From: Candidatus Accumulibacter cognatus
Lineage (GTDB): Bacteria; Pseudomonadota; Gammaproteobacteria; Burkholderiales; Rhodocyclaceae
Length of the DNA stretch: 64,000 bases
Assembly: GCA_013414765.1 (NCBI GenBank)
Contig: CP058708.1
Coordinates: forward strand, 3,653,553 to 3,717,552
Reading direction: 5' to 3'
Shown piece after piece: positions 1-64,000 of the stretch. Within the stretch, counting starts at the first letter, position 1; each line of letters opens with the position of its first letter. Under the pieces are notes generated by a model. The model was not told the origin of the DNA. It saw nothing but the letters and a program-made list of their open reading frames with translations, and ran no database searches. The position numbers were made by a program, and so were the translations under genes.

Positions 1-1
1 G

Positions 2-652
2 GAAGAAGTCACGGGCAAGAAAACCGGCGGCAGGCCGCCGAAGGCGCCCAAGCCGGGAGCGCGGGACAGCGACCAGATCAACCTGACCGACGAAGAATCG
101 CGGATCATGCCGGTGGCCGGTGGCGGCTTCGAACAGGCGTACAACGCGCAGGCTGGGGTTGATGCAGCGACGATGCTGGTCGTGGCGGTCGGCGTAACGC
201 AAGCCCCCAATGACAAGGAGCAGGTCGAGCCGATGCTGGCGACGCTCAAGGCACAAGCCGAGGTTCTGGGGACTGTCGAAACGCTGATCGCCGACAGCGG
301 CTTCTGCAGCGAGAAGAACGTCAACGCGTGCGCGGCGGCCGGCATTGATCCGGTGATCGCGCCGGCTCGCGACGAGCACCACCCGGACTGGCGGGAGCGA
401 CACAGCGAACCGGCAGCGCTGCCGGAGAACGCGACCCCCGTACAAGCCCTGTCGCATCGCTTGAAGACCCAAGCGGGGCGCGCCCTCTATGCCTTGCGCA
501 AGCAAACCGTCGAGCCGGTCTTCGGCATCATCAAATCGGTCATGGGTTTTCGCCGGTTCTCGCTGCGGGGCTTGAAAAAGGTCACCGGAGAGTGGACGCT
601 GGTTTGCTTGGCGTGGAACTTGAAGCGTATGGCCAAGTTGCGCCCACAGTAG
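2..652 (+). CDS. IS1182-type transposase, C-terminal part (gene truncated by window start)
   Basis: This is the 3' part of a DDE transposase gene that begins before the window; the frame is open from base 2. The segment around INLTDEESRIM and the following GFEQAYNAQAGVD motif, then the TLIADSGFCSEKN block and the C-terminal EPVFGIIKSVMGFRRF block, are characteristic of IS1182/IS5-like DDE_Tnp_1 transposases. An aspartate lies in the IADSGF block, and the C-terminal E of EPVFGIIK is the likely last catalytic acid. The protein acts by cutting and rejoining element ends. The right end of the insertion sequence should lie within about 100 bases after the stop, but I could not fix its terminal inverted repeat because the left end is absent. 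Confidence 0.85.
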   Translation, partial: EEVTGKKTGGRPPKAPKPGARDSDQINLTDEESRIMPVAGGGFEQAYNAQAGVDAATMLVVAVGVTQAPNDKEQVEPMLATLKAQAEVLGTVETLIADSGFCSEKNVNACAAAGIDPVIAPARDEHHPDWRERHSEPAALPENATPVQALSHRLKTQAGRALYALRKQTVEPVFGIIKSVMGFRRFSLRGLKKVTGEWTLVCLAWNLKRMAKLRPQ

Positions 653-782
653 GGAAAAACGGCAGAAAAACCTTGCGATAGGACTGAAAACCAACCCAAT
701 CCAGCACTTTCATTCCGTATCGTGAAGCTTGGCGGGGCTTCAGACGTCAAGTCCGACAAGCTGCTAGGCGCGGCTGGGGGCT

Positions 783-911
783 TCAGTGGCCTCCTTGGCT
801 ACGCGCAAGCAACGCCACCTCGTGCTTTTCAACCTGGTCGATGGCCCGACTGACACTGGCGGCGATGCCGGTCACCAGTTGCTCCATGGTTACCTGCCCC
901 GTGCCTTTCAT
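783..911 (-). CDS. Hypothetical 42-aa reading frame, possibly a remnant
   Basis: A 42-residue frame begins MKGTGQVTMEQLVTG and ends LLARSQGGH. Its start codon overlaps the stop of the pseudogene upstream in an ATGA arrangement. The predicted peptide is amphipathic and helical with no family I recognise. It lies between a decayed gene and an IS end, so it may be the tail of a disrupted gene rather than a functional product. Confidence 0.25.
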   Translation of the reverse strand: MKGTGQVTMEQLVTGIAASVSRAIDQVEKHEVALLARSQGGH

Positions 912-1081
912 CGTTTGAACGACACCCGGATCTTCATGGTGCCCAGCGCGCTAAGGGTGCCGCCAATCCGGGTGGGTTCGCCGCTGGCGCCGCCGGGCAA
1001 GACCAACAGTACCGCTACCCATGGGGCGCAATGCCTGCGTATGCCGATGCCCATGCTGCGCTTGAGAGTAAGGCCAGGCAT
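908..1081 (-). pseudogene. N-terminal fragment of a PstS-like periplasmic binding protein
   Basis: The 57-residue frame has a positively charged start, a hydrophobic signal-like stretch (WVAVLLVLPGGASGEP) and then RIGGTLSALGTMK. This resembles the mature N-terminus of phosphate-type ABC binding proteins, which typically read RIGGTGSALGTMKLL. After that the frame diverges and stops within five codons, so only the export signal and first strand remain. The ATG overlaps the stop of the chemotaxis receptor gene (TGATG), suggesting the complete gene was once translationally coupled to it as a ligand-binding partner. The identification rests on a short motif, and the nearby IS may have caused the loss. 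Confidence 0.5.
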
Positions 1082-3096
1082 CAACGTACACGCAAGTGGC
1101 CGAGCGCCTGGTCGAGGTGCGCGGCCAGGTCACGCAAGGCCTGCGCCGACTGCGCCGTGCCCTGGGAGGCCGAGTAGCTGGCTTCGGCCATCTGGGCGAT
1201 CTGCTCGACCCCCTGGGCAATCGTCTGGCTGGCGAGGCTCTGTTCCCGGATAGCGCCCGAGATGCTGCCGACCGTCGTGATGACCTCGTTGGTGCGGCCT
1301 TCGATTTCACCGATCGCCTGACCCGCCCGGTCGGCCAGGACGCCGCCCTGCTCGACCTGGGCGACGCCGTCTTCCATCTGGTGGACAGCCGCCTTGGCGC
1401 CATCCTGAATGTGGCCGATCATCTCGCTGATCGAGTGCGTGGAGGTTGCCGTCCTTTCGGCGAGTTTGCGCACTTCATCGGCAACGACCGCAAAGCCGCA
1501 GCCCTGTTCCCCCGCACGCGCCGCCTCGATGGCGGCGTTGAGGGCGAGCAGATTGGTCTGATCGGCGATCTCGCGGATCACTTGAACAACCGCCGAAATG
1601 TCCTGCGAGCGGCGTCCGAGTTCGCTCACCGTCGTCGACGCCTGGCGAACGAAACCGGTGATCTGGTTCATCGCCCCTACCGCCTGGTGAATCACCTCGG
1701 CGCCCTGGCTCGCTGCCTGCCCGGAGGAGACCGATAGCCCCTGTGCCGCGTGTGCATGTTCGGCTACCTGATCGATGCTGACGCTCATTTCCTCGACCGA
1801 AGCCGCCATTCCGGTCGCCGCATCGCGCTGCACCTGCGCGCTGCCGCTGACCTTTTCGGCCGCCGTTACCAGCGCGAGCGACTGTTCGAGCATCGTTGAC
1901 GAGGCCTTGCGGACGCTGCTGACCGTCGTTTGCAGATTCTCCGACATCTTGCCGATGGCCTGCTTCAGACGACCGACTTCGTCGGCACTGTCGCCCGTCA
2001 GCCTGCCCGTCAGATCGCCAGCAGCAATCCGGTCGGCTGCGAGGGCGATTTCCTGCAGCGGCTGCGTGACCCATTGCCGGGTCATCACGAAGCCGCTGAG
2101 CAGGGCAGCGGCGATGATCACCAGCGCCATCCAGGCGATGTTACGGACGGCGGCGTTGGCGCCGCCACTGATTTCTTCGACGTAGCTGGTGGAAACGACC
2201 ACCCAGTCCCAGGCCGGAAAGTGATCAAAAACCGCCACTTTTTCGCGCGCGCTGCTCTCGCCGGGATTTGCCCACTCGTAGCGGATGCTTCCGGACTTCT
2301 TGTCGACCATCTCGCGAATAAACTCGAAACCGAGGCTGTCCTTGGCTGCCAGCAGGTTGGCCCCTTCCTTGGCCGGGTGGATGGTCGCGACACCCTTCTG
2401 CTTGCCGGCGTCGAGCGCGGCGACATAACCCGTGCTGCCGATCTTGATCGCCAGGATGCTCTTCTTCAAAGCCTGCAGCCCTTCGGTAAATTCCAGTCCG
2501 GCGAAAAAGGCGCCGATCACCTTGCCCGAGGCGTCGCGTACCGGGACATAGTGGGTCATGAAATCCCTGCCGAATAGCGTGGCCTTGCCGGTATAGGGAT
2601 TGCCCGCGAGCAGCGAGGGGCGTGCGGGGTGGTCGGTACCGAGCAGGGTTCCCGTCGCCCGCGCGCCGTCCTCCTTTTTCAATGAAGTGGCCGCGCGCAG
2701 GAAGTCGTCCCCCTGGCGAAGCAGAATCGTCGCCACGGTTCCGGCCTTTGCCGTGAAGGTGTCGGTGAGGTCGAGGCGATCGTCGATTCGCGTTCCGCCA
2801 TGCAGCAGTTGCGGCGCTGCGCCTGCCTGGAGCAGTTCAAACGGCTTGTCGAAGCTGCCCGAGAACAGCCGGCCGCTGCGCTCGATGTCGTTGCGCAGGC
2901 TGCGGTCGTAGGTCTCGAACATCGACACGGCCAGGCGATTGATCTGTTTGAGATCGTCGAGCGCCGTTTGGGTCAGTTGCTGGCGCAGATGCGAGGCGGT
3001 CCACCCTGTCGCGGCGAGAATGATCGCCAGCAGGACCAGACCCTGCACCAGATTGAGTTTCAGAGCGATGGCAAGATCGCGGAAGCGATGTGGCAT
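1081..3096 (-). CDS. Methyl-accepting chemotaxis protein with Cache 3-Cache 2 type sensor
   Basis: A 671-residue inner-membrane chemoreceptor. A first transmembrane helix (about residues 12-32) is followed by a periplasmic region (about 35-318) with the Cache-type features [35 protein letters not shown] and [11 protein letters not shown] second helix (about 319-340), a HAMP domain and a cytoplasmic signalling hairpin follow. The tip contains [20 protein letters not shown] and [10 protein letters not shown], which bind CheA/CheW. One oddity is visible: the near-invariant Arg of EQGRGF is Cys533 here (EQGCGF). No C-terminal CheR-tethering pentapeptide is evident. It should couple a small periplasmic ligand to flagellar or pilus motility. 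A PstS-like fragment directly downstream suggests a protein-bound ligand in the past. Confidence 0.93.
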
Positions 3097-3130
3097 TGGA
3101 GTTTCCTTTCCCTCGGCTTGGCAACAAGGC

Positions 3131-3146
3131 CAATATCAAAATATTG
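3131..3146. promoter_or_regulatory. AT-rich palindrome upstream of the chemoreceptor gene
   Basis: CAATATCAAAATATTG is a perfect 6-bp inverted repeat around a 4-base centre, 35 bases before the chemoreceptor start. It stands out in a GC-rich region and could be an operator or part of the promoter. No regulator can be named from the sequence. Confidence 0.35.
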
Positions 3147-3200
3147 TAACGGCGGCCGGGGGCAGATCCATGAGGTGAAAATGTCGGGTTACGCTACGCC

Positions 3201-3252
3201 AACGGTCATGACTTTTCCAGACACCCCGGATCATGAAAGTCATCAACGGTCA
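3201..3252. repeat. REP-like palindromic element, degenerate copy
   Basis: This copy begins with the 15-mer AACGGTCATGACTTT, which is the left arm of the perfect palindromes at 10248 and 19259, but its right arm is altered (AAAGTCATCAACGGT). It lies at the 3' end of the CHASE2 gene, whose stop codon falls at its edge. Confidence 0.7.
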
Positions 3253-6090
3253 ATTGAGCAAGGCCGGGATCTCATCCGCTGGCAGCGGACGGCTCAAGTG
3301 GTAGCCCTGGATTTCGTCACATTGATTAGCGCGCAGGAAGGCCTTTTGCGCTTCGCTTTCGACGCCCTCGGCGATCACGGTCAGCGACATGCTGTGCGCC
3401 ATGGCGATGATCGCCAGCGTGATCGAAGCGTCCTCCTTGCCGAGGACCAGATCGTGCACAAAGGATTTGTCGATTTTCAACTGGTCGATGGGGAATTGCT
3501 TCAGATAATTGAGTGAGGAATAACCGGTGCCGAAATCGTCGATCGACAAGCGGACGCCGATCGCCTTGAGCGCATGCATGGTCATGATGCTGCCCTGTAC
3601 GTCCTTCATCAGCAGGCTCTCGGTGATTTCGAGGTCAAGATAGCGGGGTTCCAGACCGGTTTCCTGCAGGATTTCCGCGATCATGCTCACCATGCCGGGA
3701 CGCAGGAACTGGCGGGGCGACAGGTTTACCGCCATGCGCAGCGTCGGCCGGTGCTTCTGCTGCCAGGCTTTCGCCTGCTGGCAGGCGGTTCTGAGCACCC
3801 ATTCGCCGATGCTTTCGATCAGCCCGGTTTCCTCCGCCAGGGGAATGAAGTCGAGCGGCGAGATCAGCCCGCGCTGGGGATGCCGCCAGCGCAACAGGGC
3901 CTCGACGCCGATGATGCGGTCCCGGCGCAGATCCATCTGCGGCTGGTAATGGATTTCCAGTTCCTGACGCGCCAGGGCATGGCGCAGACCCTGTTCCATG
4001 TTCAGCCGTTCCAGGCTGCGCAGATGCATGTCGTGGGCGTAGAACTGGATGTTGTTGCGGCCGCTCTCCTTGGCGCGATACATCGCCGTGTCGGCATTTC
4101 TCAGCAAGGTTTCGACATCACCACCATCCTTGGGGAACAGGCAGATGCCGATGCTGGCAGTGACGACACACTCATTGTTGCCAATCTGGAACGGCGTTTC
4201 GAGCATCCTCAACAGCTTATGGGCGAAGTCCACGACCCGGTCTTCCTGACGCAAGTCCTCCAGCATGCAGATGAATTCGTCACCGCCGACGCGGACGATG
4301 GTGTCGTCCTTGCGACCACAGAGCAGCAGCCGGTCGGCGACGGCCCGCAGCAGGGCATCACCGGCGCTGTGACCCAGACCCTCGTTGATCTTCTTGAACT
4401 GATCCAGATCGACGAACAGCAGCGCCAGGCTCTGACCGCTCCGGCGCGCGCGCGTGATGGCATGCTTGAGGCGGTCGCGCAGCAGGCCGAGGTTGGGCAG
4501 ATGGGTCAGCGCGTCATGGTTGGCCTGATACCGCATCTGCTCGGTCAAACGGCGGGTTTCGGTGATGTTGCTGAAGGCGATGACGACTCCGACAACCCGC
4601 ATCTGCTGGTCGTGGATCGGGGCCGCCGAAGCCCGGATGGCGTATTCCTCTCCGGCGTCGTTGCGCAGGATGGAGGGCTCGGGCAGCCTGACCAGTGCGC
4701 CTTCTTCGAGGCATAGGGCCACCAGATTGACCGCGCGGTAGCGCTCCTGCTCGTCGGCGACCTCGAACATGCTGCCCAGTTTCTGTCCGCGCAAAGCGCC
4801 TGGCTCCACACCGAGCAGGCTTTCGGCGACCGGATTCAGGTACTGCACGGCCCCATTGGCGTCGGTGGTGATCACGGCATCACCGATCGAGTGCAGCGTG
4901 ACCTGGGCACGTACCTCCTGCTCGAACAGCGAACGGATGAGCAGGAGCAGGCGTTGCCAGCTCCACAAGGGACAGCCCAGCCCCTGCACGAGCAGTGTCG
5001 CCGCCGGCGGGAACCAGAGTTGCCTGGTGTAGAGCAGAACGAAGCTGCTGATGAGGGTCAGCAGCAGCGACAGAACCGCCACGGGCAAGGTCCAGCGCGC
5101 CGGGCAAGCGCTATGGAGCAACATCGGGAAGAACACCAGTACCCCGGTCAGCAGCAGCGTCCAGTGAGCAGGCAAAGCCTGGATGGTCAAGCCTTGCTGC
5201 AGCGCGTCGAGAACGTTGGCGTTGTATTCGACGCCCGGCATCAGCCGCGACAAACCAGAAACCGGTGTGGGAAGCGCATCCGCCATGCCGCTGGCCGTCG
5301 CACCGACCAGTACAAACTTGCCGCGGAAGCTTGCCGGCGGGAAATCCCCGCGCAGGACGTCGTGGTAGGAATAATGCTGAAAACGTCCCGGCGGGCCGAC
5401 AAACGGAATCAGGATGCGATAATCGCGATGCCAGGCGTCGGGTGACGGTGAAGCTGAAGCGGTGGGGCGCGCTCGCTCGCCGGGTAAGGCCCGCTCGGCA
5501 GCGGGGTCGCTCAGTTCGAGCATGGCCAGGGCCAGTGTTGGCCAGCGGGACGTTCCCAGGCCGGCCTTGAGGAATACGCTGCGGGCAATGCCGTCGAGGT
5601 CGAGTTCGACATCGACGTGGCCAATGCCGGCGGCCGCTGTCCGCAATAGAGGAATCGGCAGGGTCTCCCGCAACTCCTCACCGAGGCGGTGTTGCTCATT
5701 GAGCAGCGGCAGGACGATGCGGCCGTTGGCCGCGAGCGCGCTGGCCAGTTCCGCATCGGCGCTGGGATCGGTGGTCTCGGGTTCGGCGAAGACGATATTC
5801 AGGCCGATGACCCTCGCCTCGGCCGCGGAGAGCTGGCGGATCAGTTGCGCATGGATACGCCGCGACCACGGCCAGCGTCCGATTTCCCGCAGGCTTTGCT
5901 CGTCAATGGCCACAATCACGATGTCCTCGGCCGGCGCGCGCGACCACGCCATCCGATTCCAGTCGTAGAGGAACAGGTCCCAGCGATACAGTAAGTTGCT
6001 GTCGCTCAGCAGCAGCGCGGCAGCCGTCAATAACAGCGAGACAAGGACCCGCTTGGACCAGCCGGAACGGGCCTTGAACGTTGCAATCAC
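3250..6090 (-). CDS. CHASE2-PAS-GGDEF-EAL cyclic-di-GMP enzyme
   Basis: A 946-residue membrane protein. After an N-terminal helix, an extracytoplasmic CHASE2 domain (about 40-300; VIVAIDEQSLREIGRWPWSR is diagnostic) is followed by a cluster of transmembrane helices (about 305-380). A PAS domain (about 390-510), a GGDEF domain with intact RVGGDEF, and an EAL domain with EALLRW, DDFGTGYSSLNYL and AEGVE complete it. Both output domains look catalytically competent, so it could make and break c-di-GMP, with direction set by the sensor. It starts 10 bases after the stop of the LysM/FecR gene, and CHASE2 proteins are commonly paired with FecR-domain partners, so the two probably form one sensory unit. 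The 3' end runs into a REP-like repeat. Confidence 0.93.
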   Translation of the reverse strand: MIATFKARSGWSKRVLVSLLLTAAALLLSDSNLLYRWDLFLYDWNRMAWSRAPAEDIVIVAIDEQSLREIGRWPWSRRIHAQLIRQLSAAEARVIGLNIVFAEPETTDPSADAELASALAANGRIVLPLLNEQHRLGEELRETLPIPLLRTAAAGIGHVDVELDLDGIARSVFLKAGLGTSRWPTLALAMLELSDPAAERALPGERARPTASASPSPDAWHRDYRILIPFVGPPGRFQHYSYHDVLRGDFPPASFRGKFVLVGATASGMADALPTPVSGLSRLMPGVEYNANVLDALQQGLTIQALPAHWTLLLTGVLVFFPMLLHSACPARWTLPVAVLSLLLTLISSFVLLYTRQLWFPPAATLLVQGLGCPLWSWQRLLLLIRSLFEQEVRAQVTLHSIGDAVITTDANGAVQYLNPVAESLLGVEPGALRGQKLGSMFEVADEQERYRAVNLVALCLEEGALVRLPEPSILRNDAGEEYAIRASAAPIHDQQMRVVGVVIAFSNITETRRLTEQMRYQANHDALTHLPNLGLLRDRLKHAITRARRSGQSLALLFVDLDQFKKINEGLGHSAGDALLRAVADRLLLCGRKDDTIVRVGGDEFICMLEDLRQEDRVVDFAHKLLRMLETPFQIGNNECVVTASIGICLFPKDGGDVETLLRNADTAMYRAKESGRNNIQFYAHDMHLRSLERLNMEQGLRHALARQELEIHYQPQMDLRRDRIIGVEALLRWRHPQRGLISPLDFIPLAEETGLIESIGEWVLRTACQQAKAWQQKHRPTLRMAVNLSPRQFLRPGMVSMIAEILQETGLEPRYLDLEITESLLMKDVQGSIMTMHALKAIGVRLSIDDFGTGYSSLNYLKQFPIDQLKIDKSFVHDLVLGKEDASITLAIIAMAHSMSLTVIAEGVESEAQKAFLRANQCDEIQGYHLSRPLPADEIPALLN

Positions 6091-6100
6091 GACACCAGGA

Positions 6101-7768
6101 TCAAAAGATCAATACCAGCGCGAGCAGGACCACCAGTGCCGCCGGCCAGTAGTTGCGCGCGGGAAGATCGATCCGCTGCACCGGACCATACGGTCCCACG
6201 TAACCGTCGGCCTCGATGGTGCGTACGCGCAGGTAATAGACGCCGGAATCCGGGCGCGGCAAGCTCACCTGCGCTTCGGATACCCTGCTTTCTTGTTCGA
6301 GAACCGTGAAATCGACATCCCTGGCCAGTTGAAAGTCGTATTGCAGGCCGGGCGCAGCCGTGCTCCAGCGGAAGGTCAGGCGGTCGGCGGCCAGTTCGGG
6401 GGGCTGCATCTGCGCTGCGGCCTGCAGCCTGAACGCTTGCGGGTCGCTGAACGGACCCTCTCGCCCGGTCGAGTCGCGGACAGCGACCCGCCAGAAGTAC
6501 GGCCCGGGTTCGAGCGGCTGCTCGACGGTCAGGCGCGATTGGCGGTGATCGTCCTGCTTGAGCAGCGGGGTCAGGAAGCGTTCGTCGTTGGCCAACTGAA
6601 AGAGGTAGCTGGCGGCGCCCTGCGGTTCCGACCACTCGAAGAGCAATGGTTTTTCGACCACGCCGCTCTGGTGGGGCGGCCGGACGAGGAGCGGAGGTTC
6701 GGGGCGGGCGTGCAGACGGAAACGGTGTTCGGCGTCGTTTCCTTCAAGGCCCCTGGCGTCGATGCCGCGAATCCGGAGGACGTAATTCCCGTCCGGCAGG
6801 TCCGGCCCGCGTATGGCCGGGGTCGACGAGACGGTGTCGAACACGAGGAGGTCGAATTGTTCATTGGGTGCGAGCTGTGCGCGATACGCCGCCGCCTCCG
6901 GCACGGCCGGAAAACTCCAGCGGATCGGTACGCGCGAGACCAGCGGCGGCAACTCGCCGAGCGCCGGGGGTGGCAGCAGCGCTACCGGCATGAGCGGTGG
7001 CTTGCCGGTTTCGGCCAGGGAGCCGAAGCCTTGCGGAATTGATCGGGTCTTGCGGCCACCCTGCAACTCGACCAGTCCTTCGAGCACTTCCAGTCGCGAT
7101 GTCGCTGTCGCGGGGTCCATGCTGATCCGGTAGCGCGTACCGCGCACGGCCGAATGGGCGGCGGGGGTCCAGATTTCGTAACGGTTGCCAGCGCCTGTCG
7201 TGCGCGGCATCACCTCGCTATCGGCGCGACCCTTTTCAAGGCGGGCGCGGGTCTCGACCAACGGCGTCTGAGCACGCGCGTTCAGGATCACCAGTCGCAG
7301 CTCGCTATCCGCCTGCAGCAACACCCGCGAGCCATCGGCGAATCTCAGGGTGACATTGCTGTCGGGCCCGGTACCCAGGATGTCGCCCTGATGCAGGAAT
7401 AGTCCGGGATCGACGGCCACCCATTTTCTGGTCGATGCGATCAACGCCTGCACCTGCCCCTGTACCGCCAGGACCATGGCCTTGGCCGGCAGGCGCTTGA
7501 GCCAGGCGACCGGAATGCGCAGCTTCGTCCCTGGGGGCAGATGTTCGGGATCGGTCACTCCGTTGAGTGCCTGCAGCTTCGGCCAGTAGTCCACAGCCAT
7601 CAGATAACGAGTCGAGACATCCCACAGATTGTCGCCTGGACGCACGGTATAGTGCCATTCCTGAGCCGGTGCGGCGGTCGCGAAGAGCAACATCAGAAAC
7701 AGCAGAAGTGCGTGCATCGATCGTTTGGCCGAACCGAGCCGCGTGGCTGTGCGGGGGAAGGTGTGCAT
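6101..7768 (-). CDS. Secreted LysM and FecR domain protein
   Basis: I chose the ATG at 7768 because an AAGGA-type ribosome site lies just upstream and a signal peptide follows (MHALLLFLMLLFATAAPAQ). The 555-residue product has an N-terminal LysM motif (about 38-82; WHYTVRPGDNLWDVSTRYL) for peptidoglycan binding and a FecR domain (about 130-240; ADGSRVLLQADSELRL and RGTRYRI). Several FnIII-like segments with RWS or EWS motifs follow, and a C-terminal hydrophobic helix (YWPAALVVLLALVLIF) anchors it. It probably sits in the periplasm between wall and membrane and feeds a signal to the CHASE2 enzyme encoded 10 bases downstream. The ligand cannot be read from the sequence. Confidence 0.88.
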   Translation of the reverse strand: MHTFPRTATRLGSAKRSMHALLLFLMLLFATAAPAQEWHYTVRPGDNLWDVSTRYLMAVDYWPKLQALNGVTDPEHLPPGTKLRIPVAWLKRLPAKAMVLAVQGQVQALIASTRKWVAVDPGLFLHQGDILGTGPDSNVTLRFADGSRVLLQADSELRLVILNARAQTPLVETRARLEKGRADSEVMPRTTGAGNRYEIWTPAAHSAVRGTRYRISMDPATATSRLEVLEGLVELQGGRKTRSIPQGFGSLAETGKPPLMPVALLPPPALGELPPLVSRVPIRWSFPAVPEAAAYRAQLAPNEQFDLLVFDTVSSTPAIRGPDLPDGNYVLRIRGIDARGLEGNDAEHRFRLHARPEPPLLVRPPHQSGVVEKPLLFEWSEPQGAASYLFQLANDERFLTPLLKQDDHRQSRLTVEQPLEPGPYFWRVAVRDSTGREGPFSDPQAFRLQAAAQMQPPELAADRLTFRWSTAAPGLQYDFQLARDVDFTVLEQESRVSEAQVSLPRPDSGVYYLRVRTIEADGYVGPYGPVQRIDLPARNYWPAALVVLLALVLIF

Positions 7769-7984
7769 TTTGTGTTCCTTCGTGCAGCAATCGTGTGGTG
7801 ATATTCTCGATTCCCGATCCAACGGCGCTATCCAGGTGTGATCAATATGGGGTTTCGCTTGCCGGTGATGTATTGTGCTGCGCAGCCGAACTCCCCACTC
7901 TGCTGTCCATGCATTGTAGTCGATGCTGCCAGCAAAGCCCTTACTGTGAGCAGCCATCGTCGCAGGCCGGGTTAGCCCGCAGGG

Positions 7985-8004
7985 CGTCACCCGATATTCG
8001 TTGG

Positions 8005-8022
<18 letters not shown>
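7985..8022. repeat. Inverted repeat at the 3' end of the REC-GGDEF-EAL gene
   Basis: Perfect 10-bp arms CGTCACCCGA (7985-7994) and TCGGGTGACG (8013-8022) enclose 18 bases. The stop codon of the response regulator gene lies inside the loop. It could act as a transcript-end hairpin, but no T tract follows. Confidence 0.6.
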
Positions 8023-10167
<2,145 letters not shown>

Positions 10168-10182
10168 GTTGCCTTTATGTGA

Positions 10183-10299
10183 AAGTTGCGTCAGCGACGC
10201 ACGGATCTCTCCTCCCCACTCGTGGGGGAGGGGTCGGGGGAGAGGGAAACGGTCATGACTTTCATGATCGGGGAGCGGAAAAGTCATGACCGTTGGCCA
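10183..10299. repeat. REP/BIME-like composite repeat (copy 2, inverted relative to copy at 19259)
   Basis: About 115 bases nearly identical, in opposite orientation, to 19259-19378. One part is a perfect inverted repeat with arms AACGGTCATGACTTT (10248-10262) and AAAGTCATGACCGTT (10280-10294). The other is a GC hairpin of the CTCCCCAC/GTGGGGGAG type. The final codons and the stop of the hybrid kinase gene (10262) lie inside it. Confidence 0.85.
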
Positions 10300-12667
10300 C
10301 TTCTGCAGCAGCGCGATGCCGGGCCAGGGCGCTGGCGAATTCATCGTAGGCACCGCGCAGCGCTTGTGGCCAGTCGGTCGCCGGCAGCTCACCGGAGCGC
10401 AGGCGCATTTCCAGATCCCGTGCCTTTTCGGAGAGCGCCATCGCACCGACCGTTGCACTCGATGATTTCAGGGTATGCGCCGATCGCTGCAAGGTTTTGG
10501 CATCGCCCTGCTGCATCGCACTGTCGATGGCTGCAAGCAGCGTGCTGGCGTTACGGGTGAACATGTCGAGAACGCGGTCGGCAAACTCGGGGTTCGAACC
10601 ATCGGCGACCATCGGCAGCGATTGCACGATGCTGGGGTCGAAAGTCGGTGTGGCGTAGGCGACGGTGTCGATGCTGTCCGCGGTGTCTGCTGCGAGGCTC
10701 GATCCGGCGGCGTCTGCTGGTGTCTGCAGATGACGCGCCAGGATCGTCGTGAGTTGCGCCCGGTTGATTGGCTTGGCCAGATAGTCGCTCATGCCGGCGG
10801 CCAGGCAGGCCTCGCGGTCGCCAGCCAGGGCATTGGCCGTCAGGGCGATGATCGGTCGCGCGGCATCGCCTGCCGCCTGCTCTGCGGCGCGAATCCGGCG
10901 CGTCGCCTCGAAGCCGTCCATGACCGGCATCTGGCAATCCATCAGGATGAGGTCGTAGTGGGTAGCCGCGGCGGCGGCCACCGCCTGCGCGCCGTCGTGC
11001 GCAAAATCCACCTGACAACCCAGCGTCTCGAGGATCGCTCCGGAGATTTCGCGATTGGTCTCGTTGTCCTCGACGAGCAGCAAGCGTCCGCTGATCCGGG
11101 CAGCGGCCGGTGGATTCGATGCCGGTTTGGCCAGGGGATGATGGTGAAGCTCGACGCGCTGCCGGAACCAGAAGGTTGACCCGCGACCTTCCTCGCTCTC
11201 GAAGCCCACTTCTCCATCCATGCGCTGCGCAAGTTCGCGAATGATCACCAGACCGAGGCCGGTACCGCCAAACTTGCGGGTTGTCGAGTTGTCGGCCTGC
11301 GTGAAGGGGGCGAACAGCTTTTCCCCGTCGGCGAGCGCAATGCCGATCCCGGTATCGCTGACAGCGTAGCAGAGCTGGTAGTGATCCGGGTCGGCACGGC
11401 CTGGGGAGCCGCCGTTTGCGGGGGAAGGCTCTCGGGTCAGGGAGAGGAAGATGGTGCCGTGTTCGGTAAACTTCACGGCATTGCTCAACAGATTGCTGAC
11501 GATCTGCTTGACCCGATAGGGGTCGCCGAGCACCGCAGCAGGCAGGTCGGGCGCCAGCACTTCGCTGAGCAGCACGCCTTTGGCCGAGGCCATTTCGACG
11601 AAGGGCTGCACCACCTCTTCGATGAGTTGCCGTGGGTCGAACGGGATTCTCTCGACCTCGAGTCGGCCGGATTCGATCTTCGACAGGTCGAGCACGTTGT
11701 TGAGCAGATGCATCAGCGATTCGGCCGACATCCGCAGGCGATCGACCTGGCGCCGCTGCGATTCGGAGAGCGAGGTATCGAGCAACAGGTCGGCCATGCC
11801 GATGACACCATTCATCGGAGTGCGGATCTCGTGGCTCATATTCGCCAGAAAACGCGACTTGGCGAGATTCGCGCTCTCGGCCTGCTCCTTGGCCAGCCGC
11901 AGTTGCGCGGTGCGTGCTTCGACCTGCTGTTCGAGTGTGGCACGGTGTTTGCGGAGTGCCTCGTCGCGCTCCTCGACCTCGCTCAACATGGTGTTGAAGC
12001 CCTTGATCAGTTCGCCGACCTCGTCGCGCTGCTGCACCGGCAGCCGGTGCGAATAGTCGTTGTCGTTGGCGACCAGCCGCATCACCTGTGTCAGCTCGAG
12101 AATCGGTCCCGACACCGATCGCTGCAGGCGCATCGCGAGCAGCAGGGCAGCGGCAAAAGCGAGCAGCGCTCCGGCCAGAACCAGCAACATTCGGTTCGCG
12201 GTACTGCGCCACATCGGTCGCAGATCGGATTCGATACTGAGCGTTCCGATCACCTCGCCACCCTGGGGAACCGGATACTCGATCTTCATCGCGTCGGCAA
12301 AGTAGGAACCGATGACCCGCGGCGTCGCGGCGCCGGCTTGTGCCGCCGCTACGGCAACGCCTCCGGCTGGATAGTGTGCGAAGACGGTGCCGTCGGGCAG
12401 GGTGATCGATCCGGCGAGGATCTCCGGACGGGTGCGCAAGCCGGACAAGGTCTCGCTGGCCGTGCGCGCATCGTCGAAGGCAATCGCCGACGCACTGCTG
12501 GCGGCGAGGATTTCGGCCATGCCGGTCAATTTGGCTAGTTCCGATTCGCGATTGTTGTTGATTTCCGAAGCGGCAAACAGCAGCGTACTGATCGCCAGAC
12601 CGGCGCCGACCGTCACGCCGATGATCAGCATCAGTTTGGCCTTCAATGGCCGATCGGCAAAACGCAT
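10262..12667 (-). CDS. Hybrid sensor histidine kinase with receiver and HPt domains
   Basis: An 801-residue inner-membrane kinase. A helix at about 10-32, a periplasmic segment, a second helix at about 155-178 and a HAMP domain (about 180-240) precede the HisKA domain, with phospho-acceptor H279 in [13 protein letters not shown]. The ATPase domain shows N ([13 protein letters not shown]), G1 (DTGIGIA) and G2 (GGTGLGL) boxes. A receiver domain carries D577 ([13 protein letters not shown]) and a C-terminal HPt carries H731 (AHTLKSSSA). It therefore encodes a full internal phosphorelay and needs an external response regulator. The gene starts one base after the YfiR gene stop, so the two are translationally coupled. 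YfiR and the TonB receptor are likely parts of its input. Confidence 0.94.
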
Positions 12668-12668
12668 C

Positions 12669-13229
12669 TCAGTTCTTTCCCTTCAGATTGCCCAGATTGC
12701 GCGCCAGTTTGAGCAGATGGGAGCTGGCCCTGAGCTGTGCCTGCTCGAGGCTGTCGCGATTGACTTCGAACTGCAGCCGTCCATCGCCCTGGACGATGCC
12801 GATGGCGCCGCCGACGTCGATGAAGCCATCGGTGTCGCTGACCGTCAGCACCGCCTGTCCGGTGAGTGCGCGCAGCACCAGAGTCAGGCGGCGTGCTTCC
12901 GAAGCGCCGATGTACAGGACCTGGCAGGGGCGTGTTTCGTCGATGCCGTTCAGCAAACGGACGGCCACCAGGCGTCCCTGCACCTGGCGGTCCTGAAGCG
13001 CCGTCAGCGCGCTGCCGATCGAGTCGCGACCCAGGAGGCAGATCAACAAGGGCGATTCGCGGCTAACGAAAGCGCGCTCGGGCCACTCGATATAACGCGC
13101 GAAGTTTAGCACGAAGGCCGCTTTGGCCTGTGGCTCGGCGAGGGTGCCTTGTGCCAGCGCTGGCTCATCCAGTCCGATGGCCAGGGCGATGGCCCACAGC
13201 AGGGCAGACCAGCACCGGGCGGAAATCAT
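12669..13229 (-). CDS. YfiR family periplasmic protein (DUF4154)
   Basis: A 186-residue protein with an N-terminal signal peptide ([19 protein letters not shown]) and the typical YfiR/DUF4154 core: [40 protein letters not shown] and [20 protein letters not shown]. In the known YfiBNR system YfiR is a periplasmic repressor of a diguanylate cyclase. Here it lies between a TonB-dependent receptor (14-base gap) and a hybrid histidine kinase (1-base gap), so it probably relays an outer-membrane or periplasmic signal to that kinase. I start at 13229 because the longer frame lies inside the receptor gene and the signal peptide begins here. Confidence 0.9.
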
Positions 13230-13242
13230 CACGCGAATGGTC

Positions 13243-15285
13243 TCAGAATTGCCACCTGGCCTTGACGTACATGCCGCGCTGCAGTTCGAGTTGCTGCGAG
13301 GGCAGCAGGCTGGGGACGAACTCCGGATGACTGCGGTCGAGAAGGTTCTGGCCGACCACCGACACTTCGAGGTCGTGCGTCGGTTTCCAGGCATAGCGCA
13401 GATCGAGGGTAGTGTAGGCGGGAATGGCGATCTGGGCGTTTCTCGCGCCAAGTTTGCTGACATGGCGCAGCCAGAGGTCGAAGCGATGTTTGTCGGACAG
13501 CGACAGCGACGAACGCAACGACAGTTGATGTTGCGGATCGCTGACGTTCATGTTGTTCGCATTGCTGACCGATACCGGATCGCCGGTTTTCGCGGTGGCA
13601 TCGAGACGCAGGTAGCTGTAGTTCGGCTGGATTCGCCACCATGGCCGCGGGTACCAGTCCATGGAAATTTCGAAGCCATGGGTATGCGCCTGGATACTAT
13701 TGTCCGGGACGATGTTCTGGATGAGGTACGGGGACCGCTCGAAGGCGATTTGTTGCGTGCCCAGCATCGCCGAACGCAGGTCGCCGTACTGATTGTAGAA
13801 AGCCGCGATGTCGGTGGACAGACTGGCGGAAAACTGGTGCCGGTAACCGAGCTCATAGGCGAGCACGGTTTCGTTCTGCAGTTTGTGATCGTCGGGGATG
13901 TTGCGCGTCAGCAGCGGCAAGGGAGTTGGATTTCCTGCTGCGCCAGGCGGCGTGACCGAAAAGATCACTTCTCCATCGAGCTCGGCGCGCGAAGGCGTGC
14001 GCACCGCACGCGCGACCGAAGCCCACAGCGACTGGCTGTCGGAGGGCGCCCACATCAGGCGCACGTTGGGCAGCGGTTCGACGCCGGTGAAGCTGTTGTC
14101 TTCGATGCGCAGACCGAGCATCAGCCGCAGCGTATTCGGCAACAGGGTGATATCGTCGTAAACGAAGGCGCTCGCGAGGGTGAAGGCGCGACTCGACGGC
14201 TGCGCGACGATGATCCCCGTGGAGTTCATCCGGTCGCGCGAGTAACGGTAGCCGAGACCCCAGATGAGATCGTGGTCCTGCCCGAGGAGAAGGCGATGCT
14301 GGAAATCGAGATCGACGGTGGTCCGATCCTCCTTGAAAGCGGTCTGCAGTTCGATGCTGCTGACGTCGATGTAGGCTTGTAGGGCGGCCTGCGAACCGTT
14401 GGCAAGCGTCCACTCGTTGCGGCCCAGAAGGTGTCCGCCCTTGCCACCCTGGCGCCGGTCGATCAGGTTGACGCCCAGCGGCGATCCGAGGTCGGCGAGA
14501 TTCCAGCGGTCGCCGGTCGGGCTGGAATACATCTGGCCGCTGAGCATCAGACGCTGATCGCTACCCATGTGCCAGTCGCCGCGAAAGCCGATACGCCCGG
14601 CCTGCCAGTAGTCGTTGCCGGTGTGGCCATCGGTGGTGAAAGACTGGTCGCGCTTGAAGGCCTTGCCCCAGACGCGGAAATGTCCATTTCCCGCTTCTCC
14701 GCCGTGGCGGAAAGCCAGCAGAGCGCGTTCTTCGCTGCCGGCCGCGGCAACCAGCAGGTCGCCCTCGGTGTCGCGTGCGCGGCGGGTGATGATGTTGATC
14801 ACGCCATTGACCGCGTTGGCGCCCCACATCGCGGCACCGGGGCCGCGCACCACCTCGATGCGGTCGATGTCTTCGAGCAGCGTATCCTGATCTTCCCAGA
14901 CCACGCCGGAAAAGAGCGGCGAGTAGATGCTGCGTCCGTCCATCAGCACCAGCAGCTTGTTGCTGAAGCGGTCGTTGAAACCGCGCACGCTGACCGCCCA
15001 GCGGTTGTTGGCGAGGCTGGCGACGTTGACTCCTGGCGCCAGGCGCAGGGCTTCGGGGAGGTTGGTCGCGCCCGAGCGTTCAATGTCGTCGCGGGTGATG
15101 ACGAACACGGCTGCCGCGACTTCATGCAGTCGCTCGGCCTTGCGCGAAGCGCTGGTCACTTCGGTGCCGAGCAGGTCTTCGAGGCTGATGTCGGGGGGGG
15201 CGAGGGCCTCCTCGGCGATGCCTGTGCCGGCAACGCAGGCCAGGGCGATGCTTAGGGCAAGATGGCGGATCGGTGATCGGGGCAT
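13243..15285 (-). CDS. TonB-dependent outer membrane receptor
   Basis: A 680-residue receptor starting MPRSPIRHLALSIALACVAG (signal peptide). The plug domain (about 45-170) shows VFVITRDDIERSGATNLPEA, MDGRSIYSP and the RIEVVRGPGAAMWGANAVNG motif. The remainder is a 22-strand type barrel that ends in the usual aromatic residue (KARWQF). The N-terminal ISLEDLLGTEVTSASRKAE form is common in receptors co-encoded with YfiR-type proteins. It sits first in an operon with YfiR and a hybrid kinase, which suggests signalling, or uptake linked to signalling, rather than simple siderophore import. No substrate can be assigned. The chosen start has a modest ribosome site. Confidence 0.92.
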   Translation of the reverse strand: MPRSPIRHLALSIALACVAGTGIAEEALAPPDISLEDLLGTEVTSASRKAERLHEVAAAVFVITRDDIERSGATNLPEALRLAPGVNVASLANNRWAVSVRGFNDRFSNKLLVLMDGRSIYSPLFSGVVWEDQDTLLEDIDRIEVVRGPGAAMWGANAVNGVINIITRRARDTEGDLLVAAAGSEERALLAFRHGGEAGNGHFRVWGKAFKRDQSFTTDGHTGNDYWQAGRIGFRGDWHMGSDQRLMLSGQMYSSPTGDRWNLADLGSPLGVNLIDRRQGGKGGHLLGRNEWTLANGSQAALQAYIDVSSIELQTAFKEDRTTVDLDFQHRLLLGQDHDLIWGLGYRYSRDRMNSTGIIVAQPSSRAFTLASAFVYDDITLLPNTLRLMLGLRIEDNSFTGVEPLPNVRLMWAPSDSQSLWASVARAVRTPSRAELDGEVIFSVTPPGAAGNPTPLPLLTRNIPDDHKLQNETVLAYELGYRHQFSASLSTDIAAFYNQYGDLRSAMLGTQQIAFERSPYLIQNIVPDNSIQAHTHGFEISMDWYPRPWWRIQPNYSYLRLDATAKTGDPVSVSNANNMNVSDPQHQLSLRSSLSLSDKHRFDLWLRHVSKLGARNAQIAIPAYTTLDLRYAWKPTHDLEVSVVGQNLLDRSHPEFVPSLLPSQQLELQRGMYVKARWQF

Positions 15286-15757
15286 TGGTTCCACTTGTAT
15301 TTGATTTGTCTTGTCGTTTGGCCGAATGCAGCGGCCAGGATTGTATCGGCAATTGGGGATTGCACGCCCATCTCCGGCGGCGTGACTGAAACGGATAGGG
15401 TTGAAGGGGGGGCTGTTGCTGGCGAAAGTGATCCAGCTCAAGTAACGGACATTTGTAACGGGTATCTGCCGGTAAAGACTTTAATGATCAAAGGTGTATG
15501 AAAATGTCATGACCTTTGGCGTTCGTCCTGCGGGCATCTGGCGTGGCCGACCGCCAGCAGCGCGGTGTCGATTCGATGGTCATCATGCCCCTCGCGGCCC
15601 TTGGCTGATCAGATTGAGCGGGCTTCGGGGGGGCCGGCATAATCGCGGCACAACCGACAAGTTTGCTAAACTCCGCGACTGGTGGAGTGCCTGTTTGAAT
15701 CAGCGGGCGCTGCGGTGGTCAGTCGCCGCACCGACCCTCCCCGGAGAACAGGAGTGG
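15286..15757. other. Divergent intergenic region between TonB operon and PstS-like gene
   Basis: About 470 bases without a supported gene. It must hold the promoters of both divergent operons, but I see no convincing matched -35/-10 pair and no Pho box. A sequence related to half of the REP-like palindrome (ATGTCATGACC) occurs near 15503. Confidence 0.5.
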
Positions 15758-15760
15758 ATG

Positions 15761-16582
15761 ATGAGTTCAGTGCGTCAGTGGTGGATCGTGTTACTCGCCT
15801 TGTTGCTGGCGGGAACGGGTCGCGCCGAGGATCTGGTGATCCCCGGCAGCGGCAATCCGGAATATGTTCTTGACCAACTGGCCAAGGCGTTCAATGCACG
15901 ACAGGCGCAACACCGCGTCGTCATCCCGCCGTCCACGGGCACCGCCGGCGCGCTGCGCGATGTCGGCGAGGGAATTTCCAGTGTCGGGCGTGTCGGACGG
16001 CTCCTCAAGGACGAAGAACGCAGACAGGGCTTCGTCCATATTTCCCTCGGGCGTGACCCGGTGGTCATCGTCGGCGGCGCTGGCGTGACCGTCCGCAGCC
16101 TCAGCGCAGCGCAACTGGTCGACATTTACAGCGGCAGGATCACCAACTGGAGAGAACTGGGGGGCAAGGCCGCGCCGATTCGCGCCGTCGGACGCGAAAA
16201 CTCCGACGCCAGCCGCCAGGCGATCGCCAAGGTCATCAAACCCTTACAGGACATCACTTTCGGGCCGGGAGTGAAGACCGTGAACCTGGACCCCCAGTTG
16301 ATCGCGCTGCTCGACCGTTACCCGAGCAGCCTGGGCATGCTCAATCGATCGGCACTGTCCGCCTGTACCACCCGGGTCGTGCACCTGGCGCTCGACGGCG
16401 TCGATCCGACCCCGGAAAATCTCGAGAAGGGAAGCTACCTGGCCTGGGTCGAACTCGGCCTGATTCACAAGCAGAACGGGGTGACGCCTGCCGCCAGGGC
16501 TTTCCTGGATTTCATTCGCTCGCCTGATGGCCAGCGTATCGTGCGCCAGCACGGCATTCTGCCGCCGAGGACGGCGGGCTGA
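15761..16582 (+). CDS. PstS-like periplasmic phosphate-type binding protein
   Basis: A 273-residue exported protein (signal WWIVLLALLLAGTGRAE). The mature protein shows VIPGSGNPEYVLDQLAKAFN, PSTGTAGALRDV and IYSGRITNWRELGG, the last being the hallmark of PBP-like PstS proteins, followed by VGRENSDASRQA. AGGAG six bases before the second ATG favours 15761; the ATG at 15758 is possible. No permease or ATPase genes follow. Instead a hybrid kinase gene begins 23 bases later, so this protein probably serves as a periplasmic ligand sensor for that kinase rather than as a transporter component. The ligand is likely phosphate or another oxyanion, by family analogy. Confidence 0.87.
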   Translation: MSSVRQWWIVLLALLLAGTGRAEDLVIPGSGNPEYVLDQLAKAFNARQAQHRVVIPPSTGTAGALRDVGEGISSVGRVGRLLKDEERRQGFVHISLGRDPVVIVGGAGVTVRSLSAAQLVDIYSGRITNWRELGGKAAPIRAVGRENSDASRQAIAKVIKPLQDITFGPGVKTVNLDPQLIALLDRYPSSLGMLNRSALSACTTRVVHLALDGVDPTPENLEKGSYLAWVELGLIHKQNGVTPAARAFLDFIRSPDGQRIVRQHGILPPRTAG

Positions 16583-16605
16583 GCGAAGCCCCCCGAACGC
16601 TCCGG

Positions 16606-19260
16606 ATGCAACGCAGCCTCTTTTCCCGCTTCTCTCTCCACTTCACGCTGGTGCTGGTTTTCGCCTTGTTGGCGGCTCTGGCGCAGTGGACGGCTTTCAG
16701 GGTTTCCAGGGAAACCCTGAAGGCCACGGTGGACGCTCAGGAGATAGAGAAGATTCAGACCGTCGGACGTGTTCTCCTGGAACTCCTGGAGGCCCACGCC
16801 GAGCGTGCCCGCTTGACGGCCCGGCTGATCGCCCTTGGGGATAGTCTGGGAAAATATCTGGCCAGCTCGCGGGGTGGAGACGCGGCAATGAAGCTTCGTC
16901 AGTCACTGGACGATGCCAGGGTGGCCAGCGAGCATGGCCACATCGAAGTGACCGACAATCGGGAAATTGTTCTCTACCGGAGCGATGACGGGGAACCGGT
17001 TGGCGATCGATCGTCAGCCTGGGGGGTCTTCGAAGCCTTGCAAGGCGAGAGCATCTTGGCCACCGAGCTTGCAGCCGGGATTTTGACGGTGCGCGCGATC
17101 GAACCGATCACCTTGCAAGGACAGCTGCTCGGTACGATCTGTGTGGGTTTCCGGGTCGACTCGGCGCTGCTGGAGAAACTCGGCCGGGAGCTCGCCGCCG
17201 AGCTGTTTCTGGTCGCACGAACCGGGCAAGTGCTGGCTGCATCAACAACCCGGTCGCGCAGCCTTGACCCCGTCCTGATCCAGGAGGCACTGACCCAGAA
17301 GATCCCGGTCTTTCGCCAGTCTCGTGAGTCACACGAGTCGGTCGGCTATCTGCCATTGACGATCATCGACACTGCCTACGTGGTAGTGGCCGTCCTGGAC
17401 AGTTCGACGGCCTACCGGCGGCTGGACGAGGGGCAGGAACGCGCCGCCGTATATACCCTGGTCATTCTCCTGGGCTGCAGTCTGCTGGCGATTCTGCTGC
17501 TGCGTTGGACATTGCACCCTCTGTTCGCGCTACGCAACAAGGCGGAAGGATTGGCGCTGGAACTGACCGGCAGTGGCATCGCTGTGGAATCGGGGAACGA
17601 GGTGCAGGTCGTGGTCAATGTTCTCGAAACCCTGACCAGTCGCCTGGTGGCCCGCAACACTGAATTGCTGGAAGCCAAACAGCTTGCCGAGGCCGCGAGC
17701 CGCGCCAAGTCGAGGTTCCTCTCGAACATGAGCCACGAAATCCGCACGCCGCTCAACGGGATTCTGGGAATGGCCGAGATCCTCGAGCGTACGCCTCTCA
17801 ACGCCGAGCAGGAACGCTATGTGCGCGCCATTGGCAGCGCCGGGCGGTCACTGCATGAGCTGCTGGGCGACATTCTCGATCTGGCGAAGATCGAGGCGGG
17901 CAAGGTGGTCATCGAACAGATCGATTTCGACCTCCAGGCCCTGCTTGGCCAGCTTGCCGACATCTTCCGGGAACTCGCGTCGGCCCGCAGCAATACCTTG
18001 ATCACCGATTTTCGTATTCCTGCCCGGTTGGCTCTGAACGGCGACCCGACGCGTCTGCGCCAGATCCTGTCCAAACTGATCAGCAACGCCATCAAGTTCA
18101 GCGAGGGAGGAACGATCACCTTCTGCGTCTCCCCGCTTGATCCGCGTCCCGACGACGACCGGCTCTGGTTGCGCTGCAGCGTCAGCGACACCGGCATCGG
18201 CATCGCCCCCGAGGCGATCGCCGGCCTGTTCAAGCCCTTCGTTCAGGCCGACCAGTCGACGACCCGTCGCTTTGGCGGCAGCGGGCTTGGCTTGGTGATC
18301 TGCAGGCACTTTGCCGAATTGATGGGGGGCGCGATCAGTGTAGACAGCACGCTCGGGCAGGGCAGCACCTTTACCATCGACCTGCCTTTTGCCAGGGCGG
18401 TGGCGCCGCTGCCCGAACCGGCGACCGCCGCCCGGAGCGTCGAGAAGATCAATGCTCGCATTCTGGTGGCAGAGGACAACCCGGTCAATCAGGTGGTGAT
18501 CAAGGCCATTCTGGGGCAACTCGGCGCCACCGTCACGATCGCCGAAAATGGCGCGCTGGCGGTGGAGGTTTTGCAGCAGTCGGCGTTCGATCTGGTTCTG
18601 ATGGACTGTCAGATGCCGGTGCTCGACGGCTACGGGGCGACGGCAGCGATCCGCGCGCTGCCGCCGCCATGGTCGCGGGTGCCGATCGTCGCGCTTACTG
18701 CCAACGCCCTGCCCGAGGATCGCCAGCGCTGCCTCGACGCCGGCATGAACGATTATCTCAGCAAGCCGGTTCGCATCGAGCCATTGCTGTCCTGTCTGCT
18801 GCACTGGCTGCCCGCCGGCGCCAGCGCTTCGGCATCGGCTTCGCCGCAACCTACCACGTTGCCGGTCCAGGCCAGCCCGGCTTCGGCATCCTTGCTCGAC
18901 CGCAGCGCCCTGGTCGACAACCCGAGCTTCAACCGTCCCGGTATGGGCAAGCTGGTAGAGAGGGTGATCGCCCTGTATCTGGACGATACTCCGAAACTCA
19001 TCGCCACCATCCGCCTGCGACTGCCGGAGCCAGCCTGGCCGGAAGTCACGCGCGCTGCCCATAGCCTGAAGTCGTCGAGTGCCGCGATTGGCCTCGCGAG
19101 TGTTTCAGCCCGCGCCGCCCGCATCGAAACTCTCGCTCGCCAGCAGGACGCGGTCGAAGTGGCCGCGGCACTGCCCGGACTGGAAGAGGAATTCGCGCAG
19201 GCTGTCCCGGAACTGCGGGCCGAACTCGAACGACTGACCGGCAAGCCGCTGCTCACCTAA
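16606..19260 (+). CDS. Hybrid sensor histidine kinase with receiver and HPt domains
   Basis: An 884-residue inner-membrane kinase. Helices at about 10-32 and 283-305 flank a periplasmic sensor of roughly 250 residues with double-Cache character. A HAMP-like linker leads to HisKA with H377 ([18 protein letters not shown]). The ATPase boxes are [20 protein letters not shown] and [11 protein letters not shown] receiver domain carries D667 ([13 protein letters not shown]) and a C-terminal HPt carries H819 ([13 protein letters not shown]). The domain order matches the other hybrid kinase in this window. It is co-directional with the PstS-like gene 23 bases upstream and very likely in its operon. 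The stop codon TAA lies on the first bases of a REP-like repeat. Confidence 0.94.
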
Positions 19261-19378
19261 CGGTCATGACTTTTCCAGGCATCCCGATCATGAAAGTCAT
19301 GACCGTTTCCCTCTCCCCCGACCCCTCCCCCACGAGTGGGGAGGGGAGATTCGTGAGTCGCTGACGCGACTTTCACAT
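19259..19378. repeat. REP/BIME-like composite repeat (copy 3)
   Basis: Arms AACGGTCATGACTTT (19259-19273) and AAAGTCATGACCGTT (19293-19307) form a perfect 15-bp inverted repeat with a 19-base centre. A CCCCTCCCC.../...GGGGAGGGG hairpin follows, then a GTCGCTGACGCGACTTTCAC tail. It is nearly identical, inverted, to 10183-10299. It fills the space between the hybrid kinase and the acetyltransferase and could act as a bidirectional terminator or transcript stabiliser. Confidence 0.87.
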
Positions 19379-19392
19379 TTACGGTTGAAAGA

Positions 19393-19914
19393 ATGGACGT
19401 CCTGATCGCCCCGCTCAGTGCAGCCGATGTCGATCCCGTCGCCGCACTGGCCCGCCGGATCTGGCAGCAGACCTACCCCGGAATCATCAGCCAGGCGCAG
19501 ATCGACTTCATGCTCGAACAGCGCTACCACCGGCAGCGCTTGCTCGACGAGTTGACCAGGCCGGATCTCTGGTGGGATCAGCTCCGGGTCGATGGTCAAC
19601 TGGCCGGTTTTTCATCCTGCATGCGGGTTGACGGCGGCAAGGAAATGAAGCTCGACAAGATTTACGTCGAGCCGGCAAGGCAGCGCCTGGGTCTCGGTGC
19701 CCGGCTCATTGCGCATGTGGCCGAGCGCGCGCTGGCACTTGGTTGCGGCACGCTGATTCTGGCGGTCAACAAGCGGAATCAGGCTGCCATTGCGGCATAT
19801 CGCAAGCATGGCTTTGCCGTTCGTGAATCGGTGTGCGTCGATATTGGCCAGGGATTCGTCATGGACGACTTTATAATGGCGAAACCACTGCCTGGGCACA
19901 CTGCCGAATCCTGA
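19393..19914 (+). CDS. GNAT family N-acetyltransferase
   Basis: A 173-residue GNAT fold protein. Acetyl-CoA binding is indicated by KIYVEPARQRLGLGARLIAH (motif A, R/QxxGxG/A) and LILAVNKRNQAAIAAYRKHG (motif B). The C-terminus has FVMDDFIMAKPL, typical of small-molecule or RimI-like acetyltransferases. A GAAAGA ribosome site precedes the ATG. It ends six bases before dapF, so they are probably co-transcribed, although GNAT is not a known partner of lysine biosynthesis and its substrate is unknown. Confidence 0.88.
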   Translation: MDVLIAPLSAADVDPVAALARRIWQQTYPGIISQAQIDFMLEQRYHRQRLLDELTRPDLWWDQLRVDGQLAGFSSCMRVDGGKEMKLDKIYVEPARQRLGLGARLIAHVAERALALGCGTLILAVNKRNQAAIAAYRKHGFAVRESVCVDIGQGFVMDDFIMAKPLPGHTAES

Positions 19915-19920
19915 ACAACG

Positions 19921-20751
19921 ATGAAACTGACCTTTACCAAGATGCAGGGGCTCGGCAATGATTTTGTCGTGCTCGACGGGATTCGCCAGTCGCTTGAACT
20001 GACACCCGAACAACTGCGCTTTATGGCCAACCGCCATTTCGGCATTGGCTGCGATCAGATACTGCTGGTCGAAGCGGGCACGCGCCCCGATGTCGATTTC
20101 CGCTATCGCATTTTCAATGGCGATGGCGGCGAGGTCGAGCAGTGCGGCAACGGCGCACGCTGCTTCGCCCGCTTCGTACATCAACAGGGGCTCACGACGA
20201 AACGCGAGATCCGCGTCGAAACGATGCGTGGCGTGATTGTTCCGCGACTCGAAGAGGACGGTTCAGTCAGCGTCGACATGGGGGTGCCGGTGTTCGCCCC
20301 GGACCAGATTCCCTTCATCAGCGACCGCAACGATCTGCTGCAGCCACTCCGGGTCGCCGATGAGGAATGGGCCATCACTGCGGTCGGTATGGGCAATCCG
20401 CACGCCGTGCAAGTGGTTGCCGATGTCGACACCACGCCGGTCGAGCGGCTGGGGCCACTGATCGAATCGCACCCGCGTTTCCCGCAACGCGTCAACGCCG
20501 GTTTCATGCAGGTGCTCGACCGGCACGCGATTCGCCTGCGGGTTTTCGAACGTGGCGCGGGTGAAACGCTGGCCTGCGGCAGCGGCGCCTGCGCTGCTGT
20601 GGTGGCCGGTATCGCGCGTGGCCTGCTCGATTCGCCGGTGCGCGTCGAAACCCGCGGCGGCGATCTGAGCATCGTCTGGAATGGCCAGGGAACGCCGGTA
20701 TCGATGACCGGCCCTGCACTTACTGTATTCAACGGAGAAATTGAGTTATGA
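19921..20751 (+). CDS. dapF: Diaminopimelate epimerase
   Basis: A 276-residue cytosolic enzyme that interconverts LL- and meso-diaminopimelate for lysine and peptidoglycan synthesis. The paired catalytic cysteines are visible: C75 in [10 protein letters not shown] and C219 in [11 protein letters not shown]. The start [19 protein letters not shown] is typical of the family and the length is standard. The stop overlaps the start of the DUF484 gene (ATGA), giving the conserved proteobacterial order dapF-DUF484-xerC. Confidence 0.98.
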
Positions 20752-21401
20752 GGTCGGAAGAAGTCGCGCGTTACCTGCAGGACAATCCCAAGTTTTTCGA
20801 GGAACACGCTGATCTGGTCTCCAATATGGTGGTTCCGCACCCGTATGCGGGGCGGACGATCTCGATCACCGAACGTCAGATGCTGGCGCTGCGCGACAAG
20901 AACCGTCACCTCGAAGGCAAGATGGGCGAGTTGCTGCAGTTTGCCGAGGAAAACGACGCGATTGGCGAGAAAATGCACCGGCTGGCGGTGGGTCTGATCA
21001 TTGCCAGGAGTTTTCAGGCGGTGCTGCACACCCTGAATTTCCATTTGCGTGACGATTTTGCCGTCCCGCACGTGGCGCTGCGTCTCTGGCATCGTCCGGA
21101 AGGCAGCGATGAACTGCCGGAATTCGCCGAGGTCAGCCAGGAGCTGCAGGCGTTCGCAGAAACGCTGACGCAACCCTACTGTGGTTCGACGGCGGGTTTC
21201 GAAACCTCATCGTGGTTCGGTGAGGCGTCCCTGCATGTCCGTTCACAAGGCCTGATCGCGATGCACCACGGGAGCGCCACGATCGGCATGATTGCCCTCG
21301 GCAGCGAAGATCACGAGCGCTTCTACGCCGGCATGGGGACCGTCTACCTCGTGCGTCTCGGTGAAATGTCGGCGGCGGCGCTGGCGCGTGTCCTCCGCTG
21401 A
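20748..21401 (+). CDS. DUF484 family protein
   Basis: A 217-residue protein beginning [20 protein letters not shown], the hallmark of DUF484, with a central coiled coil ([20 protein letters not shown]) and a GAF-like C-terminal half ([21 protein letters not shown]). It is encoded between dapF and xerC, overlapping dapF by four bases and ending one base before the xerC start. The family is conserved at this locus, but its biochemical role is not established. Confidence 0.93.
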
Positions 21402-21402
21402 A

Positions 21403-22374
21403 ATGACCTCGATGGCTGCCCGCGCGCGCGCGGCCAGTGTCAGCGCCTATCTTGACGAACTTGCGCAGCAGCGACGGTTGTCGGCGCACACGGTCAGTAA
21501 TTATCGGCGTGATCTCGATCTGCTTTGCGATCTGAGCGGCGGGTTGCCGGAGGATTCGCCTGGCGAATCGCCCGCCGGTTCACGCGCTGAATTATCCGAT
21601 GCCTCCGGCTTTGACGCCCTGCGGACGCATCACATCCGCCGCTTCGTCGCGCAGCTGCACGCGCGCGGGCTCGGTGGCCGCTCGCTCGGGCGCACGCTCT
21701 CGGCCTGGCGCGGTTTTTATCGCTGGCTCGGCCAGCACGGCATGGCCACGCAGAATCCCGTTGATGGCGTGCGGCCGCCGCGGAGCCCCAGGGGCTTGCC
21801 GAAAGTGCTGTCGCCTGACGAAGCGAGTCGCTTGCTGGAGGCTGATCCGCAGAACCTGTTGGCGGTTCGCGATCAGGCGATCTTCGAGCTGTTCTACTCT
21901 TCGGGCCTGCGCCTGGCCGAACTCGCAGCCCTGGACCTCGCCTCTCTCGACGAGCTGCTGGCCGGTGAGGTGCGCGTCCTCGGCAAGCGCAGCAAGCTGC
22001 GCATCGTTCCCGTGGGCAGCAAGGCCAGGGAGGCGGTGGCGCTATGGGCCGCGCAGCGCGCCTGCCTGGCGGCGGCCGACGAGGTGGCGCTGTTCGTTGG
22101 CCAGCATGGCAGACGCCTGGGCATGCGCATGATCCAGCAACGCCTGCAGCGGCGTGGACTGATGCAGGGACTGCCGGCGCGGGTGCATCCGCACATGCTG
22201 CGCCACTCCTTCGCCTCGCATGTGCTGCAGTCCTCGGGCGATCTGCGGGCGGTGCAGGAGATGCTCGGTCATGCCAGCATCGCTTCGACACAGGTCTACA
22301 CGCACCTTGATTTTCAGCATCTGGCGGCTGTTTACGACCAGGCGCATCCACGCGCCAAACGCAAGCCGGAGTGA
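21403..22374 (+). CDS. xerC: Tyrosine recombinase XerC
   Basis: A 323-residue tyrosine recombinase. The N-terminal SAM-like domain (SAYLDELAQQRRLSAHTVSNY) precedes the catalytic domain with Arg in YSSGLRLAELAALD, Lys in GKRSKLRIVPV, HxxR in HPHMLRHSFASH, and His/Tyr in LGHASIASTQVYTH. It acts with XerD at dif to resolve chromosome dimers. Linkage to dapF and DUF484 supports XerC rather than a mobile-element recombinase. The ATG at 21403 is one base after the DUF484 stop. A slightly longer interdomain segment (residues about 37-65) is visible. Confidence 0.96.
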   Translation: MTSMAARARAASVSAYLDELAQQRRLSAHTVSNYRRDLDLLCDLSGGLPEDSPGESPAGSRAELSDASGFDALRTHHIRRFVAQLHARGLGGRSLGRTLSAWRGFYRWLGQHGMATQNPVDGVRPPRSPRGLPKVLSPDEASRLLEADPQNLLAVRDQAIFELFYSSGLRLAELAALDLASLDELLAGEVRVLGKRSKLRIVPVGSKAREAVALWAAQRACLAAADEVALFVGQHGRRLGMRMIQQRLQRRGLMQGLPARVHPHMLRHSFASHVLQSSGDLRAVQEMLGHASIASTQVYTHLDFQHLAAVYDQAHPRAKRKPE

Positions 22375-22443
22375 CACGGGTCTTGCTCATTCGGTGCTGA
22401 TTTTGTTGTTCTTGGCGCCGCGCTGAGTATGTTGTTGACTGAT

Positions 22444-22492
22444 TGGGGCGATGTACGGGATTCGAACCCGTGACCACTGGAATCACAATCCA
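22444..22492 (-). repeat. Left attachment site: tRNA-His 3' fragment (attL)
   Basis: 49 bases identical to the 3' part of tRNA-His (anticodon stem-loop to CCA, read on the minus strand). The sequence then diverges into the element, so this is the displaced original 3' end and not a functional tRNA. Confidence 0.95.
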
Positions 22493-22577
22493 AACTTCTA
22501 GGCATTTTTCGACGTTGAAGAGGATGTACTGCAAGGATATGTTCTGAAAAAAATCAATTAGTTGATGAAAATAGACG

Positions 22578-22607
22578 TTGCTCGACGTTGAACGGAATTG
22601 ATATAAT
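22578..22607 (+). promoter_or_regulatory. Candidate integrase promoter
   Basis: A perfect -10 TATAAT (22602-22607) lies 18 bases after a -35-like TTGCTC (22578-22583), about 55 bases before the integrase start. The putative integrase arm-type repeats at 22595-22630 overlap it, so integrase binding could autoregulate transcription. Confidence 0.55.
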
Positions 22608-22630
22608 CTGCTTACTGTGTGCTTACTGGA
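22595..22630 (+). repeat. Subterminal repeat, left copy (candidate integrase arm sites)
   Basis: 36 bases that match 33631-33666 at 29 positions in the same orientation. Each copy contains two tandem GC(T/C)TAC motifs spaced about 11 bases apart. Placement just inside each att site fits arm-type integrase or excisionase binding sites. Confidence 0.6.
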
Positions 22631-22662
22631 TTCCGCTGGTAAGCAAAGCCGGAGACCATCAG

Positions 22663-24009
22663 ATGAGCGAAAACAAGGTTCCTTTCACTGCCGGGCGAGT
22701 ATCCAAGTTCGTTTGCGAGACAGGCAAAGCAGCGTCCTTTCTCTGGGACACGGAATCAGCCGGGCTCGGCCTGAAGGCGTCAGCCGGCGGCAGCAAGGTC
22801 TACGTCTTGCAGAGCCGCTTGGAGTCTGGCGCATCGGTTCGGCTGACGATCGGCAGCACCAAGGCGTGGACCCTGGGCGCCGCGCGCGACGAGGCCCGGC
22901 GCCTGCAAGTGCTCATTGACTCGGGGATCGATCCGCGCCAAGAGAAGCGCGACCGGATAGCCGAAGCCGAAGCGAAGCGCGCCGAAGCCGAGGCCAAGCG
23001 GATCGAACTGGAGCGCATCGTCGCGCCGGCAATGGAAGCCTGGCAGAAGTACATCGAAGCGCGCGCCCCGCGGTGGAGTCAAAGCCATCTCGGCGACCAT
23101 GCGACCGTAAGCAAGGAAGGAGGCGAGCCGCGCACCCAAGGGCGGCACCCTGGCGACAGTGACAAGACGCTGCCGGGCATCCTGCGCCCGCTGCTGGCCC
23201 TTCCTCTGGAACAGATCGACGCTGACCGCGTGCGCGTCTGGCTTCAGGATGAGGCCGCCAAACGCCCGACACATACCCGCCTTGCCTTTTCTCTACTGCG
23301 TGCCTTCCTGAACTGGTGCGCCGACCGCCCCGAGTACCGCGACCAGGTACAGGCCGACGCCTGCATCACGCGCATGGCCCGCGACGAACTGCCGAAGAAA
23401 TCCGCCAAGGACGATTGCCTACAGCGTGAGCAGTTGCCGGCATGGTTCGCCGCCGTGCGCCAGATTCAGAATCCCGTCATCGCCGCCTATCTCCAGACTG
23501 CGCTGCTGATTGGTGCGCGCCGTGAAGAGGTGGCCGGCATCCGGTGGGAAGATGTGGACTTCCAGTGGAAGGCGCTGACGATCCGGGACAAGGTAGAAGG
23601 CGAGCGCACTATCCCGCTCACGCCCTACGTTGCCGCGCTGCTGGCCGGCCTGCCGCGTCGCAATGAATGGGTGTTCTCCAGCGTCACGGCGGCATCTGGA
23701 AGGCTTCAGGAGCCGCGCATCATGCACAACAAGTGCCTTGTTGCTGCCGGACTTCCGGCGCTGTCTATCCACGGTCTGCGCCGTTCCTTCGGCACGCTGG
23801 CGGAGTGGGTGGAATGCCCGGCTGGCGTCAGTGCGCAGATCATGGGACACAAACCGAGCGCGACCGCAGAGAAGCACTATCGAGTACGCCCGCTCGATCT
23901 GCTGCGCATGTGGCACACCAAGATCGAAGGCTGGATTCTCAGCGAGGCAGGTATCGAGCAGCCAGTAGAAGCCGACACGCGCCTGCGAGTCGTGCAGAGT
24001 GGATTGTAA
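22663..24009 (+). CDS. P4-type tyrosine integrase (DUF4102 N-terminus)
   Basis: A 448-residue integrase; the ATG at 22663 has a GGAG site eight bases upstream. The N-terminal DUF4102 arm-binding domain (SFLWDTESAGLGLKASAGGSKVYVLQ; IGSTKAWTLGAARDEARRL) is followed by a charged helix rich in EAEAKRAEAEAKRIE, a core-binding domain and the catalytic domain. The active site is visible as Arg in GARREEVAGIRW, HxxR in IHGLRRSFGT, and His/Tyr in MGHKPSATAEKHY. It should recombine the tRNA-His 3' end. Its position adjacent to attL and its reading direction away from the att site are typical of tRNA-targeting islands. Confidence 0.96.
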   Translation: MSENKVPFTAGRVSKFVCETGKAASFLWDTESAGLGLKASAGGSKVYVLQSRLESGASVRLTIGSTKAWTLGAARDEARRLQVLIDSGIDPRQEKRDRIAEAEAKRAEAEAKRIELERIVAPAMEAWQKYIEARAPRWSQSHLGDHATVSKEGGEPRTQGRHPGDSDKTLPGILRPLLALPLEQIDADRVRVWLQDEAAKRPTHTRLAFSLLRAFLNWCADRPEYRDQVQADACITRMARDELPKKSAKDDCLQREQLPAWFAAVRQIQNPVIAAYLQTALLIGARREEVAGIRWEDVDFQWKALTIRDKVEGERTIPLTPYVAALLAGLPRRNEWVFSSVTAASGRLQEPRIMHNKCLVAAGLPALSIHGLRRSFGTLAEWVECPAGVSAQIMGHKPSATAEKHYRVRPLDLLRMWHTKIEGWILSEAGIEQPVEADTRLRVVQSGL

Positions 24010-24027
24010 AGCAGGGATATACAGGCT

Positions 24028-24306
24028 ATGATTGTCTCGTTTCGACACAAGGGGCTTGAAGCCTTCTTCCGCTCTGGTACGCAAGCCGGCATCCAGCCGA
24101 TTCACGCCAAGCGCCTGCGGGAAATGCTGACCGCCCTGCATGCCGCATCCAGCCCCGGCGATTTGGCTCGCCCGTCTTGGCGCCTGCATGGTCTGTCCGG
24201 CGACCGCGCCGGCTTTCTTGCCATGACGGTGCAAGCTAACTGGCGGCTGGTTTTCCGGTTTGACGGAACGAACGTGGAGCTACTCGACTACATCGACTAT
24301 CACTGA
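24028..24306 (+). CDS. higB: HigB-type RelE superfamily toxin
   Basis: A 92-residue protein with the HigB/RelE plasmid-killer pattern: MIVSFRHKGLEAFFRSG, then AKRLREMLTALHAA, WRLHGLSGDRAGFLAMTV and NWRLVFRFD. This family consists of ribosome-dependent mRNA endonucleases that halt translation. It is followed three bases later by a HigA-like antitoxin gene, the toxin-first order of higBA. Within the island it probably stabilises the element after excision. Confidence 0.92.
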   Translation: MIVSFRHKGLEAFFRSGTQAGIQPIHAKRLREMLTALHAASSPGDLARPSWRLHGLSGDRAGFLAMTVQANWRLVFRFDGTNVELLDYIDYH

Positions 24307-24309
24307 AGG

Positions 24310-24600
24310 ATGAAGATGGACATGTACGACCCCGCATCACCAGGCGAAGTGCTTGCCGGCTGGCTCGAAGACCTCGACATGAGCGTGACCGCATTTGCTG
24401 CCCATGTGGGCATCAGTCGCGTCATGCTGTCGCGCATCCTGCACGGACACGCCGCCGTCACCGCCGACATGGATTTGCGCTTACATGAAGCCTTGGGTAC
24501 TTCGCCCGGCTTGTGGCTGCGCATGCAGACGCAGCGTGACCTGTGGATGGCCGGCGAGCGTGCCAAGGAACGGGCGCCAGTGGCACGAATCGCCGCCTGA
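24310..24600 (+). CDS. higA: HigA-type HTH antitoxin
   Basis: A 96-residue HTH_3/XRE protein: MYDPASPGEVLAGWLEDLDM and ISRVMLSRILHGHAAVTADMDLRLHEALGTSPGLWLRMQ are typical of HigA. It neutralises the HigB toxin encoded three bases upstream and should autorepress the operon through its helix-turn-helix. The first codons (MKMDMYDP) offer two possible starts; I keep the upstream one. Confidence 0.93.
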   Translation: MKMDMYDPASPGEVLAGWLEDLDMSVTAFAAHVGISRVMLSRILHGHAAVTADMDLRLHEALGTSPGLWLRMQTQRDLWMAGERAKERAPVARIAA

Positions 24601-24625
24601 TGGGGTTTGTGACTCCTGCGAAACT

Positions 24626-24647
24626 TGTGTAACATATACGTTACACA
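24626..24647. promoter_or_regulatory. Palindromic operator of the second toxin-antitoxin pair
   Basis: A perfect inverted repeat TGTGTAAC (24626-24633) and GTTACACA (24640-24647) with a 6-base centre ends three bases before the toxin start codon. This position suits autoregulation by the antitoxin, which has a helix-turn-helix. Confidence 0.7.
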
Positions 24648-24650
24648 TCC

Positions 24651-24977
24651 ATGTTTGACCTCCTCGACTATCAGACGGCAGATGGGCGCGACCCGTTCAA
24701 GGAATGGCTGGCATCCGTGGCAGACAGACAGGCGCGTGCAAAGGTGGCCGTCCGGGTGCAACGGTTGGCCGCTGGCAACTTCGGCGACCACAAGCCTGTG
24801 CGCGCTGGCGTATGGGAATTGAGGATAGACCACGGTTCCGGCTACCGCGTGTATTACGCCCAAGCCGGCCGGCGGGTGCTGTTGCTGCTGATTGGTGGCG
24901 ACAAGCGCCGCCAGCAAGCCGACATTGAAACCGCCGTCCACTACTGGCAGGATTGGCAAAGGAGGAATGAACCATGA
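24651..24977 (+). CDS. RelE/ParE superfamily toxin, addiction-module killer type
   Basis: A 108-residue protein: DYQTADGRDPFKEWLASV, RVQRLAAGNFGDHKPVRAGV, WELRIDHGSGYRVYYAQAG and LLLLIGGDKRRQQADIETA match the HigB-2-like killer-protein group of the RelE/ParE superfamily. The toxin is presumed to act on translation. A paired HTH antitoxin gene overlaps its end (ATGA at 24974). This is the second, sequence-unrelated HigBA-like pair in direct succession. Confidence 0.92.
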   Translation: MFDLLDYQTADGRDPFKEWLASVADRQARAKVAVRVQRLAAGNFGDHKPVRAGVWELRIDHGSGYRVYYAQAGRRVLLLLIGGDKRRQQADIETAVHYWQDWQRRNEP

Positions 24978-25291
24978 AAGCCGCTCGCCCCCACGACGAT
25001 GCAATGGTGGAACTGCTGCGTGAAGACCCGGCTTTTGCCGATGAATACGTCACCGCAGCACTGGAGGAAGCCGACGAACCAGGCGGCAGGCAAGCCCTGT
25101 TGCGCGCTCTGCGCCAAGTCGCACAAGCCCAAGGGATGCAAGAGGTAGCGGCACGTGCGGGACTGCGCCGCGAAAGCCTTTCCCGTGCACTTTCTCCCAA
25201 GGGAAACCCGACACTTGAAACCTTGCTGGCGGTCCTGTCTGCCGCCGGTCTGCGCCTGGCCGTGGCGCGGAAGGAAGAACACGCCGCCTGA
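24974..25291 (+). CDS. HTH antitoxin of the addiction-module type
   Basis: A 105-residue protein with an N-terminal helix (EYVTAALEEADEPGGRQALLRALRQVA) and a C-terminal XRE-like helix-turn-helix (MQEVAARAGLRRESLSRALSPKGNPTLETLLAVL). This is the usual antidote partner of the killer protein encoded immediately upstream, and the genes overlap by four bases. Autoregulation through the palindrome at 24626-24647 is likely. Confidence 0.93.
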   Translation: MKAARPHDDAMVELLREDPAFADEYVTAALEEADEPGGRQALLRALRQVAQAQGMQEVAARAGLRRESLSRALSPKGNPTLETLLAVLSAAGLRLAVARKEEHAA

Positions 25292-25334
25292 CCGAATCAC
25301 CGCCGCCTGACGGCTTTCAGGCAACGAGCACCAC

Positions 25335-25402
25335 TGCCGCGCCTATCCCGAGGCCGATCACCGAGGGAGAAAACCGGGTTCCTTCACCCGGCTGGCGCGG
25401 CA
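25335..25402 (+). ncRNA. Candidate structured RNA or cruciform, three-way junction, upstream of 454-aa gene
   Basis: Outer arms TGCCGCGCC (25335-25343) and GGCGCGGCA (25394-25402) pair perfectly over 9 bp. Within them lie two hairpins. One pairs TCCC/GGGA (25346-25349 with 25365-25368), with an opposed GA/GA internal loop and a GG/CC inner pair. The other pairs CCGGGT/ACCCGG (25374-25379 with 25386-25391) around TCCTTC. Together they would form a three-way junction ending 34 bases before the gene start. It could be a leader RNA controlling the downstream gene or a DNA cruciform; no known riboswitch class is recognised. Confidence 0.45.
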
Positions 25403-25436
25403 CCCCAAACGAAGGAGCGCAGGGAAGGAGCGCAAC

Positions 25437-26801
25437 ATGAATGTCGTAGTTCTCATCAATGGCCGCGAGGCTATTCCAGTGCGCGCCATTCCTTACGTGA
25501 CAGGTCGGTGGATGTCGCCCGATGTGGTTGCGAAATCACTCGCCTACACTGATTCAATGAACAGATTCGAGGGAATATATGCCTACCAACTGCTGGCGGA
25601 TGGGGGATATTCTCAAGTCTTGCCTGGAGACTGGGATGTTGTTGACGATCTATTGCAGGGGCTCGAAAGCAGCCTCAATGCTCTGAGCGATGACCGCAAG
25701 CTGACTCGCCCGGTCTGGCTGACCGAGTCGACAAAGCAACTGCCCGCAGGTGTTTTTCTCTGGCGCGACGAATTCGAGCAGGCATTCCACCGAAACTACT
25801 CTCCGCCGCGCTTTAGCTTGCTTGACGAGCGCCCCGGCGACCTGACGCTGAGATTTTCGCCGCTAATTTCCCCGCCAGAAATGCGAGGCGTGGTCATGGA
25901 GGGGTTTGAGGATTCGGCGGACGATCTGCTGGTGGGCAAGATACGAAATGACCAAACGAGGCTGCTATTGAGTGCCGGGGACGATGCAGCGACAGATCGA
26001 TTTGCGCAACGCTATTTTGAAGATGGCTTCAACAAGGTCACGAGAGAGAAGGCAGGCGAACGGAACTTTGAGGCGAAAGTTGCCGCCGTCAATCTGACCG
26101 ACGAGAGGTGCATCGAGCTTGCGCATTCGCATGAACTGCGCATCGCTGACTGGACCGCGCTGACCGGCATAGGTATCGGCGTGCATTGGTCGTATGTCGT
26201 CAGCGCCGAGGGGGTTGCCTTCAGAAAGTGGACCGAGGGCGAAATCAGCGAAGCGTCTGTCGACCGACAGATCGAGATGCACCAGGATAACGAGGCAGTA
26301 CCGCTCAGGTTCCCCTGCGCGCCAGCGAAGCTCTTGCAGTTCATCGACGCAGCACCGCCGGGGAGTCACCGCTTCAGTATTCCAGATGTATTTCGGCAGG
26401 CGGTGACCGAGCAAGCACCGATGACCGACACCCCGGCGCGGGTACCGGCTGAATTGCAGGGGCAGAGTGATATCACCCATTCTGGAGCGCCAGAGAAGGC
26501 CGCGCCAGTGGTAACGCCTGATGATGACGAGCAAGGCGAGGCCGCGACGACGGCGCAGGAACAGAAAGCCGACGCGACGCAGAGCACAAGGCGAATACCA
26601 GAACAGCGTCGCCAAGAACAGGAAATCCTGCAGGTACTCTGCGAACTTGGATATTCGGCTGATGCGCTGCCTAAATGGGTTTCCGGTAAGCCTGGCGTAA
26701 AGGCCGAGGTAAGAGGCAGGTTCGCGTCTTGGCAAGGCACAGTTTTTAATAAGGCATGGGATCGCCTGAGAGCAGACAAAAGAATTCGAGACGCAGACTA
26801 A
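25437..26801 (+). CDS. Hypothetical island protein, 454 aa
   Basis: I do not recognise a family for the N-terminal three quarters, which is acidic and soluble with no membrane segment or export signal. After a low-complexity linker (about 340-390, rich in Ala, Glu, Gln and Asp) the C-terminal 60 residues (RRQEQEILQVLCELGYSADA, KPGVKAEVRGRF, FNKAWDRLRADKRI) resemble a small C-terminal module I associate with phage and island proteins, perhaps a winged-helix or partner-binding unit. An AAGGAG site precedes the ATG. It lies alone between the toxin-antitoxin genes and the replication block, behind a strongly folded leader. Confidence 0.8.
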   Translation: MNVVVLINGREAIPVRAIPYVTGRWMSPDVVAKSLAYTDSMNRFEGIYAYQLLADGGYSQVLPGDWDVVDDLLQGLESSLNALSDDRKLTRPVWLTESTKQLPAGVFLWRDEFEQAFHRNYSPPRFSLLDERPGDLTLRFSPLISPPEMRGVVMEGFEDSADDLLVGKIRNDQTRLLLSAGDDAATDRFAQRYFEDGFNKVTREKAGERNFEAKVAAVNLTDERCIELAHSHELRIADWTALTGIGIGVHWSYVVSAEGVAFRKWTEGEISEASVDRQIEMHQDNEAVPLRFPCAPAKLLQFIDAAPPGSHRFSIPDVFRQAVTEQAPMTDTPARVPAELQGQSDITHSGAPEKAAPVVTPDDDEQGEAATTAQEQKADATQSTRRIPEQRRQEQEILQVLCELGYSADALPKWVSGKPGVKAEVRGRFASWQGTVFNKAWDRLRADKRIRDAD

Positions 26802-26823
26802 ACCCTACTCCCCCGACCCTGCT

Positions 26824-26873
26824 CCCCCAAATTGGGGGAAGGGGGATACTTGCGGGGGAATATATCGGGGGAA
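26824..26873. repeat. GGGGGA-box repeats with hairpin upstream of the small DNA-binding gene
   Basis: CCCCCAAATTGGGGG (26824-26838) is a perfect palindrome around one base. It is followed by GGGGGA boxes starting at 26834, 26841, 26854 and 26867, the last three 13 bases apart. The set precedes the replication-gene operon by 70 bases and could bind a regulator or serve as a terminator for the gene upstream. Confidence 0.5.
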
Positions 26874-26941
26874 ATATTGTTTCATTCGCCTACGGCACTT
26901 CATGTTGAAGCGCCGAGGTTTTCCAACAGGAGAACCCGCGA

Positions 26942-27121
26942 ATGGAAAAAAGCAGCACTCAGAAATACGACCAAAGCGCCGAACAATTCGCCGCGCTGAA
27001 TCAAGTCAAGGCGCAGTCAGTCCGGGCGCGCCTATGCAGAACGGGCAGCTATTTCGGCGTGGTGCCGGTCAAATTGGCAAACGGACGCCTTGCTTGGCCT
27101 GCCGTGCAGGTGGCGAAATGA
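26942..27121 (+). CDS. Small AlpA/excisionase-like DNA-binding protein, 59 aa
   Basis: A 59-residue protein starting MEKSSTQKYDQSAEQF, with AGGAG nine bases upstream. The core SVRARLCRTGSYFGVVPVKL followed by ANGRLAWP has the helix-turn-helix-plus-wing pattern of AlpA/MerR-like or excisionase-like proteins, where the wing reads NGRLxWP. Its stop overlaps the next start (ATGA), placing it at the head of the replication operon. Such proteins in P4-like elements control integrase or replication genes. The assignment rests on pattern and context. Confidence 0.7.
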   Translation: MEKSSTQKYDQSAEQFAALNQVKAQSVRARLCRTGSYFGVVPVKLANGRLAWPAVQVAK

Positions 27122-27471
27122 AAACCGCCCGCCCCCAAAATTCGGAAGCGAGCGCCCATGACAAGCGCGATTTTATCACGCACGATTCGCTCAAAGCCCG
27201 CCTTCAGGCCGGAGAAATCGTCACCGCGACCGACTACGACGAGAGCATCAGACCGCAGTTCTGGACGACAATCGCCATCGTTCAAGACGATATGCCCGCC
27301 GTCAAATCGTCCTGGTGGACGACCGACGAGCGGCACATCGACGGCCTGCGCATCCGGCAGCGAGTCTTTGCGATTCGCCCGCGCCAGAAGGGAGTCATCG
27401 ACGCGACGCTAGCCGCGCTTATCGTCTTCGCTGTCGTTGGCATCGTGTTGCTCGCGGGAGGTGCGCTGTGA
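27118..27471 (+). CDS. Hypothetical protein with C-terminal membrane helix, 117 aa
   Basis: A 117-residue protein coupled by an ATGA overlap to the small DNA-binding gene. The soluble part contains SLKARLQAGEIVTATDYDES and KSSWWTTDERHIDGLRIRQRVFAIRPRQ. A single C-terminal transmembrane segment (TLAALIVFAVVGIVLLAGGA) suggests a tail-anchored inner-membrane protein. Function unknown. The frame extends upstream to 26902, but that part overlaps the small gene and lacks a ribosome site. Confidence 0.65.
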   Translation: MKTARPQNSEASAHDKRDFITHDSLKARLQAGEIVTATDYDESIRPQFWTTIAIVQDDMPAVKSSWWTTDERHIDGLRIRQRVFAIRPRQKGVIDATLAALIVFAVVGIVLLAGGAL

Positions 27472-29621
27472 TGCGCGACGCCTTCGCCGAAATCGAGCGC
27501 GCTAGGGCTGCACTCTGGAGCATTGACGCCGGCACCGACCGCGAAACCTGGGTGAAGATCGCGATGGCCGCGAAGTCTGCCGGGCTGGACTTCGACACAT
27601 GGCACGAATGGAGTGCAACCGCCGGCAACTACAAGAACGAGGCCGATTGTCGATCTGTCTGGCAGAGCATCAAGCCCGGCCCCGTCGGCGAGGGTTCGCT
27701 GTTCCATGCTGCGCGCGCTGCTGGCTGGAGCGACGACGAAGGAGCGCCCGCTGTGCGCCCGCAATCGCACCAGGAACGACCGAAGCAGCCCGAGGCGACC
27801 AAGCCCCCGCCGTATGACCCTCGCGTGCTGTGGGATGCTTGTGTACCCGCAACGGCAGAGCAACCTTATGTCATCAAAAAGCTCGGATTGCCTGACGGTC
27901 TGCGCGTCTATCGCGGCTCAATGACCATTTCCGGGAAACCCTGCAATGGCGCTTTGGTTCTGCCCTGCCGGACTCTGGACGGCGATCTGGCGAGCCTGCA
28001 ATTCATTATGCCCGATGGAAAAAAGCTGTTCTTGCCGTGCCGCAAGTTACCCCATGACGGATGCTTGATTATCGGTGGCCCTATCCGGGAAGGCTGCCCC
28101 GTCTACGTCGGTGAGGGCGTCGGACAGGCATGGAGCGCGCATCAGGCGACGAGGGCGCCGGCTGTCTGCTGCTTCGGAATCGGACGAATGGCAGGAGTCG
28201 CCAAGGCACTGCATGAGCGCTATCCAGCGGCCCGGCTGGTGCTGGTGGCCGACGCCGGCAAGGAAAACCAGTGTGCAGCCATCGCCAAGGACGTTCACGG
28301 CGCCTGTGTGGAAATGCCTGAGGGAAGCCCGAGTAACTTCGACCTGAACGATTTTCACCAGGCGCACGACCTCAAGCCCGTTGCCGCCCTGCTGGAGCGC
28401 GTCAAGGCGCCGACCTCACGGTTCAAACTATCGGAGCGCACCGCTGACCGCCTATTCATCGGCGAGCCGCCGCCCGTCAATTGGCTTGTTCGCCGAATCT
28501 TTCCGCTGGGCGTTTGCTGTCTCGTCGCATCACCGCCAAACGTCGGGAAGAGCTTTCTGTCTCTCGAACTGGCCGCGAAGATGGCCGGCTGGCCCGGCCC
28601 GGATTCGGATTACTCCTTCGGCGCCGAAGTGGCCGCACATGGCCGGGCCGTCTATGTCTCGGCAGAGGACGACGAGCCGGAGATTCACCGCCGACTCTGG
28701 AGCCTGTGCAATGGCCGCATGCCCGACCGGCTGCATGTGCTGAGCCTGCCCGACGTGGGGCACTTCGGCATCATCGAAGTCGACCGCGTGACGAAGGAAT
28801 ACCGCCCTACCGAGGCATGGCGCGACCTCGTTGCGGAGATCCGCGAACTGCCCGACGTGAAGCTGATTCTGCTGGACACCCTGCAAGCTTTGACGACCGG
28901 CGACACGAACACGGTAGAGGCGACGCAACCGCTGATGAACGAATGCACCGCCCTGGCATCAGCAACGGGCGCCTGTGTCATGTTGCTGCATCACGTAGCC
29001 AAGGGCAGCACCAAAGAGATACGAACCGCTCTTGATGCGCTGGAGTGCATCCGTGGTTCTGGCGCAATCATCGGCAGTGCCCGTGCCGCCTATGTCATGT
29101 GGCCGCCCGCCGACGGCGGTAAAGCAATCTGCGATGTTCTCGGCGAGCAGTACCAAGAAGGCAAGGTGGCGCACGGCATCCTGGCGAAGAAGTACGGCGA
29201 CGGACGCCGCGACCGCTCAGTGTTCGTCCGCGACGAGCGCGGCATCCTGCGAGACAGGACAAAGCAATACACCGCCCTTTCTGGTGCCGCCGACGACAGC
29301 GAAGCGCTGCGCGATGGCCTGGCAACTGGCATCCGCGAGCAGTGGCAGGCAGGCGCATCGTTCGCCGCAAGCAACGGCAGCAACGGGCTGCACGCGCGCC
29401 GCTTTGAACTGCCGGAAATGTTCCACGACAAGCCGCGCGCATGGTTCGATAAGACGATAGCGCTGCTACTGGCCGAGGCCCGCATCAAGCGCATGCCGTA
29501 TCAAGGTGGGAAGCGATATTGCCCGCCCGAAGCCGCCGCCGCGATACCGAAGCACGCGCCAACGGAAGCCGAAAACGACGCCCCCGAGGCCGAAGAATCC
29601 GCGCCAGAGGAAGCGGCATGA
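27471..29621 (+). CDS. Primase-helicase: PriCT-2, Toprim-like and RecA-like (RepA/DnaB) ATPase domains
   Basis: A 716-residue replication protein; the ATG at 27471 overlaps the previous stop and has GGGAGG nine bases upstream. The N-terminal PriCT-2 domain (WVKIAMAAKSAGLDFDTWHE) is followed by a Toprim-like segment (VYVGEGVGQAWSAHQAT and LVLVADAGKENQ). A RepA/AAA_25-type helicase domain completes it, with Walker A VASPPNVGKSFLSLE, Walker B-like LILLDTLQAL, and MLLHHVAKGS with IRGSGAIIGSARAAYVMW. It should prime and unwind DNA for autonomous replication of the excised island. It is immediately followed by an iteron-like repeat field. Confidence 0.9.
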   Translation: MRDAFAEIERARAALWSIDAGTDRETWVKIAMAAKSAGLDFDTWHEWSATAGNYKNEADCRSVWQSIKPGPVGEGSLFHAARAAGWSDDEGAPAVRPQSHQERPKQPEATKPPPYDPRVLWDACVPATAEQPYVIKKLGLPDGLRVYRGSMTISGKPCNGALVLPCRTLDGDLASLQFIMPDGKKLFLPCRKLPHDGCLIIGGPIREGCPVYVGEGVGQAWSAHQATRAPAVCCFGIGRMAGVAKALHERYPAARLVLVADAGKENQCAAIAKDVHGACVEMPEGSPSNFDLNDFHQAHDLKPVAALLERVKAPTSRFKLSERTADRLFIGEPPPVNWLVRRIFPLGVCCLVASPPNVGKSFLSLELAAKMAGWPGPDSDYSFGAEVAAHGRAVYVSAEDDEPEIHRRLWSLCNGRMPDRLHVLSLPDVGHFGIIEVDRVTKEYRPTEAWRDLVAEIRELPDVKLILLDTLQALTTGDTNTVEATQPLMNECTALASATGACVMLLHHVAKGSTKEIRTALDALECIRGSGAIIGSARAAYVMWPPADGGKAICDVLGEQYQEGKVAHGILAKKYGDGRRDRSVFVRDERGILRDRTKQYTALSGAADDSEALRDGLATGIREQWQAGASFAASNGSNGLHARRFELPEMFHDKPRAWFDKTIALLLAEARIKRMPYQGGKRYCPPEAAAAIPKHAPTEAENDAPEAEESAPEEAA

Positions 29622-29956
29622 GCGCCCGTCAATATGCCATTGGAACTTGGCCAAGAATCAAACTTGGCCGGCCAAGTTCTACCCGCCGCCAAGTTCGTGC
29701 CAAAAGAAGAATCCAGCAATGGCAAGGGTTTGCGGCCTGTTTTTATGCCATTGGAACTTGGCCAAAACTGAACTTGGCCGAAGCTCTGCCAAGTTTGCAA
29801 GCCTATGATTCAAAAGATGTTTTAGAACTTGGCAACTTGGCCCCCCTAAAGGGGGGTAGAGCTTCCGGCCAAGTACCGGAAAGCTCGCCCCTTTCGCGGG
29901 AGTCGGGGAAGGGGAAAGAACCGTCCTTCTCTGGTACGAAAAGGGGTAGATCGTGA
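29618..29956 (+). CDS. Possible 112-aa protein across the repeat field
   Basis: An ATGA overlap with the primase stop and a GTGA overlap with the nuclease start would make this frame part of a tight operon. However, the sequence is dominated by DNA repeats: YAIGTWP occurs twice, 37 residues apart, because of a 111-base duplication. The product is basic and low in complexity. It may simply be an open frame across an origin-like region. Confidence 0.35.
   Translation: MSARQYAIGTWPRIKLGRPSSTRRQVRAKRRIQQWQGFAACFYAIGTWPKLNLAEALPSLQAYDSKDVLELGNLAPLKGGRASGQVPESSPLSRESGKGKEPSFSGTKRGRS
29644..29874. repeat. Iteron-like AACTTGGCC repeats, candidate replication origin
   Basis: At least nine copies of AACTTGGC occur in both orientations, at about 29644, 29661, 29671 (inverted), 29688 (inverted), 29755, 29771, 29788 (inverted), 29826, 29834 and a partial copy at 29868 (inverted). 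One pair forms the perfect 18-bp palindrome AACTTGGCCGGCCAAGTT at 29661-29678. A roughly 60-base unit is duplicated at a distance of 111 bases. The position directly after the primase-helicase gene fits an origin recognised by that protein; this is inference. Confidence 0.65.
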
Positions 29957-30363
29957 GCATCGCCGCCAAGCGTCCGGAGCAAGTAGCGCTGTTCAGCAAC
30001 CTGCCGGAGGCGTCGCCAGTCCCGAGCCACAATGCCCGCAGCGAAGCCGCCGCACTGGCCGAAGTGCTCCAGACGCTCAAGCATCACCCGCTTGTCGCAT
30101 GGTGCGAGCGTCAGAATTCAGGCGTCGCGCGCATCGGTGGCCGGTTCGTGCGGTTTGGCTGGCTTGGTTGTTCGGACCTTCTCGGCATGATGACCGATGG
30201 CCGGCTGTTGGCCGTTGAGTGCAAGGCGCCGAAAGGGCGGCTACAGGTAGAGCAGCAAGAATTCCTTTCACTGGTGCGCCGCTTCGGTGGCGTGGCCTTC
30301 CTGGCGCGTGACTGCCGCGACGTGTTGCGCGAGTTATCAACAATCGAAGGAAGCAATACATGA
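29953..30363 (+). CDS. VRR-NUC domain nuclease
   Basis: A 136-residue protein starting at GTG 29953 with a GTGA overlap. The C-terminal 90 residues carry a PD-(D/E)XK fold of VRR-NUC type: GVARIGGRFVRFGWLGCSD, then LLAVECKAPKGRLQVEQQEF and FLARDCRDVLREL. The likely catalytic acids are D of CSD and E of VECK, followed by K. Stand-alone VRR-NUC proteins in phages and islands are structure-specific or resolvase-like nucleases working with replication genes. Its place after the primase and repeat field supports a role in replication or recombination of the element. Confidence 0.88.
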   Translation: MSIAAKRPEQVALFSNLPEASPVPSHNARSEAAALAEVLQTLKHHPLVAWCERQNSGVARIGGRFVRFGWLGCSDLLGMMTDGRLLAVECKAPKGRLQVEQQEFLSLVRRFGGVAFLARDCRDVLRELSTIEGSNT

Positions 30364-30608
30364 GCACTGAAGAACGCTTCGGGCTAATCGCTCGATACAT
30401 CCGCGCTGCCAGCGAACTGACGGTGCAGCTGGGGGCAACGGGAGACGAGCCGTTTAGCCTGCTGCTGCGAGCCGCACTTGACGAAGCGCAACGAGGCGCC
30501 GAGTCGTCGGGCTCGGGGCAACCATGCCAAGGCGATGATGCCCACCAACCGCCCGGCCTGTACGTGGCGGTCAGTCGCCGCGACAGCAACGATGAAATCC
30601 CGTTCTGA
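30360..30608 (+). CDS. Small protein with SSB-like C-terminal tip, 82 aa
   Basis: An 82-residue protein overlapping the nuclease gene by four bases (ATGA). The N-terminal half is helical (FGLIARYIRAASELTVQL). The C-terminus, RRDSNDEIPF, mimics the acidic DDIPF tip of single-strand-binding proteins, the docking site for many DNA-processing enzymes. No OB-fold is present. It may recruit host replication proteins to the island. No family is recognised. Confidence 0.6.
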   Translation: MSTEERFGLIARYIRAASELTVQLGATGDEPFSLLLRAALDEAQRGAESSGSGQPCQGDDAHQPPGLYVAVSRRDSNDEIPF

Positions 30609-30697
30609 TGAGCGCCGAGTGCGTCCGGCCAATAACATCTTAGTACTGACGTTTAGCGTTCTGACGCGCTGCACGGCCGGCCGGGGTAGGGAGGGAG

Positions 30698-30796
30698 ATG
30701 GATGGCATCACCCGGCCGGCAATCGCCCAGCGTGGCGCGATTCTGCAAGCTACAGAGGGATTGACGAGCGACTGGGCGCTGAACCTTTACCGTTGA
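30698..30796 (+). CDS. Possible 32-aa peptide
   Basis: A short frame beginning MDGITRPAIAQRGAILQATE, with a GGGAGG stretch just before the ATG, in the otherwise empty 200 bases between two island genes. The spacing to the ribosome site is short. Coding status is uncertain. Confidence 0.2.
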   Translation: MDGITRPAIAQRGAILQATEGLTSDWALNLYR

Positions 30797-30806
30797 GGAA
30801 CACGAA

Positions 30807-31241
30807 ATGAGCGACACAAAGAAAACCGAGGGACTACGCCCCGGCTGGCAGCCTGGGCAATCGGGCAATCCGAAAGGGCGGCCGAAGGGAAGCCGCAACC
30901 GCGTCACCGTCGTGGCGCTGGCAGCGATGGAGGAAGGCGCCGATGCCATCGCGCGCAAGGTGGTGGACATGGCAAAGCAGGGCGACATGAGCGCCGCCAG
31001 ATTGGTGCTTGAAAGACTGGTGCCGCCGGCGAAGGAGCGCCCGGTCTACCTCGAACTGCCGGACATGGACACCGCCGCCGGCATCGCCGAGGCGCAGCAA
31101 GCCGTCCTGCAGGCGGTGGCCGATGGCGAACTGCTACCGGGAGAGGCCGCGACGCTGGCCGGGATCGTGGAGGCGCGCCGCAAGGCCGTTGAGACACTGG
31201 AGCTTGAACAACGCATCACCGCACTGGAGGGGAAGAAATGA
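30807..31241 (+). CDS. DUF5681 family protein
   Basis: A 144-residue basic-start protein with the DUF5681 signature WQPGQSGNPKGRPKGSRN followed by a helical region (VALAAMEEGADAIARKVVDM and SAARLVLERLVPPAKERPV). DUF5681 proteins are frequently encoded near phage terminase genes, but their role is unknown. A truncated second copy lies at 32237. The downstream gene overlaps by four bases. Confidence 0.88.
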   Translation: MSDTKKTEGLRPGWQPGQSGNPKGRPKGSRNRVTVVALAAMEEGADAIARKVVDMAKQGDMSAARLVLERLVPPAKERPVYLELPDMDTAAGIAEAQQAVLQAVADGELLPGEAATLAGIVEARRKAVETLELEQRITALEGKK

Positions 31242-31501
31242 GCACGACACTTGAACGCCGCACCGCCAAGCTGGAACAGGCCGCGTACCTGGGCGAGGAT
31301 CGCCTCGAAGTTATCGTCGTCAGAGGCATGCCGATAGTCGGCTGCGAGGTTATCCGCGCCTCCTTTGGCGATCAGGTTGTCGACCGCCGTGCCGACGAGG
31401 CTGAAGACGACTTCATTGAACGGGCAACGGCCGAAGCCCTGGCCGCTACCCGTCAGCGCCCATGCCTGGTGTTTCTCCTCTCCGAGGAGGTGCCGCAATG
31501 A
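31238..31501 (+). CDS. Hypothetical protein, 87 aa, paralogue of next gene at N-terminus
   Basis: An 87-residue protein starting MSTTLERRTAKLEQAA, a short coiled-coil-like segment shared with the next gene product (MSTPMERRLAKLEEAL). The remainder (EVIVVRGMPIVGCEVIRASF; RPCLVFLLSEEVPQ) is not recognised. ATGA overlaps on both sides put it in one operon with DUF5681. Confidence 0.7.
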   Translation: MSTTLERRTAKLEQAAYLGEDRLEVIVVRGMPIVGCEVIRASFGDQVVDRRADEAEDDFIERATAEALAATRQRPCLVFLLSEEVPQ

Positions 31502-31905
31502 GCACGCCAATGGAACGTCGCTTGGCCAAGCTCGAAGAGGCATTGCAGCTGCAACCCGTGCAGCCTTTTTGCCTGCTGGCGGAACCGCTGACCGATGCGG
31601 CCCCCGAGGCATGGGACGGGCACCGGCAGAAGGTCGAAGAAGCGAAGGCCCGCGGTGATTTCGTCGCCGTCGTGTCGTCGGCAGTCAGTCAAGGAGATCG
31701 GCCCCACAGCGCGAACGGCGTGACGTACTACCCCAACGATTTTGAAGCCCGACTTGTTGATGCGTCGATGCTTCCCTCCAATCTCGGCAACAAGAGCCTG
31801 CTGGAAGACATATTCAAAACGCTCAGAGGGGAAGTTTGGGGACCGGTGGCGCACCCTGAAGTGGTGGAGGAGGATGGCGAGCCGGGCAGCGACATGGCGA
31901 TGTGA
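31498..31905 (+). CDS. Hypothetical protein, 135 aa, paralogue of previous gene at N-terminus
   Basis: A 135-residue acidic protein that starts MSTPMERRLAKLEEALQLQP, echoing the preceding gene. The rest (VAVVSSAVSQGDRPHSANGV; MLPSNLGNKSLLEDIFKTLR) is unassigned. The start at 31498 overlaps the previous stop (ATGA); the earlier in-frame start lies inside that gene. The shared N-terminus suggests a common docking segment. Confidence 0.68.
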   Translation: MSTPMERRLAKLEEALQLQPVQPFCLLAEPLTDAAPEAWDGHRQKVEEAKARGDFVAVVSSAVSQGDRPHSANGVTYYPNDFEARLVDASMLPSNLGNKSLLEDIFKTLRGEVWGPVAHPEVVEEDGEPGSDMAM

Positions 31906-32236
31906 CGGCGCCACAGGCACGGCAATATTTCTTGGCGAATGCGTGACGGTGGCGGCGATACCGATCCTCCATCAAACTTTGGCGCCGCACAATGCCAAGG
32001 GCAACGCCAAGCATGAATCGCTCCAAGGCTTGCCGCTGCTGACGCTTGGCCGGTAGTGGTCACTCCTGGCGCAGAAATTGCATACGCTGCGCTGCGCAAT
32101 GCTATCAGAATGCCGTCACCGGCGACGCTCAGGGGTGTTTCTGTGGCGTCATGGGACAGATGTATCGACTGAGGGCTGATCGTTGGGGCGAGTGTGCAGC
32201 CTGCTGGGGCGTCCGGCTAAATCGTCAGGAGATTCA
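31906..32236. other. Intergenic stretch inside the island
   Basis: About 330 bases with no supported gene, RNA or repeat. A ribosome site (AGGAG at 32227-32231) at its end serves the truncated DUF5681 frame. Confidence 0.5.
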
Positions 32237-32380
32237 GTGGCTTGGAAAGAAGGCGAAAGCGGCAACCCACTCGGGAAGCCGCCCGGTGCACGGAACGAGG
32301 CAACGGTCATGGTTTTGGGTTTGATGGAACTAGGCGCGAAGGAAATCGACAGCTGTCAGGCTGTGGCACGCTTACGGTAA
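32237..32380 (+). pseudogene. Truncated second DUF5681 gene
   Basis: A GTG start five bases after AGGAG opens a 47-residue frame, AWKEGESGNPLGKPPGARNE, which matches the DUF5681 N-terminal signature. Homology stops after about 40 residues. The frame then runs convergently into the 3' end of the PEP-CTERM gene, overlapping it by 25 bases. The junction probably marks where the cargo gene was inserted and cut this gene short. Confidence 0.75.
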
Positions 32381-33492
32381 CGTACAGTAAGCCCCAGCAC
32401 GCCCAAGCCGGCGAGCATCAGCGCGCATGTTTCTGGCTCAGGTACCGCGGACAACAGGTAGGCGTGCTCCTGTCCTGTGATGCTGTTGCGGGCGACGCCA
32501 GTAATCCATCCACTGTCGTTGATGCCGTGACCCTCCGTTAGCACCCAGCCTGAGCTGACAGTCGCTGCGTCAAGGAAGCTATTCAGGTCAGTCCCTGCAG
32601 CTCCATTCCAAAGGGTGGCGTGGGTAACCACATTGCCCGGGATGAAGGAAGACCCGACGACCTGTCCTGAGTTGTTAATTCCAAAAGCATAGCTAATCTT
32701 ACCTCCCAAGGTGCCGAGGTCAGTGGCTGTAGTGCCGTTCCAGAGCGTGGCATGCTGATCGCCGGCCGCAGTGTAGGCATCTCCGACGACTTGCCCGGAG
32801 TTGTTGATTGCATACGCAGCGCTAATCTTACCTCCCAAGGTGCCGAGGTCAGTGGCTGTAGTGCCGTTCCAGAGCGTGGCATGCTGATCGCCGGCCGCAG
32901 TGTAGGCCCTCCCAACGACCTGTCCGGAGTCGCTGATTCCAAAAGCATAGCTGGAGGTTCCACCCAGGGTGCCGAGGTCGGTCACGGCCGTGCCGTTCCA
33001 GAGCGTAGCGTGTGCAGCCGCGTCGCCCGCGGTATGCCCAAATCCCACGACTTGCCCGGAGTTGTTGATCCCGTATGCGAGGCTGTAAGTTCCACCCAGG
33101 GTGCCGAGGTCGGTCACGGCCGTGCCGTTCCAGAGCGTAGCGTGGTAACCCTCACCGACTGCGGTTGTGTAGCTCCACCCCACGACTTGCCCGGAGTCGT
33201 TGATTCCAACTCCAAAGCTAGACGTTCCTCCCAAGGTGCCGAGGTCAGTGGCTGTAGTGCCGTTCCAGAGCGTGGCATGCTGATCGCCCGCGACGTAGAT
33301 ACTCCCAATAACTTTTCCTGAGTTGTTGATTCCAGAGCCATAGCTAACGGTTCCACCCGGGGGGCCTAGATCGGTGAACGTGTAGACGGGCGCCGCAACC
33401 GCGTTGGTGCCGGCTGCACACAAGGGGACTGCGGATAGGAGCAGTTCGAGGAGGCGAAAACGACGGAAATGCGTGGTGATATGGGCAGACAT
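32356..33492 (-). CDS. HAF-repeat PEP-CTERM sorted surface protein
   Basis: A 378-residue exported protein (signal LLELLLSAVPLCAAGTNAVA) with about six HAF-type repeats of 42-43 residues, each containing HATLWNGT, TDLGTLGG and GINNSGQVVG. It ends in a PEP-CTERM sorting signal: VPEPETCALMLAGLGVLGLT followed by a basic tail. The signal directs cleavage by exosortase and release to the envelope or exopolysaccharide. It lies inside the integrated island beside the right attachment site, on the opposite strand to all island core genes, and reads as cargo. Two units are almost identical at DNA level (32701-32958), implying recent duplication. Confidence 0.93.
   Translation of the reverse strand: MSAHITTHFRRFRLLELLLSAVPLCAAGTNAVAAPVYTFTDLGPPGGTVSYGSGINNSGKVIGSIYVAGDQHATLWNGTTATDLGTLGGTSSFGVGINDSGQVVGWSYTTAVGEGYHATLWNGTAVTDLGTLGGTYSLAYGINNSGQVVGFGHTAGDAAAHATLWNGTAVTDLGTLGGTSSYAFGISDSGQVVGRAYTAAGDQHATLWNGTTATDLGTLGGKISAAYAINNSGQVVGDAYTAAGDQHATLWNGTTATDLGTLGGKISYAFGINNSGQVVGSSFIPGNVVTHATLWNGAAGTDLNSFLDAATVSSGWVLTEGHGINDSGWITGVARNSITGQEHAYLLSAVPEPETCALMLAGLGVLGLTVRYRKRATA
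32701..32958. repeat. Tandem 129-bp coding repeat within the HAF gene
   Basis: Two adjacent 129-base units share long stretches of exact identity, including more than 70 bases from the start of each unit. Further diverged copies continue to about 33300. Copy number could vary by slippage without changing frame, since 129 is a multiple of three. Confidence 0.8.
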
Positions 33493-33630
33493 TTGCGAGT
33501 CCCTTCCTGACTTGGGCGAGAGTGCTGCGCATCACCGACAATTTGGCTTGGCTGCTGACAGGGTGCCCGAGCCTGCCGCCCTCACCGCTCAGGCACCGCG
33601 CCGGGTATTTTTCGTTGGTGGCGTGGATTC

Positions 33631-33666
33631 GGATTGATCAAATCTGCCTACTATCTGCTTACCGGA
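33631..33666 (+). repeat. Subterminal repeat, right copy (candidate integrase arm sites)
   Basis: Matches 22595-22630 at 29 of 36 positions in the same orientation, with the same pair of GC(T/C)TAC motifs. It lies 53 bases inside the right attachment site. Confidence 0.6.
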
Positions 33667-33719
33667 AGGCCGGACAGCAAAAAGGCCACTATCGAAAGTT
33701 TCCTAAGCGCTTGATTTGA

Positions 33720-33796
33720 TGGGGCGATGTACGGGATTCGAACCCGTGACCACTGGAATCACAATCCAGTGCTCTACCAACTGAGCTAACACCGCC
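33720..33796 (-). tRNA. tRNA-His (GTG), intact, containing attR
   Basis: Minus-strand cloverleaf with acceptor GCGGTGT pairing ACATCGC, the His-specific extra G at position -1 opposite C73, anticodon loop TTGTGAT (GTG) and encoded CCA (33720-33722). The 3' 49 bases are the right copy of the island attachment repeat, so the gene was regenerated by the integrating element. Confidence 0.97.
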
Positions 33797-33803
33797 ACTA
33801 TTC

Positions 33804-33880
33804 TGGCGCGCCCGGCGAGACTCGAACTCACGACCCCCGGCTTAGAAGGCCGGTGCTCTATCCGGTTGAGCTACGGGCGC
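33804..33880 (-). tRNA. tRNA-Arg (TCT)
   Basis: Acceptor GCGCCCG pairs CGGGCGC, discriminator G, CCA encoded at 33804-33806. The anticodon loop CTTCTAA gives TCT, reading AGA. It lies 7 bases upstream of tRNA-His on the same strand. Confidence 0.97.
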
Positions 33881-33966
33881 GAGCACGAAATTGCCTGGTC
33901 ACTGTTTCCTGCCGCCTCTTGGTACATTCGGTACTTCGGTACATTTGCCACAGGCATTTGTTCGAC

Positions 33967-34043
33967 TGGTCGGGGCGGTGGGATTCGAACTCACGACCCT
34001 CTGCTCCCAAAGCAGATGCGCTACCAGGCTGCGCTACGCCCCG
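33967..34043 (-). tRNA. tRNA-Pro (TGG)
   Basis: Acceptor CGGGGCG pairs CGCCCCG, discriminator A, CCA encoded at 33967-33969. The anticodon loop TTTGGGA gives TGG. It is first of a Pro-Arg-His array probably transcribed together. Confidence 0.97.
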
Positions 34044-34129
34044 AGAAAGCAGGCATTCTACAATCTGGCACGCTGACGGTCAATGACGCCTGGCCGAATT
34101 TTGGCCATCCGCAGACTGTGACGGACCTC

Positions 34130-34564
34130 TCAGCCTGCGAGCAGTGCGCTGGCTGCCTCGGCCGTGACAATCATGCAGGGAACGGGCAGATGGCGGTGGC
34201 GGGCGAGCTTCAGGAGCAGCCGGTCGCGGGTAATCAGCAGGTCGGCACGGCAGCGCAGCGCGAGGATCAGGAACTTCTGGTCGTCGCTGTCGCGGCAGCG
34301 GGGCAGAGGGTAATCTTCGCTCTGGTAGCTATCGCTATCGCAGGCGCTGGCGAAACTGCGATAGCGCTCCAGCAATGTCCTTTGCGCAGCGGTATCGAGT
34401 TTGAACTGCGGGTAGGCGCTGACGCGTTCCAGTTCGGACAGGCAAGGGTGGTCGGTAAAGCAGCGCAGGGTGCCGCGCATGATCGCGCGCTGCAGCGCCT
34501 GCGTCCGCGGGTCGGCGAAGTGCAGGAGGTCCATCACGATGTTGGTGTCGAGGACCGCGCGCAT
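34130..34564 (-). CDS. PIN domain protein, putative VapC-like toxin
   Basis: A 144-residue PIN nuclease: MRAVLDTNIVMDLLHFADPR gives the first acid (D6), SELERV the central Glu and DQKFLILALRCRADLLITRD the downstream acids. It belongs to the PIN group annotated as possible toxin components. No antitoxin gene is adjacent; the upstream gene, 13 bases away, is an FAD oxidoreductase, so the toxin role is uncertain. I start at 34564 because the PIN fold begins there. Confidence 0.87.
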   Translation of the reverse strand: MRAVLDTNIVMDLLHFADPRTQALQRAIMRGTLRCFTDHPCLSELERVSAYPQFKLDTAAQRTLLERYRSFASACDSDSYQSEDYPLPRCRDSDDQKFLILALRCRADLLITRDRLLLKLARHRHLPVPCMIVTAEAASALLAG

Positions 34565-34577
34565 GTTTTCAGCCGGT

Positions 34578-35711
34578 TTACCGTTCTGTCGCGATGTCGG
34601 CAACGTAGTCGGCGATCGCCAGAGACGCCGTCAGGCCCGGCGACTCGATGCCGAACAGGTTGATCAGGCCGGGGATGCCATGCTGTGCAGGCCCCTGGAT
34701 CAGGAAATCGCCGGGAGGATCCGAGCAACCGGCGATTTTCGGGCGGATGCCGGCATAAGCCGGTGCCAGCGCCTCTGCGGGCAGTTCTGGCCAGTAGCGG
34801 CGAATCTCGGCAGCGAAGGCACCGGCGCGCATTGGGTCGACACGGTAGTCAAGTGAGCCGATCGGCTGCCCTGGCGTCGGGGGCGGCAACCACTCGACAT
34901 CCGGACCGAAGCGCGCCTGCCCACCGAGATCGAGCGTCAGATGCACCCCCAGGCCGCCGTTCTCGGGCAGCGGATAGATGAGTCGCGAGAAGGGCGAGCA
35001 GCCACTGAGGGCATAGTAGTTGCCTTTGGCGTGATGACTCATGGGAAGCAGCGCCGCAGGAAAACCGGCGAGCGAAGCGGCGACTTCGGGTGCCCAGAGG
35101 CCGGCCGCGTTGATCACCATGGTGCTTGCAAAGCGCAGGCCGTCGCTGCCGCCACTTTCGAGGATGAAGCCGCGGCTCTCGATGGCGCCGCTGCTGAGCG
35201 GGCTGCGCAGGGCCAGCCAAGCACCGGCGCGTTCGGCTTCGCCGAGCAGCGCCAGCATCAGGGCGCGGCTGTCGACGATGCCGGTGGACGGAGAGAGCAG
35301 GGCCGCGCTGCACGCCAGTGCGGGTTCGAGGACGCGTGCCTCGGCTGCACTCAGCAGGCGCAGGTCGTCGACACCGTTCAGCCGACCCTGTTGCTGCAGT
35401 GCGACAAGTCTGTCTTCCTGCGCTGCCGAGGTGGCAACGATCAGCTTGCCACAGCGCCGGTGGCTGATGCCGTGCGTGGCGCAGAATCCGTAGAGTGTCT
35501 GCCGGCCGGCAACGCACAGTGCGGCCTTAAGCGAGCCTGTCGGGTAATACAGCCCGGCATGGATCACCTCGCTGTTGCGGGCGCTGGTTTCGCTGCCGAA
35601 GGTATCGTTGCGTTCGAGAATCACGGTCTCGATGCCCCGCCGTGCCAGCGCGCGGGCGCAGGCCAGGCCGACCACGCCGGCTCCGATGACAACCGCTGCA
35701 ACGCATTCCAT
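34578..35711 (-). CDS. FAD-dependent oxidoreductase, L-2-hydroxyglutarate oxidase-like
   Basis: A 377-residue DAO-family flavoprotein. The Rossmann motif [20 protein letters not shown] and [21 protein letters not shown] are typical of L-2-hydroxyglutarate dehydrogenase/oxidase relatives. [25 protein letters not shown] and [18 protein letters not shown] follow, and IRPKIAG and [20 protein letters not shown] complete the FAD-binding fold. It probably oxidises a 2-hydroxy acid, passing electrons to oxygen or the quinone pool. Confidence 0.88.
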
Positions 35712-35915
35712 GGCTATGTTATCTCAACGTCATCAATCCGGTCCCTGCAGAGGCGGCTGACAGGGACGGCATCGTCAAGCCTGCATTCCGCTCGCAGCTT
35801 CGTTCAACGCTTTGTTCCCACGTTCGGGCACCCTCAGGCCATTGTGCTTCAGTCGGATCGCCATGACTCGCTTACGCTGAGACTCGCAACCACCAGCGTG
35901 CGCCATTGTAGCCGC

Positions 35916-35945
35916 AAAAAAAAGCGCGACCCATCGAGGTCGCGC
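35916..35945 (-). terminator. Rho-independent terminator of the PEP-CTERM gene
   Basis: Read on the minus strand, a perfect 8-bp stem GCGCGACC/GGTCGCGC with a 6-base loop is followed by eight T residues (35916-35923 on the plus strand are A). It starts 28 bases after the PEP-CTERM stop codon. Confidence 0.93.
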
Positions 35946-35973
35946 CCTGTCGTGCTTGCCCTGTCTTTCTGGA

Positions 35974-37206
35974 TCAGCTTGCTTCCCGCTCAGGCAGCGA
36001 CTTGCGGCGACGGCTCATGAAGCCCGCAAGCGTAAGGCCCGCGGCGAGCAGGGCCAGGCTTTGTGGCTCGGGAACAACTTCCGGAACGACGGCAGTTCCA
36101 ATGAAAAGCTGCTCGAAGCCATTATTCAAGCAGGTGCCGTTGCCGTTCGCATACTCCGACGAAATCCAGGGCGATACTCCCGGTACTGGTACCCTTGTGG
36201 CCGCTGGGTTGTAGCAGCCCATGCGGACGTCCAGGTGCAACGTGTAGTTGACCAAAGCGGCATCCGGCACACTGCTGAACAGAGTTGCCAAGGCGGCGTT
36301 AAGTTCCGGTACGAGGACGGAGTAGGCGACGTGGTCCGCACCCAAGTTGTGGTTGATCGGCGCCGAGATCATGGTGCCGCCGACCGCGGTCGGATCGGAG
36401 CCACAGGGCACCGGCACCGGTAGCGGCAGACTGCCACCCGTCGCCACGCAATATTGCCCGCCAGCCATGAGAAAATCCGTTGCGCCTGGCGCTACTGAGG
36501 ACGGATTGCCGGCACCCGTTCCTGGTGCTGTGTAGGTGGTCGGATCACCCAGGAACGTTCCACCCCCACCCTGCGTAGTGAGGTCGTATTTGCTGTCGTC
36601 GTTGGTCAACTCATACGCAACCCCGACATTGTTGCCACCGGCGTCCGTGATCCAGATCCTTGCCCAAATGGCCAGGGTCTGGTCCGCGGCACCCCCTGAA
36701 TTCACCTGGTTGTTGTTGAAGAAGAACACCATCTGCTCACCGCCGAGGACACCCTTCAGTGCCGAGAGCGACGCGTCCCAGGTGTTGGCGCCGTTGTTGG
36801 CGATCGAAGCGCCGTTGGGATTCGGGCCGTTCAGGTTCCCTGCATTGGGATAAAAATAAGGCAAGGAACCCGAGTTCGGCGTCGCATAGGCATTGTCCAT
36901 GCCTGGAACGTTTGTCGTGACGGGTGCTCCATTCGATCCGGTTGCGATCACCGTCAGGTCTTTAATTGCCCCGGGAGTCGAGTCGATTGCATACGGGCCG
37001 TTGTTGGTGTTGTAACCGAACTGGTAATTGGCGACCGGCATCGAGTACACCAGTGCGTCCCCGTGCTGAATGTAGCCTAAGCCTGTCAAGTCGATATTCG
37101 CGGCCTGTACGCCAGACACCATCAACGAGCTGACCGCAAATACTGTACTCGCCTTCCGAATTGCGCTTAGGCGATATCCGCTATTCTTCATAGCATTTGG
37201 TTTCAT
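35974..37206 (-). CDS. PEP-CTERM sorted secreted protein, 410 aa
   Basis: A 410-residue exported protein. The ATG at 37206 has a strong AGGAGG site. The N-terminus has a signal (KASTVFAVSSLMVSGVQAAN). The mature region is rich in Asn, Gly and Thr (GNLNGPNPNGASIANNGANT) with beta-structure expected. It ends with the exosortase signal VVPEPQSLALLAAGLTLAGF and a basic tail. The function of the mature domain is not recognised. A candidate sigma-54 promoter lies 106 bases upstream and a strong terminator follows, so it is a monocistronic unit. Confidence 0.9.
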   Translation of the reverse strand: MKPNAMKNSGYRLSAIRKASTVFAVSSLMVSGVQAANIDLTGLGYIQHGDALVYSMPVANYQFGYNTNNGPYAIDSTPGAIKDLTVIATGSNGAPVTTNVPGMDNAYATPNSGSLPYFYPNAGNLNGPNPNGASIANNGANTWDASLSALKGVLGGEQMVFFFNNNQVNSGGAADQTLAIWARIWITDAGGNNVGVAYELTNDDSKYDLTTQGGGGTFLGDPTTYTAPGTGAGNPSSVAPGATDFLMAGGQYCVATGGSLPLPVPVPCGSDPTAVGGTMISAPINHNLGADHVAYSVLVPELNAALATLFSSVPDAALVNYTLHLDVRMGCYNPAATRVPVPGVSPWISSEYANGNGTCLNNGFEQLFIGTAVVPEVVPEPQSLALLAAGLTLAGFMSRRRKSLPEREAS

Positions 37207-37311
37207 CTCAGATTTCCTCCTGATGACATTGATGACTTTAGTGATTATTGAGTCCAAGACCTGGCGGCAACTCTAATAAAGCTGACGCCCTGATTGCCTT
37301 GCAAAGCCAAA

Positions 37312-37327
37312 AGCAATATCCATGCCG
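37312..37327 (-). promoter_or_regulatory. Candidate sigma-54 promoter of PEP-CTERM gene
   Basis: On the minus strand CGGCATGGATATTGCT matches the -24/-12 pattern YGGCAY-N5-TTGCT, with the GG and GC dinucleotides correctly separated by ten bases. It lies 106 bases before the start codon, nearly the same distance as the better match upstream of the lectin-type PEP-CTERM gene. Confidence 0.55.
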
Positions 37328-37726
37328 ATTTTTTTATGTTATTTATATAATGAAAAAACCGTGTTGCTTGGTCAGACGAATCGTCGCGAACTGTAAAATT
37401 TTCTGACAGTCCCGCTGCGCCAGGACGGGAGGTGCAAGTTGGGGGTACGGCGCGAGACGATCGCCTGTTCGTGGAGGCGGTGCTGTATCGGTAACAGCGG
37501 GCATCCCCAGGCGAGACTTGCCCGAGCATTTCGGGGACTGCCGCGCGGCCACGAGGTCGGCATCCGTTTCCCCAGGACACCGCGGGTCTCTCGGCAATCG
37601 CCTGCAGGGTGGGGTGACATCGGCCTTGCACAGACTCTATGGGCTTCGCATTGCGGAACTTGGGTGCCGGCGAGCCTTCCCCCTTCGGCAGGGTCCTGCG
37701 TCAGGTCAGCCCGGATCGGCGAGAAA

Positions 37727-37750
37727 TTGCGCGCGCAACAGGTATCCTGT
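37727..37750. promoter_or_regulatory. Two adjoining palindromes upstream of DUF4337 gene
   Basis: TTGCGCGCGCAA (37727-37738) and ACAGGTATCCTGT (37738-37750) sit back to back, just before a TAATAT-like -10 sequence and about 110 bases before the gene. They could be operators. The rest of the 655-base gap from 37207 shows no gene. Confidence 0.35.
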
Positions 37751-37861
37751 TCTAATATTCCGGCCGCGGCTCCGGCAACCAAACCGGCGCGTGGGCGAGG
37801 GCTGGCGAGAGTTTGTTGTCGGGTGTGTGATGGGTGCCTTATTTGAGAGGAGGGGGCTGAA

Positions 37862-38467
37862 ATGGCTGAGATCAAGGACACGATTGACGAAGTGCTGGAC
37901 AAGGCCGGGGAGACTTCCGACCGGCTCAACAACGTCATTGCTTTGCTGGTGGTGGTGCTGGCGACGGTGATGGCGCTGTTCAACGTCAAGGGAGGGAACA
38001 TTGTTCAGGCGATGGCACAGGCGCAGTCGAGAAGCGTAAACGCCTGGGCTTTTTTCCAGGCCAAAAGTACCAAACTGATCCTCGCCGAAACCATGCTCGA
38101 ACAACTCACCCTGGAGCGCGAGCGAGATGGTTCGTTGACCCAGGAGGGCGCTGCCCTGCTCGACAAGAAGATTGCATTCTATCGCGAGGCAGTAAATCGT
38201 TACGAAAAGGAGAAGGAAGAAATCAAGCAGCAGGCGGAAGGCTACGAACAAGAATATGACCGCCTGAACTATCACGACGACCAGTTCGACATTGCCGAAG
38301 CGGGGATCACCGTCGCGCTGGCGGTACTGGGTATCGCTGCCTTGACGCGCCGGAAATGGCTGGTCTGGTTCGCGCTGGTGTTCGCAGGCGTGGGTGTGGC
38401 ATCCGGAACGGCGGGTTTCGTGGGCGGCAGCTTCCATCTCGATTTCCTGGCCAGGCTGCTGGGCTGA
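37862..38467 (+). CDS. DUF4337 family membrane protein
   Basis: A 201-residue protein with an N-terminal transmembrane helix (LNNVIALLVVVLATVMALFN), a long periplasmic or cytoplasmic coiled coil (about 60-140) and two C-terminal helices (AEAGITVALAVLGIAALTRR; WFALVFAGVGVASGTAGFVG). The pattern NAWAFFQAKSTKL after the first helix is typical of DUF4337. Function unknown. It appears to be a single-gene unit. Confidence 0.85.
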   Translation: MAEIKDTIDEVLDKAGETSDRLNNVIALLVVVLATVMALFNVKGGNIVQAMAQAQSRSVNAWAFFQAKSTKLILAETMLEQLTLERERDGSLTQEGAALLDKKIAFYREAVNRYEKEKEEIKQQAEGYEQEYDRLNYHDDQFDIAEAGITVALAVLGIAALTRRKWLVWFALVFAGVGVASGTAGFVGGSFHLDFLARLLG

Positions 38468-38543
38468 GAGCGGGGACCACCGGATAACAATGGCCGGCCT
38501 GGTGGGTCAGCAATTGCGAATGGCCGGCTGTTGATAGCCACGG

Positions 38544-40427
38544 ATGTTGAACATGAAAGAATCGATTCGCACACGCTGTCTCGCCCTCGGCAGGCTCTGC
38601 CAGGTTGCCGCGCTGATCGCGACAGCTCCTGCCATCGCAGAATCCACCGGGCTGGTCGTCGAGCTCGACGCCAGCCGCGTGCAAGGCACGATCCGCGACG
38701 TGTTCGGGACCAACAAGAAACCCAGCTTCGACGGGCGTACCCTGGGTACATCGGTCAATGCGGCGAGTCTCTACAGCGCCTTTGGCCTGTCGCAAGTGCG
38801 CTTGCACGACGCCGGCATCGACCTGTGCACCATCTACACACCGGCTAGCAAACTGAATGTCGGCGTGACGCCCGCGCAGCCGGTGACAGGCTGTGAATTG
38901 TCTGGCACCGGCAGCGTCCGCCACTTCAGCTGGACGCCGGCCTCCTCGGCCGATGCCGACCTGAACAACACCGCCAACTACGATTTCACGGCGATGGATC
39001 GCGTCCTGGCCGAAGTCGCGGGCACCGGAGCAAGCGTGTACCTGCGCCTCGGGGAGAGTTTCAATGGCCCCAACGACACCACCGATCCGGTCGCCTGGGC
39101 CAAAGTGGCGACCAACCTCTACAAACATGCAATCGGCACTTTCAAGCCGACACCGGGGCTCGCCATCGATCCGGTCTTCGTGGAAGTCTTCAACGAGCCT
39201 GATGGCGGATTCTGGCGGGGATCGAGCAGCACCTTCCACACCCTGTTCACCGAAACGGTCACCCGTGTACGCGCAGCCGCGGCGGCAGCCGGTCGAACCG
39301 TCCGCATCGGCGGGCCGGGATTCACACGCAACATTCTGACCAACAGCACCGTGGCTGGCAATCCTGCCAATGGATTCATCAGCGCGGTAGGTGCCGACAA
39401 CCTGGATTTCTATTCGGCGCACCTGTACAACTCCTGCTCCACGGCCACCTTGGCGTCCGCTGGCACGTTCCTGCGCTCGCTGCGGTCGTTGGTCGATGCT
39501 CAGGGCGGCAGCGGCAAACCGATCCACATCAGCGAATGGAACATCGGATTGGGGTCGCAATGCGGAAACGATCTGTTTGCCGAGCCGCGCACGCAATCGT
39601 TTGCGAGCGGTGTGTTGAGCCTGATGCAGGACCCGGCGCTGAACATCGAGGCCGCCCATCAATACGCCGCGGTCACGATCATGTCGCTCTTCGACTTCAC
39701 GTCGGTGGCCGGCCAGGCGCGCATCCATCCATCGGCCTGGGCGTTCTGGGCGCACGCCCGCCTTCGTGGCGCGCAACGCGTGGCCACCAAGGTGTGCCAG
39801 GGCAGCACGTGCGCGGACGGCTTTGCATCGGACACCCTGCCCCTGATGGCCATCGGCGCCCTGCGCGCGGGCGGTCAGACGGTGGTGGTCACCAACGAGA
39901 GCACGGGCAATCAGGCCTATACCTTGCGTATCAAGGGTCTGCCGGGCACAGAGACAACGCTATTGCTGAGCCAACCGCCCGGCGGCGCGATCGACATCGC
40001 CACCAGTGGATCGCCGGCTGCGGTCGGATCGGCCGGTCTGCAATCGCTCAGGACCGCCATCAGCCTGTCCACACAAACCGGACTGCCGGTCAACGATGGG
40101 ACAGCGAGCGTCACATTGACCATCCCTGCGCGCAGCGTGCAAGTCATCGAGTTCAGCCCTACCCAACCCAGTGTCGGACAACGCGCCGACTGTGTCTTTG
40201 CCTGGGCGGAACAAAGTTACCCGGACCTGTTCTTGCCGATGTCATTGATGTCGGTCACTACCGGTGACTACCTTTATCGCTACTACGCAGGCACCGGCAA
40301 CTATCTGGGCGTTCAGGTCAGTCACCAGCAACTGTTGTTTCTGAGCACGCGCACCAACCCTGGCCTGGTCGACCTGGGCCGGCTGGCCGACTGGGTCGGG
40401 CCATCCGGATGTCCCGGCAGTGACTGA
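38544..40427 (+). CDS. Secreted clan GH-A glycoside hydrolase with C-terminal betaproteobacterial add-on domain
   Basis: A 627-residue exported protein. After a signal (QVAALIATAPAIAE) comes a TIM-barrel hydrolase resembling GH39-type or related enzymes, with acid/base Glu in VEVFNEPDGGFW and nucleophile Glu in PIHISEWNIGL. A beta-sandwich region (about 420-540; QTVVVTNESTGNQAYTLRIK) follows. The last 80 residues (CVFAWAEQSYPDLF, YLYRYYAGTGNYLGV, DLGRLADWVG) form a small domain I associate with other exported betaproteobacterial proteins, possibly for surface association. The substrate is not assignable but may be an extracellular polysaccharide. A start nine bases further in is also possible. 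Confidence 0.82.
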   Translation: MLNMKESIRTRCLALGRLCQVAALIATAPAIAESTGLVVELDASRVQGTIRDVFGTNKKPSFDGRTLGTSVNAASLYSAFGLSQVRLHDAGIDLCTIYTPASKLNVGVTPAQPVTGCELSGTGSVRHFSWTPASSADADLNNTANYDFTAMDRVLAEVAGTGASVYLRLGESFNGPNDTTDPVAWAKVATNLYKHAIGTFKPTPGLAIDPVFVEVFNEPDGGFWRGSSSTFHTLFTETVTRVRAAAAAAGRTVRIGGPGFTRNILTNSTVAGNPANGFISAVGADNLDFYSAHLYNSCSTATLASAGTFLRSLRSLVDAQGGSGKPIHISEWNIGLGSQCGNDLFAEPRTQSFASGVLSLMQDPALNIEAAHQYAAVTIMSLFDFTSVAGQARIHPSAWAFWAHARLRGAQRVATKVCQGSTCADGFASDTLPLMAIGALRAGGQTVVVTNESTGNQAYTLRIKGLPGTETTLLLSQPPGGAIDIATSGSPAAVGSAGLQSLRTAISLSTQTGLPVNDGTASVTLTIPARSVQVIEFSPTQPSVGQRADCVFAWAEQSYPDLFLPMSLMSVTTGDYLYRYYAGTGNYLGVQVSHQQLLFLSTRTNPGLVDLGRLADWVGPSGCPGSD

Positions 40428-40473
40428 TCTCCAGTTGGACCGATGGCCCGCAAGCCACCGAAAGAACGGGCCG

Positions 40474-41391
40474 TCAGGGCGAATCTTCCGGGCGAACTGT
40501 TTGCCGCCCGGCCGGCAGATTGACCAGCACGATGCCGGCGCTGACGCAGGCTGCGGCAGCGGCAAAGCTCGTCGTCAGGCGGTCGCCGAGCAGGAGAACG
40601 CCGAAGGAGACGCCAAACAGCGGGGTGAGGAAGGAGAACACCGACAGTCTTGTGGTGAGGTAGCGGGTCAGCAGCCAGAACCAGACGAGATAACTGGCGA
40701 AGGCGACGATCACGCCCTGGTAGGCCAGGGCCAGGAGCACCGGCGCGCTCAGATGGGTGATCCCGGTCTCGCCGATCAACAGGGAGAGCGGCAGCAAGCA
40801 GGCGGCCGACACCGCGAGCTGGTAGAAAAGCACCTTGGTGGCGCTGATCCTCGCCAGTCCGCTGGCTCGAATCAGCACCGTCGTCGCCGCCCAGCCAAGC
40901 GCCGCCAGCAGACCCAGGAGATCGCCGATCCAGGCGTCCGGTCTGGAACCGCTCGCATCGGCGAAGCCGAGAACGATGCCGGAAAAAGCCAGTACGACCC
41001 CCAGGAGGTGTCGCCGACGCATCTCTTCTCCCGGAACGAAACAATGCAGGCCGAGCACCGTGAAGCAGGGTGCGGTGTAGAGAGCAACGATCATCCGCGA
41101 CGCAGTGGTGTACGAGAGCCCGAGGTAGATGAAGGCGAATTCAAGGGCAAACAGGGAGCCCGCAAGCAGGCCGGCGCACAGGGTCCCGTCCGCCTGGGCG
41201 AGCGCCAGGCCACGCCAGCGTGCCCAGAGGATCAGCAGCAGCAAGGCGATTGCCGAGCGCAGGCCGGACTGCATCAGCGGGCTGACGCTCTGGCCGGCAA
41301 TCTTGATGGCCACCTGCTGAAAACCCCAGGTGGCACAGAGCAGGATCATCAGGGCGAAAGCGGTGGCTCCCGGCGGCGTGCGTGCGTTCAT
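40474..41391 (-). CDS. EamA family drug/metabolite exporter (DMT)
   Basis: A 305-residue inner-membrane transporter with ten predicted helices in two EamA repeats (TAFALMILLCATWGFQQVAI; GDLLGLLAALGWAATTVLIR; PVLLALAYQGVIVAFASYLV). The YLTTRLSVFSFLTPLFGVSF segment and following GDRLT are conserved in the family. It probably exports a metabolite or amino acid. Its start overlaps the stop of the DUF4349 lipoprotein gene by four bases. Confidence 0.92.
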   Translation of the reverse strand: MNARTPPGATAFALMILLCATWGFQQVAIKIAGQSVSPLMQSGLRSAIALLLLILWARWRGLALAQADGTLCAGLLAGSLFALEFAFIYLGLSYTTASRMIVALYTAPCFTVLGLHCFVPGEEMRRRHLLGVVLAFSGIVLGFADASGSRPDAWIGDLLGLLAALGWAATTVLIRASGLARISATKVLFYQLAVSAACLLPLSLLIGETGITHLSAPVLLALAYQGVIVAFASYLVWFWLLTRYLTTRLSVFSFLTPLFGVSFGVLLLGDRLTTSFAAAAACVSAGIVLVNLPAGRQTVRPEDSP

Positions 41392-42218
41392 CGATCTTCC
41401 CGTCCGAGGTCGTGCCTGGCCCGTGCCCGCTTGCTGCGACCCCAGAGCTTGCCGGCGCCCCAGGCAAAGACGAAGAGCATGATCGACCAGGGAATCACGT
41501 AAGCCAGACCGGTGATTGCACTCGACAAGCCTTCCGACAGATGCGACGTGAAATTTGCCAGCGCCTGTGATAGCGGACGCATGAACGAGCGATGGTGAAC
41601 AGCATCGAGGTGGACATTGAGAATCTCGGTTTCGACACGCTGACGCAAGCGGGCGATTTCGCCATCGAGTGCCTCGATGTCGTTCTGGACCTGGGCCAGT
41701 TCCTTGTTGATCCTGATCAAGGAATCGATGTTGCTCCCGGCACGAACACGCAGAACCTCGAGTCTCGACCGGTAGTCATGCAGCATGGCGAGTTTTCTTG
41801 AATGATCGGCCATCGGTTGGGCGAGGTCTTCTGCTGTCCTCGAGATATGGGTGACGCTACCCTGGATACTCAGCAGAGTCAGCAGTTTCTCGATGCCCGT
41901 TGGTCTTGCACGCAATCTCAATGTGGCGGAGGCATGGTTGCCGGTATCCAGTCTCGATTCGAGTAGCACGCATTTGTCAGCTGTCGCTTCACGGCAGGCG
42001 GCCTGCACTGCCTCATATACGGAGCCGATCTTGTCCTCGTGCACATCGAGATGCAGCGAATGCTCATAGGCGATGGATGGACTCCGGGCTGCTCGCTTCT
42101 CTCCTGGGGATTGACCTTGAACGGCTGCCGCAGGTACCGCCAGGCTGGACGTTTCGGCATGATTGCCGCAGCCAGGCAGGGTCAGTAGCGCTATCGACAG
42201 CAGAAAGGGAAATCTCAT
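41388..42218 (-). CDS. DUF4349 lipoprotein
   Basis: A 276-residue protein with a lipobox (LLTLPGCGNH), then a DUF4349 region: an N-terminal beta/alpha part (EHSLHLDVHEDKIGSVYEAV) and a long coiled coil (SRLEVLRVRAGSNIDSLIRI through ARLRQRVETEILN). A C-terminal transmembrane helix (YVIPWSIMLFVFAWGAGKLW) and a basic tail complete it. Both lipid and helix anchors place it in the inner-membrane region. Function unknown. It is coupled to the EamA gene. Confidence 0.88.
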   Translation of the reverse strand: MRFPFLLSIALLTLPGCGNHAETSSLAVPAAAVQGQSPGEKRAARSPSIAYEHSLHLDVHEDKIGSVYEAVQAACREATADKCVLLESRLDTGNHASATLRLRARPTGIEKLLTLLSIQGSVTHISRTAEDLAQPMADHSRKLAMLHDYRSRLEVLRVRAGSNIDSLIRINKELAQVQNDIEALDGEIARLRQRVETEILNVHLDAVHHRSFMRPLSQALANFTSHLSEGLSSAITGLAYVIPWSIMLFVFAWGAGKLWGRSKRARARHDLGREDR

Positions 42219-42241
42219 CGAGTACTCGAAAAGTGATCCGC

Positions 42242-42373
42242 ATGGTCAAATCTTGGGACCACTATAGTCCCCTGTGCTACATCGACAAGTGGGTACGACG
42301 TAAGTTACGCTCCAAGTTCTGGAAACAATGGGGTCGAGCGGGCTATCGGGAACTGTGCAAACGTGGCCTGTAG
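42242..42373 (+). pseudogene. Group II intron maturase C-terminal fragment
   Basis: The 43-residue frame contains YIDKWVRRKLRSKFWKQWGR followed by AGYRELCKRGL. This matches the maturase-specific (GIIM) region of group II intron-encoded reverse transcriptases. The upstream reverse transcriptase and the final exon-adjacent residues are absent, so it is a relic in a 306-base gap. Confidence 0.8.
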
Positions 42374-42524
42374 ACCCGTGGCTCAGGTAGGCATTGGCTT
42401 CATCGCATTGCCGGATACGTGTCCCGTGCGTCCGGTGCTGTGGGAGGGGGAGACCGTGAAGCTTTCTCCTGTCCCGATTGGGCGTTTTGAAAGGGGAATG
42501 TTTGCTGCTCGAAGGAGAGGGTAC

Positions 42525-42995
42525 ATGCCAAGAACGATACTTGCTGGTCTCGCGGGGGGAATGACAATGAATGTCACAATGTTGCTCACGTTTCGCCTGC
42601 TTGGCTTCGGTTGGAATGGCGGTGGCATCCTTCTTTCTTCTCCTGTCCAGAGCCCGAAGCTCATCGCCATTTGGACTCAGATAGAGCCTTTGCCTCTCGT
42701 CGTTGCGAATCCGGCGCCGATCATCATCGGCATGATGCTCTTCGGCATTGGACATGCCTTCATCTATCGCTCAGTGTCTGCCGCATGGCCAACGGGTATT
42801 TTCCAGAGAGCAGTGCGTTTTGCTGGTTTGCTGTTCTTCATGACTTTCCTGTTCTGGGAATTCTTCACCCCATTCAACCAACTCGGTGAGCCGTTGCCGC
42901 TCGTCGCTCTTGAGCTCCTTTTCTGGGCAACCATTGCTTTCGCGGAGGCATTTGTCATTGCGTCTGTATGCGAGCGCAAAGTGAGCGGCGTGTGA
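42525..42995 (+). CDS. Hypothetical membrane protein, 156 aa
   Basis: A 156-residue protein with AAGGAGAG before the ATG. Four hydrophobic segments are visible (TILAGLAGGMTMNVTMLLTF; PAPIIIGMMLFGIGHAFIYR; AGLLFFMTFLFWEFFTPF; ELLFWATIAFAEAFVIASV). No family with known function is recognised. The frame continues upstream to 42363, but the ribosome site supports this start. Confidence 0.72.
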   Translation: MPRTILAGLAGGMTMNVTMLLTFRLLGFGWNGGGILLSSPVQSPKLIAIWTQIEPLPLVVANPAPIIIGMMLFGIGHAFIYRSVSAAWPTGIFQRAVRFAGLLFFMTFLFWEFFTPFNQLGEPLPLVALELLFWATIAFAEAFVIASVCERKVSGV

Positions 42996-43190
42996 TGTGT
43001 ACTGCGAACGTTATTGATGTTTCAATGTTCACGGACGTTGATGGCATCAGCGAATGTTGGGTAAGAAAAAGGCAGCAACAGCCATGTTGTCAATATGATC
43101 CTGATTACCCCGTGATGGCACTTTGAACACTCCATCACTTCTCGTGATTACTCAACGCAAATCATGTGGTTATCGACAAGGCCATCAACC

Positions 43191-44898
43191 GTAAACGTTC
43201 ACATCCCCCTCCGTTTTTTTACGCTGCTGCCGGGATAGCGGGAAGCGGGGGAAGTTCCAGGCCCTTGCGAGCCGCCCGGATGACAGTGCCGAGATAGCGC
43301 CATGAGGAGGCGCCGCGAAGACGGCAAGTTTCGATGACGCTGGCGAGGAGAGCGAAAGCACGCGTACCCGCTTCGGAGCGCGTGCCGTGGCTGATGTGGC
43401 GGGCAATGACCCAGTGGCGCAGGGCCTGTTCGGCGGCGTTGTTGGAGAGCGGCAAATGCGGCTCGCCGAGCGGACGCATGATCACCTCCCAGTCGTAGAG
43501 GAATTCACGCGCGACGCTGCGCAGCGCCGGGTGGGCATCACTCCAGTGAGCGGTGCACAGGCTCTTCAGCCGATCGACATGGGTCGCGTAGAGGAAGGGT
43601 AGCCCTTCCGGCGGAAGATCGATCCGCGCCGCGTAGATGGCATCCTTCAGCGTGTGCATGAGGCCTTCCATCTCCTGCCCGACGCCAGATACCCGGCCAT
43701 CGCTGGATTCGGCCAGGCCCCGCAGCTTCCGTATCAGATGCGGCCAGCAGCGCAGGCGATTCAGCCAGGCCCGGTAGACACGGTAACCATCGCTGATCAG
43801 GATGCCGTAATAGCCATCCTGCAGGACATTCTCCAGCATTTCCGCGTGCCGCGGGCCAATCACGAAGAGGACCGTCCAGGGGGTTACCAAGGCCCACAGC
43901 CAGAGCAGCAGGCGGTTCTCCGGCCAGGAGGTCTCATCCACATTCAGTTGCGGTTCCTGCAGGAGGTCGGCCACCAGCACGTCCTCCAGCGGAAAACTGG
44001 CGCGCCCGGCTTCCCGGAGGGTCTCGTCGATCACGCCGACACTGAGCAGCAGGCCAAACATTTCCATCAGCGCCTCCCGAATCCGCGGCCGGGACAGACG
44101 CAGGCGCAGCGCAAGGAACACGATGAGTCCGGCCAACTGCGGACCAACCAGGCGCCATTCGCCCAACTCAACCTGCTCCCACTCATGCTCTCCTGCGGAC
44201 CGCCAGGGCTGCGCACGGCTGACATGGTCGCAGTGGTCGCAGTTCGTTTCGAGCAGATAGTGGCGGATGATAAGGAACATCAGCCCAATCTGGCCCTCGA
44301 CCGGTGGTGCAATGTCGATCTCGTCCCAGGCGGTGTAACGCTTCGAAGGAGCGTCCGCTGAAAGCGCCTGCGCACAAGCGGTACAGTTCTCAGGGCGGTG
44401 ATCGCAGGTGCCAGTGACCGCGAGCTTTTGCGTCCGGCCGTAGCCCGGGCTGCCGGGCTGCTTGCCCGCTTTCTTGCGGGAAGCTTTCGCCGCTGTCGAA
44501 GGCTTCACGGCGGCTTTGGCCGTGTCTTCCTCGACCTCGGTGACTTCTGTCTCGGTCTCGCCGGGCAAAGTCTCGATGACCGGAACAGTGCTCTCCTCAG
44601 GGCCTTCGGGTTTCGCCCAGGGCGCCTGACTGGTCGGCGGACGCGAGCTGTTCTCCGGGTTCCGGTGCAGCCGATCCTGCAACTCCTTGACGTCGTGCAG
44701 CAGACGCTTCGACACTTCCAGCAATAGCTCCGCCGGCAGCCTTTTCAGCCAGTCGTCGTCCATCTGGAGAAGGTCGTGCTTACGCAGGTACATCGGGGCG
44801 GGTCGTCGTTGGGTACCGACATCATGACATAGAAATTTTCGCTGCGGCGTAAATTTCAGGAAAATTAACGTTCACTGAGCAGGGGGGTGAACGTTTAC
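43191..44898. mobile_element. IS66-family insertion sequence with 8-bp target duplication
   Basis: Terminal inverted repeats begin GTAAACGTTCAC at both ends (43191-43202, and complement at 44887-44898). The flanks carry the direct repeat CATCAACC (43183-43190 and 44899-44906), the 8-bp duplication expected for IS66. Only the large transposase gene is present, as in the compact ISBst12-like subgroup. The element looks intact and recently inserted. Confidence 0.93.
43219..44793 (-). CDS. IS66 family transposase
   Basis: A 524-residue transposase. The N-terminal coiled coil and linker (LLLEVSKRLLHDVKELQDRL; NPENSSRPPTSQAPW) precede a zinc-finger-like region (CDHRPENCTACAQAL) and the IS66 DDE domain. 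Likely catalytic residues are D in NVDETSWP, D in ILISDGYRVY and E in NNAAEQALRHWV. Full length with no internal stop. It fills almost the entire element. Confidence 0.96.
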   Translation of the reverse strand: MYLRKHDLLQMDDDWLKRLPAELLLEVSKRLLHDVKELQDRLHRNPENSSRPPTSQAPWAKPEGPEESTVPVIETLPGETETEVTEVEEDTAKAAVKPSTAAKASRKKAGKQPGSPGYGRTQKLAVTGTCDHRPENCTACAQALSADAPSKRYTAWDEIDIAPPVEGQIGLMFLIIRHYLLETNCDHCDHVSRAQPWRSAGEHEWEQVELGEWRLVGPQLAGLIVFLALRLRLSRPRIREALMEMFGLLLSVGVIDETLREAGRASFPLEDVLVADLLQEPQLNVDETSWPENRLLLWLWALVTPWTVLFVIGPRHAEMLENVLQDGYYGILISDGYRVYRAWLNRLRCWPHLIRKLRGLAESSDGRVSGVGQEMEGLMHTLKDAIYAARIDLPPEGLPFLYATHVDRLKSLCTAHWSDAHPALRSVAREFLYDWEVIMRPLGEPHLPLSNNAAEQALRHWVIARHISHGTRSEAGTRAFALLASVIETCRLRGASSWRYLGTVIRAARKGLELPPLPAIPAAA

Positions 44899-45035
44899 CA
44901 TCAACCTGGTTGACCGTGGGATGATTGCCCATCAATAAAGCTGACCATGTTCACCCCCGGCTATTCTTGGGGATGGTTACTGGGTAACCCCGTTCCTCTT
45001 GAATGGGGTAACAGCTCGACGACTGCCACCCTCTA

Positions 45036-45761
45036 TTACAGCTTGCCCTTCAGAGCCTCTCGTACCGCCGCAGCTTCACCGGTCTTCTTTCCCATCTCGG
45101 CAGCCGAAGCGAACATGAAGGATCCCGAATCTACGTTCACGGAGCGCGTTTCCACTACTAGTACATTTCCCTTCTCGTCCATCCAGTTAAAAGTAAGTTT
45201 CTCGTACGCTACCCCGATACGAGTATGCGCCGTCGAAAGCTCCTTCTTTGGTTCTCCGAATTTCTCTGTGAGAAGGCTTGCCAACTGAATCAATTCATCA
45301 TTTCTTCCGTAACCCTTGACAAAGTTTATGGCTCCATCCGCACCAACGCGGGTGTCGAGCAGGGGAACATGAATGTTCCCGAACTGGACATCTACAAGGT
45401 GCTTGTCCTGGTCAGGATTTATCTCATAGCAATATTCTTTCCTCTTGGCTGTCTCAAGACACAGGCTTTCAAGCGCAGCACGCTGCTTCGGCACACCGAT
45501 GAGAATGCCTCGAAAACTCAAAGGGATAGAGGTAAGAGAAGGTTTCTGGACGGAACCCACATTTTCAGCATCCGAGTTGCTTTTCAGCTTTTTGACGGCA
45601 CCCATGCAAAGCACCTTCTGATTAGGGGTCTTGATCAGATCGCACCCCTTCATCATTGCAGCCATCTCATTAGGAGTCAAAGGCGGTTGGTGTGCGTAAG
45701 CACCAGTGCCAAGAACCCAATATGTAAGACCCACACCAACGAGTCGCAACGTGCTATGCAT
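45036..45761 (-). CDS. Hypothetical exported protein, 241 aa
   Basis: A 241-residue protein starting MHSTLRLVGVGLTYWVLGTG with a signal peptide ending near AYA. The mature region contains C-rich helices (MMKGCDLIKTPNQKVLCMGA) and a repeated beta unit (FRGILIGVPKQRAALESLCL and VPLLDTRVGADGAINFVKGY) similar in style to small periplasmic proteins of unknown function. I chose this ATG because AGGA precedes it by seven bases and the signal starts here. It lies in a locally AT-richer region right of the IS66 element. Confidence 0.7.
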   Translation of the reverse strand: MHSTLRLVGVGLTYWVLGTGAYAHQPPLTPNEMAAMMKGCDLIKTPNQKVLCMGAVKKLKSNSDAENVGSVQKPSLTSIPLSFRGILIGVPKQRAALESLCLETAKRKEYCYEINPDQDKHLVDVQFGNIHVPLLDTRVGADGAINFVKGYGRNDELIQLASLLTEKFGEPKKELSTAHTRIGVAYEKLTFNWMDEKGNVLVVETRSVNVDSGSFMFASAAEMGKKTGEAAAVREALKGKL

Positions 45762-45859
45762 TCCTGGTTCCTGAGAAGGTTTGCCTGCCAAGTATTGGGA
45801 GGAGAGGAAAAGCCGAATTGTTACATACTTCATCCTTTCCGCACCACGCTCTCTCTGCT

Positions 45860-46108
45860 TCAACCATTTTCGTCGGCGATCAATGCCGCTTCGCGGCCGA
45901 TGGCCACCGAGCTGGCATCGTTGCGCGTGCGCAAGGCATCGAAGGCGCTCACTTCCTTGCCGGTCAGTTCGCGGTTCTTCGAAGCGGCGTGCTCGGTGAG
46001 GCTGCGCGCTTCCTTGACCAGGGTGGTCTTGCGATCCTGAAACTCGCGCAGGTGCTTACTCTTATGGTTGCCCAACAGCAATAAGCCGCGGGCGGGTTCT
46101 ATGGGCAC
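45860..46108 (-). pseudogene. Possible phage capsid (HK97-type) N-terminal fragment
   Basis: An 82-residue frame with LREFQDRKTTLVKEARSLTE, then GKEVSAFDALRTRND. This resembles the scaffold-like N-terminal coiled coil of HK97-type major capsid proteins, where residues E-x-x-x-FDAL recur. No capsid core follows. It is probably a prophage remnant; the match is to a low-complexity helical region, so confidence is limited. Confidence 0.4.
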
Positions 46109-46280
46109 AACAAAGCCGACCGGATGCGGTTTGGGTTGGGGACGACGACCGACCAGTCGGCTTAGTGTGGGGTGGCGAGTAATCGGACAGATAGATTCAT
46201 CGACGCTGGCGAAGCGCCATCGACTGTGCAGGTGTAAGTATTTCCGACAAGAGCGATGGATGTAGGCTGGTGAGCTCTAA

Positions 46281-46320
46281 AACGACTCGGCGACCTTGTG
46301 CGCCGAAGCATGGGTCGCCG
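46281..46320 (-). terminator. Probable terminator of the lectin-type PEP-CTERM gene
   Basis: CGGCGACC (46288-46295) and GGTCGCCG (46313-46320) form an 8-bp stem with a 17-base loop. On the minus strand it is followed by a short GTTTT run. It lies 20 bases after the stop codon. Confidence 0.5.
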
Positions 46321-46340
46321 ATTGGTCGAGGGCTTGAAAT

Positions 46341-46946
46341 CTAATTGCTGGTACGACCCCTCACGCGCCGCCGTGCCAGCATCAGCCCGGTTAGACCGAA
46401 GCCCAGTAGCCCAACGATCGAGGGTTCCGGAACTGGCACGGTATCGAATTCAACGACATAGCCATCAGCAGAGGTAGCCCCGTTCAAATCGTTCCAGGCC
46501 TTTCCATCGGCATGAACACCATGGTCGAATACGATTCTGTCCTCGGTCCCTCCCGAATTGTTCGGCTCTCCGGGTTCCCAATTGGAGTAGGCAAACGCCT
46601 CACCAGTGACCCACGACCAGCCATCAGCGGGTTCCGTCGAGCCGGGCTGCTGCACCCCACCCGTCCAGTGAAGGTGAATAGCTAGGGCACCAAATGTTGA
46701 GGTAAGGAAGATGTTTTCTGAGGAACTCGTGATCGTGACCAGATGACCCGCTGCACCGAGATGCGTCATGGCCGACGCGGCGGAATTGGCGTCGCTCCAG
46801 GTTATCGGCGAATCAATAACCTCATAGTAGTGACCATTGCTGCCATTCAAGACCGGAACCGCTCCAGCCTCCATGCATGGCAGCACCATCAGTGACACGC
46901 CGGCCAATAGCCCCGCCAGGAGTTTTTTCGCCATCTTTGCCTTCAT
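46341..46946 (-). CDS. C-type lectin domain PEP-CTERM protein
   Basis: A 201-residue exported protein. The signal (LLAGLLAGVSLMVLPCMEAG) is followed by a C-type lectin-like domain: GSNGHYYEVIDSPITWSDAN, GHLVTITSSSEN, WSWVTGEAFAYSNWEPGEPN and the loop EPNNSGG with RIVFDHG and AWNDLN. It ends with the exosortase signal VPVPEPSIVGLLGFGLTGLM and a basic tail. It probably binds carbohydrate in the extracellular matrix. A near-consensus sigma-54 promoter lies 112 bases upstream. Confidence 0.93.
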   Translation of the reverse strand: MKAKMAKKLLAGLLAGVSLMVLPCMEAGAVPVLNGSNGHYYEVIDSPITWSDANSAASAMTHLGAAGHLVTITSSSENIFLTSTFGALAIHLHWTGGVQQPGSTEPADGWSWVTGEAFAYSNWEPGEPNNSGGTEDRIVFDHGVHADGKAWNDLNGATSADGYVVEFDTVPVPEPSIVGLLGFGLTGLMLARRRVRGRTSN

Positions 46947-47057
46947 TTTCGCACTCCCTGAATATTTCGTCTGTGGTTTCGGGTGACGGCGATGTCGAAT
47001 CTCAAAACACGTCCGTGTAGCCGTGTTGTTGGAATACCCATGCCGTTAGTAGTGTAA

Positions 47058-47073
47058 AGCAATAATGGTGCCA
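47058..47073 (-). promoter_or_regulatory. Sigma-54 promoter of the lectin-type PEP-CTERM gene
   Basis: On the minus strand TGGCACCATTATTGCT matches the RpoN consensus TGGCAC-N5-TTGCW, with GG and GC ten bases apart. The predicted start site is about 100 bases before the ATG. PEP-CTERM genes are known to be controlled by the RpoN-dependent PrsK/PrsR system in other bacteria. Confidence 0.8.
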
Positions 47074-47389
47074 TAATTGTAGTTAATTGTTGTATATGGA
47101 AAATTCCCGCAGACAAGCATCGGCAAAGGCAAAGGTGTAAAAAATATCGACACCACTACGTTAAGGAGAATGGCCATGCCGGGACGATTCATCACGTCGA
47201 TCCAGGTCCCGCGCAGTGAAATATCACTCGCAAACCACGGATTGCCCTCATCTTATAATCGGCAGCACATCTCTCGTCCGCACCAACCGCGACGCCCCGG
47301 GCTTCACCGCGGCCCGGGCATCCCGCCGCATCTTCCTGACGACCTCGTCGAAGAGTACGCTCCTGCCCATGTAGAAGTCCTTGCCGATC

Positions 47390-47457
47390 CGGACATATCG
47401 GAGTTCCGGACATATCGGAGTTCCGGACATATCGGAGTTCCGGACATATCGGAGTTC
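47390..47457. repeat. Four exact tandem copies of a 17-bp unit
   Basis: CGGACATATCGGAGTTC is repeated four times without mismatch. It lies in the gap downstream of the lectin operon promoter and 50 bases beyond the mrpG stop. Because 17 is not a multiple of three, copy-number change would shift any frame running through it. A minus-strand frame ending near 47248 (MGRSVLFDEVVRKMRRDARA) may be the tail of a degraded gene. Confidence 0.9.
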
Positions 47458-47506
47458 GAGCGAGTACAGGACAAGGTCCGCCAGCGTCTGCCCCGGCAGA
47501 GCAATT

Positions 47507-47860
47507 TCACGGGCCTTTCTGGCATTCCTTCCTGGCCCTTACCCGTCGCCTGCCATCATCAACCATCGCCTGTCGGTGCAGCGCGGCCTTGGCCAGCAGG
47601 TGCGCGGTGACGGGCGCGCTGATGAATAGGAAAAACAAGATCGCCAGCTCGTGCAGGCTGATGCCGCCGTTCTCGCAGCTTGAAAAGAAGATCGCCGAAG
47701 CGAGCAGCAGTGCCCCGACGCCGAGCGTCGTCGCTTTGGTCGGACCGTGCAGGCGAGTCAGGAAATCCGGCAGGCGCGCCAGACCGATCGAACCGAGCAG
47801 GACGAACAGGGCGCCGAGGACGATCAGGGCGGCGACGGTGGCTTCGCTCAGTGCGTTCAT
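47507..47860 (-). CDS. mrpG: Na+/H+ antiporter subunit G
   Basis: A 117-residue PhaG/MnhG/MrpG subunit with three helices: AALIVLGALFVLLGSIGLAR, KATTLGVGALLLASAIFF and ELAILFFLFISAPVTAHLLA. LPDFLTRLHGPTKA is the family signature. It is last of the Mrp operon, overlapping mrpF by four bases, and is needed for assembly of the cation/proton antiporter complex. Confidence 0.96.
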   Translation of the reverse strand: MNALSEATVAALIVLGALFVLLGSIGLARLPDFLTRLHGPTKATTLGVGALLLASAIFFSSCENGGISLHELAILFFLFISAPVTAHLLAKAALHRQAMVDDGRRRVRARKECQKGP

Positions 47861-48126
47861 TCGATGATGTCTCCGCGCAGCAGGAACTTGCACAGCGCGA
47901 CGGTGCCGACGAAGCCGAGCAGCGCCAGCAGCAGCGCCGCCTCGAAATAGGCGGTGCTGGCGCTGTTGATGCCGAACAGCACCAGGAGCGCGATGGCGTT
48001 GATTCCCAGGGTGTCGAGCGCCAAAATGCGGTCGCTGGTGTCGGGTCCGCGCAGCAGTCGATAGAGGTTGAGTGCCAGGGCTGCGCCGATCAGGACGAAG
48101 GCCATCTCGATGGCGGAATTCAGCAT
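47857..48126 (-). CDS. mrpF: Na+/H+ antiporter subunit F
   Basis: An 89-residue MrpF/PhaF subunit: three helices and the conserved YRLLRGPDTSDRILALDTLG motif. It starts within the end of mrpE and overlaps mrpG. It is part of the hetero-oligomeric membrane antiporter. Confidence 0.96.
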   Translation of the reverse strand: MLNSAIEMAFVLIGAALALNLYRLLRGPDTSDRILALDTLGINAIALLVLFGINSASTAYFEAALLLALLGFVGTVALCKFLLRGDIIE

Positions 48127-48611
48127 GCAAAGATCTCCTTGAGCGGCGACTCGTAACGCGTCTTGATTTCGCGCACCAGTGCCTGCGGATCGGGTGCATC
48201 GAGCGCATGGATCAGCAAAGTCCAGCGTTGACGGTCGACGTCGATCGACAGCGTGCCGGGGGTCAGAGAAACGACGCTGGCGAGCAGGGTGGCGACGAAT
48301 GGGTCGCGCAGGTCGAGCGGCACTTCGACGAAGGCTGGAGATAGCCGGTGCAGCGGCCCGATGACCTGGCGTGCGACCCGCCAGTTGGCGGTGACGATGT
48401 CGAGCGCAAAGACCCCGAGGAAACGCAGCGCCTGCCCTGGCCGCACCAGGCGCGGCGGGTCTGGCCAGAAGGGGCGGGTCAACCGCGGCACGACGATGGC
48501 CAGCAAGGCACCGAGCAACAGCAGGCCGGGCGGCGCTGCGTTGGTGATCACCGTCCACAGCAGAAAGACGGTCAGCGACAGGAATGGCCGCGGGAACAGC
48601 CTGTGGATCAT
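48120..48611 (-). CDS. mrpE: Na+/H+ antiporter subunit E
   Basis: A 163-residue MrpE subunit with two N-terminal helices (FLSLTVFLLWTVITN; GLLLLGALLAIVVPRLT), an FALDIVTANWRVARQVIGP motif and a cytosolic C-terminal domain (ASVVSLTPGTLSIDVDRQRW). It overlaps mrpD by four bases. Starts inside the longer frame were rejected in favour of MIHRLFPRPFLSL. Confidence 0.96.
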   Translation of the reverse strand: MIHRLFPRPFLSLTVFLLWTVITNAAPPGLLLLGALLAIVVPRLTRPFWPDPPRLVRPGQALRFLGVFALDIVTANWRVARQVIGPLHRLSPAFVEVPLDLRDPFVATLLASVVSLTPGTLSIDVDRQRWTLLIHALDAPDPQALVREIKTRYESPLKEIFAC

Positions 48612-50122
48612 TGCGCCGCCTTGCGTAAGGAGGTCGCCATGCTTGTTCCGAGCACACCCGCGACATACGCGCCGGGCGCCTGCAGCTGGCTGGCTGTGCG
48701 TTCGGCGTAAGCCGCCAGTGGGCGCGCGGCAATGGCCAGCAGCGGTCCGGCGGCGACCAGCAGCAGCGTTGCCGTCGCTCTCTGCCAGGCGATCGCCCCG
48801 CTCGGCGGCGGTGCGGCAAGCGTCGCCGGTTTCCAGATCAGCAGGCAGCCGTCGCGTGCGAGGGCGATCATGACGATAAAACCCGACGCCAGCAACACGC
48901 TCCATATCGCCGTCCCGGCCGGGACGGCACGCAGCGTGGTCAGCAACATCAGCTTGCCGAGGAAGCCGGAGAAGGGCGGCAGTCCGGCAGTGGTCGCCGC
49001 GAGGATCAGGAAAGCGACCTGCAGCCAGGTCGTGGGCGGCGGTCCGGCGCGGAAGTGATCGGCAGCTTCGCCACGCCGTTCGGCAATGACGCCTGCCAGC
49101 AGGAAGAAGGCGGCGCCGGCCAGTGTCGAGTGCACAAGGTAAAAGAGCGCAGCCGCAGCGACCTGGGCGTTTGCCTGAGCCGGCGTCAGCAGCAGCGTGC
49201 CGGCGGAGAGCAGCACCAGCCAGGCGGCGAGGGCGCGCAGGCGGCTGGCCGTGAGGACGCCGAACGCGGCGAAGACGACGGTGGCGATTGCCAGCGTGGT
49301 TAGCCAATGGTCGAGCAGATCGGGGATGGTCGGTGTCAGGGCGATCGCCTGCACGCGCAGGAGGGCGACGATGCCGACCTTGGTCATGATCGCAAACAGC
49401 GCGGCGACCGGCGCGCCGGCGGCGCTATAGGTATGCGGCAGCCAGAACGACAGCGGCAATAACCCGGCCTTGAGGACGAAGACGGCGATCAGCAGCGCAA
49501 ACGCCAGCCGGGCGAGCGCCGGATCGTGCCCGGGCAGGGTCAGACGATGTGCCAGATCTGCGAGGTTGAGCGTCCCCAGTGTCCCGTAGAGCAGCCCGAG
49601 GGCGATCAGAAAGAGCGCCGAGCCAATCAGATTGAGCACCACGTAACTGATTCCGGCGCGTGTTCGGGCGAGGCCGCCGCCGTGTGCCAGCAGCGTGTAG
49701 GAGGCCAGCAGCATCACTTCGAAGAAGACGAAGAGGTTGAACAGGTCGCCGGTGAGGAAAGCACCGGTCAGGCCGACCAATTGCAGCTGAAAGAGCGGGT
49801 GGAAATGCCGTCCGCGCTCGTCGAAGCCGGCACTCGCGTAGAGCAGGGCGGCGAAACCGAGAACTGCGGTGAGGAGCGTCATCGCCGCTGCCAGGCGATC
49901 GACGACGAGGACGATGCCGAAGGGTGCCGGCCAGTCGCCGAGCGCGTAGATGCGCAGCAGGCCATCGTCGGCGAGCAGCGTCAACCAGGTGGTGACCAGG
50001 ACCAGCAGGGCGGTCGCCAGCAGGCCGACGACGCGCTGGCAGGTCAGTCGATCGGCCAGCATCTGCAGCAGGGCGGCGGCAAAGGGGATCAGGATCGGCA
50101 GGATCGGCGCGTGCGTGTTCAT
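48608..50122 (-). CDS. mrpD: Na+/H+ antiporter subunit D
   Basis: A 504-residue membrane protein of the Proton_antipo_M family related to complex I subunits. The motifs LTGDLFNLFVFFEVMLLASY, LLPLSFWLPHTYSAAGAPVA and FSGFLGKLMLL with many helices are typical of MrpD. Conserved Glu in FFEVML and Lys in VLKAGLLPL are expected to carry protons. The ATG at 50122 lies inside the end of mrpC by four bases. Confidence 0.96.
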   Translation of the reverse strand: MNTHAPILPILIPFAAALLQMLADRLTCQRVVGLLATALLVLVTTWLTLLADDGLLRIYALGDWPAPFGIVLVVDRLAAAMTLLTAVLGFAALLYASAGFDERGRHFHPLFQLQLVGLTGAFLTGDLFNLFVFFEVMLLASYTLLAHGGGLARTRAGISYVVLNLIGSALFLIALGLLYGTLGTLNLADLAHRLTLPGHDPALARLAFALLIAVFVLKAGLLPLSFWLPHTYSAAGAPVAALFAIMTKVGIVALLRVQAIALTPTIPDLLDHWLTTLAIATVVFAAFGVLTASRLRALAAWLVLLSAGTLLLTPAQANAQVAAAALFYLVHSTLAGAAFFLLAGVIAERRGEAADHFRAGPPPTTWLQVAFLILAATTAGLPPFSGFLGKLMLLTTLRAVPAGTAIWSVLLASGFIVMIALARDGCLLIWKPATLAAPPPSGAIAWQRATATLLLVAAGPLLAIAARPLAAYAERTASQLQAPGAYVAGVLGTSMATSLRKAAQ

Positions 50123-50457
50123 TGCCGCACATCCTCCGTGCTGACGGCGTCGACGTGATCGCCGCCCGACTCGGCCAGACTGCGCAGGGCGAGGATCGCC
50201 AGATAGGCGGTCATCCCGAAACCGATGACGATGGCCGTCAGTACCAGCGCCTGTGGCAAGGGATCGACATAGGCGGCACCGGCGCGGATCAACGGCGGTG
50301 CACCAACCTGCAGGCGGCCGCTGGCAAAGAGAAACAGGTTGACGGCATAGGACAGCAGCGTCAGGCCGAGGAGCACCGGGAAGGTGCGCGCGCGCAGGAT
50401 CAGGAAGACGCCACAGGCGGTCAGCACGCCGACGGCGATGGCCAGCATGGCTTCCAT
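50119..50457 (-). CDS. mrpC: Na+/H+ antiporter subunit C
   Basis: A 112-residue NuoK-like subunit with three helices: AIAVGVLTACGVFLILR, FPVLLGLTLLSYAVNLFLFA and QALVLTAIVIGFGMTAYLAI. DPLPQALVLTAIVIG is the family signature. It shares one base with the mrpAB stop and overlaps mrpD. Confidence 0.97.
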   Translation of the reverse strand: MEAMLAIAVGVLTACGVFLILRARTFPVLLGLTLLSYAVNLFLFASGRLQVGAPPLIRAGAAYVDPLPQALVLTAIVIGFGMTAYLAILALRSLAESGGDHVDAVSTEDVRQ

Positions 50458-53270
50458 CAGGCCGTCTCCTCGCCATTGCCATCGCGGGCGCGCAGCGACA
50501 GCCGGCCGAGTTCCGAGAGGACGGTGACGACGACCGTCACGACGACGACATAGACGCCGAGGTCGAAGACCATCGCCGAAGCCAGTTCGACATCGCCGAG
50601 CAGCGGCAGCGGCACGTGCCCGTGCGCGCTGGTCAGAAACGGACGGCCAAAGAGCCAGCTGGCCACGCCGATGCCGGCGGCGAGCAGCAGGCCGAGGGCC
50701 AGCAGGCGGACCGGCTGTTGCGGCATGCGCGGCTGTGCGAAGGCGATGCCGTTGGCCAGATACTGCATGACCAGCGCGATGCTGGTGATCAGGCCGGCGA
50801 CGAAACCGCCGCCGGGGACATGGTGCCCGCGCAGGAAGAGGTAGACCGAAACCGTCAGCGCCAGCGGCAGGAGCGGACGCATCAGCATCGACAGAAACAG
50901 GGGATGTGCTTCCGCCGCCCAGCGCCGTCCGTCCTCGTCGCGCTGTGGCGCGCCCAGGATCAGCCGGTCGAGCAGGGCGTGCGAAGCCAGCGCGACCATC
51001 GCCAGCACGGTGATTTCGCCGAGCGTATCGAAACCGCGAAAATCGACGAGGATCACATTGACGACGTTGGCGCCGCCGCCGCCGGGAAGCGATTGCTGAA
51101 GATAGAAACCAGCGATCGTATCGACCGGTGCCGCCAGCATCTGCAGGGTGATCAGCGCCAGGCCACCGCCGGCGAGCAGGGCCACAACCAGATCGCGGAT
51201 CAGCCGGCGGGCAGTGCTCTTTGGCGCATTGCGCGGGGGCAGATAATAGAGCACCAGCAGCATCAGGATGATCGTCCCCATCTCGACGGCGAGCTGGGTC
51301 AGCGCCAGGTCGGGCGCTGACAGGCGAACGAAGGTCAGCGTCACGGTCAGTCCGACGACGCTGACCAGGATCAGCGCCAACAGCCGTTCGCGGTATAGCG
51401 CGGTGGCGCCCAGCGCACCGATCAGCAGGACGAGCAGGGCGGCGACCGCCACCTCGTCAGCGGGCTGGGCCGCTGGTCGGACGCCGGTGCCGCCCGGTGC
51501 CGAGAAAAAGGACCAGCTGCCAAGGAGCACGACAAAACCGAAAAGCAGAGCGCTGTAACGCTGCAGCGAACCGTTGTCGACTGCCGCCATGGTGCGGCGC
51601 GCACCGCTGGCGAGCGCGCGGTAGAAGCGCTCGAAGGATGTGCGCGGGTGCATCGGCGGCAACTGGTCCTGCCAGGCGAAGAGGGGGCGGCGTAACGCAT
51701 AGACCAGCACGCCACCGGCGAGCGCCAGCAAGCTCATCAGCACCGGCTTGTTGAAGCCGTGCCAGAGTGCCAGATGGAAATCCGGCAGCGGCGCCTGCAG
51801 CGCGGCACCCGCTGCGGCGTCGAGCAGCGGCCCGACGGTCCAGCCCGGGAAAATGCCGACCAGCAGACAGAGCACGACGAGGAGTTCGATCGGTGCGCGC
51901 ATCCAGCGTGGCGGTTCGTGCGGCTGACGTGGCAGGTCGACCGGTTCGCCATTAAAGAACACGTCGTGGACGAAGCGCGAGGAGTAGGCGACGGCGAGCA
52001 TCCCGGCGATCGTCGCGAGCAGGGGCAAGGCCCAGCCGAGCGGTTCGAACTGCGGGTAACTGACGGTTTCGGAAAAGAACATTTCCTTGCTGAGGAAACC
52101 GTTGAGCAGCGGTACGCCGGCCATCGAACCGGCGGCGATGATCGCCAGTGTTGCGGTGATCGGCATCACGCGGAACATGCCGTTCACGCGGCGCATGTCG
52201 CGCGTGCCGCATTCGTGGTCGATGACGCCGGCGGCCATGAACAGCGAGGCCTTGAAGATCGCGTGGTTAATGATGTGAAAGATGCCGGCGACGACCGAGA
52301 GCGGTGTGTCGAGACCGAACAGCAGCGTGATCAGGCCGAGATGGCTGATCGTCGAATAGGCGAGCAGCCCCTTGATGTCGTTGCGGAAAAGTGCCGTCGC
52401 CGCGGCGTAGATGAGCGTGATCGTGCCAACGCCTCCGACCAGCCAGAACCATACCTCACTGCCGCCGAGTGCCGGATAGAGGCGGGCAAGCAGAAAGACA
52501 CCGGCCTTCACCATCGTCGCCGAGTGCAGATAGGCGGAGACCGGCGTCGGTGCCGCCATCGCGCTCGGTAGCCAGAAGTGGAAAGGAAACTGCGCCGACT
52601 TGGTGAACGCGCCGAGCAGAATCAGGATCAGCGTTGGCGTGTAGAGGGCATGCGCGCGGATGCGCTCACCGGCAGCCAGGATGACGCTCAGCTCGTAGCT
52701 GCCAGCGATGTGGCCGAGGAGCAGAATGCCGGCGAGCAGCGCCAGACCACCACCGCCAGTGACCGCCAGCGCCATGCGGGCGCCGATCCGCGACTCATGT
52801 TTGTCGCTGCGGTAAGCGACGAGCAGAAACGACGACAGGCTGGTAAGCTCCCAGAAGATCAGCAGCAGGATCAGGTTCTCGGCAAGCACGACACCGAGCA
52901 TCGCTGCCATGAACAGCAACAGGATCGAATAGAAGCGGCCGAGGCGATCGCCCGCCGGCAGGTACCAGGCGGCATAGAGCACGACGAGCAGGCCGATACC
53001 CAGGATCAGCAGGCAGAACAGCAGGCCGAGACCGTCGAGGCGCAGGCTGAGGTCGAGCCCGTAGGCGGGCAGCCAGGCCAGGCGGGCGACTTCGCGATGG
53101 CCGGCCAGAGTGGCCGGTGCCAGCGGCAGCAGCAGGCCCAGGCAGGCCGCCATCACGGTTGCCGCAGCCACGGCCGCGCTGGCTCGCCCGTAGCGCTGCA
53201 GCAGCAGTGGCAGGGGAAAGGCGGCAAAGGCCGTCGCAGGGATGGCCGCAAGCAGCAGGTTCGAGTTCAC
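50457..53270 (-). CDS. mrpA: Na+/H+ antiporter subunit A fused to subunit B
   Basis: A 937-residue membrane protein. The MrpA part contains the antiporter core (LLIFWELTSLSSFLLVAYRS; HFWLPSAMAAPTPVSAYLHS; GLLAYSTISHLGLITLLFG; LLNGFLSKEMFF) and the MNHE/MrpB-like segment. The last 150 residues are MrpB (LFLRGHHVPGGGFVAGLITS and MVFDLGVYVVVVTVVVTVLS), giving the MrpAB fusion seen in group 2 operons. I chose the GTG at 53270 because AAGG precedes it and helix 1 begins there; the open frame extends upstream only through a relic sequence. The complex exports Na+ or K+ in exchange for protons. Confidence 0.94.
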   Translation of the reverse strand: MNSNLLLAAIPATAFAAFPLPLLLQRYGRASAAVAAATVMAACLGLLLPLAPATLAGHREVARLAWLPAYGLDLSLRLDGLGLLFCLLILGIGLLVVLYAAWYLPAGDRLGRFYSILLLFMAAMLGVVLAENLILLLIFWELTSLSSFLLVAYRSDKHESRIGARMALAVTGGGGLALLAGILLLGHIAGSYELSVILAAGERIRAHALYTPTLILILLGAFTKSAQFPFHFWLPSAMAAPTPVSAYLHSATMVKAGVFLLARLYPALGGSEVWFWLVGGVGTITLIYAAATALFRNDIKGLLAYSTISHLGLITLLFGLDTPLSVVAGIFHIINHAIFKASLFMAAGVIDHECGTRDMRRVNGMFRVMPITATLAIIAAGSMAGVPLLNGFLSKEMFFSETVSYPQFEPLGWALPLLATIAGMLAVAYSSRFVHDVFFNGEPVDLPRQPHEPPRWMRAPIELLVVLCLLVGIFPGWTVGPLLDAAAGAALQAPLPDFHLALWHGFNKPVLMSLLALAGGVLVYALRRPLFAWQDQLPPMHPRTSFERFYRALASGARRTMAAVDNGSLQRYSALLFGFVVLLGSWSFFSAPGGTGVRPAAQPADEVAVAALLVLLIGALGATALYRERLLALILVSVVGLTVTLTFVRLSAPDLALTQLAVEMGTIILMLLVLYYLPPRNAPKSTARRLIRDLVVALLAGGGLALITLQMLAAPVDTIAGFYLQQSLPGGGGANVVNVILVDFRGFDTLGEITVLAMVALASHALLDRLILGAPQRDEDGRRWAAEAHPLFLSMLMRPLLPLALTVSVYLFLRGHHVPGGGFVAGLITSIALVMQYLANGIAFAQPRMPQQPVRLLALGLLLAAGIGVASWLFGRPFLTSAHGHVPLPLLGDVELASAMVFDLGVYVVVVTVVVTVLSELGRLSLRARDGNGEETA

Positions 53271-53446
53271 AGTCGCCTTGGCCCCGCTCACCGGCACTCC
53301 AAGAATGATCTGCCAGTCTAAGCCAAACCAGAAAGAGCCAGCAAGGTATTTTGCTGACAAGGAAGCCCAGGCCCGGAGCGAAGCGCCTTTCCGGCCTGCC
53401 TCTCGGTCGACCCCGGTGGCGCGACGCGTCCCCGCATCCGTGTGAT

Positions 53447-53474
53447 TCCAGATCGAGGTATCGGCCAGGATCAT
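53447..53474 (-). pseudogene. VapC N-terminus relic
   Basis: The nine residues MILADTSIW are the classic first strand of VapC PIN toxins. The frame then departs from the family after the tenth residue and continues into unrelated sequence. It is a very short relic and could be coincidence. The surrounding 309-base gap (53271-53579) otherwise holds only the divergent promoters of mrp and liv. Confidence 0.35.
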
Positions 53475-53579
53475 GCCGACTCATTTTCACTTGTGCCGCG
53501 ATGACCATGGCTGCAGAATAGCGATACGCCGCTAAATTCAGTGGTGATAACAAAATAATCCATCGTATTGGAGGAGACA

Positions 53580-54734
53580 ATGAATAGAGAACCCTCGATT
53601 GCCTGGCTGTTGACCATGCTGACGGCGGCCCTCGCCGCTCCTGTGCATGCCGACGTGAATGTCGGGGTCACCGTGTCCGCTACCGGGCCGGCGGCTTCGC
53701 TGGGCATTCCCGAGAAGAACACCTTGACGTTGGCACCGACGACCATCGCCGGGCAGAAGATCAACTACATCGTTCTCGACGATGCCTCGGATACCACGAC
53801 GGCCGTCAAGAACACGCGCAAGCTGATCGCCGAGAATAAGGTCGACGTGGTCATCGGTTCGACAACCACGCCGAATTCATTGGCCATGATCGACGTTGCC
53901 GCCGAGGCACAGACGCCGATGATCAGCATGGCTGCGGGAACACGCATCATCGAGCCCATGGACGCCAAACGTGCCTGGGTGTTCAAGGTTCCGCAGAGCG
54001 ACTCGCAGATGGCGACGGCGATTGTCGAGCACATGACCAACAACAATATAAGGACAGTCGCTTATGTCGGGTTTGCCAATGCCTATGGCGAAGGCTGGTG
54101 GAACGAGTTCTCGAAGATAGCCGAGGTGCGCAAGATCCAGATCGTGGCCAACGAACGCTTCAATCCCACCGATACCTCGGTAACCGGTCAGGTGCTCAAG
54201 ATCCTGGCCGCGAAGCCGGACGCGGTACTGGTGGGCGGCTCCGGAACACCGGCTGCCTTGCCGCAGAAAGCGCTCAAGGAAAAGGGTTACAAGGGAATCA
54301 TGTATCAGACCCACGGCGCGGCCAACGCGGACTTCCTGCGAGTTTGCGGAAAGGACTGCGACGGCACCTTCATGCCGACCGGTCCAGTACTGGTCGCGGC
54401 ACAGTTGCCCGATAGCAATCCGATCAAGAAGGTGGCGCTGGAATACGTCAACAAATATGAGACAGCTTACGGCAAGGGATCGGTATCGGCTTTCGGCGCG
54501 TACGCCTGGGACGCCACGATGCTGCTTGGCAATGCCATTCCGGAAGCACTGAAGAAGGGTCAGCCGGGGACGCCGGAGTTCCGCAAGGCTCTGCGTGACG
54601 CCATCGAGAGCACGAAAAACCTGACCGCCACGCATGGCGTATTCAATATGAGTCCGCAGGATCACCTCGGCTTCGACCAGCGCGCACGAGTGATGGTCAA
54701 GATCGAAGGGGGTGGCTGGAAACTTGTCCAGTAA
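53580..54734 (+). CDS. Branched-chain/aromatic amino acid-type ABC transporter substrate-binding protein
   Basis: A 384-residue periplasmic Leu/Ile/Val-binding-like protein (signal LLTMLTAALAAPVHAD). It shows GVTVSATGPAASLGIPEKNT, NYIVLDDASDTTTAVKNTRK, VDVVIGSTTTPNS and YGEGWWNEFSKIA in a Peripla_BP_6 fold. GGAGG precedes the ATG by five bases. It heads a liv-type operon and is separated from the permease genes by a strong hairpin. Because the locus continues with an aryl-pyruvate decarboxylase, a CoA ligase and a PaaY-like gene, the ligand may be aromatic (phenylalanine, phenylacetate or similar); this is inference. Confidence 0.92.
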   Translation: MNREPSIAWLLTMLTAALAAPVHADVNVGVTVSATGPAASLGIPEKNTLTLAPTTIAGQKINYIVLDDASDTTTAVKNTRKLIAENKVDVVIGSTTTPNSLAMIDVAAEAQTPMISMAAGTRIIEPMDAKRAWVFKVPQSDSQMATAIVEHMTNNNIRTVAYVGFANAYGEGWWNEFSKIAEVRKIQIVANERFNPTDTSVTGQVLKILAAKPDAVLVGGSGTPAALPQKALKEKGYKGIMYQTHGAANADFLRVCGKDCDGTFMPTGPVLVAAQLPDSNPIKKVALEYVNKYETAYGKGSVSAFGAYAWDATMLLGNAIPEALKKGQPGTPEFRKALRDAIESTKNLTATHGVFNMSPQDHLGFDQRARVMVKIEGGGWKLVQ

Positions 54735-54766
54735 CAGGGTTGCAAGCCGGCGGCTGGGTACTGCAA

Positions 54767-54805
54767 CTGCCAGAGCTTGCCGGCCTTGCCGGCGAGCTCT
54801 GGCAG
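54767..54805 (+). promoter_or_regulatory. Very stable intercistronic hairpin between binding protein and permease genes
   Basis: CTGCCAGAGCT (54767-54777) pairs with AGCTCTGGCAG (54795-54805). The inner GCCGGC blocks (54779-54784 and 54788-54793) also pair across a 3-base loop, giving about 18 bp of stem including one T-G wobble. No T tract follows. It probably protects the binding-protein mRNA and lowers expression of the downstream genes. Confidence 0.75.
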
Positions 54806-54889
54806 CGTCTCGACATGACGACACCTGCGCGCCCGTTCCCAGGCAGCCGGACTTGCGGCCGCCGATAGATCGACTGGAGCACAGTGCTG

Positions 54890-55924
54890 ATGGACATGCA
54901 AATTGCCTTGCTGCTTGGGCAGGACGGCCTGACCAACGGCGCCATTTACGCGCTGCTGGCGCTGGCGCTGGTTCTGGTTTTTGCCGTGACGCGAGTGATC
55001 TTCATCCCGCAAGGAGAGTTCGTCGCCTTTGGCGCCCTGACTCTGGTCAGTCTGCAGGCCGGGAAGCTGCCCGGAACACTCTGGCTGTTGCTGGCCCTTG
55101 GCACGCTGATCGCCTTGATCGATGGCGTTCTGGCGCTGCGCAACCATCAGTTCAGGCGAGTTTTGTGGATTGTGTCGGTCTATTGCGTGCTGCCGCTGCT
55201 GCTCGCCGGTGCCCTGTTCGCCATTCCCGCAGCGACTCTGCCATTACCGGTGCAAGTGGGTCTCGCGCTGATGCTGGTCGTACCGCTCGGGCCGATGATC
55301 TATCGCCTGGCCTACCAGCCGATTGCCGAAGCCTCGGTGCTGGTCCTGCTGATCGTTTCGGTGGCGGTGCACGTGACCATGATGGGCATCGGGCTCCTGT
55401 TCTTCGGCGCCGAAGGTTCGCGCACCCTGCCGTTTTCCGATGTCAGTTTTTCATTCGGCGATGCACTTTTGCAGGGGCAGGCGATCCTGGTCGTGGTGAC
55501 CAGCATGCTGCTGATCATGGCCTTGTATTTCTTTTTCGAGCGGACGATCTACGGCAAGGCGCTGCGCGCCACGGCGATGAACCGCACCGGCGCGCGCCTG
55601 ATGGGTATTTCCGGAACCTTGGCCGGCATGCTGTCGTTTACCCTGGCAGCGGCAATCGGCGCATTCTCCGGCATCCTGATTTCACCCATCACGACGATCT
55701 ATTATGACTCTGGTTTCCTGATCGGCCTCAAGGGGTTTGTCGGGGCGATCATCGGCGGTCTGGCGAGTTATCCGGTTGCCGCCGCCGGCGCCATCCTGGT
55801 CGGCCTGCTCGAATCGTATTCGTCGTTCTGGGCCAGTGCTTTCAAAGAAGTCATCGTGTTCACGCTGATCATTCCGGTGCTGCTCTGGCGCTCGCTGAAA
55901 ACGCACCACGTGGAGGAGGAATGA
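54890..55924 (+). CDS. LivH-type ABC transporter permease
   Basis: A 344-residue inner-membrane permease: [20 protein letters not shown] and [13 protein letters not shown] are typical of LivH, with eight or more helices and the [20 protein letters not shown] block near the ATPase-coupling loop. GGAG lies ten bases before the ATG; a GTG six bases earlier is an alternative. It overlaps the next gene by four bases. It is longer than usual LivH proteins owing to an extra hydrophobic segment around residues 60-125. Confidence 0.93.
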
Positions 55925-57696
55925 AGCACGCTGCGCACACCACGACCGTCCTGTGGCTGTTCATCGCCGCCCTGGCGCTGGCACCGCTACTGCTGCCCGA
56001 GTTCTACATCACGCTGCTCAACTATATCGGGCTGTATGCGATCGTTGCCCTCGGGCTGGTCCTGCTCACCGGCGTAGGCGGTCTGACTTCGTTTGGCCAG
56101 GCGGCTTTCGTCGGCCTGGGCGCCTATACTGCTGCTTACCTGACGACCGTACACGGGGTCTCGCCATGGTTGACGCTGCCGGCCGGTCTGCTGGCCACTG
56201 CGCTCATCGCCCTGTCGATCGGTATCGTGACCTTGCGGCTATCCGGACATTTTCTACCGTTGGGGACGATCGCCTGGGGGATCAGCCTCTACTATCTGTT
56301 CGGTAACCTCGAAGCGCTTGGGGGTCACACCGGCATCAGCGGCATTCCGTCTTTGCAGGTCCTTGATCTGGAAATAAAATCAGGACGCGCGTTCTTCTAT
56401 TTGATCTGGGTGGTCTTGCTGGTTTTGGTGCTCGCCACGCGCAACTTGCTCGACTCGCGCGAAGGGCGGGCCATCCGCGCCTTGCGCGGCGGCTCGCTGA
56501 TGGCCGAAGCAATGGGGGTCGACACGCCGCGCGCGAAAATCGTCATCTTTACCATCGCTGCGCTCTATGCCAGTGTTTCAGGCTGGCTGTATGCACACCT
56601 GCAACGCTTCGTCAATCCGACCCCTTTCTCGCTGACGCAAGGCATCGAATATCTGTTCATGGGGGTGGTCGGTGGCGTCGCGCATGTCTGGGGGGCGATC
56701 ATCGGGGCAGGATTGATCACCATTCTCAAGCAATGGCTGCAGGACTGGTTGCCGAAACTGCTCGGTCAGAGTGGCAATTTCGAAGTCATCGTTTTCGGGC
56801 TGCTGATGATCTTCGTGCTCCATCGCGCGCGTGACGGGGTGTGGCCGATCATCACCCGCTGGTGGCCGCAGCGACCGACGCAGGCCAGGGGGGGGGTCGA
56901 GGCTGCGCCGCTGGTGCGTCGCCCATTGCCGAAACCCGGCTCGTTGCTGCTCGAAATCAAGGATGCAACCAAGCGCTTTGGCGGTCTGGTCGCCAACGAA
57001 AAGGTGAGTTTCTCGGTCATGGCTGGCGAGGTGATGGCCTTGATCGGCCCGAACGGTGCCGGCAAAAGCACGATGTTCAATGGCATTTCCGGCGTCGACC
57101 CGCTGACTTCCGGCACCGTTACGTTTCGTGGCCAGCGCGTCGAATCTCTACCGGCGCGCGACATCGCCCGTCTTGGCATGAGCCGGACCTTCCAGCACGT
57201 CCGCCTGCTGGCCGGAATGAGCGTCATCGAGAACGTCGCGATCGGCGCTCACTTGCGGGGACAAAAGGGCTTCATCGCCGCCGCTTGTCGGATCGATCGC
57301 GAGGAGGAAGCCCGCCTGTTGCACGAAGCCGCTTCCCAGATCGAGCGTTGTGGTCTCGCCGAGCAAATGTACGAGGCCGCCGGCAGCCTGCCCCTCGGCA
57401 AGCAGCGCATCGTCGAGATTGCCAGGGCGTTGGCCGCAGATCCCTGTCTGTTGCTGCTCGACGAGCCGGCTGCCGGACTCCGCTACCTGGAAAAACAGGC
57501 GCTTGCGGACCTGCTGCGCCGTCTGCGTGATGAAGGGATCGGCATCCTGCTCGTCGAGCACGACATGGACTTCGTGATGGGACTGGCCGATCGCGTGCTG
57601 GTCATGGAATTCGGACGCAAGCTTGCTGCCGGTCTGCCCGAAGAGATCCAGCGGAACCCGGCGGTGGTCGAAGCCTACCTCGGAGGTGTCGAATGA
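55921..57696 (+). CDS. LivM-LivG fusion: ABC transporter permease and ATPase in one polypeptide
   Basis: A 591-residue fused protein. Residues 1-310 are LivM-like ([57 protein letters not shown]). Residues about 340-591 are LivG-like, with Walker [11 protein letters not shown]-loop region [10 protein letters not shown], signature-like [16 protein letters not shown], Walker [12 protein letters not shown] and switch His in VEHDMDFV. The signature departs from LSGGQ, as in many LivG proteins. Fusion fixes 1:1 stoichiometry of these subunits. It is coupled by ATGA overlaps on both sides. Confidence 0.94.
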
Positions 57697-58451
57697 GCGA
57701 ACTGTCCGGCGCCACCGAAAGGATCGTCGTGCTCGAGGTTTCCAGCCTGTCGGTGAGCTACGGCAAGGTCGACGCGCTGCATGAGATTGCCCTCAAGGTA
57801 CACCGCGGCGAGATCGTCACCGTCATTGGCCCGAACGGCGCCGGCAAGACGACCTTGCTTTGCGCCCTGATCGGTCTGTTACCGGTACGCGGGCATATCG
57901 TCTATCTTGGTGAACAACAGGATGGCGGACGCAGTGTCGAAAAACTCGTCCGCCAGGGGATGACGCTGGTTCCGGAGAAGCGCGAACTGTTTTCCGAAAT
58001 GAGCGTCAAGGACAACCTCCTGCTTGGTGCTTTTGATCGTTACCGGGCCGGTCATCGCGACCAGCTCGAGACCATCGATCAGGTGTTCGAGATATTTCCG
58101 CGGTTGCGGGAACGGCGTGCGCAGATGGCCGGCACGCTTTCCGGAGGCGAACGCCAGATGCTGGCCATGGGTCGCGCCCTGATGGCCAAGCCCAGGCTGT
58201 TGCTGCTCGACGAACCCAGCCTTGGACTTGCCCCATTGATCATCAAGGAGATCTTCCGGACGATCACCCAGCTCAAGAAACTCGGGGTGGCGATTCTGCT
58301 CGTCGAGCAGAATGCGCGCGCGGCGCTGCAGGTGGCGGACTACGGCTACGTTCTGGAAACCGGGCGCCTGTCGCTGGAAGGGTCCAGTGGCGATCTGCTG
58401 ACCGATCCCAGGGTCATCGAAAGCTATCTCGGACTGGGGGGGCGACACTAG
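57693..58451 (+). CDS. LivF-type ABC transporter ATPase
   Basis: A 252-residue ATPase with SVSYGKVDALHEIALKVHRG, Walker [13 protein letters not shown], signature LSGGERQMLAMGRALM, Walker B LLLLDEPSLGL and VEQNARAAL after the D-loop. It pairs with the LivG half of the fused protein to drive import. Last gene of the operon, overlapping the previous gene by four bases. Confidence 0.95.
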   Translation: MSELSGATERIVVLEVSSLSVSYGKVDALHEIALKVHRGEIVTVIGPNGAGKTTLLCALIGLLPVRGHIVYLGEQQDGGRSVEKLVRQGMTLVPEKRELFSEMSVKDNLLLGAFDRYRAGHRDQLETIDQVFEIFPRLRERRAQMAGTLSGGERQMLAMGRALMAKPRLLLLDEPSLGLAPLIIKEIFRTITQLKKLGVAILLVEQNARAALQVADYGYVLETGRLSLEGSSGDLLTDPRVIESYLGLGGRH

Positions 58452-58532
58452 GCGCGGCATCGAGCAGCCGCGTCAGCCGCTGGATGGACAAACGGCATTC
58501 CAATTCCGGAGGGTGTTTGGGATTGCTTTGCT

Positions 58533-60158
58533 TCAACCCGGGTTGGCCGTCAGCCGCCGCAGACCGGTAACGAAGCGCGCCAGCGTCGGCGACAGCGCGC
58601 CGCGAGGCAGCATGACCTCGATCAGCCGGAATTTGCCTCGTGTCGCGTGTGCTTCGGCGAGTGCGTGCTTCAGTTCGCGCCGCGTGCTGACCCGAACGCC
58701 TTCGCCACCCATGGCCGGAGCCATCTCGGCGAAGTGCCAGTCGTCGAGGTCGTTGAAGCCCGATTGTGGCTGGAAGGTCCGAAGCATCTCCCACGACTGG
58801 TTGTTGAAGACGATCACGATCGGGTCGAAGCCGAAGCGCCGGCAGTTGCCGAGTTCCCAGCCGGTCATCTGGAAGGCGCCGTCGCCGACCAGGATCAGTG
58901 TGCGCTCGCCGGATGCCGCCTGCAGTCCGATGCCGGCTGGTACGCCGAAGCCCATGGTCGCGTAATAGCCGGGGGCAACGAGTTCGGTGTTGGCCATGTC
59001 CATCGCCGTGAACAGGCAGTCGCCGATGTCCGAGGCGATCGGCATGCGGCCCTTGTCGCGCATCAGGTCGTTGACCGCAGTGGCGATGTCGAGTGGCATC
59101 AATGGCGCATCGTCGTCGGGAAGGTCGAAGGGGTAGTCCTGCTTCTTGACGTCGAAGTGCCGGTCGGAGGGCACGGTCCGTGCCAGCAGGGCGTCGACGA
59201 GTGACTCGAGACCGATCGCATCGTAGGTGTGGTAGCCCATCGTGACACGGCGATCGAGCGCCTGGATGGTCTTGCGAAGGTCGATTTTCTTGTCGGATAC
59301 GCCGAAATTGGTGTCGGAAATGATGACTCCGAGCAGAAACAGTCCGTCGGAAGACTCGACGGCCGTGGTGACGTCTGGCGCTCCGGCAATGCCAAGGTAG
59401 GTGCCCATCAGTGGCGCATTGGCCGCCGCCAGCAGGCCGCGCCCCATGAAACTGGTGACTACCGGCAGGGCAAGTCGGCGGGCGAGTTCGGCGGCCTTGG
59501 CCTCAAGGCCGAAACGCCGGACCTCGACGCCGACCATCAGGACCGGCGCCGTGGCCGCAGCCAAGCGGCCGAGGATCTCGTCCACACAGGCGGCAAGCGC
59601 ATCGGGGTCGGGTCCGGCGGGTTCTGTCGTGGGTGTCGTGGCGCAGGGTGTGCTCACCATGTCACGCGGCAGTTCGATGTAGACGGGTCGCGAATGCCGG
59701 CGGCAATTCGCCAGCACGCGCGCGATGTCGGCCGGTGCGCGGGCAGCGTCGTCGAGACGTACCTGGTCGCAGGTGATCTCGCGGTAGATCTGGAACTGCG
59801 AGTCGAGTGTCTTCGCCTGATGATGGAGCAGCAGCCCCGAGCGCGCATCGTTCTTGCCGGGGCCGCCGGACATGATGACCAGCGGCGACTTTTCGGCAAA
59901 GGCCGATGCGACGGCATTGACCATGTTGAGCGCGCCCGCGCCATAGGTGACCGCGGCGACGCCGAGCGTGCCATGGTAGCGAGCCGACGCATCGGCCGCG
60001 AAACCGACGCCAGGTTCGTGCGAGAGCGTGTAGAGCGGCAGGATACCGCTTTCCTCGATGATGCGGAAATAGGGCAGGGCAAAATCGCCAGGAATGCCGA
60101 AGATTTCATGGGCGCCATGCGCCTTCAGGGCATGCAGCAGGGATTCGGTGATGTTCAT
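58533..60158 (-). CDS. Thiamine-diphosphate-dependent phenylpyruvate/indolepyruvate-type decarboxylase
   Basis: A 541-residue ThDP enzyme; the ATG at 60158 follows GAGGAG. E48 in TLSHEPGVGFAADA is the cofactor-activating Glu. The PP domain has DIGDCLFTA and the ThDP motif GDGAFQMTGWELGNCRRFG ending in NN. The overall sequence resembles aryl-pyruvate decarboxylases converting phenylpyruvate or indolepyruvate to the aldehyde. An acetolactate synthase-like role is less likely because the active-site region follows the decarboxylase pattern. It converges with the liv operon and shares a divergent promoter region with the PaaY-like gene. Confidence 0.88.
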   Translation of the reverse strand: MNITESLLHALKAHGAHEIFGIPGDFALPYFRIIEESGILPLYTLSHEPGVGFAADASARYHGTLGVAAVTYGAGALNMVNAVASAFAEKSPLVIMSGGPGKNDARSGLLLHHQAKTLDSQFQIYREITCDQVRLDDAARAPADIARVLANCRRHSRPVYIELPRDMVSTPCATTPTTEPAGPDPDALAACVDEILGRLAAATAPVLMVGVEVRRFGLEAKAAELARRLALPVVTSFMGRGLLAAANAPLMGTYLGIAGAPDVTTAVESSDGLFLLGVIISDTNFGVSDKKIDLRKTIQALDRRVTMGYHTYDAIGLESLVDALLARTVPSDRHFDVKKQDYPFDLPDDDAPLMPLDIATAVNDLMRDKGRMPIASDIGDCLFTAMDMANTELVAPGYYATMGFGVPAGIGLQAASGERTLILVGDGAFQMTGWELGNCRRFGFDPIVIVFNNQSWEMLRTFQPQSGFNDLDDWHFAEMAPAMGGEGVRVSTRRELKHALAEAHATRGKFRLIEVMLPRGALSPTLARFVTGLRRLTANPG

Positions 60159-60419
60159 GCGGACTCCTCGCAAAAGACCTGCAATTATCGGGCGTGGAAC
60201 GCTCATCATGGCGTTCTGCAGGATAGATTTGTTCTATCTAACCAGGCTTCTGAACCCCAGTTCGATGGACCTGCCGGATTCCGGCTTGCCCCCCAGAATG
60301 ACTGAAAACCAATGGTCTTACGGGTGGAACAAATTTACCCTCTGGCTTTCTGCCAATACTGTATCGAGAAACGGCCGTTCATGGATAGAATCCCCGTTCC
60401 ACCTTTCGGGAGGCTGTTC

Positions 60420-61031
60420 ATGAATACCCTGCGCGTCTATGCAATCGACGGCATCGTACCCGTGGTCGACCCGAGGGCCTTCGTCCATCCGACCGCCGTC
60501 CTGATCGGCGATGTCATCGTCGGCCCCGGCTGCTATGTCGGCCCCTGCGCCAGCTTGCGCGGCGATTTCGGGCGGTTGATCCTCGAACGCGGCGCCAATC
60601 TCCAGGACAGCTGTGTCATGCATGGCTTTCCGGGTACCGACACCGTCGTTGGCGAAGACGGCCACATCGGCCACGGTGCCGTGCTGCACGGTTGCCGTGT
60701 CGAAAGGAATGCGCTGGTCGGCATGAATGCAGTGATCATGGACAACGCCATCATCGGCGAGTCCGCGATGGTTGCCGCCTGCGCCTTCGTCAAGGCCGGT
60801 GTCGAGATCCCGCCGCGCAGCCTCGCCGCCGGTATTCCGGCCAGGGTCATTCGCCTCCTCTCCGATGAGGAGATGGCATGGAAGGTCGAAGGTACCCACA
60901 CCTACCAGGACCTTGCCCTTCGTTGCCTGAGCACGATGGTCGAATGCGAACCGCTTTGCGAAGCCGAACCTGACCGCCCGCGCATCCACATGCCGGACGT
61001 GATCCCGCTGGTCGAACTGAAGAAGCGCTGA
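60420..61031 (+). CDS. paaY: PaaY-like gamma-carbonic-anhydrase-fold protein
   Basis: A 203-residue left-handed beta-helix protein with hexapeptide repeats ([60 protein letters not shown]). Metal-binding His residues occur in DSCVMH and GHIGHG. The C-terminal tail [20 protein letters not shown] is characteristic of PaaY, a thioesterase linked to phenylacetate degradation. GGGAGG precedes the ATG. No other paa genes are in the window. Confidence 0.87.
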
Positions 61032-61098
61032 TTTCGTGATTCGTGAGCACGAACGCACCGGCCCAGGCCGTGTTCGCCACAGGCATGCCGCCGGATTG

Positions 61099-61902
61099 CT
61101 ACGCGAAGCGTGCCGACAGACCGCCATCGACGACGAGTTCGGTGGCGGTGATGTACTTGGCTTCGTCGGATGCCAGGAACAGCGTCGCATGGGCGGTATC
61201 CCAGGCGTCGCCCATGTGACCTAGCGGGCACTGGGCGTCGCGCGTGCGGATCAGGTTGGCGATGTCGCCTTCCTCGCCATAGACGCGGGTGAGTGCGGCA
61301 TGCACCAGCGGCGTATTCATCAGTCCGGGCAGGACGCAATTGGCACGGATGCCATCGGGCGCGTGCCGGATGGCCATGGTGCGCGTCATCGCCACCATCG
61401 CCCCCTTGCTGGCGGCGTAGAAGCCGTAGTTGACTCCGGCCCAGCCAAGCACGGCCACTGAGGCATTGTTGACGATCACCCCGGCGTGCTGGCGGATCAT
61501 CACCGGCAGCACGTGGTGACAGGTCAGGTAGGTGCTCTTGAGGTTGATGCTCATCAGCCGATCCCAGGTCGCCTCGTCGAGTTCCGCTGGGCCACCGACG
61601 ACGGCAATGCCGACGTTGTTGACCAGGATGTCGATGCGCCCGTAGGCGTCGAGTGCCGTCGCCACCAGGCGTTCGACGTCGGCGGCGCGAGCCACATCGG
61701 CAACGACGGTGATGCCGGTTCCCCCTTCATCGTCAATGATTTTCTGTGTCGCCGCGCCGGCTTCGGCATCGATGTCAGCGCCGACGACCCTGGCGCCCTC
61801 GCGTGCGAACAGCACCGACATCGCCTTGCCGTTGCCCCATCCCGGCCCGATCGAGCCGCTGCCGGTGACGATGGCCACCTTGTCCTGCAGGCGTTTGCCC
61901 AT
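61099..61902 (-). CDS. Short-chain dehydrogenase/reductase
   Basis: A 267-residue classical SDR. NAD-binding TGSGSIGPGWGNGKA (a variant TGxxxGxG loop), NNVG after ILV, Ser in NNASVAVLGW and YxxxK in YGFYAASKG are present. The C-terminus HATLFLASDEAKYITATELV is typical. It probably oxidises a hydroxyacyl-CoA or alcohol intermediate. It starts two bases after the acyl-CoA synthetase stop, so they share an operon. Confidence 0.93.
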   Translation of the reverse strand: MGKRLQDKVAIVTGSGSIGPGWGNGKAMSVLFAREGARVVGADIDAEAGAATQKIIDDEGGTGITVVADVARAADVERLVATALDAYGRIDILVNNVGIAVVGGPAELDEATWDRLMSINLKSTYLTCHHVLPVMIRQHAGVIVNNASVAVLGWAGVNYGFYAASKGAMVAMTRTMAIRHAPDGIRANCVLPGLMNTPLVHAALTRVYGEEGDIANLIRTRDAQCPLGHMGDAWDTAHATLFLASDEAKYITATELVVDGGLSARFA

Positions 61903-61904
61903 GA

Positions 61905-63440
61905 TCAGTTCTCTCCGTACTGAGTCCAATGGCGTCGCAACGCGGTCTTCAGAACCTTGCCGTAGTGGTTCTTGGGCAGCGCCGATACAAAAATGTAGTC
62001 TTTGGGCCGCTTGAAGCGGGCGATCGAGTCGAGACACAGGCGATCGAGTTCGGCGATCGGCACCGATACGCCTGCCTGGCATACGACGAAGGCGACCACT
62101 TCCTCGCCCCATTCGGCACTGGGCCGGCCGACCACCGAGACCTCGGCCACCGCCGCGTGCCGCAGCAGCACTTCCTCGACTTCGCGCGGATAAATGTTGG
62201 TGCCGCCGCTGATGATCACATCCTTGGAGCGGTCCTTCAGCGTCAGGAAGCCGTCGGCATCGAGGCTGCCGATATCGCCGGTATGCAGCCAGCCGTTGCG
62301 CAGCGTCGTTGCTGTTGCTTGCGGGTTTCGCCAATAGCCCTGCATGACGGTCTCGCCGCGCACGAGTACTTCGCCGATGGCACCGGTAGGCAAGAGCTGG
62401 TCGTCGGCATCGGCGACGACGACCTCGACGACGCTGTGAGCGACACCGACCGACGCGATCCGCTCGCGATGGCGTGGGTGGGCGCGGTTCGCCAAATGCT
62501 GGCGCGACAGCGCAGTGATCGTCATCGGGCTTTCACCCTGTCCATAGATCTGCACCAGACGGTCGCCAAGCACGTCGAGCGATCGCCGGATGTCTTCGAG
62601 ATACATCGGTCCGCCACCATAGACGATGGTCTTGATGCCGCTGCAGTCGGCGCTTCGCTCGGAGACCTGGTCGACCAGACGGCGGACCATCGTGGGTGCG
62701 GCAAACAGCGACACCTGGCGGAAGCGCTGCGACAGCAACACGATCTCATGCGCGTCGAAGCCGCCCGATTCGGGGATGACATGGCGCGCGCCGACCAGTA
62801 CATGCGCGAAGTTGTACATGCCGGCACCGTGCGACATCGGCGCAGCATAAAGGATGCTATCGGAGGGTGTGACCTGGTCCACGTCCGGGAAGTAGGCCAG
62901 AGTCATCGCCAGCAGGTTGCGCTGGGAGAGCATCACGCCTTTCGGCTGGCCGGTGGTTCCCGAGGTATAGAAAAGCCAGGCCAGATCGTCGGGGGTGCGC
63001 GGCACGATGGCAATCGGGTCGGCGCTGGTCAGTCGTCGGTAAGTGGCGGCGTCCACCGGAACGACGCGCAGGTCCGAATTCTTCTCGCGCCAGATTCGCT
63101 CATCTTCGCCTGGGTCGTCAGCAACAAACAGCAATGCGGCCGCCGAATCGTCAACGATGAAGGCCACTTCGCGCGCGTGCAGCTTGTGGTTGATCGGCAC
63201 GGCCACCAGGCCGGCATGCCAGATACCGTAGAGCAGTTCGAGGTACTGCGGGCAATTGGTCATGAACAGAGCAACCCGGTCGCCAGTCTGCAGACCCATC
63301 AGACCGCGCAGACCGCCGGCGATCTTCGCTGCACGACGGAACAATTCGCCGTACGAGTAAAGCTCGCGCGTGCCAAGCGCGACCGCCGGTTGCTCGGGAA
63401 GAACCCGAGCGGTGCGGGCGAGCAGGTGCGCGAGATTCAT
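61905..63440 (-). CDS. Acyl-CoA synthetase (AMP-forming)
   Basis: A 511-residue ANL-superfamily enzyme. A3 motif YTSGTTGQPKGVMLS, A5-like IYGQGESPMTIT, A7 LHTGDIG, A8 LKDRSKDVIISGGTNIYPRE and the C-terminal catalytic Lys in KNHYGKVLK are all present. It activates a carboxylic acid as CoA thioester by way of the adenylate. Substrate unknown; the locus suggests an aromatic or branched acid. Upstream lies an alpha/beta hydrolase gene in the same direction. Confidence 0.94.
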   Translation of the reverse strand: MNLAHLLARTARVLPEQPAVALGTRELYSYGELFRRAAKIAGGLRGLMGLQTGDRVALFMTNCPQYLELLYGIWHAGLVAVPINHKLHAREVAFIVDDSAAALLFVADDPGEDERIWREKNSDLRVVPVDAATYRRLTSADPIAIVPRTPDDLAWLFYTSGTTGQPKGVMLSQRNLLAMTLAYFPDVDQVTPSDSILYAAPMSHGAGMYNFAHVLVGARHVIPESGGFDAHEIVLLSQRFRQVSLFAAPTMVRRLVDQVSERSADCSGIKTIVYGGGPMYLEDIRRSLDVLGDRLVQIYGQGESPMTITALSRQHLANRAHPRHRERIASVGVAHSVVEVVVADADDQLLPTGAIGEVLVRGETVMQGYWRNPQATATTLRNGWLHTGDIGSLDADGFLTLKDRSKDVIISGGTNIYPREVEEVLLRHAAVAEVSVVGRPSAEWGEEVVAFVVCQAGVSVPIAELDRLCLDSIARFKRPKDYIFVSALPKNHYGKVLKTALRRHWTQYGEN

Positions 63441-63516
63441 CGCTGGAATGGCGCACTGGGTACGCGCGCCGCTCTGTCGAAAGTCCTCTGTGCCCTGGAC
63501 ACGCCAGGCCCCGCGC

Positions 63517-64000
63517 TCAGCCTTGATCAGCGAGCAGGAAGTCCTGGACGATGCGTACCTGCGATTCTTCGAGGAACATCGGGGCATGGCCAACTGCCGG
63601 CACTTCGACGAGCTTTGCACGCGGTCCTCGGGTCGTCATCTCGGTAGCGGTGTCGTGCAGCAGGATATCCGATTGCGCACCGCGCAGGACCAGCGTCGGG
63701 CAGCGGATGGCGTCGTACATCGGCCAGAGGTTGATCTCCTTGGCCTCAAGGAAGGCCTTTTGGTAGGGCTGGGCGATCGCGCGGTCATAGTTGATCTCGA
63801 AGCCGCCATCAGGCTTCGCTCGCGTGCCGACGACGGTCATGAAGCGCCACTGCGCGTCAGTGAGGGCGCCGAACGGCGCACACACGACGCGCACATAGGC
63901 TTCTGCCTCGGCCAGATCGGCGAAATCCGGAGCCTTGCCGAGATATTCACCAATGCGCTGCAGAGCGTCGATACCGATCGTCGGCCCGACGTCGTTGAGC
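63517..64000 (-). CDS. Alpha/beta hydrolase, C-terminal part (gene truncated by window end)
   Basis: The frame is open to the last base of the window. The visible part has the cap region and the C-terminal half of an alpha/beta hydrolase: PTLVLRGAQSDILLHDTATE supplies the acidic residue and VEVPAVGHAPMFLEESQVRI the catalytic His. It probably hydrolyses a thioester or ester in the same pathway as the downstream acyl-CoA synthetase and SDR, 76 bases away. Confidence 0.88.
   Translation of the reverse strand, partial: LNDVGPTIGIDALQRIGEYLGKAPDFADLAEAEAYVRVVCAPFGALTDAQWRFMTVVGTRAKPDGGFEINYDRAIAQPYQKAFLEAKEINLWPMYDAIRCPTLVLRGAQSDILLHDTATEMTTRGPRAKLVEVPAVGHAPMFLEESQVRIVQDFLLADQG

Follow-up and report, generated by a model that had tools for sequence, protein, structure and literature searches.

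P4-like satellites integrate into tRNA genes and combine an AlpA-type regulator and a primase with capsid-size and transactivation genes. Most of the satellites described so far come from enteric groups. The published plan of Gram-negative phage-inducible chromosomal islands (PICI) comprises integrase, regulator, primase, a replication origin 3' of the primase and a late-type gene; in the layout described for them (PMC6092414), the primase gene is directly followed by iterons on both sides of an AT-rich tract. Tycheposons are described (PMC10872708) as cargo elements that measure 4-200 kb, have tRNA borders and encode a tyrosine recombinase. Our literature search found no paper combining phage-inducible chromosomal islands, Betaproteobacteria, satellites and tRNA.

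Here we analyse an 11.3-kb island of Candidatus Accumulibacter cognatus, a member of a genus of sewage bacteria, within a window (the whole stretch of DNA analysed) of 64 kb. It is probably an integrated PICI-like phage satellite, belonging to a family that would use DUF5681 as a packaging adaptor.

Anatomy of the tRNA-His island

The island is bounded by exact 49-bp direct repeats (22444-22492, identical to 33720-33768). Since ARAGORN places an intact tRNA-His(gtg) at 33720-33795 on the minus strand, the low copy, also on the minus strand, represents the 3' 49 nt of this tRNA and marks the fragment end of the island, the intact tRNA lying at the high-coordinate end. The remaining exact direct repeats of at least 25 nt in the window are internal repeats of a cargo gene (HAF, see below) and a short tandem repeat at 47.4 kb. 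At the fragment end lies a tyrosine integrase gene (22663..24009, plus strand; 448 aa from the likelier ATG, a start taken from the gene caller) with Pfam matches to Arm-DNA-bind_3 and Phage_integrase. An earlier note on this DNA had read both the flanking repeat and the integrase beside one end from the letters, and both readings hold. A GCTTAC pair (22610..22626) and, near the right end, a GCYTAC pair (33646..33662), each with a spacing of 11 bp, may be integrase arm sites; TAGCCA pairs with the same 11-bp spacing lie close to both ends of a sister island in tRNA-Met.

An empty site is not demonstrable for the tRNA-His island, because its far flank (xerC) does not adjoin tRNA-His in the congeners examined: an xerC match was absent from the tRNA-His loci of all 27 (the left flank covered was 1.5 kb in 25 of them and, in the remaining pair, 149 bp and 1 bp), and the congener sequence following xerC had no match in the window beyond 22378. 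The left neighbour of tRNA-His is a shared gene, ketosynthase-like by eye, in 11 of the 27. The locus seems to be rearranged among congeners, and a sister island in tRNA-Asn was therefore taken for the empty-site comparison. At four congener loci the tRNA-Asn gene is intact and joined to the far flank, an empty site that confirms the boundary rule for this sister.

Fifteen of the 16 listed element ORFs, including all those described below except the HAF gene, are on the plus strand. The integrase gene is followed by two toxin-antitoxin pairs, namely a HigB-like toxin (24028..24306; PF05015) with a HigA antitoxin (24310..24600; TIGR02607 above cut-off), and a RelE/ParE-type toxin (24651..24977; TIGR02683 above cut-off, PF05973) with an addiction-module antidote (24974..25291; PF21716). 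Next comes a 454-aa protein with no assigned function (25437..26801), which had no family match in Pfam, PHROGs or NCBIfam and is conserved in sister islands, with stretches 40-68% identical in three of them (G015, G022 and G005).

The 59-aa product of the following gene (26942..27121) had been called an AlpA-like regulator, and this call is weak. The protein itself had no match in Pfam or NCBIfam and a weak one to a PHROG without function (E 0.006), and its structure model (pLDDT 67) was too poor for use, but its longer homologues match the excisionase/regulator family phrog_66 (E 2e-4 for L078, 0.0036 for L013); we retain it as a weak AlpA-like DNA-binding protein. It is followed by a 117-aa protein with a hydrophobic C-terminus (27118..27471), which lacks a Pfam match, directly precedes the primase in all three aligned copies, and has weak matches elsewhere in only two of 398 genomes.

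The primase-helicase (716 aa, 27471..29621) carries PriCT_2 and AAA_25 domains, with a Toprim_3 match just under the cut-off (25.0 vs 27.2 bits). A primase scan of contig collections matched two genome contigs and no viral contigs, and the matches listed from phage and plasmid collections were partial, with less than 40% identity. Just 3' of this gene is a putative replication origin (29644..29875), composed of ten AACTTGGCC-type sites (at most one mismatch) in two groups flanking a 67% A+T tract (29796-29825). One 9-mer occurs six times within 300 bp (HAF region left out), more often than chance would give, as no 9-mer exceeded three occurrences in 100 first-order Markov simulations; a comparable exact iteron cluster is absent from the sister islands G010, G015 and G022. 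Downstream are a VRR-NUC nuclease (29953..30363; VRR_NUC, PF08774) and an 82-aa protein (30360..30608) with no family match in Pfam or PHROGs. The primase-helicase, iteron-like repeats and nuclease of the earlier note are therefore all borne out.

Beyond the DUF5681 module, considered in the next section, lies the cargo gene on the minus strand, encoding a HAF-repeat PEP-CTERM protein (32356..33492; TIGR02913, E 2e-52), of which the G010 island has a 79% homologue at its own tRNA end. The 16 element ORFs (all scanned against Pfam, 10 against PHROGs) gave no match to relaxase, secretion, capsid, portal or large-terminase genes, in agreement with the previous reading of an element free of conjugation and virion genes.

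The DUF5681 module and the phage large terminase

The DUF5681 protein (30807..31241; PF18932, E 4e-15) is encoded together with two small proteins, of 87 aa with an LERR-type N-terminus (31238..31501) and of 135 aa (31498..31905), both conserved and adjoining DUF5681 in congeners, and a second, truncated DUF5681 copy of 65 aa (32183..32380; PF18932 at 23.8 bits, sub-cut-off). It had been remarked that DUF5681 is often found near terminases. Indeed, among IMG/VR contigs chosen by the DUF5681 motif, the phrog_2 large terminase accounts, in a raw count, for 89 of the 111 large ORFs adjoining DUF5681-motif genes. In most of these contigs the DUF5681 gene lies directly upstream of the large terminase, as expected of a phage small terminase, and the phages LE4, RHph_N3_2 and Pam1 agree in having the two genes side by side; the 8.7 kb of MT836812, the best full-length phage match of the island protein, contain no gene matching the large terminase. 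Judged by position, DUF5681 behaves as a small terminase, an assignment new in this analysis, and we propose the island protein as a small-terminase-like packaging adaptor. Our searches found no paper joining Pam1, Pseudanabaena and the terminase small subunit.

The likeness of the island protein to the phage forms is concentrated in its first 60 residues, with 28-30% overall against LE4 and RHph_N3_2, and peptide patterns of the window's copy matched none of the viral contigs. A fold search of its AlphaFold model (pLDDT 80, pTM 0.45) against BFVD and PDB, taken to an E of 0.001, found nothing, and the best match in a profile search against PDB sequences had an E of 0.039. The PDB sequences also yielded a weak match to an HMG-I AT-hook peptide (E 0.49), which was not used as evidence. 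DUF5681, the integrase and the primase are under purifying selection.

Related islands in Accumulibacter and other Burkholderiales

The same genome contains a second family member of 8.0 kb in tRNA-Met, and congener relatives of 15-27.5 kb, their integrases 72-80% identical, reside in tRNA-Ala, tRNA-Met and tRNA-Asn; some relatives reach 24-41 kb, which is large for satellites. The integrases of five complete islands of the genus are 72-80% identical while the target tRNA varies, and in six complete islands the tRNA-end repeats comprise 45-50 nt, from the anticodon arm onward. Five sampled Accumulibacter islands carry anti-phage defence genes (BREX, DISARM-like, restriction), and the island may therefore be one of a family that hitch-hikes on phages and spreads immunity. 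Five islands of the genus encode Terminase_2, a small terminase; in islands with both genes, DUF5681 may have another task. A 6.8-kb relative (L333, genome G250) has a D5-type primase and one head-morphogenesis gene, the sole structural-type gene seen in a relative.

A longer form of DUF5681 occurs in other Burkholderiales without a large terminase, beside tRNAs, integrases or primases. Eight of 12 stretches (enlarged regions for 12 of 24 DUF5681 places, with raw tRNA distances) combine DUF5681 with a tRNA, integrase or primase and have no large-terminase match. The suggestion of an undescribed group in this lineage was thus too narrow, as long-form DUF5681 islands are also present in other Burkholderiales families.

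A PICI-like plan and its alternatives

From the integrase and toxin-antitoxins through the weak AlpA-like gene and primase-helicase to the iterons with their AT-rich tract and DUF5681, the layout is similar to that published for Gram-negative PICI, with DUF5681 in the small-terminase role, and the earlier view that the gene order matches no nameable satellite family needs correcting. With Gram-negative PICI (EcCICFT073 and PmCI172 type; PMC6092414, PMC10111431), the island shares an integrase with a specific attachment site and flanking direct repeats (often, in PICI, at tRNA sites), a candidate AlpA-type regulator, a primase with a putative origin of the same anatomy directly 3', mostly one-directional genes, accessory cargo, and the absence of structural and large-terminase genes. 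It differs in having DUF5681 where PICI have a known terS or capsid-redirecting gene, in its two toxin-antitoxin pairs, in a weak AlpA-like gene that adjoins the primase rather than int, in the 24-41 kb of some sister islands with whole defence systems, and in its betaproteobacterial host lineage. P4-like satellites share the tRNA integration, candidate AlpA-type regulator and primase, the last being of D5 type in L333; the primase of the window, however, is of PriCT_2-Toprim-AAA_25 type, and the scans gave no match to the P4 capsid-size or transactivation genes.

An explanation that we regard as unlikely, but which keeps some weight, is a tycheposon-like cargo island that excises, replicates and re-inserts at tRNA genes by its tyrosine recombinase, without helper packaging through an adaptor of its own. 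DUF5681 would then bind DNA or act in regulation, and the island would be transferred by transformation, in vesicles or through accidental transduction. The tRNA border, tyrosine recombinase, swapped cargo and broad spread of sizes (8 to 41 kb) are all shared with tycheposons (PMC10872708); long-form DUF5681 departs from the phage forms past its N-terminus, and packaging into particles is, for this family, predicted from sequence. On the other hand, the cargo seen here consists of defence rather than nutrient genes, and the terminase-linked DUF5681 module and the Terminase_2 genes of some islands also set this family apart from tycheposons. The adjacency of DUF5681 to the large terminase in most motif-picked phage contigs argues against such an island, as do Terminase_2 and the head-morphogenesis gene, which would be superfluous to a purely self-moving element.

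A decayed prophage, stripped of its structural genes, could account for the phage-type integrase, primase, terminase-linked gene and truncated second DUF5681 copy, but this reading is already disfavoured and very improbable, as the scans gave no large-terminase, portal or capsid match, the head-morphogenesis gene of L333 is the one structural-type gene seen in a relative, and independent genomes and tRNA sites share this compact set of genes, free of structural ones and under purifying selection. Equally slight is the chance of a mobilisable element borrowing a conjugative helper through a putative oriT, with which the toxin-antitoxin pairs and nuclease would agree, since the 16 ORFs include no relaxase or conjugation genes and terminase-linked genes are present instead.

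The reading as a PICI-like satellite accords with the earlier proposal of an integrative, replicative-looking, satellite-like element in tRNA-His, for which the related elements, the empty site of the sister, the origin-like layout and the terminase link of DUF5681 all argue. Taking into account the anatomy and the empty tRNA-Asn site, the integrase would insert a circular form into the anticodon-to-3' half of tRNA-His, leaving the tRNA intact at one end. Infection by, or induction of, a helper phage is probably the trigger upon which the AlpA-like protein and integrase would excise the island; the primase-helicase would then replicate the island, starting at the putative iteron origin that directly follows the primase-helicase gene. 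By analogy with its position in phages, the DUF5681 protein may bind island DNA and dock it to the helper large terminase, leading to packaging in helper particles, while the toxin-antitoxin pairs would guard against island loss. In sister islands, the same backbone appears to carry the defence systems.

Tentatively, and with rather more doubt than belief, we suggest that the DUF5681 proteins form a class of phage small terminases so far unrecognised, and that the long form is the hallmark of a superfamily of Burkholderiales satellites. These would hijack helper packaging and carry entire defence islands (BREX, DISARM-like, restriction) from one tRNA gene to another, and members with two different small terminases would exploit two kinds of helper. 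The analysis gives a candidate function to a domain common in many phages, and long-form DUF5681 near a tRNA without a large terminase may serve as a marker for satellites outside enteric groups. It also offers a test of how large defence islands without conjugation genes could move in environmental bacteria.

Integration site of the element

The 49-bp direct repeat that the earlier note had placed at both ends of the element is exact (22444-22492 and 33720-33768). An intact tRNA-His(gtg) gene is located at 33720-33795 on the minus strand, and the copy at 22444-22492 corresponds to the 3′ 49 nt of this gene. The integrase gene, which the same note places beside one end, adjoins the fragment copy and reads inward, with ATG 22663 as its likelier start. 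Upstream of this codon there are paired GCTTAC repeats (22610-22626), and a like pair with the same 11-bp step is present near the other end (33646-33662); their placement is as expected for integrase arm sites, which we infer to be their putative role. The whole window falls inside one 5.17-Mb contig. A xerC gene (21403-22443) borders the island; in congeners xerC does not adjoin tRNA-His (loci L016-L043). At these loci the DNA beside tRNA-His varies between species, so the site seems much rearranged. Elsewhere in the window, a short tandem repeat occurs at 47388-47428, and the region 48000-57000 has a strong A/T skew whose sign flips near 55 kb.

A recurring family of tRNA-borne islands

The same genome harbors a second copy of the primase gene (73-75% identical), which resides within an 8.0-kb element inserted in tRNA-Met(cat), flanked by a 48-nt repeat and carrying TAGCCA pairs near each of its two ends (the Met sister). 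Complete islands were also identified in congeners: in tRNA-Ala(cgc) of G010 (15.2 kb; integrase 72% identical), tRNA-Met of G015 (24.4 kb; 80%), tRNA-Asn of G022 (27.5 kb; 76%) and tRNA-Asn of G017 (41.5 kb; DUF5681 present, integrase only 25% alike), while G004, G008 and G019 contain further members or parts of members. All six complete islands (those in tRNA-His, the Met sister, G010, G015, G022 and G017) have repeats of 45-50 nt beginning in the anticodon arm. Integrases 72-80% identical use at least four tRNA genes (His, Met, Ala and Asn; loci L030-L043 and window 22444-22492), and target choice therefore shifts easily within one integrase group.

The view that such repeats mark the element boundaries in relatives was confirmed for the tRNA-Asn site, where the DNA past the tRNA-Asn fragment of the G022 island was compared with 12 tRNA-Asn loci. 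This DNA directly follows an intact tRNA-Asn in four of them (G010, G021, G025 and G015; 79-93% identity over 99-130 nt), which are thus empty, and follows only a tRNA-Asn fragment in six (G022, G014, G001 twice, G009 and G021); one locus gave no match and one lacked the upstream DNA.

DUF5681 is encoded in the own genome and in 11 of 27 congeners (18 places), compared with 17 of 398 further genomes in a sample of the order. Sixteen of the 18 places were examined; the two set aside were a short form and a truncated copy. A tRNA gene was found within the fetched stretch at 12 of them, in 11 cases at most 2.7 kb away, and three of the four tRNA-less places reach a contig edge within 0.5-1.5 kb. 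Comparison of the window DUF5681 with 15 other copies, one of them from the own genome, yielded dN of 0.09-0.30 and dS of 0.71-1.44, with the same pattern in the measured integrase and primase pairs; all three are maintained genes.

Ten cargo proteins from five islands (congener L111 8088-19337, L105, L112, L114 and L115) were compared with defence models, and every one matched. The BREX proteins BrxC and PglX occur in G022, and BrxH in both G022 and G017; G015 has a DrmD-like helicase together with a type III methyltransferase and a candidate-system protein, G014 a type IIG enzyme besides a Snf2 helicase, and G019 a DpdF-like helicase. Both ends are known for the G022, G017 and G015 islands. 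The window element contains no defence cargo of the BREX, DrmD-like or restriction kind; its cargo is limited to a HAF-repeat PEP-CTERM gene (32356-33492) and the toxin-antitoxin pairs. Genes of the latter type recur in or near DUF5681 islands (L103 1825-2952; L334 about 11322-12122), and that of G010, 79% identical to the window's, likewise adjoins the tRNA.

Putative replication origin

The iteron-like repeats of the earlier note were borne out: one exact 9-mer occurs six times in 300 bp, compared with at most three for any 9-mer in 100 simulations. Directly 3′ of the primase-helicase gene, at 29644-29875, there are ten AACTTGGCC-type sites (at most one mismatch; 21 in the whole 64 kb), parted into two groups by a 30-bp AT tract (29796-29825; 67% A+T versus an element mean of 39%). 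The highest A+T content within the element is reached elsewhere, by its left end. According to PMC6092414, Gram-negative phage-inducible chromosomal islands (PICIs) have their origins right after the 3′ end of the replication gene, where two sets of iterons lie on either side of an AT-rich region, and the window element has the same arrangement. A different 9-mer, GAACTGCGC, is repeated six times at the same position in the Met sister. G004 has short repeats directly after the primase gene and G008 an 11-bp repeat elsewhere, while no comparable exact repeat cluster was found in G010, G015 or G022.

DUF5681 and the PICI-like reading

The DUF5681 genes of Leptospira phage LE4 and Rhizobium phage RHph_N3_2 overlap the beginning of the gene for the large terminase. 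In Pseudanabaena phage Pam1, a relative bears the annotation terminase small subunit, and according to PMC8954984 the virion proteins of one Salmonella phage include a DUF5681 protein. Scanning of IMG/VR with motif patterns for the conserved N-terminus detected at least 132 loci. Among the loci listed, 129 had an in-frame ORF (3 cut, 15 without an adjacent ORF of at least 150 aa, 111 with one), and 89 of these 111 adjacent ORFs matched the large-terminase family phrog_2, a raw, uncontrolled count; Pfam assigned Terminase_6N to 74 and Terminase_3 to 54. Among the matches listed, 119 of 121 viral proteins were usable for alignment, and all 120 aligned sequences (including the window protein) matched PF18932, as the choice of motif predicts. 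The main PHROGs families matched by DUF5681 members have no function assigned, and a terminase small subunit family is matched marginally (E 0.004) by two members. Fold comparisons of DUF5681 against BFVD and PDB returned nothing at or below E 0.001. Of the phage records, MT836812 matches best over the full length, and it contains no large-terminase match. Small LERR-type proteins follow DUF5681 also in other bacteria and in this contig (L151, L147, L152, L122), and the two constitute a conserved gene pair.

Twelve stretches were fetched from the 24 DUF5681 places outside the genus. Eight contained a tRNA, integrase or primase gene without a large-terminase match, two had an adjacent large terminase and two had neither. 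The long-form match (residues 14-141 or more) was present in seven of the eight (the eighth, L340, matches only 14-73), while in the two with a large terminase it ends at residues 31 and 104. Two of these islands are complete and small, one in tRNA-Arg (the G250 relative L333, 6.8 kb, with integrase, D5_N/PriCT_2 primase, DUF5681 and a PHROGs head-morphogenesis gene) and one in tRNA-Met (5.5 kb), where the integrase gene adjoins the intact tRNA gene. Two IMG/VR contigs also encode the long form with no large-terminase match in the DNA available; one has it beside VRR-NUC, like the window, and the other directly after a CHC2-Toprim primase.

Packaging by a helper phage is a proposed step. Several observations count against it: a Terminase_2 small terminase accompanies DUF5681 in five islands (lying between that gene and either the tRNA end or a contig edge), similarity is weak past the DUF5681 N-terminus, and some islands are large. 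A large-terminase match at 2.45 Mb of the own genome (L140, near 2449412), whose neighbor resembles a Mu-type portal by eye, marks a prophage candidate that is not known as a helper. Since the AlpA assignment is weak, and phage-dependent induction and packaging are at most predicted, membership of the Gram-negative PICIs, in which int, alpA and pri are essential, the origin lies downstream of pri and four ordered zones are present (PMC10111431), is not claimed. The element belongs to a recurring family of mobile islands and, as far as its anatomy shows, would work like a Gram-negative PICI.
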